Positions 1-29,338 of a stretch of 29,338 bases of DNA are shown in pieces. The notes beneath the pieces were generated by a model. It was not told where the DNA came from and searched no databases. It was given only the letters and a program-made list of their open reading frames with translations. How positions within the stretch are numbered: the stretch's first letter is position 1; each line of letters starts with the position of its first letter. The position numbers and the translations under genes are program-made. The DNA is taken from the IMG/VR virus record IMGVR_UViG_3300021165_003991, positions 1-29,338 of that record, one strand, 5' to 3'. This DNA comes from a virus.

Positions 1-119
1 ACGCAGGAGAAAATCCCCCTCCTGGTTCTCCCGATACTGTTGCTGGTGTTCCACCAAAATTAATAAAGTTATTTAGAGGGTCATATCCGTCTCCAATTTG
101 AGTGTTGAAGACAGGTGTG
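1..119. repeat. Terminal direct repeat, left copy
   Basis: Identical to 29220-29338. It lies inside a gene and has no feature of a packaging site, and its odd length (119) fits an assembly overlap on a closed molecule. The non-redundant unit is 29,219 bp. Confidence 0.95.
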
Positions 120-964
120 TGTCTATCGTCTTTAGTGTAGTTAAAAGTCCTTAAAGCTCCATTGGCTTTAAATATATTTTGGTTTGTTACACCTGATGCA
201 TATTCAATCCCTATTTTCCCGTTTTGGAATGTGTCCGTGTAAATTGAAGTGAAATACTCTGAATTTAAAAAATCACTTTGTAATTCATATCCTGTTACAG
301 ATATCATTCTATCCAACAAAGATTTTAATTGGATTGCTGGTTTAAACATCGATGGTGGAACAGGTCTTGCAGAGTTATCAAAAGATGTTGATGTTCCAAA
401 GTCATAACTGAACGTCGGGGTTCCTCCTGAACTCACACCCTGATAATCTAATCCGTAATTTATCAGTGGATAAATAATCTGCCCGTTGAATAATCCTGAC
501 GCCCCATCATTAACACACTCCCAAGATGTGGTCACGGATGAATAATCTAAAATATGATTTAGGTCTGTATAGTTTAAATCCTGTAGTTGCAGGTTTCTTA
601 TCGGAGCTAAAAAGTCAGATACTTCACCCAATATGAATATCTCATAAGTTGTTTCCTCTGAATTAATTGTTACACTATTTAATCTCAAAATACCCTGAAA
701 TATGTCTGTCCCCCTGTATTGAACGATACAAGGTATTTTTTGTAGTGGATTGAATTCTATACCATTAACTTCAAAATAGTGCTCAAATAAAATATCGTTG
801 TTATTTGTGCTTGGAAGTGTAATGGTTCTTGAGTAAGGGATGATACGACTTGTTAAATTGGTTAAGTCATTTTGTTGAATTGTAAGGGTGATTGGAATGT
901 CCTCAAAGACATCCAAGCGCTCCCAAGTATTCTCTTGAAGTTGAACGAGTAGTATCGTATCCAT
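1..964 (-). CDS. Tail-tip/baseplate-like protein, N-terminal part (gene continues at 27574-29338)
   Basis: The gene starts with ATG at 964 and reads to position 1, the window edge. Because 1-119 repeats 29220-29338, it continues in the same frame at 29219: 964 lies 1,032 bases (344 codons) upstream of the internal ATG at 29151 on the circle. The full protein is 869 residues; about 321 are coded here. It begins MDTILLVQLQ and has the pattern of a tail-tip protein family I know from Bacteroidota phages: a segment like SRIIPYSRTITLPSTNNN, then FQGILRL, then a beta-rich domain. It lies 1 bp after the 177-residue tail gene and is followed by the tape measure, as expected for the tail module. The role at the tail tip is inferred from position and resemblance; I see no enzymatic motif. 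Confidence 0.72.
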   Translation of the reverse strand, partial: MDTILLVQLQENTWERLDVFEDIPITLTIQQNDLTNLTSRIIPYSRTITLPSTNNNDILFEHYFEVNGIEFNPLQKIPCIVQYRGTDIFQGILRLNSVTINSEETTYEIFILGEVSDFLAPIRNLQLQDLNYTDLNHILDYSSVTTSWECVNDGASGLFNGQIIYPLINYGLDYQGVSSGGTPTFSYDFGTSTSFDNSARPVPPSMFKPAIQLKSLLDRMISVTGYELQSDFLNSEYFTSIYTDTFQNGKIGIEYASGVTNQNIFKANGALRTFNYTKDDRHTPVFNTQIGDGYDPLNNFINFGGTPATVSGEPGGGFSPA

Positions 965-965
965 A

Positions 966-1499
966 TTATTTTCCTAACAACTTAATATTATTGGAATAAA
1001 CATATTGCAGTTCAAGGTTATAGATAGTTCTATTTCCCTGTATTTTCTTTTCAAATTCAGTGTTAAGAATATTCACGGGTGCTAATCCACCATCGGTTGT
1101 AATCTCGTAAACTAAATTGGAAGTGTAAAGTTCCTCTAACCATTGGAAGGTTGGTTGATTAACAAACCCTGAGTTGACTATGACTGTTTCAACCATAACA
1201 ACATTGGAGTCATTTAAACCCCTTGAGTATTGTGTTTTCTGTGGGTCATCAGAACCCCAATCTATATTCCAAGATTTATATTGTTGTCTCGAAATTGCAA
1301 TACCCTGAAACCTGTTGAATAAAAGTGTCACATAATCGAAGTGCCCATATCTGTTTAAAAACATAAGTTGGATATTTTGGTTTGCAGAACGAGTCGGACC
1401 ACAAGTTAAGTTAAAAGTAAAAATCTCAGAAACTGGTGTATATTCAACGCAGTTCCCTTCTGTATATCCTGTTGGTGGTGTTTGTGGAATTAAAGCCAT
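966..1499 (-). CDS. Tail-associated virion protein, 177 aa
   Basis: The product is 177 residues with no signal peptide or membrane segment. It contains a motif around residues 44-62 (MFLNRYGHFDYVTLLFNR) that resembles the 'N-x-x-G-x-x-D' segment seen in the C-terminal halves of some Bacteroidota phage tail proteins. It sits 12 bp after the 575-residue linker protein and 1 bp before the tail-tip gene, so it is translated within the tail block. An A/T-rich leader (sense AAAAATATG) stands in for a Shine-Dalgarno site. One possibility is that it and the preceding protein are halves of what is one polypeptide in related phages. Function beyond a tail structural role is unknown. Confidence 0.6.
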   Translation of the reverse strand: MALIPQTPPTGYTEGNCVEYTPVSEIFTFNLTCGPTRSANQNIQLMFLNRYGHFDYVTLLFNRFQGIAISRQQYKSWNIDWGSDDPQKTQYSRGLNDSNVVMVETVIVNSGFVNQPTFQWLEELYTSNLVYEITTDGGLAPVNILNTEFEKKIQGNRTIYNLELQYVYSNNIKLLGK

Positions 1500-1511
1500 A
1501 TTTTTATATTT

Positions 1512-3239
1512 TTAGCAGGGTCCTCCAGGGTTACAAATAAACACAACAGGTGATGCTGAATAGATATCACCACCATATTCGTAGTCCCCAAAGTAAGGTA
1601 TTGTTAATGCGCAGTCACTATAAAGGGTTGCTCCAATATCACTCGGTAATACACCAGGTGCTGTATAAACCGTAACAGAGAATGGATTGTCACATCCACA
1701 AATTCCACCAGGACAGGTATTGGTGCATTCCTGGATTACTATACCTACACATTCTCCAGCAGTTGATGAAGGGGTTGGTGTCATCGTTGGAGTTCTCGTT
1801 GGAGTTGGTGTCTGAGAAACTACACAAACACCTAAATATGATACCTCTGAATAAACATATTCAATACTGTTCAGACAAGCACAAAGTGTGGTTGCTTGGA
1901 ATGGACCTAAAGCCTGAAATTGTGGATTACCGAAACAATCAATATAAAGAAGGTTGTCTGTAAATTCAGTTGCATTCTCAATCAAATATTCACCACAACT
2001 ACAAAGAGGAGTTGATGATGGAGTTGGTGTTGGTGTTGGTGGTAGACAGGGTCCACCTGTTAATATTTGAACCGCAACTTCCGCAACAGGATACTCACAA
2101 GAACAGATGTTATAAACTAACCCTGGTGTAAGTGATAAGTTAAGTGTGACTTGTGTTGCACAATCAACGATTACAACTGAAGCTAATGATTCCCCACTCC
2201 AATACAATTGATACTCTGTGCATCCCTCACAATAAGGTATGGGGGTATTTGATGGAGTTGGTGTTGGTGTTGGACTTAGACCAGGTGTTGGTGTAGGTGT
2301 TGGCGTTGGTTGGATTGGTTCTGTTGACCCTGTAAAGTTTCCAAATAACTGAACTGTGTATTGAACTGTTCCATCTGGGATTTCAGGTAAGTTTGCAGGT
2401 CCCGCTCCAACATATAGAGTATTCCAATCCGTGGCTCCACTTACTGGCTCAATCAAATAAAGATTTTGATAAACGAGGTTACAGTTATTTCTTGGACCTC
2501 CCCCGTTTGTTGTGATATTATCGTAGGTGGTTGCGCTTATCAATACGCCTTGGTCGTCATAAAAATTATATTCTACATAGTAGCCTTGCGAAAAACCTGA
2601 GGTTGCTCCACTCCACAAATAATAGTTTGTGAATCCAAGTGTAAAATAATCTGTTTCTCTTACATCCAATATTCTTGGTGCGTTGGTTAGAAATAAACCT
2701 GATATTGTTGGATAGACCCCCTGTGGTAATCCTGATAGAATAAATGGGTTAATATCAAAATCCTGTTGTGTTGCTCTTGGGTTTGTCCCCATCGTGGAAC
2801 GGAACACCTTATAAGTTTCTGTTTGAACTGCAGGTTCTCCAACTGCATTTCCATATCCTGTGAAACCTGTTACGGGTGATATTTCACTATCAGCATATTC
2901 GTAACCAACCTTCACATAGTAATTTATTACTTCCTCGTTTGCAGGTCTTGAAAATGGAAATGTTTGATGTGTATAAATTGGTGTTGTGTCCCAATATGAA
3001 ATTGGGAGAGAATCTGTATAAGTTTCTAAAATCTGTTGTAAATCTATAATTCCTAATCCAAAGGGGTTCGGTGCACATTTTCCCAAAAACACCAAACTAT
3101 CTTCCACATATAATTCATAGTTAAACTTGAACTTGAATGTTGAAGCAACATTATATGTGTTACTTGAAAGTGTAAAATAAATCCCGTCAGATAAAACAGG
3201 TTGGAATTCACTTGGAGTTGATTGAAATGTAATTGACAT
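1512..3239 (-). CDS. Tail fibre-like protein with Pro/Thr linkers and Cys-rich modules, 575 aa
   Basis: An N-terminal beta-rich domain (about 1-305) of tail-protein type is followed by three low-complexity PTPTPTP-type linkers, coded at 2236-2318, 2008-2042 and 1761-1812. These separate cysteine-rich modules. Two modules align by eye: each opens with a CxxC or CxC plus EY, has a central DC, then a CSC or CAC, and ends in a single Cys. The last module (about 505-575) has eight or more cysteines and ends NPGGPC. The beads-on-linkers plan suggests a protruding surface or receptor-contact protein. It lies between the gp10-like tail protein and the 177-residue tail protein, 4 bp and 12 bp away. 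The cysteines could form disulfides after release from the cell. Binding target unknown. Confidence 0.65.
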   Translation of the reverse strand: MSITFQSTPSEFQPVLSDGIYFTLSSNTYNVASTFKFKFNYELYVEDSLVFLGKCAPNPFGLGIIDLQQILETYTDSLPISYWDTTPIYTHQTFPFSRPANEEVINYYVKVGYEYADSEISPVTGFTGYGNAVGEPAVQTETYKVFRSTMGTNPRATQQDFDINPFILSGLPQGVYPTISGLFLTNAPRILDVRETDYFTLGFTNYYLWSGATSGFSQGYYVEYNFYDDQGVLISATTYDNITTNGGGPRNNCNLVYQNLYLIEPVSGATDWNTLYVGAGPANLPEIPDGTVQYTVQLFGNFTGSTEPIQPTPTPTPTPGLSPTPTPTPSNTPIPYCEGCTEYQLYWSGESLASVVIVDCATQVTLNLSLTPGLVYNICSCEYPVAEVAVQILTGGPCLPPTPTPTPSSTPLCSCGEYLIENATEFTDNLLYIDCFGNPQFQALGPFQATTLCACLNSIEYVYSEVSYLGVCVVSQTPTPTRTPTMTPTPSSTAGECVGIVIQECTNTCPGGICGCDNPFSVTVYTAPGVLPSDIGATLYSDCALTIPYFGDYEYGGDIYSASPVVFICNPGGPC

Positions 3240-3242
3240 ATT

Positions 3243-3806
3243 TTATCTAAAGTTTTTTGTGTTTGATTTTACAACAGCCCTACCATAATCCACCAAGAAA
3301 AACTTAACGGCATTTTCTGATTTCTGTATTCCTTCATTTACAAATAAAGTTGGGAATATACCATATTCACCTATGCTTCTTTGTATCAGGAATGCTCTTT
3401 TTTTATTTGATATAAACCTACCTCTTCTATCTCTAAATTGTGGTAAGCCTTTTTCAGCAATCCAATCTTCAATTGCCTGTAGTGGTGGATATTTGACTGT
3501 CGGTGAATTCCCCACAATTTCAGGATTTTTTCCCCTACGACCAAAGTTCACCCACTTCCAATAATCAGCACCTGGAAATGTAACTTCAATATCAAATCCT
3601 TTTTGAGTTTCAACAGGTTTTACTGTAACAGATTCAAATAATGTTCCCGTTGTAATTCTGTTGGATAAAGCGCCAACATAACCACCTTTTACTGGTTTAG
3701 GAGTTCCATCGTAAGCCCTTGAGCGTCTTTCGGATTCAAGTTCTTTTTGGATGTTAATTTTAATCTCCTCACAAAGGTCAAATAGTATTTCTAATTCTGT
3801 TGCCAT
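3243..3806 (-). CDS. HK97 gp10-like tail-completion protein, 187 aa
   Basis: The product resembles HK97 gp10-type tail-completion proteins. It has an N-terminal helix, a central segment with WKWVNFGRRGKNPE (about residues 83-96), a Pro-rich PPLQAIEDWIAEKG stretch, and a basic RAFLIQRSIGEYGIFPT segment, which is the order seen in that family. In tailed phages these proteins act at the head-tail joint or at completion of the tail end. It lies 3 bp after the tail-terminator-like gene and 3 bp before the fibre-like gene, which supports a joining role. Assignment rests on motif reading. A distant tail-assembly relative is the main alternative. Confidence 0.62.
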   Translation of the reverse strand: MATELEILFDLCEEIKINIQKELESERRSRAYDGTPKPVKGGYVGALSNRITTGTLFESVTVKPVETQKGFDIEVTFPGADYWKWVNFGRRGKNPEIVGNSPTVKYPPLQAIEDWIAEKGLPQFRDRRGRFISNKKRAFLIQRSIGEYGIFPTLFVNEGIQKSENAVKFFLVDYGRAVVKSNTKNFR

Positions 3807-3809
3807 CTA

Positions 3810-4364
3810 TTATGGAGTTGTTGAACTTGGTGTGGGAGTTAAAGTTGGTGTTGGTGTAATTGTTGGACTTGCACTTATTGTAGGTGTTGGGTAATAATCA
3901 CAAGCATCAATGGTATCATAAACTATTAAGGGGACTTCAAGTGCAACACCAGCGACGTGGTCGCCGAAGCGCTCAAAAAATGGTAATGCGGTTGCAGGTA
4001 AGTTGATGTCTATATTATCGTAGATTTCAGGTAGAGTGTTCATCCCCCTTTTTATGTATGATAAAAACCTACGAGCCTCCAAAGACATATCACTCACACA
4101 ATCTTTTTCGTTTGATAAATCCCAATTCAATATATCTGCGAATATCATAGTCAAAGAATACACAGTCATATTTTCCTGGTATTCTATGGATTGCGGCACA
4201 ACAAAAAGGAAGGGATAATTTACACTTGAACCTGAAATATTTTTTCCAAAGTCCACAAGGTTTCCATATCCGAATGTGTTTAACATCGGTGATTGCTCCT
4301 GAAAATATTGTAGATAATCAAGAACCTTATGGAAGGTTGTATATTGGTTCATCACATTACTCAT
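3810..4364 (-). CDS. Tail terminator-like protein with Pro/Thr tail, 184 aa
   Basis: Residues 1-155 resemble Bacteroidota phage tail-terminator proteins: a helical start (FHKVLDYLQYFQEQSPMLNTFG), then GNLVDFGKNISG, then YPFLFVVPQS and a beta strand leading to FADIL. The last 28 residues are a low-complexity Pro/Thr/Ser tail (coded at 3813-3891) like the linkers of three other virion proteins here; such a tail is not part of the usual family. The start codon overlaps the stop of the -1 frame of the upstream chaperone gene as TAATG, so translation is probably coupled. The expected role is capping the tail tube and joining it to the head. Confidence 0.55.
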   Translation of the reverse strand: MSNVMNQYTTFHKVLDYLQYFQEQSPMLNTFGYGNLVDFGKNISGSSVNYPFLFVVPQSIEYQENMTVYSLTMIFADILNWDLSNEKDCVSDMSLEARRFLSYIKRGMNTLPEIYDNIDINLPATALPFFERFGDHVAGVALEVPLIVYDTIDACDYYPTPTISASPTITPTPTLTPTPSSTTP

Positions 4365-4666
4365 TATAATTTGTTTTTTCTTTCAAGTTTTTTTAATTCG
4401 TTTTGATGTTGAATAATCTTGTCCTTCATTAGGGATGCGGCATTCAGACATAAATACATATTACTTTCATTCAGTCGGTCGAACTTTGTAATATCTTCTT
4501 TGGATAAATAATAGGTTAATTCAAAATAAAATCGTGCAGCCGCCTCGGAATCAGAAATTTTGGAAGGACCCTCATCCCCCTCAGGATTATCCTCTTGATT
4601 TGATTCATCTGCTTCAAAGAACTTTCCATATTTTTTATGTATGTTGTTGATAAAAGCAAAAAAAAA
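4364..4666 (-). CDS. Tail assembly chaperone, -1 frame extension (C-terminal 101 residues of a 266-aa fusion)
   Basis: This frame has no convincing start of its own. It takes over from the upstream 215-codon frame at a run of nine T (sense strand) at 4658-4666. Joining residues 1-166 of the upstream frame to this one by a -1 slip gives a 266-residue protein ending at 4364. The extension is rich in acidic residues and then helical (DSEAAARFYFELTYYLSKED, then a Lys/Glu-rich end) and looks like native protein. Its stop overlaps the next gene's start as TAATG, the coupling also used at 6311, 14235 and 17407, which argues that this is the natural end. A one-base homopolymer sequencing error is the alternative explanation. 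Confidence 0.6.
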   Translation of the reverse strand, partial: FFFAFINNIHKKYGKFFEADESNQEDNPEGDEGPSKISDSEAAARFYFELTYYLSKEDITKFDRLNESNMYLCLNAASLMKDKIIQHQNELKKLERKNKL

Positions 4667-5163
4667 GTAGAAGCTCCAAACCAATAATCAATCGGTATAT
4701 TACGGAAAAGGTCTGCTCGTTTAAGCACTTTTTTGGAGTCGAACTTTTCAAGTGTATATTCACCACCCTTCTGTTCTAAAATGGGTCTGTAAAGTAGTGA
4801 CATTAAAATGTGGATACTCTCTTCCAATTTATCTTTCTGCGAAAAAACCTCAAGGTCTGACCATTGTCCCCAAGTCATATTTCCCCAATCGTTTTCCATT
4901 CCATAATTAACACCTTCATAGGTGAAGGTTAAAACTATGTCAGTATTTGGTTCCTGATTGTGTTGAGATATTACTGACTCAAGATAAACAATTTCATCGA
5001 CCGGCATTTCCCTTAATTCCTTCGGTTCTAAATCCAAATACAAAGCAAGTATTTCTGTTGGACTGTTATATTTTTCAGGGTTCTTTTGGATTTTTTGATA
5101 CCGACCAATTGTTAATTTAGGGTCTATAATAATTTCTTTATTTGATACTTTTACTTTAATCAT
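4516..5163 (-). CDS. Tail assembly chaperone, zero-frame product, 215 aa
   Basis: The product starts MIKVKVSNKEIIIDPKLTIG and resembles tail assembly chaperones of Bacteroidota phages, which help tail tube subunits assemble around the tape measure. Up to about residue 168 it looks native (NIPIDYWFGASTFF). After the T9 run the zero frame becomes basic and unstructured (RRLHDFILN end), unlike its first part, whereas the -1 frame continues with sensible sequence. The two-product arrangement matches the lambda G/GT principle of a programmed -1 shift in the chaperone gene. The start overlaps the stop of the large terminase gene by 4 bp (ATGA). The usual place for this gene is just before the tape measure; here it follows the terminase. 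Confidence 0.62.
   Translation of the reverse strand: MIKVKVSNKEIIIDPKLTIGRYQKIQKNPEKYNSPTEILALYLDLEPKELREMPVDEIVYLESVISQHNQEPNTDIVLTFTYEGVNYGMENDWGNMTWGQWSDLEVFSQKDKLEESIHILMSLLYRPILEQKGGEYTLEKFDSKKVLKRADLFRNIPIDYWFGASTFFLLLSTTYIKNMESSLKQMNQIKRIILRGMRVLPKFLIPRRLHDFILN
4658..4666 (-). promoter_or_regulatory. Candidate -1 ribosomal frameshift site (T9)
   Basis: Sense-strand sequence in the zero frame is ACT TTT TTT TTG, so a T TTT TTT heptamer allows perfect re-pairing after a -1 slip. The shift opens 100 further codons to the stop at 4364. The gene type (tail chaperone) is the classic place for such a site. I did not find a clear downstream stimulatory hairpin. Homopolymer miscounting remains possible. 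Confidence 0.55.
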
Positions 5164-6311
5164 ACGAAGCTGAATTTCTTTTGTTTATTTCCAATTGTGC
5201 TTTCCAATACATATCTTATAGAATCGATTGTATGGTTGTCTTTATCTTCAGGTGCATCTAAAAGGTTTCCATCCTTATCTGTTTTCCATTTATAGGATTG
5301 GAATTCTTTAATTATGTTTTCTGAGCTCTCCTTGATAAATAACTTGTGTCTTTTCATCAGGTCTATACCGTGTAAAACCGACTTTTTATTCACACCACGA
5401 ATATTGAATTTCTCCCTCCTAATTTCCTCGATGGATTGTGGTGATGCAGAGTCCGCCCAAATGGTGTCCTGATTGTTTATATTTGTTTCTTTTATCCTGT
5501 AAATAAAATCCTGTATCGTAAGGTTTTTTACAAAGAGTTTTTCCTCAAAGAAAAGGTCTTCCCCATTTTGATATACGGCTATTAAGGTTGAAGGGTCATT
5601 GTAACCAAAGTCGACACCATATCCAAGTAGTTTTGCATATTCAGGTATGGTTTCTATTTTGTGCCAAGTGTTAAATACCAATGTGGTTGCAATACCTTTT
5701 TCTCCAAGTGTATAAATTCTGTAGAGGTTTTCATCCTTGTCTTTTAAACCCTCGAGTTCTTTAATAATATTTTTATCCACAAAGGGATTGTCTCGCCAGG
5801 TTGTTTTGAAGTAATAACAATCTGGTCTTTTTTCCAAGTCATAAACCCAACAACTTAATTCTGATGGGTTTAAATCCAATATTACTTTGTCTGTGGTTCT
5901 AAAAATTAATTGGTTCCAATCCTCTATATGTAATTCATTTGCTTCGTTACAATAAAGGTAATCTCTTTTTGAACCCCTTAACTTCTGTGGTTCATCAACG
6001 CTAAACCAATTTATCGTATTGGTTCCAAGTTTGTAATATCCCTCCATCTTGTGCCAATCATTCGGATTGAATATTCCAAACAACTCCAATACCTCAGCTA
6101 AATCTTTTAGGACAGAGTTCTTAAGAGCCGGTAAAGTTTTACGGACGATTGAAAGAGTTTTGTTTTGCTCCTGTAATAATTTGTAAATCCAATAAATCAG
6201 GATGTTATAAGTTTTGCCAGAACGAGACCCCCCTTGAGCAACAACAATTCTTTTATCCTGTTCATCTGATTTAATTAACTCATCAAAAACAACTGTGGTT
6301 GAAACTTTCAT
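5160..6311 (-). CDS. terL: Terminase large subunit (ATPase/nuclease), 383 aa
   Basis: This is the DNA-packaging motor, which cuts concatemeric DNA and pumps it through the portal. Residues 27-34 (GGSRSGKT) are the Walker A loop and 118-127 (YLYCNEANEL) the Walker B strand with its catalytic acid. The C-terminal RNase H-like nuclease has its expected acids at D234 (VDFGYNDP), D287 (WADSA) and the 357-363 stretch (DKDNHTID). The length is normal for a PBSX/Terminase_3-type protein. The start overlaps the small-subunit stop by one base (TAATG), so the two are coupled. The gene order is odd in that tail-assembly genes, not the portal, come next. Confidence 0.95.
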   Translation of the reverse strand: MKVSTTVVFDELIKSDEQDKRIVVAQGGSRSGKTYNILIYWIYKLLQEQNKTLSIVRKTLPALKNSVLKDLAEVLELFGIFNPNDWHKMEGYYKLGTNTINWFSVDEPQKLRGSKRDYLYCNEANELHIEDWNQLIFRTTDKVILDLNPSELSCWVYDLEKRPDCYYFKTTWRDNPFVDKNIIKELEGLKDKDENLYRIYTLGEKGIATTLVFNTWHKIETIPEYAKLLGYGVDFGYNDPSTLIAVYQNGEDLFFEEKLFVKNLTIQDFIYRIKETNINNQDTIWADSASPQSIEEIRREKFNIRGVNKKSVLHGIDLMKRHKLFIKESSENIIKEFQSYKWKTDKDGNLLDAPEDKDNHTIDSIRYVLESTIGNKQKKFSFV

Positions 6312-6577
6312 TAATACCCCCGTTTTTTTCCTTTGGTTTTTAGAAAGTATTGAATTGCTTGTAAGTCCCCGTTGTTGATTTTTGTTAATAACTTTTGTTC
6401 GACATAATCTATTGCGGTGTCTTTTACAACATCCAACCTTCTTTGGAATTCTTTGTTCTCATTCCAACTTTCAAATTGTTCTCTTGAGATATTTGTCTTT
6501 TGTAAAGCAACTGAAACAATTGCCAAGGACTTCTCAAGGACGGATAAAAAGTTTTCCTGTTCAGATGATAACTCCAT
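6311..6577 (-). CDS. Terminase small subunit-like protein, 88 aa
   Basis: A short helical protein directly before the large terminase, with TAATG overlap. Residues about 8-35 could form a helix-turn-helix (VALQKTNISREQFESWN). The C-terminus (AIDYVEQKLLTKINNGDLQA then YFLKTKGKKRGY) is the typical ending of small terminase/HTH proteins next to TerL in Bacteroidota phages. It would recognise the phage DNA and regulate the large subunit. Its first 17 bp overlap the methyltransferase gene. A second packaging-like protein is encoded at 8601-9035, so which of the two is the working small subunit, or whether both act, is open. Confidence 0.75.
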   Translation of the reverse strand: MELSSEQENFLSVLEKSLAIVSVALQKTNISREQFESWNENKEFQRRLDVVKDTAIDYVEQKLLTKINNGDLQAIQYFLKTKGKKRGY

Positions 6578-7739
6578 TGATTTTGATTTCTAAAGTTGGG
6601 TCGAGGTTTTTCATTCTATCAATTATAACCTGACAGTATTTAGGGTCCAATTCAATTCCATAACAAACTCTTCCCATTTGATGACAGGCAACCATTGAGG
6701 TCCCCGAACCTAAAAAACCATCAATTACAATATCACCTTTCTTTGAGGAATTATTTATTAGATATGAAAATAATGGTATTGGTTTCATAGTGGGGTGTTC
6801 AGCATTTCTTGCAGGTCTATCAAAATCCAATATTGTAGTTTGTTTTCTATCTGAATACCAATTATGGGGTGCCCCTTCTTTCCAACCATAAAGACAGGGT
6901 TCGTGTTTCCACTGATAATCTTGTCTGCCAAGAACCATAGAATTCTTGTTCCAAATAAGACCTTGCTTTACAAGAACCCCTGCATCACTCAGAGCTTTCC
7001 TAAAATTAATACTTTCCCTATCTGCGTGCCAAACATACCATCCCCCACCTTTTTTTGTTACAAGGTTCAAGTTTACAAAAGAGTCATATAAGAATTTGTA
7101 AAACTCATCATCACCCATTGAGTCATTTTGAATTGTAAGTTTTTCAGATGTTCCACCTTCGTAGGCAACATTATATGGAGGGTCAGTTAATACAAGGTCA
7201 GCAAGATTTCCTGCCATTAATTTTTCCCAATCATCACCAACTGTGGTGTCCCCACAAAGTAATCGGTGCGGTCCTATTTCAATCACATCTCCAATAACAA
7301 TATTAGTTTCCTCAGGGACTACAATATCAAAGTCATCCTCTTCGCCTTCAGGTATAGTTTTGAACTCCGTTGGAACATCCAAACCCCAATCCAATAATAA
7401 ATCCTGACCCCACTCTGCAACCAAAGAGTCCCATTCCCATTCACCATAAGATAAATTGTCTTTTACAATAAACTCCTTTTTTTGTTCGGGGGTTAAATTG
7501 TTGACCTGAATATATGGGACCTGCTCCCATTCCAATTGTAGGAGTGCTTGCAACCTCATATTTCCTGCTAACACAGTCAAAGTTTCGTCAACTATAATTG
7601 GTCTGATTTCCAACATCTCAGGGAACTCTAAAATACTTTTTTTGAGTTTATCCATTTGAGTTGGAGATATTTTTCGTGGGTTCTTTTCATTTGGAACCAA
7701 ACTTCTTATATCAATCCTTTCAATAATATTACTTTCCAT
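6561..7739 (-). CDS. ParB-like domain fused to DNA methyltransferase, 392 aa
   Basis: Residues 8-90 are a ParB/sulfiredoxin-like domain (LVPNEKNPRKIS, and GNMRLQAL at 59-66, the counterpart of the ParB GEHR motif). Residues about 150-385 are an amino-methyltransferase with motif IV TDPPYN at 185-190, HPTMKP at 315-320, and the AdoMet-binding FLGSGTS at 342-348. Motif IV before motif I is the beta-class order, so the target is an exocyclic amino group of adenine or cytosine. ParB-methyltransferase fusions are common in phages and probably protect phage DNA from host restriction or mark it for packaging. No restriction endonuclease is nearby. It overlaps the neighbours at both ends (11 and 17 bp) within the late block. 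Confidence 0.9.
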   Translation of the reverse strand: MESNIIERIDIRSLVPNEKNPRKISPTQMDKLKKSILEFPEMLEIRPIIVDETLTVLAGNMRLQALLQLEWEQVPYIQVNNLTPEQKKEFIVKDNLSYGEWEWDSLVAEWGQDLLLDWGLDVPTEFKTIPEGEEDDFDIVVPEETNIVIGDVIEIGPHRLLCGDTTVGDDWEKLMAGNLADLVLTDPPYNVAYEGGTSEKLTIQNDSMGDDEFYKFLYDSFVNLNLVTKKGGGWYVWHADRESINFRKALSDAGVLVKQGLIWNKNSMVLGRQDYQWKHEPCLYGWKEGAPHNWYSDRKQTTILDFDRPARNAEHPTMKPIPLFSYLINNSSKKGDIVIDGFLGSGTSMVACHQMGRVCYGIELDPKYCQVIIDRMKNLDPTLEIKINGVII

Positions 7740-7914
7740 TGGAGAAGGGGTCGTAAGTTTTTGTTTGATTTAGAAGTTCTTGTAATAACTCACTTTTGGA
7801 AAGTTTCATTTCTGATGCTCTTTCTTTCAATTGTTTTGCAACCTCTGTGGTAATAAAGATATTTTTATAGTCGTAAAAATATTCTTTGTCTGTTTTTGTA
7901 TTTTTAATTTTCAT
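7729..7914 (-). CDS. Ribbon-helix-helix-like small protein, 61 aa
   Basis: A basic 61-residue protein. The segment NIFITTEVAKQLKERASEMK followed by LSKSELLQELL (about residues 18-48) fits a ribbon-helix-helix fold: one beta strand, two helices, and a hydrophobic pattern typical of CopG/Arc-type DNA-binding proteins. It overlaps the methyltransferase gene by 11 bp, so it is translated together with it. It could be a repressor of late or early promoters, or a subunit that guides the methyltransferase. No toxin gene is adjacent, so I do not call it an antitoxin. Confidence 0.55.
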   Translation of the reverse strand: MKIKNTKTDKEYFYDYKNIFITTEVAKQLKERASEMKLSKSELLQELLNQTKTYDPFSNGK

Positions 7915-7920
7915 TGTGTT

Positions 7921-8598
7921 TTAGATTGATGCTTGTTTTATTGGAGTGGTATCAAAATCTGTTATATTTTCGTCATTTAGAATTTTCAGTCCTTCAGGTT
8001 GTATTATCCCCCGTCTTGCAACAGACCAATACCAGTGAATATCATATTGGTATATTCTGTGGTTAATATTGAACCAACGAGGTGTTCCCTGTATTTCACT
8101 CATCCAGGGAGTTTCGTGGTCTAACACATTGGATAAAAAGAATTCCTTATCCCATAACCCCATATGGTGTCCCATTAGATATGGTGAGCGTTGAGAATAT
8201 TTATACAGGTTCCCTTCAACTTTTTCGTAGTGAATGGAATCAAAAGCACAAGCGTGGAACCTTAAACTTTGCATTTGAAGCTCGTTGAACTTATCCAAAT
8301 ATCCCTGTTTAAATTCAAAGGGTGCATACGCCCAATTGTCTTCTTGCATATAGAATACCAAGTCCGAATTAATTTGTTCTAATCCTTTCCGTAATCTGTA
8401 TCCCCACTCTCCTTCACCTGATTTGATATGAAAAACATCATCCTTAAAATCAGGACTTCTCCTTTCAGTCAAAAAATAAATTGGACCTGTGTTGGATGTG
8501 TATTTTTTAAATAACTTAAACCAAGTATTCCAATACGGAGCATAATTATCCATAGTGTGAATTAGAATTGGTATTTTAGATATTCTATCCGGTCTCAT
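7921..8598 (-). CDS. Glycosyltransferase-like protein, 225 aa
   Basis: The first part (KIPILIHTMDNYAPYWNTW) and the strand SDLVFYMQEDNW, with the acidic pair at residues 86-87, look like a GT-A nucleotide-sugar fold, where the acidic pair would bind the metal of the sugar nucleotide. The protein also contains a Trp/Tyr/His-rich C-terminal half (HRIYQYDIHWYWSVARRGI). Length is normal for a small GT. There is no membrane segment. Such enzymes in phages can modify DNA, virion proteins or host surface sugars. It sits in the late block between the ribbon-helix-helix gene and a packaging-like gene, so a virion or DNA target is more likely than host conversion. The assignment rests on fold-like patterns only. 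Confidence 0.6.
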   Translation of the reverse strand: MRPDRISKIPILIHTMDNYAPYWNTWFKLFKKYTSNTGPIYFLTERRSPDFKDDVFHIKSGEGEWGYRLRKGLEQINSDLVFYMQEDNWAYAPFEFKQGYLDKFNELQMQSLRFHACAFDSIHYEKVEGNLYKYSQRSPYLMGHHMGLWDKEFFLSNVLDHETPWMSEIQGTPRWFNINHRIYQYDIHWYWSVARRGIIQPEGLKILNDENITDFDTTPIKQASI

Positions 8599-8600
8599 TT

Positions 8601-9035
8601 TTATTTCTCTTCCTGTTCAGGGTCTTCCCAAGTTTTTTTGATGATTTCAATTTGAATTGGGTTTGCGTTTATTGAAGTTCCCTGTGTTGTTAAATCCACT
8701 CTTGATTGCTCACTCCATCTTTCACTAAACTTGTTTCTCATTATTAAACTCCACAACCTCGAGTTAAATCCATTTCCCCCTGTTTCCTCCATTGAACGAT
8801 GTGCCATATCATACCAATAGTTCTCACATAATTTATGGTATTCATCAACGGCTTCAGAGTATTTTTTATTTCGTTTAATTATTGCTCTGTGTCCCTCCCA
8901 AGAAATACCTAATTCAAGTAGAAATTGTGTGATGTGTTTTCCCTTTTTTCCTGCATCAATTATGATGTTATACCACTCAGGGTTGAGTGTGTGTTCCAAA
9001 GCTGGACGACCTGGTCCTCTTTTACTTCCTTCCAT
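8601..9035 (-). CDS. DNA-packaging/small terminase-like protein with AT-hook-like start, 144 aa
   Basis: The N-terminus KRGPGRPALEH is an AT-hook-like DNA-binding stretch. It is followed by helical segments (FLLELGISWEGHRAIIKRN then KKYSEAVDEYHKL) and a C-terminal motif RLWSLIMRNKFSERW then VDLTTQG. This order is typical of phage DNA-packaging (small terminase) proteins of the 'W-x-x-x-x-K-N-x-F' type. The gene overlaps the upstream gene by 14 bp. A different small-terminase candidate lies next to TerL at 6311-6577. Either this is the DNA-recognition protein and the 88-residue one an accessory, or the reverse. Confidence 0.6.
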   Translation of the reverse strand: MEGSKRGPGRPALEHTLNPEWYNIIIDAGKKGKHITQFLLELGISWEGHRAIIKRNKKYSEAVDEYHKLCENYWYDMAHRSMEETGGNGFNSRLWSLIMRNKFSERWSEQSRVDLTTQGTSINANPIQIEIIKKTWEDPEQEEK

Positions 9036-9279
9036 AATATTGGTTATAGATTTCTTTTATTGAGCTTGCTGCGTGTTCGGGTGTCACCTGTATTTTTGCG
9101 TTGGGATAGACCGTGTAAAATGTTTGTAGTAAAACATTTGCATCAGCCGCATCCCAAACAATAGGTTCCGTTTTTGGTTTAATAATTTCCTCATAGACAT
9201 CGAATGCGACTTTCAGATGGTCTTGTGAATCCAAATTATTTAATACCTGTTTTTTTCCCCCTTTGCAATTACAACCCAT
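9022..9279 (-). CDS. Small protein with N-terminal CxC motif, 85 aa, first gene of the late block
   Basis: I place the start at ATG 9279 (MGCNCKGGKK) rather than the upstream ATG at 9309, because the latter would lie on top of the likely promoter at 9296-9303 and the residues it adds are not protein-like. The product has a CxC followed by a Lys/Gly cluster, then a helical body ending YNQYYGRK. Short proteins beginning MGCxCK are common in Bacteroidota phages, but I know no function for them. The cysteines could bind metal. It is the first gene of the long leftward late transcript and overlaps the next gene by 14 bp. Confidence 0.6.
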   Translation of the reverse strand: MGCNCKGGKKQVLNNLDSQDHLKVAFDVYEEIIKPKTEPIVWDAADANVLLQTFYTVYPNAKIQVTPEHAASSIKEIYNQYYGRK

Positions 9280-9282
9280 AGT

Positions 9283-9330
9283 TTTCTTTGTATTATAAAT
9301 ATAACACAATATTTAAGATAAAAAAGTTTT
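9283..9330 (-). promoter_or_regulatory. Candidate late promoter (leftward)
   Basis: On the minus strand a -7-like TATATTTA (9296-9303) is followed by TAATACAAAGAAAAC just before the start codon at 9279. This aligns with the -7 and initial transcribed sequence of the four early promoters (TTTGTAAKACAAT). The -33 position is only T-rich, not TTGG, so it may need an activator. A 12-bp palindrome TTTTAATTAAAA lies just upstream at 9327-9338. Confidence 0.4.
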
Positions 9331-9353
9331 AATTAAAATAAAGTGCAATAAAA

Positions 9354-9391
9354 AAACCCAGCCTAACATCAAGAGGGACACGGCTGGGTTT
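9354..9391 (-). terminator. Rho-independent terminator of the leftward early block
   Basis: A perfect 10-bp stem AAACCCAGCC (9354-9363) with GGCTGGGTTT (9382-9391) and an 18-base loop. On the minus strand it is followed directly by a T run (the A run at 9351-9356). It lies 47 bp after the stop at 9438 and isolates the early block from the late promoter. Confidence 0.85.
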
Positions 9392-9398
9392 AAGAGAA

Positions 9399-9422
9399 CT
9401 AAAATGGCGGGAGCAATTTTAG
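9399..9422. other. Small inverted repeat beside the terminator
   Basis: CTAAAAT (9399-9405) pairs with ATTTTAG (9416-9422) around a 10-base G-rich loop. It lies between the early stop codon and the terminator hairpin. It may be part of the transcript end or a protein-binding site. No function can be read from it. Confidence 0.35.
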
Positions 9423-9437
9423 ATTTCTATAAATATA

Positions 9438-9716
9438 CTAATTGTTACCGTTAAAGTCAACTTTTGTATTCTCGTAAGGTGATGTTTTCTTTTTTGGCGT
9501 TCTTGCCACCAATTTACCATCACCTTCTAATGTATATTCTACAGCATCCCCCTTAAAAAAAAGGGATTTCCTATGACTATGAAGGAATGTTTTACCTTCA
9601 ACACCATCCTCCAATATTAAAAAATATACATAAAAGAAACCGAAATCCTCTTTCTTTGAAGGTTTCCATAGTCCAAGAAACTCATAGTCCTTTATTCTTG
9701 TTAATTTCCAATCCAT
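9438..9716 (-). CDS. Hypothetical early protein, 92 aa
   Basis: I do not recognise this protein. It begins MDWKLTRIKDYEF, has an aromatic beta-like segment (FGFFYVYFLILEDG), a His/Lys-rich stretch (FLHSHRKSLFFKG) and a basic region near the end (RTPKKKTSPY). No signal peptide or membrane span is apparent. It starts 1 bp before the stop of the previous gene's position (9718), so it shares a transcript with the 92-residue gene upstream, and it is the last gene before the terminator at 9354-9391. An early regulatory or host-takeover role is guessed from position only. Confidence 0.6.
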   Translation of the reverse strand: MDWKLTRIKDYEFLGLWKPSKKEDFGFFYVYFLILEDGVEGKTFLHSHRKSLFFKGDAVEYTLEGDGKLVARTPKKKTSPYENTKVDFNGNN

Positions 9717-9717
9717 T

Positions 9718-9996
9718 TTATTTCTCGATTAAAACTACATTGTCTTCGGGTGAGGTTATACCGTTGAGTTCAGCGTAAAGGAACTCAAAGTATCTTGCCA
9801 AGGTGTAAATGTCTTTGTTGAAATTAAAATACTGTTTGTAAGTGTAACCGTAGATGTCTCCTTTGTATCTTTTTGTGCTCTTGTGAAATTCTTTGAGAGC
9901 TTCCTGCATCAACGCAGGGTGGTTGGTGTGCAAGTAGTCGCTGAATTGTGATTCGGAGTTGGTCAGGGTTTCGTTGGCGAATTCGGTGTTTGTCAT
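9718..9996 (-). CDS. Hypothetical early protein, 92 aa
   Basis: I choose ATG 9996 (MTNTEFANETL). Longer reading upstream to 10098 would translate through the promoter copy at 10010-10062, which is unlikely. The product has an N-terminal polar part and a Tyr/Phe-rich body (YGYTYKQYFNFNKDIYTLAR then YFEFLYAELNG). I do not recognise it. It has its own promoter copy upstream and is followed at 1 bp by the 9438-9716 gene. Confidence 0.6.
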   Translation of the reverse strand: MTNTEFANETLTNSESQFSDYLHTNHPALMQEALKEFHKSTKRYKGDIYGYTYKQYFNFNKDIYTLARYFEFLYAELNGITSPEDNVVLIEK

Positions 9997-10009
9997 ATCC
10001 GTGTGTTTT

Positions 10010-10062
10010 TGTTTTAATTGTCTTACAAATATAAAGCTTATGAGTTGAACTACCAAGTTATT
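10010..10062 (-). promoter_or_regulatory. Early promoter, repeat copy A
   Basis: Minus strand TTGG (10053-10056), 19 bases, then TATATTTG (10026-10033), matching the Bacteroidota -33/-7 pattern. The surrounding 53 bp, including the central AAGCTT and the GTAAGACAATTAAAACA leader, recurs at 10245-10297 and 10612-10664. It drives the gene at 9718-9996. Confidence 0.8.
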
Positions 10063-10231
10063 TTCTACAAAAACCCAACAAAGTATCCAAGAACTCAATT
10101 TGTTCTAAATCAAATTCTTCTTCTTTCAATACTTCTTTTATTTGTTTAGTAATCATACTCATAAGAGTTTGGTTGTTAATAGTGATAATTTCACCTTCTT
10201 GGTTCTGTAAAGTAATGTTTGTGTTTTTCAT
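10058..10231 (-). CDS. Hypothetical early protein, 57 aa
   Basis: Start placed at ATG 10231 (MKNTNITLQNQEGE). An upstream in-frame ATG at 10291 would read through promoter copy B and is rejected. The short product has a beta-like NQEGEIITINNQTL segment followed by an amphipathic acidic helix (KEVLKEEEFDLEQIEFLDTL) and ends GFCRK. I do not recognise it. Its stop lies 2 bp from the -33 element of promoter copy A, so gene and promoter are packed tightly. Confidence 0.55.
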   Translation of the reverse strand: MKNTNITLQNQEGEIITINNQTLMSMITKQIKEVLKEEEFDLEQIEFLDTLLGFCRK

Positions 10232-10244
10232 ATCGGTCTCGTTT

Positions 10245-10297
10245 TGTTTTAATTGTCTTACAAAGTTAAAGCTTATGATTTTAACGACCAAGTTATT
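10245..10297 (-). promoter_or_regulatory. Early promoter, repeat copy B
   Basis: Minus strand TTGG (10288-10291), 19 bases, then TAACTTTG (10261-10268), a full TAnnTTTG match. It is the second copy of the 53-bp promoter repeat and drives the 57-residue gene, starting just past the stop of the 102-residue gene. Confidence 0.82.
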
Positions 10298-10605
10298 TAT
10301 TGTAGTTCATTGAGATAATACAAACAATCTTCCAAGTTAGAATGGATGGTTTCTAAACAAGAAGCCAGGTGTCGTGACTGCTCCCCAACTTCACTTTCCT
10401 GCCAAGTTTCACTTCTGCGTTCATATTTATCCTGTTCTGTGTTCCATATTTCCTCTACCTCATCGACATAGGGTTCAATCTGTTTTAACAATTTAATCAG
10501 TTCCAACCTTTCATTTGTGATGTCTTTCAGAGCATTTGTGATTGGTGTTAATTCTTTTACCAGGGTATAAACCTGTTTCATTGTTTTTTTATCTGAAGCA
10601 TTCAT
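10297..10605 (-). CDS. Hypothetical early coiled-coil protein, 102 aa
   Basis: A 102-residue acidic, almost wholly helical protein (MNASDKKTMKQVYTLVKEL start; LEDCLYYLNELQ end) with heptad-like Leu/Ile spacing. It is probably a small coiled-coil protein. It contains no catalytic motif and I do not recognise a family. It is the first gene of the leftward early block, preceded by promoter copy C, with its ATG about 16 bases from the expected transcription start. Confidence 0.6.
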   Translation of the reverse strand: MNASDKKTMKQVYTLVKELTPITNALKDITNERLELIKLLKQIEPYVDEVEEIWNTEQDKYERRSETWQESEVGEQSRHLASCLETIHSNLEDCLYYLNELQ

Positions 10606-10611
10606 TGTTCT

Positions 10612-10664
10612 TGTTTTAAGTGTCTTACAAAGTTAAAGCTTATGATTTGAACTACCAAGTTATT
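10612..10664 (-). promoter_or_regulatory. Early promoter, repeat copy C
   Basis: Minus strand TTGG (10655-10658), 19 bases, then TAACTTTG (10628-10635). Third copy of the 53-bp repeat, nearly identical to copies A and B. It drives the 102-residue gene and marks the left edge of the gene-free region. Confidence 0.82.
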
Positions 10665-10673
10665 CTTATTCTT

Positions 10674-10720
10674 TATCCAGTTATTATCTCATCCTGTATT
10701 CATTCTCATCTTGTATCCTG
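10674..10720. repeat. Iteron-like short direct repeats
   Basis: TATCCAG (10674), CATCCTG (10690), CATCTTG (10707) and TATCCTG (10714) are near-copies. Two form a longer pair, TCATCCTGTAT and TCATCTTGTAT, 17 bp apart. This is consistent with binding sites for an origin or regulator protein, but the copies are short and imperfect. Confidence 0.35.
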
Positions 10721-10732
10721 ATTCTTTCTTAG

Positions 10733-10976
10733 GTGAGTGCAAGTGAGTGCTTCCTAACCGAATAAGGTTAGTTGACACTCACGAGCTGCTTTCTTGAGGA
10801 GCCGTGGCAATATCATCAGTGAAAGATATTACAAGAGGACAACTTTCAGGATATTCACTCTCCCGCCACATAAACACCTTCCCTCGTTGTGCTGGTGTTG
10901 GACTTTTATTGTGGTTCCCCCAGTAGTCCGTTTATTTCAAGTGTTGCTGGTGGCTTGGTTTTATCCCGTCCAACAC
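10733..10976. ncRNA. Candidate structured RNA or structured DNA element
   Basis: GC content by count is 45% over 10741-10980, against 30% just before it and 18-20% just after it. Inverted repeats include GTGAGTG/CACTCAC, CTAACC/GGTTAG, AATATC/GATATT, GTGGC/GCCAC and the 9-bp GTGTTGGAC/GTCCAACAC. Several are mutually exclusive: AACACC (10873) and CAACAC (10971) compete for the same GTGTTG. GC-rich, hairpin-dense islands in AT-rich genomes often mark structured RNA. No known family is recognised, and the strand is unclear. Confidence 0.4.
10743..10782. repeat. Two-tier hairpin with tandem 8-mer
   Basis: GTGAGTG (10743-10749) pairs with CACTCAC (10776-10782), and inside it CTAACC (10754-10759) pairs with GGTTAG (10766-10771) around a 6-base loop. 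GTGAGTGC is also present 10 bp upstream (10733-10740), so two copies can compete for the same partner. Confidence 0.65.
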
Positions 10977-10991
10977 TAAAACAATAGTAAC

Positions 10992-11015
10992 ACAGTTTTA
11001 TCAAAAACAAACTGT
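10992..11015. repeat. Inverted repeat upstream of the rightward promoter
   Basis: ACAGTTT (10992-10998) pairs with AAACTGT (11009-11015) around a 10-base A-rich loop. It could be an operator or a weak hairpin. It lies about 50 bp upstream of the -33 element of the rightward promoter. Confidence 0.4.
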
Positions 11016-11066
11016 TTCTCATAAATATTTTATTAATCTTTTTACAGAAAAAAAGAGTATAAATGC

Positions 11067-11096
11067 TTTGATTTATAATAAAAAGTGTTATCTTTG
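11067..11096 (+). promoter_or_regulatory. Rightward early promoter
   Basis: TTTG (11067-11070), 18 bases, then TATCTTTG (11089-11096), a full Bacteroidota TAnnTTTG -7 element. The following TAATACAATAAACA resembles the start of the three leftward early transcripts. The first start codon is 23 bp downstream at 11119. Confidence 0.8.
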
Positions 11097-11118
11097 TAAT
11101 ACAATAAACATCAAGACA

Positions 11119-11355
11119 ATGAAAAACATCACTACTCAAAAGGACCTTAAAACCTTCCTACAGACCCCTGAAGCTTTTGAATCAGAATTCAACTACAAAG
11201 GATTTGGTATTTGGTGGAGCGACTACAAAGCTAAAGGTATCCAAACTTCTGATTCAGGTTATTTCCGATGCGACCCAGGCAATGACAAAGAATACAGAGA
11301 GTTTAGAAAATTGGAGGATAAGGAGTTTGCAGGTTTTGAATGGGTATTATCTTAA
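11119..11355 (+). CDS. Hypothetical early protein, 78 aa
   Basis: First gene after the rightward promoter. I choose ATG 11119 (MKNITTQKDLKTFLQ), because an earlier in-frame ATG at 11068 lies inside the promoter. The product has an acidic/aromatic character (YKGFGIWWSDYKAKG then GYFRCDPGNDKEY) and ends GFEWVLS. I do not recognise a family. Being first in the early transcript suggests an immediate-early role such as acting on the host, but nothing in the sequence shows it. Confidence 0.6.
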   Translation: MKNITTQKDLKTFLQTPEAFESEFNYKGFGIWWSDYKAKGIQTSDSGYFRCDPGNDKEYREFRKLEDKEFAGFEWVLS

Positions 11356-11376
11356 ACAACAAAAAAACAGAAAAAA

Positions 11377-11598
11377 ATGGCACAGAACAAAGAAAGACAG
11401 ATTGCAGCTCAATCAAGCTTAAAACTTGTAAACGAATGGTCGGTGAGTTGCGGAAAGTGTTTAACACTTAAAGAGTTGGTTTCCATCTCAGTAGTCCTTG
11501 TGGATTATGTTGAAAATGGTTACTCAAATGCACTTGGAGAAAGATTTGAAAAAATTGACGAGTATCTTGCAACCAAACCAACAATCACCAAGAAATGA
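11377..11598 (+). CDS. Hypothetical early protein, 73 aa
   Basis: A 73-residue mostly helical protein. The segment CLTLKELVSISVVLVDYVEN followed by a helix ending KIDEYLATK resembles short early proteins seen in other Bacteroidota phages, none of which has a role known to me. There is a CxxC (SCGKC, residues 25-29), possibly metal-binding but without a second pair. It begins 21 bp after the previous gene and overlaps the next by 4 bp (ATGA), so it is co-translated. Confidence 0.6.
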   Translation: MAQNKERQIAAQSSLKLVNEWSVSCGKCLTLKELVSISVVLVDYVENGYSNALGERFEKIDEYLATKPTITKK

Positions 11599-11963
11599 AA
11601 CCCCTTTTAATCAACGGAGAGGACTTCAAGACCAATAAAACTGTGGTCTTCTCCAACGCAGAGTTAAAAGTGATTTATAACCACTTTGCAGAGGTTATAG
11701 AGGACTTTCCCGAGATGATGACATTCCAATCAGTCCTTGAGAAAATAAAAGAAAGGGTTGAGGATGATTGTGAGTATTGTAACTTCTATGGGGTTGAGGA
11801 AATTAACAACATACAAGTTATGTCAGCAGAGGTGGTTGTGGATTTAAATGTCCAATCCACTTTCAACGATGAAAAAAATGATATGGTTATATTTTTCCCT
11901 TTGGAAAAGATGGATGAGATGTGTAATTTTTACACAAAAAATACTCAGTTATTAACTTTTTAA
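11595..11963 (+). CDS. Hypothetical early protein, 122 aa
   Basis: An acidic 122-residue protein starting MKPLLINGEDFKTNK. It has a helical N-terminal half (ELKVIYNHFAEVIEDFPEMM) and a Cys pair (CEYC, about residues 59-62). The C-terminal half is beta-like (MSAEVVVDLNVQ, then MVIFFPLEKM). I do not recognise a family. It overlaps the upstream gene by 4 bp and is followed by a 33-bp AT-rich gap. Confidence 0.6.
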   Translation: MKPLLINGEDFKTNKTVVFSNAELKVIYNHFAEVIEDFPEMMTFQSVLEKIKERVEDDCEYCNFYGVEEINNIQVMSAEVVVDLNVQSTFNDEKNDMVIFFPLEKMDEMCNFYTKNTQLLTF

Positions 11964-11996
11964 TTCAAATAAAACTATTTATATTTAAACAAAAAG

Positions 11997-12179
11997 ATGG
12001 GACAAACAAAAAGAATTTTCGAGGAGATGAGCTTACAGGAACTAATCCTGTTCCAATTCAGTAACAACTTGGATGATGACGATTATCAATATGAGAAATG
12101 GAGGGAGCAACAATTAGAAAATGAACGACTTGCTTATGAGGAGCATTTAGCAGACAAATACCAAAATGGTAACTTCTAA
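11997..12179 (+). CDS. Hypothetical small acidic protein, 60 aa
   Basis: A 60-residue, strongly charged protein (MSLQELILFQFSNNLDDDDY then a Glu/Arg-rich helix). Probably a helical protein without a membrane segment. The 33-bp gap before it holds TATATTTA (11980-11987), a weak -7-like match, so a secondary promoter is possible. It overlaps the following zinc-finger gene by 14 bp. No family recognised. Confidence 0.5.
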   Translation: MGQTKRIFEEMSLQELILFQFSNNLDDDDYQYEKWREQQLENERLAYEEHLADKYQNGNF

Positions 12180-12498
12180 AATTGATAAATTCTCCAAGAG
12201 ACGAATGATTGGTTCAGACGGACTATGGTATTTGTTTTGCAGAATGTGTGGTGATTACAAACCCGAATATGAATTTTATAATTCCAAAGACACTCCCTTT
12301 GGAAAAACATACAAGTGTAAATTACACTATCAAAAAGACCAACCGAAGTCAGACCCTGATACTGAGTATTTGAAACTTTCAACAATCACGGATGATGACT
12401 TGGCTCAGACCGAACTATTCTTAAAAACTTTAGGATACACAATCGGTCCAAACGAACTTCCAATATGGAGGCAATTTGAAATAAAACATAAAATATAA
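12166..12498 (+). CDS. Zinc-finger-like early protein, 110 aa (paralog of 12910-13227)
   Basis: Residues C25, C28, C51 and H54 (FCRMCGDYKP then YKCKLH) form a likely CCCH zinc site, a pattern common in small phage proteins related to HNH or zinc-ribbon domains. The HNH catalytic histidines are not evident, so nuclease activity is not supported. The C-terminal part (LFLKTLGYTIG then LPIWRQFEIKH) aligns by eye with the end of the protein at 12910-13227, which marks the two as paralogs. It may bind nucleic acid. It overlaps its upstream neighbour by 14 bp and lies 5 bp before a helix-turn-helix-like gene. Confidence 0.62.
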   Translation: MVTSKIDKFSKRRMIGSDGLWYLFCRMCGDYKPEYEFYNSKDTPFGKTYKCKLHYQKDQPKSDPDTEYLKLSTITDDDLAQTELFLKTLGYTIGPNELPIWRQFEIKHKI

Positions 12499-12503
12499 AA
12501 ACT

Positions 12504-12938
12504 ATGATAGGAAGCTCAAAAATAGACGACCAATCCGATGACCTGAAAAGATTAAACGACTTATTTGAATTGGGTTTAAACAATTGTGAAATCCAAAGAA
12601 TTTATCGCACAAATAAAGGTGAGTCAATTTCAAGGGTTCACATATCACAAATCAGAAGGGGTTTAAGATGGAACCCAAACTTGAGGTCATTTGTGATGAA
12701 AAACGAACTTGAAGCAAATGACACAATTGAAACCCTGATTGATGGTGTTAATATTAAAACAACCGTAGCACAGTTGTTAGTTGATAATCAACTATACCAC
12801 ATTTATTTGACTTATGTTGACGCAATTTTAGATTTAGATACAAGGACATCACTTTGTATAAATAAACCCACCAAAAAGGATTTAATTGCGTTTCATCATA
12901 ATAAGGTAAATGAGATATCCAACCACACAGAAAATTGA
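12504..12938 (+). CDS. Helix-turn-helix-like early protein, 144 aa
   Basis: Residues about 15-60 (LNDLFELGLNNCEIQRIYR then ISRVHISQIRRGLRWNP) resemble a helix-turn-helix of the kind that recognises DNA: a short helix, a Ser/Gly turn, and a recognition-like SRVHISQIRRG helix. The C-terminal half has no recognised domain. It could be the transcription regulator that switches the early promoters. It lies between two paralogous zinc-finger genes and overlaps the second by 29 bp. Function is inferred from the motif only. Confidence 0.55.
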   Translation: MIGSSKIDDQSDDLKRLNDLFELGLNNCEIQRIYRTNKGESISRVHISQIRRGLRWNPNLRSFVMKNELEANDTIETLIDGVNIKTTVAQLLVDNQLYHIYLTYVDAILDLDTRTSLCINKPTKKDLIAFHHNKVNEISNHTEN

Positions 12939-13227
12939 AAGATTAATTTATCAGGACGATATTGAATTGTGTTGGTGTTCGTATGAGAACGAATACAAAC
13001 CTTGCACTGAATTTTCAGGTAGACCTTTTAAACCTGGTGAACACAGGTTTCAATATTATTGCAGGAGCTGTCACACAGCAATAAAAAGAGGTGACTTGAA
13101 ACCAAATGTATCTATTTATACAATACAAAGTGCAAATGAATTGTTAGAGAAAATTGGTTATAAAACTGATTCAGATTTGACAGTTCATCAACAGTTTCTA
13201 AAAAAACATTTCAATGACTCAATTTGA
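12910..13227 (+). CDS. Zinc-finger-like early protein, 105 aa (paralog of 12166-12498)
   Basis: Cysteines at 21, 23, 51 and 54 (CWC then YCRSCH) with H55 indicate a zinc site. The N-terminal pair is CxC rather than CxxC as in the 110-residue relative, a difference that may alter geometry. The C-terminal LLEKIGYKTDS then LTVHQQFLKKH aligns with LFLKTLGYTIG then LPIWRQFEIKH of that protein. Probably nucleic-acid binding. It overlaps both neighbours (29 and 14 bp). Confidence 0.6.
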   Translation: MRYPTTQKIERLIYQDDIELCWCSYENEYKPCTEFSGRPFKPGEHRFQYYCRSCHTAIKRGDLKPNVSIYTIQSANELLEKIGYKTDSDLTVHQQFLKKHFNDSI

Positions 13228-13444
13228 AAAAGATTATCAAAGTGTGGTTCAGGAGTTCAAAAAGGTTGTTACTCCCGACCAGTTGAATGCTGCATCACGA
13301 CTTAAAAGGTTTTTCTTTGATAAGTATGTGGTTTTAATTTCCCAAACCGATAAAAAGTTCATTCAGGTTCAGAGTGAATTAAACGAACTTGAAATTCTAA
13401 CCACAAAAAAGATTTCAAGTGCTTATTTTTTCAATAAGAATTAA
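13214..13444 (+). CDS. Hypothetical early protein, 76 aa
   Basis: Last gene of the rightward block, 76 residues, helical and basic-aromatic (FEKDYQSVVQEFKKVV then RLKRFFFDKYVVL). Its stop (13442-13444) overlaps the stop of the convergent late gene at 13441 by 4 bp, so the two transcripts meet with no spacer. No separate terminator is visible at this junction, which implies read-through into antisense sequence from one side or the other. No family recognised. Confidence 0.6.
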   Translation: MTQFEKDYQSVVQEFKKVVTPDQLNAASRLKRFFFDKYVVLISQTDKKFIQVQSELNELEILTTKKISSAYFFNKN

Positions 13445-13599
13445 TCTTCCTTATTTTTAAGGTTTCTCCAAATCAAAATAAGATTCAGTCCAATTGCTGT
13501 TGCAAGTGAAAGGATTGTTAGAATTTGTATGGTGTTCATAACAGTCATTCCGACTGCACCTAAGGTTACCAAGTTTGCGATTGAAGTATCTTTTTCCAT
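13441..13599 (-). CDS. Small membrane protein, holin candidate, 52 aa
   Basis: A 52-residue protein from ATG 13599, 3 bp after the adaptor gene. It begins MEKDTSIANL and is followed by about 36 hydrophobic residues (8-44) and a charged tail (WRNLKNKED). This is either one long or two short membrane spans with little loop, consistent with a small holin, and it lies at the end of the late transcript where lysis genes often lie. No endolysin is next to it, and a membrane-anchored tail or unknown protein is also possible. Confidence 0.55.
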   Translation of the reverse strand: MEKDTSIANLVTLGAVGMTVMNTIQILTILSLATAIGLNLILIWRNLKNKED

Positions 13600-13602
13600 A
13601 AC

Positions 13603-14235
13603 TTACTCCCCTGAACCTCGTCCACCATACCACCAAGGCAAGGAACAGTCAAATAAAGTATTTATTCCATTTCCAAAAACACCACGATTAAGATTATTAT
13701 AGTAACGATTTGTTGGAAGGATTATTGAAGTTCTAAATGGTGAACCAAACTCAGGTATTAACTGACCGTTGTTTAAAACTTGTGTGTAAAGTGGGTATAA
13801 GAAATTGTTAAATACAAGGTGACGACGCATTAAATTATCGAGAAATTGAGCGCGGTCTTTAGCACTGTCTTTTAAATATTGAAACTCTTTTAATCCAATA
13901 GGATTTGATTGCTCAGAACGGAATTGTTGTAGACCAACATTAACCATTTTAACAAACATATTATCCAACAGAATATAGTAGGAATATGCAACCAAAGCAG
14001 GTTGGATAAAATTATCTAAAAGTTGTTTGTTGTTTGTAGCATTCGGGAGTAAAATATCTCCACTCTCAACCTGATTAAGAATTTGCTCAAAGAGGTTGGT
14101 TCCAAGTGTCTCCTGAATATAAATATTTTGAGCCTGTTGAATGGAATATCTCAATTCATCAGAATCGACATTCGGGTCAATTGGTGCCTGACTTTTGAGT
14201 TTTTGTTCTGATATTAAAAGGACATTATAATTCAT
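13603..14235 (-). CDS. Head-tail adaptor (DUF6712-like), 210 aa
   Basis: The start (NYNVLLISEQKLKSQAPIDP), with a mid-helix QQAQNIYIQETLGTNLFEQI, matches a head-tail connector family common in Bacteroidota phages. These act as a ring between portal and tail. The helical body to about residue 150 is followed by a long, polar tail rich in Asn, Gly and Tyr. It overlaps the portal stop by one base (TAATG), so portal and adaptor are made together. Confidence 0.7.
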   Translation of the reverse strand: MNYNVLLISEQKLKSQAPIDPNVDSDELRYSIQQAQNIYIQETLGTNLFEQILNQVESGDILLPNATNNKQLLDNFIQPALVAYSYYILLDNMFVKMVNVGLQQFRSEQSNPIGLKEFQYLKDSAKDRAQFLDNLMRRHLVFNNFLYPLYTQVLNNGQLIPEFGSPFRTSIILPTNRYYNNLNRGVFGNGINTLFDCSLPWWYGGRGSGE

Positions 14236-15308
14236 TATAGGATTTCGTTTTGTTGAATTGTTAAGTCAATCTTTTCATTCGGATACATCAATTGTAAAAT
14301 TGGTTGAAGTTCTCTGATGATAAATTCTTGCAAAGGTTTTATGGTTGTGCTCATAAATAGTTGATGTGATGTTTTGAGCTGGTCTGCTTGAGATGAAAAT
14401 CCTGAACCTGTTGGGAGTCCCACCAATGAACCATCTGGCACTTTATGACCGGCAAGTATATTTTCTCTAACCAAAGCAAATATTTCTGCATATCCCCCTG
14501 TTTGCATCGTTGGTGTGATTTGAGTGATTTCAGGTTTAGCACCATCAACCCCACCCCAAGAAACAATAATGCGTCCTGCGTTATTACTTCCCACATATCT
14601 TTCCTCTAATCTTCTTAATATATTATTTTGTTCCTGCTCCGAATCTGGCGCGGACTCAGGCAGATGGACCCACAAACTTGGGCTAGCCCCGTTAGTTACA
14701 TTGTGTAAATTAAAGCTTGAAATTGCCCTTGAAAGACGGATGTCTAATAGAGCGGAAATATAATCAGGAGACCCGTAAAAAATGTAACCAGGTTGGTATG
14801 CTTTGATTGCTACCACCTGTCTATTTTCGTAAGAATCAGGCGAGAATTCTTGTAATTCAATCAATCCCGCCTTTTTCCAATTCAACCAATCCTGGCAATA
14901 AAACCACTTATCAGAATATAACTCAGCATTATCAGGTTGTTTAGCTCTCATAAATTTAGAAGGAATTATATGGAAACCACTGATACCTTCTCTCCTATCT
15001 TTTTTCCACACGATTTCAAGGAATAAATTGCCTGTCACCACGAACTCCCAAAAAATCTGTTTAATAACATCGTTGATGGTTTCCTTGTTATTAATTTTAT
15101 AATCGTTTGTAAATCCCTTTCCAGCACCATTATCAACCTTGCTTCTTACACAAGCGTTATGGATTGGAGAAAAATCAGTATAATAGTAAAATCTTTCTAC
15201 TTCACTATTATCTAATCCCCATCTAACGAATGGTTCGTTTTTAAAGCTTTTTTCTACCCATCGGTCTATATTATCGACCGTGAAGTTCATCGAATCTAAT
15301 TTAATCAT
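14235..15308 (-). CDS. Portal protein, 357 aa
   Basis: The dodecameric portal at the capsid vertex through which DNA is packed. The segment near residues 182-214 (GSPDYISALLDIRLSRAISS then FNLHNVTNGASPS) is a portal signature, and the body (VTGNLFLEIVWKK, later TPTMQTGGYAEIFALVREN) and LVGLPTGSGFSS fit PBSX/HK97-type portals. The length is at the short end for the family. Unlike the usual order, it lies far from the terminase, at the end of the late transcript. It overlaps the 148-residue gene by 8 bp. Confidence 0.88.
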   Translation of the reverse strand: MIKLDSMNFTVDNIDRWVEKSFKNEPFVRWGLDNSEVERFYYYTDFSPIHNACVRSKVDNGAGKGFTNDYKINNKETINDVIKQIFWEFVVTGNLFLEIVWKKDRREGISGFHIIPSKFMRAKQPDNAELYSDKWFYCQDWLNWKKAGLIELQEFSPDSYENRQVVAIKAYQPGYIFYGSPDYISALLDIRLSRAISSFNLHNVTNGASPSLWVHLPESAPDSEQEQNNILRRLEERYVGSNNAGRIIVSWGGVDGAKPEITQITPTMQTGGYAEIFALVRENILAGHKVPDGSLVGLPTGSGFSSQADQLKTSHQLFMSTTIKPLQEFIIRELQPILQLMYPNEKIDLTIQQNEIL

Positions 15309-15747
15309 TTTCAGCGTTGTATATTACATAAGTATTTGTTGTTCCCGACCAAACTGTAGGGTTATTTTGATTTATTCCAACAACATTAACTAAGGTTTCA
15401 TAAACCACATCGTAAGCAATTGATGGATTTGTATTTCCTGATAGAGATGCAGATTGCTCATAAACCTTTAAATCATATTCACCAGGTATTAAATGAACAT
15501 TGGTTTCACCACAGGATGTTGCACCGGTTAAAACTTCAGGTATTGAATTATCAATATCAATACAAAATACATCATAGGGGGGGTTGTTTGAATATGCTGG
15601 TGGAACCAAATATGGAATAAATCTAAACTTCTGTTGTGATAGTTTATGGTTCATAGACCACAAATACACAACAGGACCAGTAAGCCATTTGTTACGAGAA
15701 CAGACAGCCGCTGCAAGATTATTTTCATTTTGGTTCAAATATATCAT
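15301..15747 (-). CDS. Virion structural protein, 148 aa
   Basis: A beta-rich protein. It has the pattern of a Bacteroidota phage virion protein: KFRFIPYLVPP, then PEVLTGATSCGE, then HLIPGEYDLKVYEQSAS. The role in the virion (decoration, neck or fibre base) is not known to me. It is followed by the portal gene with an 8-bp overlap and preceded 10 bp away by a fibre gene. Confidence 0.6.
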   Translation of the reverse strand: MIYLNQNENNLAAAVCSRNKWLTGPVVYLWSMNHKLSQQKFRFIPYLVPPAYSNNPPYDVFCIDIDNSIPEVLTGATSCGETNVHLIPGEYDLKVYEQSASLSGNTNPSIAYDVVYETLVNVVGINQNNPTVWSGTTNTYVIYNAEND

Positions 15748-15757
15748 AGTCGTTTTT

Positions 15758-16906
15758 TTAACTCATATAAAGTGAGCGTGATTGCTCATATAAATCGTTT
15801 CCATCCCACGAACGGAATACTAAAATATTGTAGTTGTTATTTCCTGAGAACACAGGTGTTCCTGCGTTATTACCAAATTTCCATTGGGTAACCCCTGCGG
15901 ATACAAAGTTAATTGTAGCTGCAGAGTAGTAGTGTATCATCAAAGTAAGCTCCAAACCTACATTTGATGTTGCAGGGTCAATATTAATGTTGTAAGTTCC
16001 CCCTGTCGCTGTGAGTTCAACCAAACCTGTTCTTGAAATGTTGATGTCTACTGTGGAACTTGAACCATCAAAAACTTCTTCTTGTTGTTCTATTTGTCCG
16101 TAAACAAACAGGTTTTCAGTCGCTGTCCAACCAGTTCTACCTGAACCAAATGTTCTCCCTGATAAACCAATACCAACAACTCTATTTCCACCATTGATAG
16201 TAGAAGATAAAGAATTTATTAAACCTTGTCTAAGTGGGGTATTTCCACCTGAAGCATTATTACAAGTTGAACTTTCTGAGTTTAATATTAAACTCATATA
16301 TTGAGTTGCACTTGAATCTTTTGAATCAAAAACAGATGAGTAGTTTCCTGTCGCAGAATTTCCTGTTCCACCCAAAATTGTAGAATAAGCACCATTAGCA
16401 GTGTTATTTTCACCACCAAAAACACCTGTTTGATTCGTTGCATTTAGATTGAAACCACCAACCGCTGCTGATAAATAACCACAAGTATTTTGAGCACCAC
16501 CACCAATAAATGCGAATTGGTTATTTGCAGTATGAGTCCTTCCACCGATAATCGCTGAATAACTTGATGAACCATCTGTTGTTGAGTTTTTGGCTGCGAA
16601 TATACCATTATCTTCACCTGCTTGAATTGTGCATCCTTCACCACCAACAATAGTGTTATAATTTCCTGTTGAATTTATTGTATTAGTAGTCAATCCACCA
16701 ATTAAAACTCCATAAGGTGATAAGTTTTTGTTTGATGCAAAATAAATTGACCTCACAGAATTACTCCCATCACCAGGCACAATTTGTGATGTCCAACCAC
16801 TGAACTTGAAGGTTTCAGTTTCCCCCTGGTTATTCATTACGAACCATCTTAAGTCAGCGGAGGTTCCTGACCAAGTTGGGAGTGCGGATATTTTTACATT
16901 CGACAT
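15758..16906 (-). CDS. Tail fibre with GG-repeat beta-roll, 382 aa
   Basis: The N-terminus MSNVKISALPTWSG is typical of phage tail-fibre attachment ends. Residues about 82-195 repeat a short motif with IVGG, IIGG, FIGG, AVGG, VFGG and ILGG at about 14-30-residue spacing, like the beta-roll heads of trimeric adhesins. The C-terminal third has an EEVFDGSSSTVDINIS domain and an end-domain (VFRSWDGNDLYEQ) of fibre-tip type. It is probably a trimeric receptor-binding fibre. The repeats would be prone to slippage or recombination. Confidence 0.7.
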   Translation of the reverse strand: MSNVKISALPTWSGTSADLRWFVMNNQGETETFKFSGWTSQIVPGDGSNSVRSIYFASNKNLSPYGVLIGGLTTNTINSTGNYNTIVGGEGCTIQAGEDNGIFAAKNSTTDGSSSYSAIIGGRTHTANNQFAFIGGGAQNTCGYLSAAVGGFNLNATNQTGVFGGENNTANGAYSTILGGTGNSATGNYSSVFDSKDSSATQYMSLILNSESSTCNNASGGNTPLRQGLINSLSSTINGGNRVVGIGLSGRTFGSGRTGWTATENLFVYGQIEQQEEVFDGSSSTVDINISRTGLVELTATGGTYNINIDPATSNVGLELTLMIHYYSAATINFVSAGVTQWKFGNNAGTPVFSGNNNYNILVFRSWDGNDLYEQSRSLYMS

Positions 16907-16921
16907 ATCTTTTTATTTTTG

Positions 16922-17407
16922 TTAGTGTTCTATTTGTATGTTAAGTGAGTTTTCAGTTTGTATAAAATCGAAATCCTCGGCTTGAAGTTTAAATCCTGCA
17001 GGTGTCGTTGCACTTGGCGTTGGTGTTGTTGTTGGCGTTGGTGTTGCAGGTGGGGTTGTTGATGCTGTAATACTTGGCGTAATACTTGGCGTTGGTGTTG
17101 GTGTAGTTGTTAAAGTTGTTGTAGTGGTTGGGGTTGGTGTATTTGTTGGCGTTTGTGAAGGTGGTATAAATGTCGGGGTTGGTGAAGGCGTTGTTGTTGG
17201 AGTAGCTGTAAGGGTTGTTGAAGGCGTAGGCGTAGGGGTGTTTGATGCGGTTATTGAAGGGGTTGGAGTATTTGATGGCGTTATACTTGGGGTTGGTGTT
17301 GGCGTGGGTTGAATGGGGTCAGGCACAAACCCAACAATAATATCGTTGAGTGCGCGGTTCTCGCCAAGATAATTGGAGAATTGTTTATTTAGAAATACTC
17401 TTGCCAT
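16922..17407 (-). CDS. Pro/Thr-rich linker protein, 161 aa
   Basis: Two short folded ends (residues 1-33, starting MARVFLNKQFSN, and 137-161, ending NIQIEH) flank about 103 residues of Pro/Thr/Ser repeats coded at 17000-17308. The lead-in (IIVGFVPDPIQPTP) is nearly the same as in the 382-residue linker protein at 17674 ([13 protein letters not shown]), so the two are related at their N-terminal ends. Probably an extended stalk. Thr/Ser density makes O-glycosylation possible. It overlaps the upstream gene's stop by one base. Confidence 0.6.
   Translation of the reverse strand: MARVFLNKQFSNYLGENRALNDIIVGFVPDPIQPTPTPTPSITPSNTPTPSITASNTPTPTPSTTLTATPTTTPSPTPTFIPPSQTPTNTPTPTTTTTLTTTPTPTPSITPSITASTTPPATPTPTTTPTPSATTPAGFKLQAEDFDFIQTENSLNIQIEH
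17000..17308 (-). repeat. Pro/Thr-coding minisatellite
   Basis: About 309 bp of imperfect ACN-CCN repeats coding Thr-Pro and Ser/Thr blocks. The same composition is found at 18439-18669, 2236-2318, 2008-2042, 1761-1812 and 3813-3891. Length is likely variable between isolates because such repeats slip. Confidence 0.8.
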
Positions 17408-17670
17408 TATTTTTTAAAGTAAGGGTCAAAAACGCTTTCAGTATCTCCTGATATTGGAGGTGTTGGTGGTATGTATTCTATTAGTGGTAAACCCTTAACC
17501 CAATCATTTTCAGGGTATATGGACGAGTCAATTTCCTCAGTTGATATAACCCAATCATATTCAACATTATTGTTTCTAAAGGGATTAAAATACCAATCAG
17601 GTTGAACCAACTTTGTTGGTGGACCAACCAAATCTTCATATTGTGCGGGTGTCAATTTTCCTACTAACAT
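17407..17670 (-). CDS. Hypothetical virion-block protein, 87 aa
   Basis: An 87-residue acidic/aromatic protein (MLVGKLTPAQYEDLVGPPTK start, FDPYFKK end) with several Trp, Tyr and Pro residues and no membrane span. I do not recognise it. It lies between two Pro/Thr-linker genes and overlaps the next start by one base (TAATG), so it is probably a small fibre or neck component made in step with them. Confidence 0.55.
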   Translation of the reverse strand: MLVGKLTPAQYEDLVGPPTKLVQPDWYFNPFRNNNVEYDWVISTEEIDSSIYPENDWVKGLPLIEYIPPTPPISGDTESVFDPYFKK

Positions 17671-17673
17671 ATC

Positions 17674-18822
17674 TTAATAATTTCTTCCTAATGTTGTGTT
17701 AAATGTGTGAACTGCATTTTGTAAACTTGTCACTTGACCTGCAGTCAATGAAAGTCCCAAACTAAAAAATGCACATCTTTTATTTGTAAATGCATCAGCT
17801 ATACCAACATTAACACTATTTCGTGCAAATACATAGAAATTACCATTTATCTTATTTGTTGAAGCACCCGCTGATGTTGCTTGTGATACCGCATTTTGAT
17901 AAAAAGTGGTCAAAATTGATGATGTCCTTGTTCCAACATAAAACCCTAATGCTGTGCTTGAAGTAGTGTCTAAAGCATAACCGGCTGATGTTTGCACAAC
18001 AGCACCACCATCAGTAGTCGAATCATTCCAATACATACTAGTTCTTACACCTGCAGCGGTTATACCTAAAGCCAACCCGTCATCTGCTGATGTTGCTTGA
18101 TTTGAATAAAAACTCATATGGAAATCATCTAACACCGCCAATGTATTTTCATTGTAATCAACATTTCCGTATGCATTTGTTCCGTTAGATTTTGCACCAC
18201 TCGATGTAAATGTCATACCACCATTCCAGGTAATTTTGGATGTTGCTGATTTTCCTTCAATTGCATTTGATGCTGCAACCCCACCTAAAAGTGGGTAGAA
18301 TTGTTGTAGTTTATCCCATATACCCGCAGATACAATTGATGTGAATAATGTTACAGTCGCAGCGGATATTGTTGCATCAACGGTTCCCCCTGCGGTCACA
18401 ACAGCACTTAAATAAGCATTTGCTTCAGTTGTTCCTGATGCGGGTGGAGTTGATGACGGGGTTGGAGTATTCGTTGGAGTTATACTCGCAGTTATTGAAG
18501 GGGTTACGGACGGAGTATTACTCGGGGTCTGTGATGGTGTTGTAGAAGGGGTATTACTTGGAGTAATACTAGGAGTAATTGAAGGGGTTACCGATGGAGT
18601 AACCGATGGTGTATTTGACGGGGTTGGTGTTGGAGATGTTCCTGGTGTGTTTGTAGGAGTCGGTGATGGTTGAATTGGTGGAACATTTACGCCAACAACA
18701 GTGTTCCACACCGGCATTTCCTTTTGTCCGTATGGTTTAATTGCTTCCTCAAAATCGAATTCTTTTTTCTTTTTGATGAATTGAGCATTTGCTGGTCTAT
18801 AATTTCGTCCGTTCCACTTCAT
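17674..18822 (-). CDS. Fibre-like protein with Pro/Thr linker and lectin-like domain, 382 aa
   Basis: Residues 1-51 are an attachment end, 52-128 a Pro/Thr/Ser linker (coded 18439-18669), and about 133-382 a globular domain. The latter has beta segments (FHMSFYSNQ, then [19 protein letters not shown]) and ends with [13 protein letters not shown] then [14 protein letters not shown], as in LamG/lectin-like domains of phage fibres. This is a good candidate for sugar recognition on the host surface. It is the first gene after the internal terminator at 18840-18865 and would be made at lower level than the tail tube. Confidence 0.65.
18439..18669 (-). repeat. Pro/Thr-coding minisatellite
   Basis: About 231 bp of imperfect repeats coding Thr-Pro-Ser units ([14 protein letters not shown] type), inside the 382-residue fibre-like gene. 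Similar to the array at 17000-17308. Confidence 0.8.
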
Positions 18823-18839
18823 AACTTAAGGCTTAAAAA

Positions 18840-18865
18840 AGGGGCTCTATATTGCAAGAACCCCT
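18840..18865 (-). terminator. Internal rho-independent terminator after the major tail gene
   Basis: AGGGGCTCT (18840-18848) and AGAACCCCT (18857-18865) form a 9-bp stem with one wobble and an 8-base loop. On the minus strand the hairpin is followed by a run of six T. It lies 18 bp after the stop at 18884 and would reduce transcription into the fibre, portal and adaptor genes. Confidence 0.78.
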
Positions 18866-18883
18866 GATTATTTTTATTAGATA

Positions 18884-19429
18884 TTAGGATTGAACCGTAA
18901 TACCTGTGAATACTGCACCAAGAGTGGTTGTCACCAAAATCTCTTGTGTTGCATTGGGTTCCCCCCCTGCGATTGTAAGCGCGCTCATTCCGTTCAAATC
19001 GGTATAAGCCAATCCTGAAGCCAAACTGCCCGCAGTGACTAAGGCGCCATTTTCCCAGGCCCCGGACCAATACCGACCGTTATTATCTTCAACGATGAAG
19101 AAAATGTTATTTTGAGAAACAAGCTCCTGAAACACATTTCTTAAATCTTTATCCAATCTTGGTAGGTTCATTACCAAAGTTGGTTGGAATACAACTGACT
19201 GAGCAGTGGTATTAATTCCAATTTCCTCTGTAAACGAACTTCCCTGCTTAGTCAACTCGAACTTATAGAAAGTTCCACTTCCCGATGCAGATATAATCTG
19301 GTCATCACCGTTTGATGTCCATCCTGAAATTTGGTTTCCAGCGTCACCCAATATGTAAACGGTCTTTAAACCTCCTGTGGACGCATTTCTACAATCTAAG
19401 GTAAATCCCGACGATATAAAACAACTCAT
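18884..19429 (-). CDS. Major tail (tube) protein, 181 aa
   Basis: A 181-residue beta-rich protein. The segment TFYKFELTKQGSSFTEE then FQPTLVMNLPRLDKDLRNVF then IFFIVEDNNGRYW is characteristic of tail tube proteins of Bacteroidota siphophages. It directly follows the major capsid gene (35-bp spacer) and is followed by a terminator, consistent with a very highly expressed protein. Tube subunits stack as hexamers around the tape measure. Confidence 0.72.
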   Translation of the reverse strand: MSCFISSGFTLDCRNASTGGLKTVYILGDAGNQISGWTSNGDDQIISASGSGTFYKFELTKQGSSFTEEIGINTTAQSVVFQPTLVMNLPRLDKDLRNVFQELVSQNNIFFIVEDNNGRYWSGAWENGALVTAGSLASGLAYTDLNGMSALTIAGGEPNATQEILVTTTLGAVFTGITVQS

Positions 19430-19464
19430 ATTTTTATTATATTAATTTTTTTAGTTTATTTTTT

Positions 19465-20433
19465 TTAAGCCGCTCTAAAGAAAGAATCCACTGAAAATAC
19501 GCCCACTCCATAGGTCGCTCTGAGTGACAGCTTGATAATGTCTTCAAAGGGGTCATACAAAGCTCTTTGAGTCATCATCTCAGAATTCATACCAATCTGG
19601 ATATACTGAGCGGGACCTCCGATTACTTTACCCTGACCTGTCAAACCCTGTGTTGGAACAACACGACAATTCGAAGCCGGTAATACAACACCCCAATCCT
19701 GACCTTCTGTTCCTGAACCTGTAGGGTCTGTGAACAAGTTGATGAATGAGTTATTTCTCATCGATGCTACCAAAGCTCTGTAGTCTGAAAATCCGCAGTA
19801 GATAACAAGGTCATCTCTGTGCAATACATTTTCGGGTATATTTTGGTAATAGGTAGTAAATACATCAAGCCCATTTGATGCAGTAGCAGCCGTGTAGGTT
19901 ACTGCTGTTGCTCCGTTGCCGGTTGTAACCAAAGCTAAAACTCCGTCAAAGCACTGAGAGTTATACTCAGTTCCACCTGTAGCTGTGGTGTTTCTCCATA
20001 GCTGTAACTCAATTTTATCCGCCGTTCTATTCGCAATATCCTGAAGGATAACCTCTTCAAAAGGAACTGACTCTTGGAAATTTGCGTTTGTTAAGTATTG
20101 TGAAAGATAGGTATCATACAAATTATAGGGACATAATTGTTGATTAACTCGCTTATTACAAAGGTTGACTGTTACGACATTTTGAACAGTATCTCCGCTA
20201 GGATTAAATCCACAAGAATCATCTTGTAATACAACATCGTTGGTTACAAATCCAATCTTCTCAGTAGTCCCTTTTAGATTTGGGCGCACTGAACTGTATT
20301 TTGGAAGTGTCAATCCAAGAAATGCCTTAATCAACATATCGTCGCCATAGCTGTTATATGTCGGTAGGTTTGTTAAATCATAGTTAAAGGCGAAGCTTGA
20401 AGTTTCACCTTTCTTAAAATGTTTTTTTTCCAT
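19465..20433 (-). CDS. Major capsid protein, 322 aa
   Basis: Characteristic capsid segments include CPYNLYDTYLSQYLTNANFQ, SVPFEEVILQDIANRTADKI and, near the C-terminus, YDPFEDIIKLSLRATYGVGV then FSVDSFFRA. This is an HK97-fold capsid type typical of Bacteroidota phages. It follows the scaffold-like gene by 21 bp. The leader upstream of its start is nearly pure A/T (sense A-rich), which in Bacteroidota favours strong translation. Its product would be the most abundant virion protein together with the tail tube. Confidence 0.85.
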   Translation of the reverse strand: MEKKHFKKGETSSFAFNYDLTNLPTYNSYGDDMLIKAFLGLTLPKYSSVRPNLKGTTEKIGFVTNDVVLQDDSCGFNPSGDTVQNVVTVNLCNKRVNQQLCPYNLYDTYLSQYLTNANFQESVPFEEVILQDIANRTADKIELQLWRNTTATGGTEYNSQCFDGVLALVTTGNGATAVTYTAATASNGLDVFTTYYQNIPENVLHRDDLVIYCGFSDYRALVASMRNNSFINLFTDPTGSGTEGQDWGVVLPASNCRVVPTQGLTGQGKVIGGPAQYIQIGMNSEMMTQRALYDPFEDIIKLSLRATYGVGVFSVDSFFRAA

Positions 20434-20454
20434 TATTTTTTATTTTATTTTTTT
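20434..20454 (-). promoter_or_regulatory. A-rich translation leader of the capsid gene
   Basis: The sense sequence before the start codon is almost only A with scattered T, with no GGAGG. This is the Bacteroidota type of ribosome-binding region and is the most extreme example in this window. Confidence 0.55.
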
Positions 20455-21225
20455 TTATTTTCTTAATGATTCTCTCAAAAATCTAACCTTTGCGTCAGCA
20501 ATATTTTCCTGTGAAAATGTCTTTCTAACAATAGATTTTTCAAAGGCTGGAGATTTTTTGAATTCTTCATAATCTTTTTTATAGGACTCTAAATCCTTTG
20601 AGAAATCTGCCATCATAGAAATCATTTTTTCCATTGCATCTTTCATTTTTTTCATTTCATCATTGTTAGTTTCAAGTGAACCTTCACCTTCTTTGTCAGG
20701 GTATTTTACACCTGTGATAGTTCCTTCACCATCTACAGTAACAGTAATACCTGACTCTGTTGTGTGTTCTCCAGCGGGAGCTTTTACCTTCTCACCATCT
20801 TCTTTGACTACAAACAATTTTTCACCTACTTTGAATTCCCCACTTCCGTCGGTTTCAATTTCGGTTCCGTCTGCTAATTTTGCTTTTGTCATTAATTCAG
20901 TTTTGTTGTCCTCAATTTCTGTTGAGGCTTCGTTTATTGGTGAACTCACCTCTTCTTTAGGTTCATCTTCAATTTTGGAAATAACTGAGTCCTCTCCAAT
21001 TGTGATAATTAAACCTTCACGAGTTTTGTGAGAACCTGCGGGTGCTGGTTTCAATATTGAATCCTCACCCATAATAAATAATTCATCTCCGATTGCGAAT
21101 GGACCATCTTGGTTGTTTGTAACCGTAGTGGTTCCGTCAACTAATTTGGTTATCATAAACTTTTCAGATTTGAACTTTAATCCTAACAATTCAGCGATTT
21201 TGTTGATTGCTTCTGTTGCGTTCAT
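20455..21225 (-). CDS. Scaffold-like protein with duplicated domain, 256 aa
   Basis: Residues 27-85 and 116-173 are two copies of one domain with the plan KLxDGT, GxFxxGxxLFxxxxD, PAGxH, and a terminal I/V-rich strand. A Glu/Ser linker separates them and a Lys/Glu/Met-rich helical segment follows (188-226). The duplicated unit is similar to one found next to capsid genes in Bacteroidota phages. Position directly before the capsid gene and after the protease suggests a scaffold, perhaps cleaved by it. It follows the protease stop immediately (21226/21225). Confidence 0.6.
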   Translation of the reverse strand: MNATEAINKIAELLGLKFKSEKFMITKLVDGTTTVTNNQDGPFAIGDELFIMGEDSILKPAPAGSHKTREGLIITIGEDSVISKIEDEPKEEVSSPINEASTEIEDNKTELMTKAKLADGTEIETDGSGEFKVGEKLFVVKEDGEKVKAPAGEHTTESGITVTVDGEGTITGVKYPDKEGEGSLETNNDEMKKMKDAMEKMISMMADFSKDLESYKKDYEEFKKSPAFEKSIVRKTFSQENIADAKVRFLRESLRK

Positions 21226-23805
21226 TTAATCCGTAATTTGTTTTAATATGTTTATAACTTGTTGCAATAAATATTCATCAGCTTTCAAAGCGGAAAAATT
21301 CAAAATGAAATTTCCTTCAACTGAAGCGCCTCGGATTTTTCCTGGCTTTATGTATTCATCCCACACAAAGTTTCCTTCTTTAGTATCTAAAACTTTATAA
21401 GCTCCCATCCAGGTTCCAAAGGGTATTTGTTCCTGTGTAAATCCTAACTCGTAAGCTTTGTCTTTATCTCCCTGAACTATCCAAGTTTCAACCATCACAA
21501 TATCCTCAAATTTTTTGTTGCTGTGTTCATAGTTGGTTTTCCTGTTTCTAAGTTCCGCCATAAATTTATCCCGAATATTCTTAATAACTTCAGGTTTAAA
21601 TTTAACATAATACTTCTCTTCAGATACTTCGTCGATTCTTGGTATTAGAATATTAGGTATCATAAGAGGAGTGTAAATCATTCTTTCCTCGTCCTGAGCT
21701 GCAAATAGATGTTCCTGATGTTTTGAGAATTCTATTTTACACAAATCACCGAAAGCACATTCTATGTCTTTCATATATGAAACAGATGACATCTCTTGAG
21801 ATTGAGTTCTTGGAGAAAAGTATCCATTGTTTGCAGTTTCTTTTAACATCGCAAGTCCTGCTTGACCTTCAGCCCAACCCAAGTCAGCAAAGTTGTTTTC
21901 TTGCACCAAAAACTTTCTCCAAGCGTGAACACAATTAGGTCCAAATTTCCAGAGCCACTTTGAGTAAGGTTGTCCGTTATGTCCGTATTTTAGAGCTAAG
22001 TTTCTCATCAAATCAATTTCCATCCGTCTAAAATACTTTCCTTGAATTTCCATACACTCAGGTCTGTCAGGTCCATTTTCCATTGAGACCTTTCTGTCAT
22101 ATCTAAAAAATGTTGTGGGGTTTTTCAACTTCAATTGTTTAACCTCTGATTCAGTTCTACCATCAATTTTTTTAACGAACTCTGCAAACTCCTCATAGTT
22201 TGTTTTTTTGAATTCCATCAAAATATCGTAAGCCTCTAATTCCTCAAATGAGTATTCAGATAATGCAAATTCTTCATCATAGATTTCAAGGTCACATCCA
22301 CAATACTCATCATAAAAGGTTGGTTCAACCAACATAGCGTCTGTATCACCACTTGCAGGATAGTTATCATAATCTGGTAAACCTGTTACATCATAATCAA
22401 ATTTAACCGCAATTGTTTCCAACAGGTTACGAACATCAAAATCCAAATCGTAGTGTCTTTCCAATCCCATATCTTTTATGAGTTTCACCTTTTCAATATC
22501 ACTTGAATACATATTCACCGCACTGATTGGAATACCATATTGCCTTGTGAAATCAAGTAACTCTTTTGTTGGTAATCCCTGAATGAAAATTACAGGTAAA
22601 GAACCTCTACTCATTTCCTGATTGAATAATCTTTTCCCCTGTTGTGTTTTTAGAACTTGCCAATCAAATCCAACCCGAGTCACAGCAAATTCAGCGGACA
22701 TCTTTTCCTTCTTTGGATGCTCTGAAGGTAAGAGGTCATCATCCTGAACATATTTTGGGTTTCCACTTCCACCACGAACTTTTAATAAAAATGCGTTGAC
22801 TCTCGCAAGTGCCCATTGTTCCGCTGAACTAACTCTTGGTGAATGAGAAGTGTTGAAAGCTCCAACCCCTCGTTGATAAACACTTTTTAACATTCCAACA
22901 TTTACTCCGTAACCTAACTTGTCTTTGTATCTTTCATTGAAGTCGTCACTTTTGTCTTTGAGTATTTTTTCTACTCTCTCTGAGACCTCAGCGCTTCTTG
23001 TGTCAGTAGCTTTACCTTTTGCAGTTCCGACCCCTTTAGGATTTGGATTTTTTGTGTCGGACGCTGGAGCCTTTTTACTTTCTCTTATTCCACCTCTTGG
23101 ACCTACTTCAGCAAACTCACCTTCGTGGTATAGATACTCACTATCAGGTGTGTGCTCAGCACCAGTCATAAGCCTTCCACTCGCATCCTTGTGGGTCGGA
23201 CCCTCATATAATTCACCATCTTCGGTATAGTGTGGAACCCCTTTTTCAAATTCTCTGTTGTCCCATTGTCCATAACATTGACCTGCAGCTTGTTCGGGAG
23301 TTTTACCTTCCTCTAAAAGAACAGGGATGCATCTTTGGATAAATTCATCTTTTGTTTCAGATTGATTTGGTTTAACAAAATCCTGAATACCTAAGTTTTC
23401 CTCTTGTTTAAGGATTCTATCTACCCAATCTAATCCTTCCTGACCTCCCCATAAATGCCAAGATATGGTGCCTTTATCATCCCAATTTCCTGAGTTGTAA
23501 ACTTTAGCTCTCTCCAAATAAGATTTCATTCTTTTGATTGTTTGCAAACTAATTTCATCCTGATTGCAGAGTTGCTGACCACGAATTTTCCCCACCTGAG
23601 TTGCGGCTTTATTATTCCTTTTCTCGTTTTCCTTTATTGCTCTACAAGCAACAGCAGAAACTTCGTTGGTTGCCTTATAGAAGTTTTGTTTACCAAAATA
23701 CATCAGTTCCTGTTCTATGGCTGGATACTCCACCCAAGCAACTTCAAAAACACCAGTATCTCCTGATAATTCGGGGTCTATTTCAAGTTCAATTATTTTA
23801 TACAT
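21226..23805 (-). CDS. Large multidomain head protein with split XkdF-type prohead protease, 859 aa
   Basis: The N-terminus (1-45, DTGVFEVAWVEYPAIEQELM) and C-terminus (about 700-835: MIPNILIPRID, H761 in NYEHSNKK, VETWIVQGD, FGTWMGAYKV, and S828 in KIRGASVEG) together look like the XkdF-type prohead protease. About 650 residues sit between them: a helical domain with a WHLWGG motif (about 50-130), a linker, a domain with SVYQRGVGAFNTSH and QWALARVNAFLLK (about 300-345, DUF5824-like), a Rossmann-like segment (about 374-460) and a region (about 565-640) with FRYDRKV then CVHAWRKF. The protease probably cleaves scaffold and capsid. The meaning of the insertion is unknown; it may be a minor head protein. 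Confidence 0.68.
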   Translation of the reverse strand: MYKIIELEIDPELSGDTGVFEVAWVEYPAIEQELMYFGKQNFYKATNEVSAVACRAIKENEKRNNKAATQVGKIRGQQLCNQDEISLQTIKRMKSYLERAKVYNSGNWDDKGTISWHLWGGQEGLDWVDRILKQEENLGIQDFVKPNQSETKDEFIQRCIPVLLEEGKTPEQAAGQCYGQWDNREFEKGVPHYTEDGELYEGPTHKDASGRLMTGAEHTPDSEYLYHEGEFAEVGPRGGIRESKKAPASDTKNPNPKGVGTAKGKATDTRSAEVSERVEKILKDKSDDFNERYKDKLGYGVNVGMLKSVYQRGVGAFNTSHSPRVSSAEQWALARVNAFLLKVRGGSGNPKYVQDDDLLPSEHPKKEKMSAEFAVTRVGFDWQVLKTQQGKRLFNQEMSRGSLPVIFIQGLPTKELLDFTRQYGIPISAVNMYSSDIEKVKLIKDMGLERHYDLDFDVRNLLETIAVKFDYDVTGLPDYDNYPASGDTDAMLVEPTFYDEYCGCDLEIYDEEFALSEYSFEELEAYDILMEFKKTNYEEFAEFVKKIDGRTESEVKQLKLKNPTTFFRYDRKVSMENGPDRPECMEIQGKYFRRMEIDLMRNLALKYGHNGQPYSKWLWKFGPNCVHAWRKFLVQENNFADLGWAEGQAGLAMLKETANNGYFSPRTQSQEMSSVSYMKDIECAFGDLCKIEFSKHQEHLFAAQDEERMIYTPLMIPNILIPRIDEVSEEKYYVKFKPEVIKNIRDKFMAELRNRKTNYEHSNKKFEDIVMVETWIVQGDKDKAYELGFTQEQIPFGTWMGAYKVLDTKEGNFVWDEYIKPGKIRGASVEGNFILNFSALKADEYLLQQVINILKQITD

Positions 23806-23827
23806 TATCTATAAATATTTTTTTTGA

Positions 23828-26800
23828 TTAGAACGAAGCTAACTGTTGTAGTTTCCTTGAAGTGGTTTGTTTTGATGTAATATCAGATTCAACAACATAC
23901 GCTCTTATCGGTTCATTTCTTTGTTTAGCAATTGCTTCCACAATTCTTGAGTCATCAAAATCACCTATTGGTCGACCACCACCTGCTTGGTTAATTTGAC
24001 TTAAAAGTCCCATAAAGTTCATTGTAGAAACTTTGTTAATAACCGCCTCGTTACCTTCAAGTTCAACACCTCCATTTTGGAACTTAACACCACCATTTGC
24101 GTGAGATGGTCCCTGCACTAATCCACCAACACCCATTTTTAATTTACCACCTCTTTTGTAGTTATCAATGTTAGCAAGTTGGTTTGCGATGATTATTGTT
24201 TGAGCAACATTAGCAGCGGCAACAAGAGCAGCTGCTCCAACGGCAACTGGTGTTCCCCCATATACAGCATAGGTTTTAGCGATTGCTTCTGCAGAGTTTG
24301 CGATAGATTGAGCGAGAGATATTCTCAATGATGTTTTAGCGGCTCTCTTTTCAAGTTTAGTTCTCTCTTCATTATATTTTTTTTCAGCTTCAATTCTCAA
24401 TTCAGAGCTTCTAACACTATCACCTATAATTGTATCCTGAGTTCTTTTATATCTTTTTTCAACAACATCAAGTTGTGCATTGAAATAAGAATTAAAAGTT
24501 TGACCCAAAGCATTTAAGGCTCCCTGAATTTGTTGTATTGCAGTAACAAACTTATCAACCTGTTCTTGTCTGTCTTTTTGTGCTTGGTCTACAGCTTCTT
24601 TCTGTTTGTTTAAGTAGAATAATACAATTTTGAATTGTTCCTCCTCTGTAAGTTTTGTTAGGTCAATTTTCTTATCCGAAAATTGTTTTAACAAACTCCC
24701 AATTTGTTCCTCTCTTGATTTTGTTTCATCAATAACAATTGCATTCTGTTGTTGAGTTATTTTGAATACTTCTTCTAAATTGTTTAATAGAAGTTGTTGT
24801 TCTGCTTCAGATTGTAATTTTAAAGCTTCAGCTCTCTCCTGTTGTATTTGAAAAAGAAATGCTCTTATCTGATTTTCCTCTTTTATGATATTTGCAGCAG
24901 TGTTACTTAAAGCATCAAGTTGTGCTTGTGCAATTTCTTCAACTAATGATTTAAAATCAGCTTTTTGGTCTGTTACTTGTTCTTTTAATTTTCGTGCCTG
25001 CTCCTCAGTTAATTTACCCCTTTTTTCAAGTTCAGCAATTTCAGCCAAAAAGTTTTCTTGCGATTTTTTTCTACTCTCACCTGTTTCATCATTTATGATT
25101 TCTAAAATTCCAAATTGTTCAGTGTATTTTTTTATTAGTTCGTCTTTAGATTGTTTTTCAAATTGAGCCAATCTTTCTGTTTCGTTTGATAATACTACCG
25201 TTGACGCAGTTACTTTTTGGATTTGACCATCTACTTTCTCATATTGAATTTCACCTGTTGCAATTGCAATTTTCTTGGTGATATCTAAATAATCTTCAAT
25301 TTTTCCTTGTGTGAATATTGCTTCGACACCCTTTGGCAGGTCTTTTACAAGTTTATTGATTGCTTTATATTGCTCGAGTAGTTTTTCAGTTGCCTGTAAA
25401 GCTTCTTTACTAATAATTCCTTTTTGGAATTGGAGCGATGCTTGGTTTAATAATTCACTTGTTGTTTTTGCAAAATCTGTGACTCCTTGAGTAAAAACTT
25501 TTGGAGCAAGGTCTTTTCTTAATTCTTCAACAAAGTCACCAAATTTATCTTGTAGAGTTTCGACTTCATTACCTAATTCTTTGACTGCAAATGTTCCGTT
25601 TTGAATTGTGATATCCAAACCGATTGACCTGAATTTATCACTTAAATCTTTTGGAATTAGTGCCTCAATATTACCTCTTAATTCTTTTATTCTTTTTAAC
25701 ACATCAGGTTCAAATACTTCAAAGCCACCAGCTTCTGCAAGTTTTTTGAATATATCTGCAGTGTCTTGTAATGTTGTGAGTTGGTTATTTAAAGCATCTT
25801 CAAGTTGTTTTGCAAGTAATATTTGTTCCTCTGTTGCTTTATTATTTTCATTTTTAGCATCGGTGTTATCATCCGTTTCACCTGTTTCGATTGGAATTAA
25901 TGCTACAGTTTGTTTTTGTAAATCTAATATTTTTTGAGAATCAATTGCATTAGCAACATTAATATCGTTTAACTGATTTTTAATTTTATTTTCCTCTTGT
26001 AATGCTGCATTAAATTCATCTTGTTGTATGTTTCTTAAATCACCTGTTGCGGTGAATCCACCAGCGGTTGCACCACCGGTAATAATAACACCTTGAGCTT
26101 CTTTTAATTCTTTTTCAGCCTTAGCCCTGTCCTGAGTTGCTTTGGTGAGCTGTCTTTCTAAATCTAATGCCTTTACACCCCTTTCGGCAATTCTCTGTTC
26201 AAGTGCTCTTGCTTGAGCTTGAGCAACAATTGCGGCTGTAAGTTCGTTTGTTGCAATGACTACTTTACCCGATAAAATATCTTCTTTTTTAAGATTTTCA
26301 AAGTAAGTTGGAAATTTCTTTGCTAAGTCATCTACAGCCTTTTCTCGTGTTTTAATTGATTGTGATGTGTCGTTGATAGTTGCAATCAATAATTTTAAAT
26401 TTGTTGTTTCTTTACTAACATCGGTATCGATTCCCTCCTGAAACTTTTTTTGTGCTTCTGCCGCTTCATCTGCAGAATTTGTAAGAGCAATAAAAGCCGT
26501 GACTAATAAACCAACTGCAGTTGCAACAATTGCATATGGGTTAGCAGCAAGGACTGTGTATAATCTTTTTAATACTCCTATTTGTGTATTATCAGCAGCA
26601 GTTTTGAGTTTCGTAACGATGGTTGCGGTAACTGTGGTTGCTGCTCCCACTGCCTCTGCAACTTCTCGTGCCGCAATTGCAACCGTAAGTAGTGATTGAG
26701 CTTTTGCTGCGGCTTCAGCAATTTTCTTTGTGTCAGCACCGAAGGTTGAAAATACAGATTGAGCAGCTGCAAATGATGCCGTAACCGCAGCACCTATTTT

Positions 26801-27568
26801 TACATAGTTTTTAAAGGGGGTTGAAACATCAACTTTTTTAGCGGTCTCCCCTAATCCTTTCAATCCTTTTTCAGTTTTGCTAGCTTCCTGATTTACAGAT
26901 TTAATTGCCTGTGTGCTTTCATCTGCTGATTTTACAATAACATCACCTGATTTAACAGCATTTTGGATTAGACCATTATATTTTTTTTCTAAACCTTCAA
27001 CCGCTGATGAAAGGGTATTAAATCCTTCGGTTCCTTCTTTGGTTTTGGATAGTTCACCCCTTAACCTTGTGATTTCCTCTTCAAGAGTTATTAACTCTTC
27101 TACGGCTCTTGATGTATCAACAGCGACCTCATAAACAACATTAGAACCTGTGCCGAAACTTTGTAAAACTGATTTTGTTTGTGCAAGCGATTCTGTAACC
27201 TTTGCACCAATGTCGGAGTAGTTTTTAAAGGGTGCTGCTAAATCAACCTTTTTTGTTGAGTCCCCTAAATCTTTAATCCCTTTTTCAGTTTTACCAACCT
27301 CTTCATTTACGGATTTGATTGCCTCAGTAGTATCATCAGCAGAATTAACAATTATTTCCCCTGCCTTTGTTGCACTTTGAATAAGTGTATTGTATTTTTT
27401 TTCTAATCCTTCTACGGCTGAGGATAGTGTATCAAAGCCTAAAGTTCCTTCCTCCGTGTTAGCAAGCTCGTTTTTTAATCTTGCAATTTCCTTTTCAAGG
27501 TCTTTAATTTCTTGGACTGCTTTTGATGTATCAACAACAATTTTATAAGCTATTTGGTTTTCTGCCAT
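23828..27568 (-). CDS. Tape measure protein, 1246 aa
   Basis: The longest gene. It has long coiled-coil stretches (Lys/Glu/Leu-rich, from residue 15 on), a hydrophobic segment (about 342-365, ANPYAIVATAVGLLVTAFIA), a second near the end (AVGAAALVAAANVAQTIIIA) and the typical C-terminal GGLVQGPSHANGG then VELEGNEAVIN. The length suggests a tail of roughly 185 nm at 0.15 nm per residue (inference). Residues 7-144 are repeated as 145-282. It follows the tail-tip gene by 5 bp and is followed by the head protein; the chaperone gene is not adjacent. Confidence 0.88.
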   Translation of the reverse strand: MAENQIAYKIVVDTSKAVQEIKDLEKEIARLKNELANTEEGTLGFDTLSSAVEGLEKKYNTLIQSATKAGEIIVNSADDTTEAIKSVNEEVGKTEKGIKDLGDSTKKVDLAAPFKNYSDIGAKVTESLAQTKSVLQSFGTGSNVVYEVAVDTSRAVEELITLEEEITRLRGELSKTKEGTEGFNTLSSAVEGLEKKYNGLIQNAVKSGDVIVKSADESTQAIKSVNQEASKTEKGLKGLGETAKKVDVSTPFKNYVKIGAAVTASFAAAQSVFSTFGADTKKIAEAAAKAQSLLTVAIAAREVAEAVGAATTVTATIVTKLKTAADNTQIGVLKRLYTVLAANPYAIVATAVGLLVTAFIALTNSADEAAEAQKKFQEGIDTDVSKETTNLKLLIATINDTSQSIKTREKAVDDLAKKFPTYFENLKKEDILSGKVVIATNELTAAIVAQAQARALEQRIAERGVKALDLERQLTKATQDRAKAEKELKEAQGVIITGGATAGGFTATGDLRNIQQDEFNAALQEENKIKNQLNDINVANAIDSQKILDLQKQTVALIPIETGETDDNTDAKNENNKATEEQILLAKQLEDALNNQLTTLQDTADIFKKLAEAGGFEVFEPDVLKRIKELRGNIEALIPKDLSDKFRSIGLDITIQNGTFAVKELGNEVETLQDKFGDFVEELRKDLAPKVFTQGVTDFAKTTSELLNQASLQFQKGIISKEALQATEKLLEQYKAINKLVKDLPKGVEAIFTQGKIEDYLDITKKIAIATGEIQYEKVDGQIQKVTASTVVLSNETERLAQFEKQSKDELIKKYTEQFGILEIINDETGESRKKSQENFLAEIAELEKRGKLTEEQARKLKEQVTDQKADFKSLVEEIAQAQLDALSNTAANIIKEENQIRAFLFQIQQERAEALKLQSEAEQQLLLNNLEEVFKITQQQNAIVIDETKSREEQIGSLLKQFSDKKIDLTKLTEEEQFKIVLFYLNKQKEAVDQAQKDRQEQVDKFVTAIQQIQGALNALGQTFNSYFNAQLDVVEKRYKRTQDTIIGDSVRSSELRIEAEKKYNEERTKLEKRAAKTSLRISLAQSIANSAEAIAKTYAVYGGTPVAVGAAALVAAANVAQTIIIANQLANIDNYKRGGKLKMGVGGLVQGPSHANGGVKFQNGGVELEGNEAVINKVSTMNFMGLLSQINQAGGGRPIGDFDDSRIVEAIAKQRNEPIRAYVVESDITSKQTTSRKLQQLASF
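26723..27550 (-). repeat. Tandem 138-residue duplication in the tape measure
   Basis: Residues 7-144 (27137-27550) and 145-282 (26723-27136) align with a constant 138-residue offset. VDTSKAV matches VDTSRAV, EGLEKKYN is identical in both, and APFKNYSDIGA matches TPFKNYVKIGA. The repeat is also visible in the DNA, so the duplication is not ancient. Confidence 0.85.
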
Positions 27569-27573
27569 AATTT

Positions 27574-29338
27574 TTAACAGGTTGTTTGTAGAACCCTTCC
27601 ATAATTATCAACACACACAAATGTGGTCGTAGATGAAAGTTGTCTTATGTATGTTCCCTGTTCAAGTAAAACATACGAGGTGCCAGTATTAAGATATACT
27701 TGGTCGAGGTTTCCAAGTGTTCCTGTTCCAAAAGAATAAAAAGTTTGAACAGGTGCAGTTCCATTACACACCAAATCCTTATCCTTTGATATGTATGCAA
27801 GGTCGTAGTAGAATGGTTCAGGTGATGGATACCCTTCGTTAGGTGAAAATACATAGATTGGTGCTGGTGGATTTATTTCATAGTAAGGTGTAATATCCTT
27901 TATTAAAGAAATTTGAACCAACCTTTTATTTACCAAATCTGCATCTGTTATTTTCTCAATGGAAAAATAACTATCCTTAATCCATATCTTATCGTTTAAT
28001 TGAGTTTCGTAAACATCAATTGGACGGAAGTAAAAACTACCTGATAATCTTTTACCCGTTGGGTCATAAAGGTTTTCTATGTAGGTTCTCCAAAAAGAAT
28101 TGAATAGAGTGAACTGCGTGAATTGTTGAATTTGGTTTGTTGAATTACCAAAGAAGTCAAAGGTGGATTGAAAGTTCAAATCTGATATAACCTCTGATAT
28201 TTTGGATTCTAAAGTGCTAAGATGCGACACACAGGGATAGGTTGTCCATTCTATGGGGGTTGCTCCTGAACTTAGGTACCAAGAGCCCTGTTGTGATTTT
28301 AACGCATCTGTATAAGCCAATCTGTTCCCCACCCAAAAGAATAAGTGTGGTTTAGTTGCATATGGTGCTTGTTGGTTGTTGTTATTGTAATAGAATTGTG
28401 GAATAATAAAGTTCGGAGCATTTGTTACACCTGATGTAGGACAGGAACCAAATGGTATTTCGTATATTTGTTCTCCTGTAAAAAGGTTGGAGGTTGAACT
28501 GAACTTCTGTCGACCAAAAACAAAATCAAATCTTCCATAAAACTCTCTTGGCAAGAATTCAAAATCTGTGAAGTTGTATGTATAAATAACATCTTTGGAA
28601 AGTTCAAAAGATAGAGGTTCAATTTTGGTGTCAGAATCTAAATCCAAAATATTAGTCCAATCTCTTACTGTTCTTGTTGTGTCGTTATATTCTTTATTAT
28701 AAGGCTCAATAATAATCCGTCTTGTTGTTTCATCCTGTTTAATTATCAGGTTGAACATCGTGATTAAAGTTTTAAGAAACTCAATACACTCTATGTTGGG
28801 GATACCCAACCTCATATCAACCAATTCAGTTATGATTGTTGGAGATTGATACAATTCCCAAACAGATTCAAAAGTTGATATAGTTCCATCATCATAAGGA
28901 AGTATGGTATAGTTCCGTTGTTGTGTTGAAAGGAATGGTGGTATATTAGCAGTCAAATCCAATATTCTTATTTGAATAATCTCACCAGCGGTAAGTGTTT
29001 CATCAAAAAATAAATTAACAGGAAGTGCGTTAGATATTGCTTGGTTTAAGTTAATTGGAGGACTTGAATAAAATAAAGTTCCTAAAGTTGAAAGGTCTGT
29101 TGTTTTCCAAGCTTCAACCACAATTTTTCCTGGAAATAAAGGACTAAACATCGACAGAGCTGCGAGAACATTAAACTTGATATTCCAACCGTATAAACCT
29201 GCATAGGGTGCTTGGAAATACGCAGGAGAAAATCCCCCTCCTGGTTCTCCCGATACTGTTGCTGGTGTTCCACCAAAATTAATAAAGTTATTTAGAGGGT
29301 CATATCCGTCTCCAATTTGAGTGTTGAAGACAGGTGTG
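27574..29338 (-). CDS. Tail-tip/baseplate-like protein, C-terminal part (gene starts at 964)
   Basis: Continuation of the gene at 1-964 across the window ends. The reading is open from 964 through position 1 to 29219 and on to the stop at 27574, giving 869 residues. The apparent start at 29151 (MFSPLFPGKIVVE) is an internal Met. This part has beta-rich segments and ends VDNYGRVLQTTC. It lies 5 bp upstream of the tape measure. The last 119 bases repeat the first 119 of the window and so are counted twice. Confidence 0.75.
   Translation of the reverse strand, partial: TPVFNTQIGDGYDPLNNFINFGGTPATVSGEPGGGFSPAYFQAPYAGLYGWNIKFNVLAALSMFSPLFPGKIVVEAWKTTDLSTLGTLFYSSPPINLNQAISNALPVNLFFDETLTAGEIIQIRILDLTANIPPFLSTQQRNYTILPYDDGTISTFESVWELYQSPTIITELVDMRLGIPNIECIEFLKTLITMFNLIIKQDETTRRIIIEPYNKEYNDTTRTVRDWTNILDLDSDTKIEPLSFELSKDVIYTYNFTDFEFLPREFYGRFDFVFGRQKFSSTSNLFTGEQIYEIPFGSCPTSGVTNAPNFIIPQFYYNNNNQQAPYATKPHLFFWVGNRLAYTDALKSQQGSWYLSSGATPIEWTTYPCVSHLSTLESKISEVISDLNFQSTFDFFGNSTNQIQQFTQFTLFNSFWRTYIENLYDPTGKRLSGSFYFRPIDVYETQLNDKIWIKDSYFSIEKITDADLVNKRLVQISLIKDITPYYEINPPAPIYVFSPNEGYPSPEPFYYDLAYISKDKDLVCNGTAPVQTFYSFGTGTLGNLDQVYLNTGTSYVLLEQGTYIRQLSSTTTFVCVDNYGRVLQTTC
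29220..29338. repeat. Terminal direct repeat, right copy
   Basis: Identical to 1-119. See the left copy. Confidence 0.95.

What the first reader, a model, noticed from the sequence alone, without database searches (positions are those of the whole stretch)
10733..10976. GC-rich, hairpin-dense non-coding island between the two early transcripts
Counting bases gives 45% GC for 10741-10980, against 18-20% in the following 120 bp and 30% just before it. The block contains at least six inverted repeats, including a perfect 9-bp pair 64 bp apart, and several pairings exclude each other. AACACC (10873) and CAACAC (10971) compete for GTGTTG at 10895, which has a second copy at 10941. GCCAC (10865) can pair with GTGGC at 10804 or 10950. 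No plausible protein is encoded. This could be a structured RNA, an RNA switch or a replication origin. I do not recognise a known family.
Basis: partly seen in the sequence, partly recalled or inferred. Interest (0 to 1): 0.72.

Follow-up and report, generated by a model that had tools for sequence, protein, structure and literature searches.

The report
Phage RNA carrying self-matching guide loop
This stretch of a virus of bacteria encodes a folded, non-protein-coding RNA found across many unrelated phages, and part of that RNA always copies the DNA lying just beyond its own end, which suggests that the RNA binds back to its own gene, perhaps to start DNA copying there.

Summary
In detail: 45% GC against 19-32% on either side. 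The island encodes a structured RNA on the MINUS strand (10979 to about 10724). Comparison of relatives is decisive. A covariance model built up from the window RNA found about 40 members: about 38 viral contigs (metagenomic phages of contrasting gene content and GC) and two Bacteroidota chromosomes, in mobile or defence neighbourhoods. On 26 members, 32 of 34 base pairs carry compensatory changes (94.6% paired; 33-44% when slid). Two hairpin loops kiss and two pseudoknots form. Two members are bona fide Rfam RF02932 (Betaproteobacteria-1, function unknown); that 120-nt model covers mainly the first two hairpins. New here: a short segment near the RNA's 3' end repeats, in the same sense, the DNA just beyond that end. 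It differs between phages but matches within each (p<=1e-5), and no complement exists nearby. The DNA after it is unusually AT-rich. Best reading: the RNA re-hybridises to its own template there (R-loop), most likely to prime or license replication, as ColE1 RNA II does. The structure is shown; the function is inferred (about 0.38).

The parts
10743..10979 (-). Structured non-coding RNA, from the 5' end (10979) to the 3' end of hairpin H6 (10743)
   Evidence: R1-R3 models; covariation on 4, 12 and 26 members. True transcript ends were not measured.
10940..10977 (-). H1 hairpin: 10971-10977 pairs with 10940-10946; loop GACGGG...CCACCAG
   Evidence: 98.3% of cells paired, all 7 pairs with changes on both sides
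10900..10929 (-). H2 hairpin: 10925-10929 pairs with 10900-10904; loop ACUGGGGGAACC...
   Evidence: 96.9% paired, all 5 pairs compensatory
10920..10950 (-). Kissing interaction: H1 loop CCAG (10947-10950) with H2 loop CUGG (10920-10923)
   Evidence: mix-and-match duplex test p=2.5e-4; 90.4% paired on 26 members
10873..10899 (-). H3 hairpin: 10894-10899 pairs with 10873-10878
   Evidence: 88% paired, all 6 pairs with changes on both sides
10835..10885 (-). Pseudoknot 1: H3 loop GAGGG (10881-10885) with UCCUC (10835-10839)
   Evidence: found unprompted by RNAalifold; 99.1% paired on 22 members; p<=5e-5
10808..10831 (-). H5 hairpin: 10825-10831 pairs with 10808-10814
   Evidence: 93.4% paired, all 7 pairs with changes on both sides
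10818..10859 (-). Pseudoknot 2: AGUGAA (10854-10859) with UUCACU in the H5 loop (10818-10823)
   Evidence: mix-and-match duplex test p<=5e-5
10789..10795 (-). Internal copy ('in') AAGAAAG, following the motif GGCUCC(UC)
   Evidence: matches 'out' within each phage and not between phages
10743..10782 (-). H6 3' hairpin: GUGAGUG (10776-10782) with CACUCAC (10743-10749)
   Evidence: rebuilt by compensatory changes in L008, L079 and others (sequence comparison)
10724..10730 (-). DNA copy ('out') AAGAAAG, just 3' of the motif CUCACCU (10731-10737)
   Evidence: no complement of it in RNA or flanks
10669..10720 (-). AT-rich, purine-rich DNA just beyond 'out'; candidate unwinding element
   Evidence: family-wide GC 0.246 against 0.362 upstream of ORFs, p=2.6e-5; for the window alone the dip is slight, 0.32 against 0.33-0.35

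Best explanation
The island is the gene of a conserved RNA of about 240 nt, transcribed leftward (minus strand). SHOWN by comparative analysis: hairpins H1, H2, H3, H5 and H6; kissing loops H1-H2; two pseudoknots; and a segment near the 3' end ('in') that repeats, in the same sense, the DNA just past the RNA's 3' boundary ('out'), the two changing together from phage to phage. INFERRED: the folded RNA presents 'in' so that it pairs with the template strand at 'out', forming or stabilising an R-loop at the edge of its own gene. INFERRED, less certain: the R-loop opens the adjoining AT-rich DNA, and the hybrid (trimmed by host RNase H) primes or licenses DNA replication by host enzymes, as ColE1 RNA II does through a loop resembling DNA near its origin. 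The RNA gene with 'out' would then be a portable, RNA-specified origin.
For: Structure: 32/34 pairs compensatory, 94.6% paired against 33-44% when slid; pseudoknot 1 found unprompted; three long-range pairings pass mix-and-match tests. In/out: own 19.1 against 12.7 for mismatched phages, p<=1e-5, n=24, control region none; no complement in RNA or flanks, so pairing with the template strand, or a shared third partner, is what is left. The match always lies just 3' of the RNA and in the same sense, as expected for cis hybridisation. DNA after 'out' is AT-rich (GC 0.246; locus 0.394; upstream of ORFs 0.362, p=2.6e-5) and purine-rich on the RNA-like strand (p=6e-4). No replication protein was found among the window proteins scanned with Pfam and PHROGs, although related contigs cluster at 27.6-31.3 kb, suggesting near-complete genomes. 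RNA neighbours include terminase, primase-helicase and integrase genes, with no shared partner seen by eye.
Against: No transcript, R-loop or origin mapping. Close relatives G010 and G012 (29-30 kb) have no detectable RNA and also no replication gene that I could see by eye, so the RNA is not the only solution unless a diverged copy was missed. Phages with their own T7-like primase-helicase also carry the RNA (L232, L247, L255). Matches are short (7-16 nt). AT-rich leaders also occur before genes, and a same-strand gene usually starts soon after 'out', which also suits a regulatory leader. GC skew in the window only follows gene direction. A promoter-like element before the RNA is not better than chance.
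Confidence: 0.38

Rival explanations
1. cis-acting leader: the RNA heads the transcript of the genes that follow it (late or packaging genes in many phages) and controls elongation or translation; 'in' acts as decoy or competitor for whatever acts at 'out' near the downstream start.
For: In most loci the next listed ORF is on the same strand and starts about 280-460 nt after the RNA's 5' end (exceptions seen: L258, L241). It often sits between early and late operons. RNA-based antitermination by phage leaders (HK022 put) is known (own knowledge).
Against: Downstream genes are of many kinds; in L191 the next same-strand gene is 1.2 kb away and in L079 the RNA points away from the terminase genes. 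No complement of X in the RNA, so no simple switch.
Confidence: 0.25
2. RNA-guided packaging or cleavage mark: the RNA pairs with the DNA at 'out' and thereby marks where terminase or another nuclease starts on the genome.
For: Next to small or large terminase genes in the window group and several other phages; the matching site lies in cis.
Against: Also in two bacterial loci without visible terminase genes and beside primase rather than terminase genes in L232/L255. No common nuclease or terminase type. Genome ends were not mapped.
Confidence: 0.17
3. The two copies of X are DNA or RNA binding sites for a phage-specific protein, so they co-vary because both follow that protein's specificity, not because the RNA pairs with DNA.
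For: Direct repeats as protein sites are common (iterons, terminase sites; own knowledge); terminase small subunits or ParB-like proteins are often near.
Against: One copy always follows a conserved RNA motif (GGCUCC) inside the folded RNA and the other a different motif (CUCACC); a single conserved binding protein next to all members was not seen.
Confidence: 0.12
4. The RNA is a mobile, RNA-guided element that inserts in front of X; 'in' is the targeting sequence and 'out' the occupied target.
For: Patchy presence among close relatives; found in an integrative element; one internal copy of the flank resembles a guide.
Against: Syntenic in W and L008 with X changed in both copies together, which points to constraint in place, not re-insertion. 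No empty site with X was shown; no recombinase travels with it.
Confidence: 0.06
5. Chance: a compositional island without function.
For: Single-sequence folding z only -1.4 to -1.8.
Against: Covariation in the family and the in/out test.
Confidence: 0.01

Closest known systems
Rfam RF02932, Betaproteobacteria-1 RNA (120 positions, sRNA, function unknown)
   Same: H1 and H2 with the loop motifs GG.CGGG...CAGC and CUG.GGG...AA in the same order; bona fide members L232 and L255 (87 and 88.5 bits) are found by the model built from the window RNA and its relatives; L195 bridges both.
   Different: The window RNA scores 25 bits against a cut-off of 49.4. The Rfam model covers mainly the first two hairpins; pseudoknots 1 and 2, H5, H6 and the in/out copies are not in it, and its structure line shows no kissing pair.
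ColE1 RNA II replication primer
   Same: A structured leader transcript whose internal loop resembles the non-template DNA near the point where it must stay hybridised (Masukata and Tomizawa 1990, Cell 62:331, title seen in the references of PMC9458437; details from own knowledge).
   Different: No sequence or structural relation found; antisense RNA I not sought; found in phages and integrated elements, not in plasmids as far as BLAST could tell.
GOLLD and ROOL RNAs
   Same: Phage-borne RNAs of unknown function with elaborate folds (PMC12286853).
   Different: Much larger (GOLLD members exceed 800 nt), often near tRNA islands; no Rfam match here.
IS110 bridge RNA, IscB omega-RNA (HEARO), TnpB reRNA
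   Same: An RNA segment matches DNA at or next to its own element (own knowledge).
   Different: No IS110, IscB or TnpB gene noticed in the loci read; the matching copy is internal, short, and targets the RNA gene's own 3' edge.
phi29 packaging RNA (pRNA)
   Same: Phage RNA with kissing loops near packaging genes (own knowledge).
   Different: No Rfam match; here the kissing pair can form within one molecule; small and large terminase genes are present.

Membership tests
RF02932 Betaproteobacteria-1 | score at or above the gathering cut-off (49.4 bits) | tested here: not met
   window 25.3 bits, L008 28.9, L195 32.6; not met in the window, hence a distant relative and not a member as defined
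RF02932 Betaproteobacteria-1 | two hairpins with GG.CGG...CAGC and CUG.GGG loops in register | tested here: met
   aligned over positions 1-120 in the window and L008; E 0.008, 0.0011 and 0.00018 after correction for 4227 families
RF02932 Betaproteobacteria-1 | homology to accepted members | tested here: met
   R3, built without them, finds L232 and L255, which pass the Rfam cut-off
ColE1-type RNA-primed origin | transcript loop with the same sense as DNA at its 3' edge, not complementary to other RNA parts | tested here: met
ColE1-type RNA-primed origin | easily melted DNA just downstream | tested here: met
   family-wide; weak in the window itself
ColE1-type RNA-primed origin | RNA processed by RNase H and extended by DNA polymerase at that site | not testable with these tools
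   needs an experiment
ColE1-type RNA-primed origin | antisense regulator RNA I | not tested
   no opposite-strand RNA gene was sought
IS110 bridge RNA / omega-RNA / reRNA | linked recombinase or nuclease gene | tested here: inconclusive
   none noticed among neighbouring ORFs listed; read by eye, not by profile search of every locus
GOLLD/ROOL/OLE | match to the Rfam model | tested here: not met
   no such hit at gathering or E<=5

The most novel reading that the evidence does not exclude
A widespread, apparently protein-independent phage RNA whose internal guide is a copy of the DNA at its own 3' edge and whose job is to make an R-loop there: a self-targeting RNA that specifies a site (origin, packaging start or control point) in cis, re-programmable by changing two short matching sequences.
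Probability: 0.4. Interest if true: 0.92.

Novelty: new variant of a known kind. Interest (0 to 1): 0.8.

Why it matters
A sub-threshold piece of a function-less Rfam entry becomes a phage RNA family of about 40 found here, with a full fold and a testable hallmark: two matching short copies, one in the RNA and one in the DNA at its edge. If the RNA binds back to its template, it would be a portable, re-programmable RNA-specified site, and could answer how about 30-kb phages with no recognisable replication genes start replication. It also gives a marker for annotating metagenomic phages and bacterial mobile elements.

Tried and rejected
(1) DNA similarity searches of the block or its relatives in INPHARED phages and PLSDB plasmids: no meaningful match. 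(2) L086, a motif hit, is a recA-like coding sequence: chance. (3) Twelve chromosomal motif hits: none confirmed by R2. (4) RF02932 and R3 in 369 Gammaproteobacteria genomes: nothing, without a positive control. (5) Cellular hits G1056, G629 and G658 look like protein-coding DNA and were dropped. (6) My first wide in/out script overlapped its own windows and was discarded; one search replaces it. (7) Promoter in front of the RNA: a -7-like element exists but not beyond chance. (8) L006, L007 and the other loci searched: no RNA at R3 sensitivity. (9) 'Phages lacking replication genes need this RNA': weakened, since RNA-free relatives seem to lack them too.

Full report
OBSERVATION. Folding one sequence gives nothing unusual (z -1.8 and -1.4), and no Rfam family reaches its cut-off in the window. 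So the case rests on relatives.

SURROUNDINGS. The window is a 29,338-base virus record. Leftward genes 10605-9438 and MGCNCK (9279-9022), a terminase small subunit candidate (9035-8601, PHROG E 0.0003), a ParB/methylase protein and terminase large subunit (6311-5160) lie on one side; rightward small early genes (11119 on) on the other. No polymerase, primase, helicase or initiator was found among the proteins scanned. Related contigs cluster at 27.6-31.3 kb, which suggests near-complete genomes.

RELATIVES. L001/L084 is the same phage (99.99%). L008, a related phage, has a 75%-identical block at the same place with unrelated flanks; conservation stops at TTAGGTGAGTGC on one side and GTCCAACACT on the other. 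Compensatory changes fit the MINUS strand. A model of these two (R1) found L079 (E 2e-12) and L011 (E 4e-4); R2 found L114, L110, L103, L116, L015 and then L150, and two cellular loci: G707 (E 9e-10) between RloAB-like and DUF1837/helicase-like genes, and G803 (E 1.5e-11) in an element with integrase fragment, excisionase, ribbon-helix-helix, serine recombinase and type III restriction genes (names by inspection). A pattern from the RF02932 loop motifs hit 65 viral contigs and R3 confirmed 29 (E<=0.004), up to 64% GC. Two of these, L232 and L255, pass the Rfam cut-off for RF02932. The family is patchy: 100 other loci, most of them fetched as terminase-gene relatives, have no hit.

STRUCTURE. 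On 12 members 24/25 pairs have changes on both sides; 96.1% of cells pair against 33-47% when slid. RNAalifold, not told of it, recovers pseudoknot 1 in 12/12. On 26 members with pseudoknot 1 and the kissing pair added: 32/34 compensatory, 94.6% paired, no shuffle as good. These alignments were fitted to the hairpins, which favours H1-H5; pseudoknot 1 and the kissing pair were not in the model. Independent of alignment columns, loop-loop duplexes are stronger within a molecule than between molecules: kissing p=2.5e-4, pseudoknots p<=5e-5 each.

THE IN/OUT COPY. Between H5 and H6 each RNA has a segment X after a motif like GGCUCC(G), and X occurs again 10-13 nt beyond H6 in the window group (further, 20 nt, in L15), after CUCACC(A/U). 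W: AAGAAAG; L8: AAAAUAGA; L212: AAAAGCTATTAG; L199: TTTAGGAA; L232: CCAAGGAGAAAG. Within-phage similarity exceeds between-phage: 8.0 against 5.3 longest shared run, p<=1e-5; n=24: 19.1 against 12.7, p<=1e-5; a control region of the RNA shows nothing. Against the reverse complement the effect is small (13.1 against 12.2, p=0.02). Complement searches through the RNA and flanks show nothing convincing (lowest p 0.03 among many tests). W and L8 are syntenic, and both copies changed together. The relation is therefore not RNA-RNA pairing; RNA-to-template-DNA pairing or a common binding partner is left. Two of 24 (L253, L255) show no clear match in the automatic test.

MECHANISM. In-sense identity at the RNA's own 3' edge is what co-transcriptional re-hybridisation needs. 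The 50 bp after 'out' are AT-rich (0.246 against 0.362 upstream of ORFs, p=2.6e-5) and purine-rich (p=6e-4). Together with the absence of a visible common protein partner, this makes an R-loop that primes or licenses replication the best single account (0.38). A regulatory leader (0.25) is next: the next listed ORF is on the same strand within about 460 nt of the RNA start in most loci. Packaging mark 0.17, protein-site repeats 0.12. RNA-free relatives G010 and G012 showing no replication gene by eye and RNA-bearing phages with a primase-helicase (named by inspection) are the main facts against.

NOVELTY. Part of the RNA resembles a catalogued family of unknown function; the fold beyond its first two hairpins, the wide phage distribution and the in/out copies are, as far as I could search, not described. 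The library held no paper on RF02932, so prior description cannot be excluded.

Noticed in passing
window 9986-10063, 10221-10298, 10606-10664: Three near-identical 54-78-bp repeats (87-94%) precede the small leftward genes; on the minus strand two of them contain TAACTTTG, like Bacteroidota -7 promoter elements, so probably repeated promoter modules.
   Followed up: no
window 1512-3239, 3810-4364, 16922-17407, 17674-18822: Several structural-region proteins carry long PT-rich repeats ([12 protein letters not shown]).
   Followed up: no
L001 (IMGVR_UViG_3300005581_000763): 99.99% identical over 7446 bases to window 7624-15069: nearly the same phage in another record.
   Followed up: partly
L192 8371-15225 (G707): A member of the RNA family sits in a Bacteroidota chromosome between RloAB-like and DUF1837 plus helicase-like (possibly Hachiman) genes; names are from sequence inspection only.
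   Followed up: partly
L195 122-7210 (G803): Integrative element: integrase fragment, excisionase, the RNA, ribbon-helix-helix gene, serine recombinase, type III restriction-modification-like genes.
   Followed up: partly
L199 10056-10129 and L255 9871-9943 (minus): tRNA genes in two phage contigs that carry the RNA; in L199 about 330 bases upstream of it.
   Followed up: no
L007 4170-4370: Dense CTAG repeats (ACTAGTTACTAG...) in the intergenic region before the MGCNCK-terminase genes, where the related window phage has the RNA.
   Followed up: no
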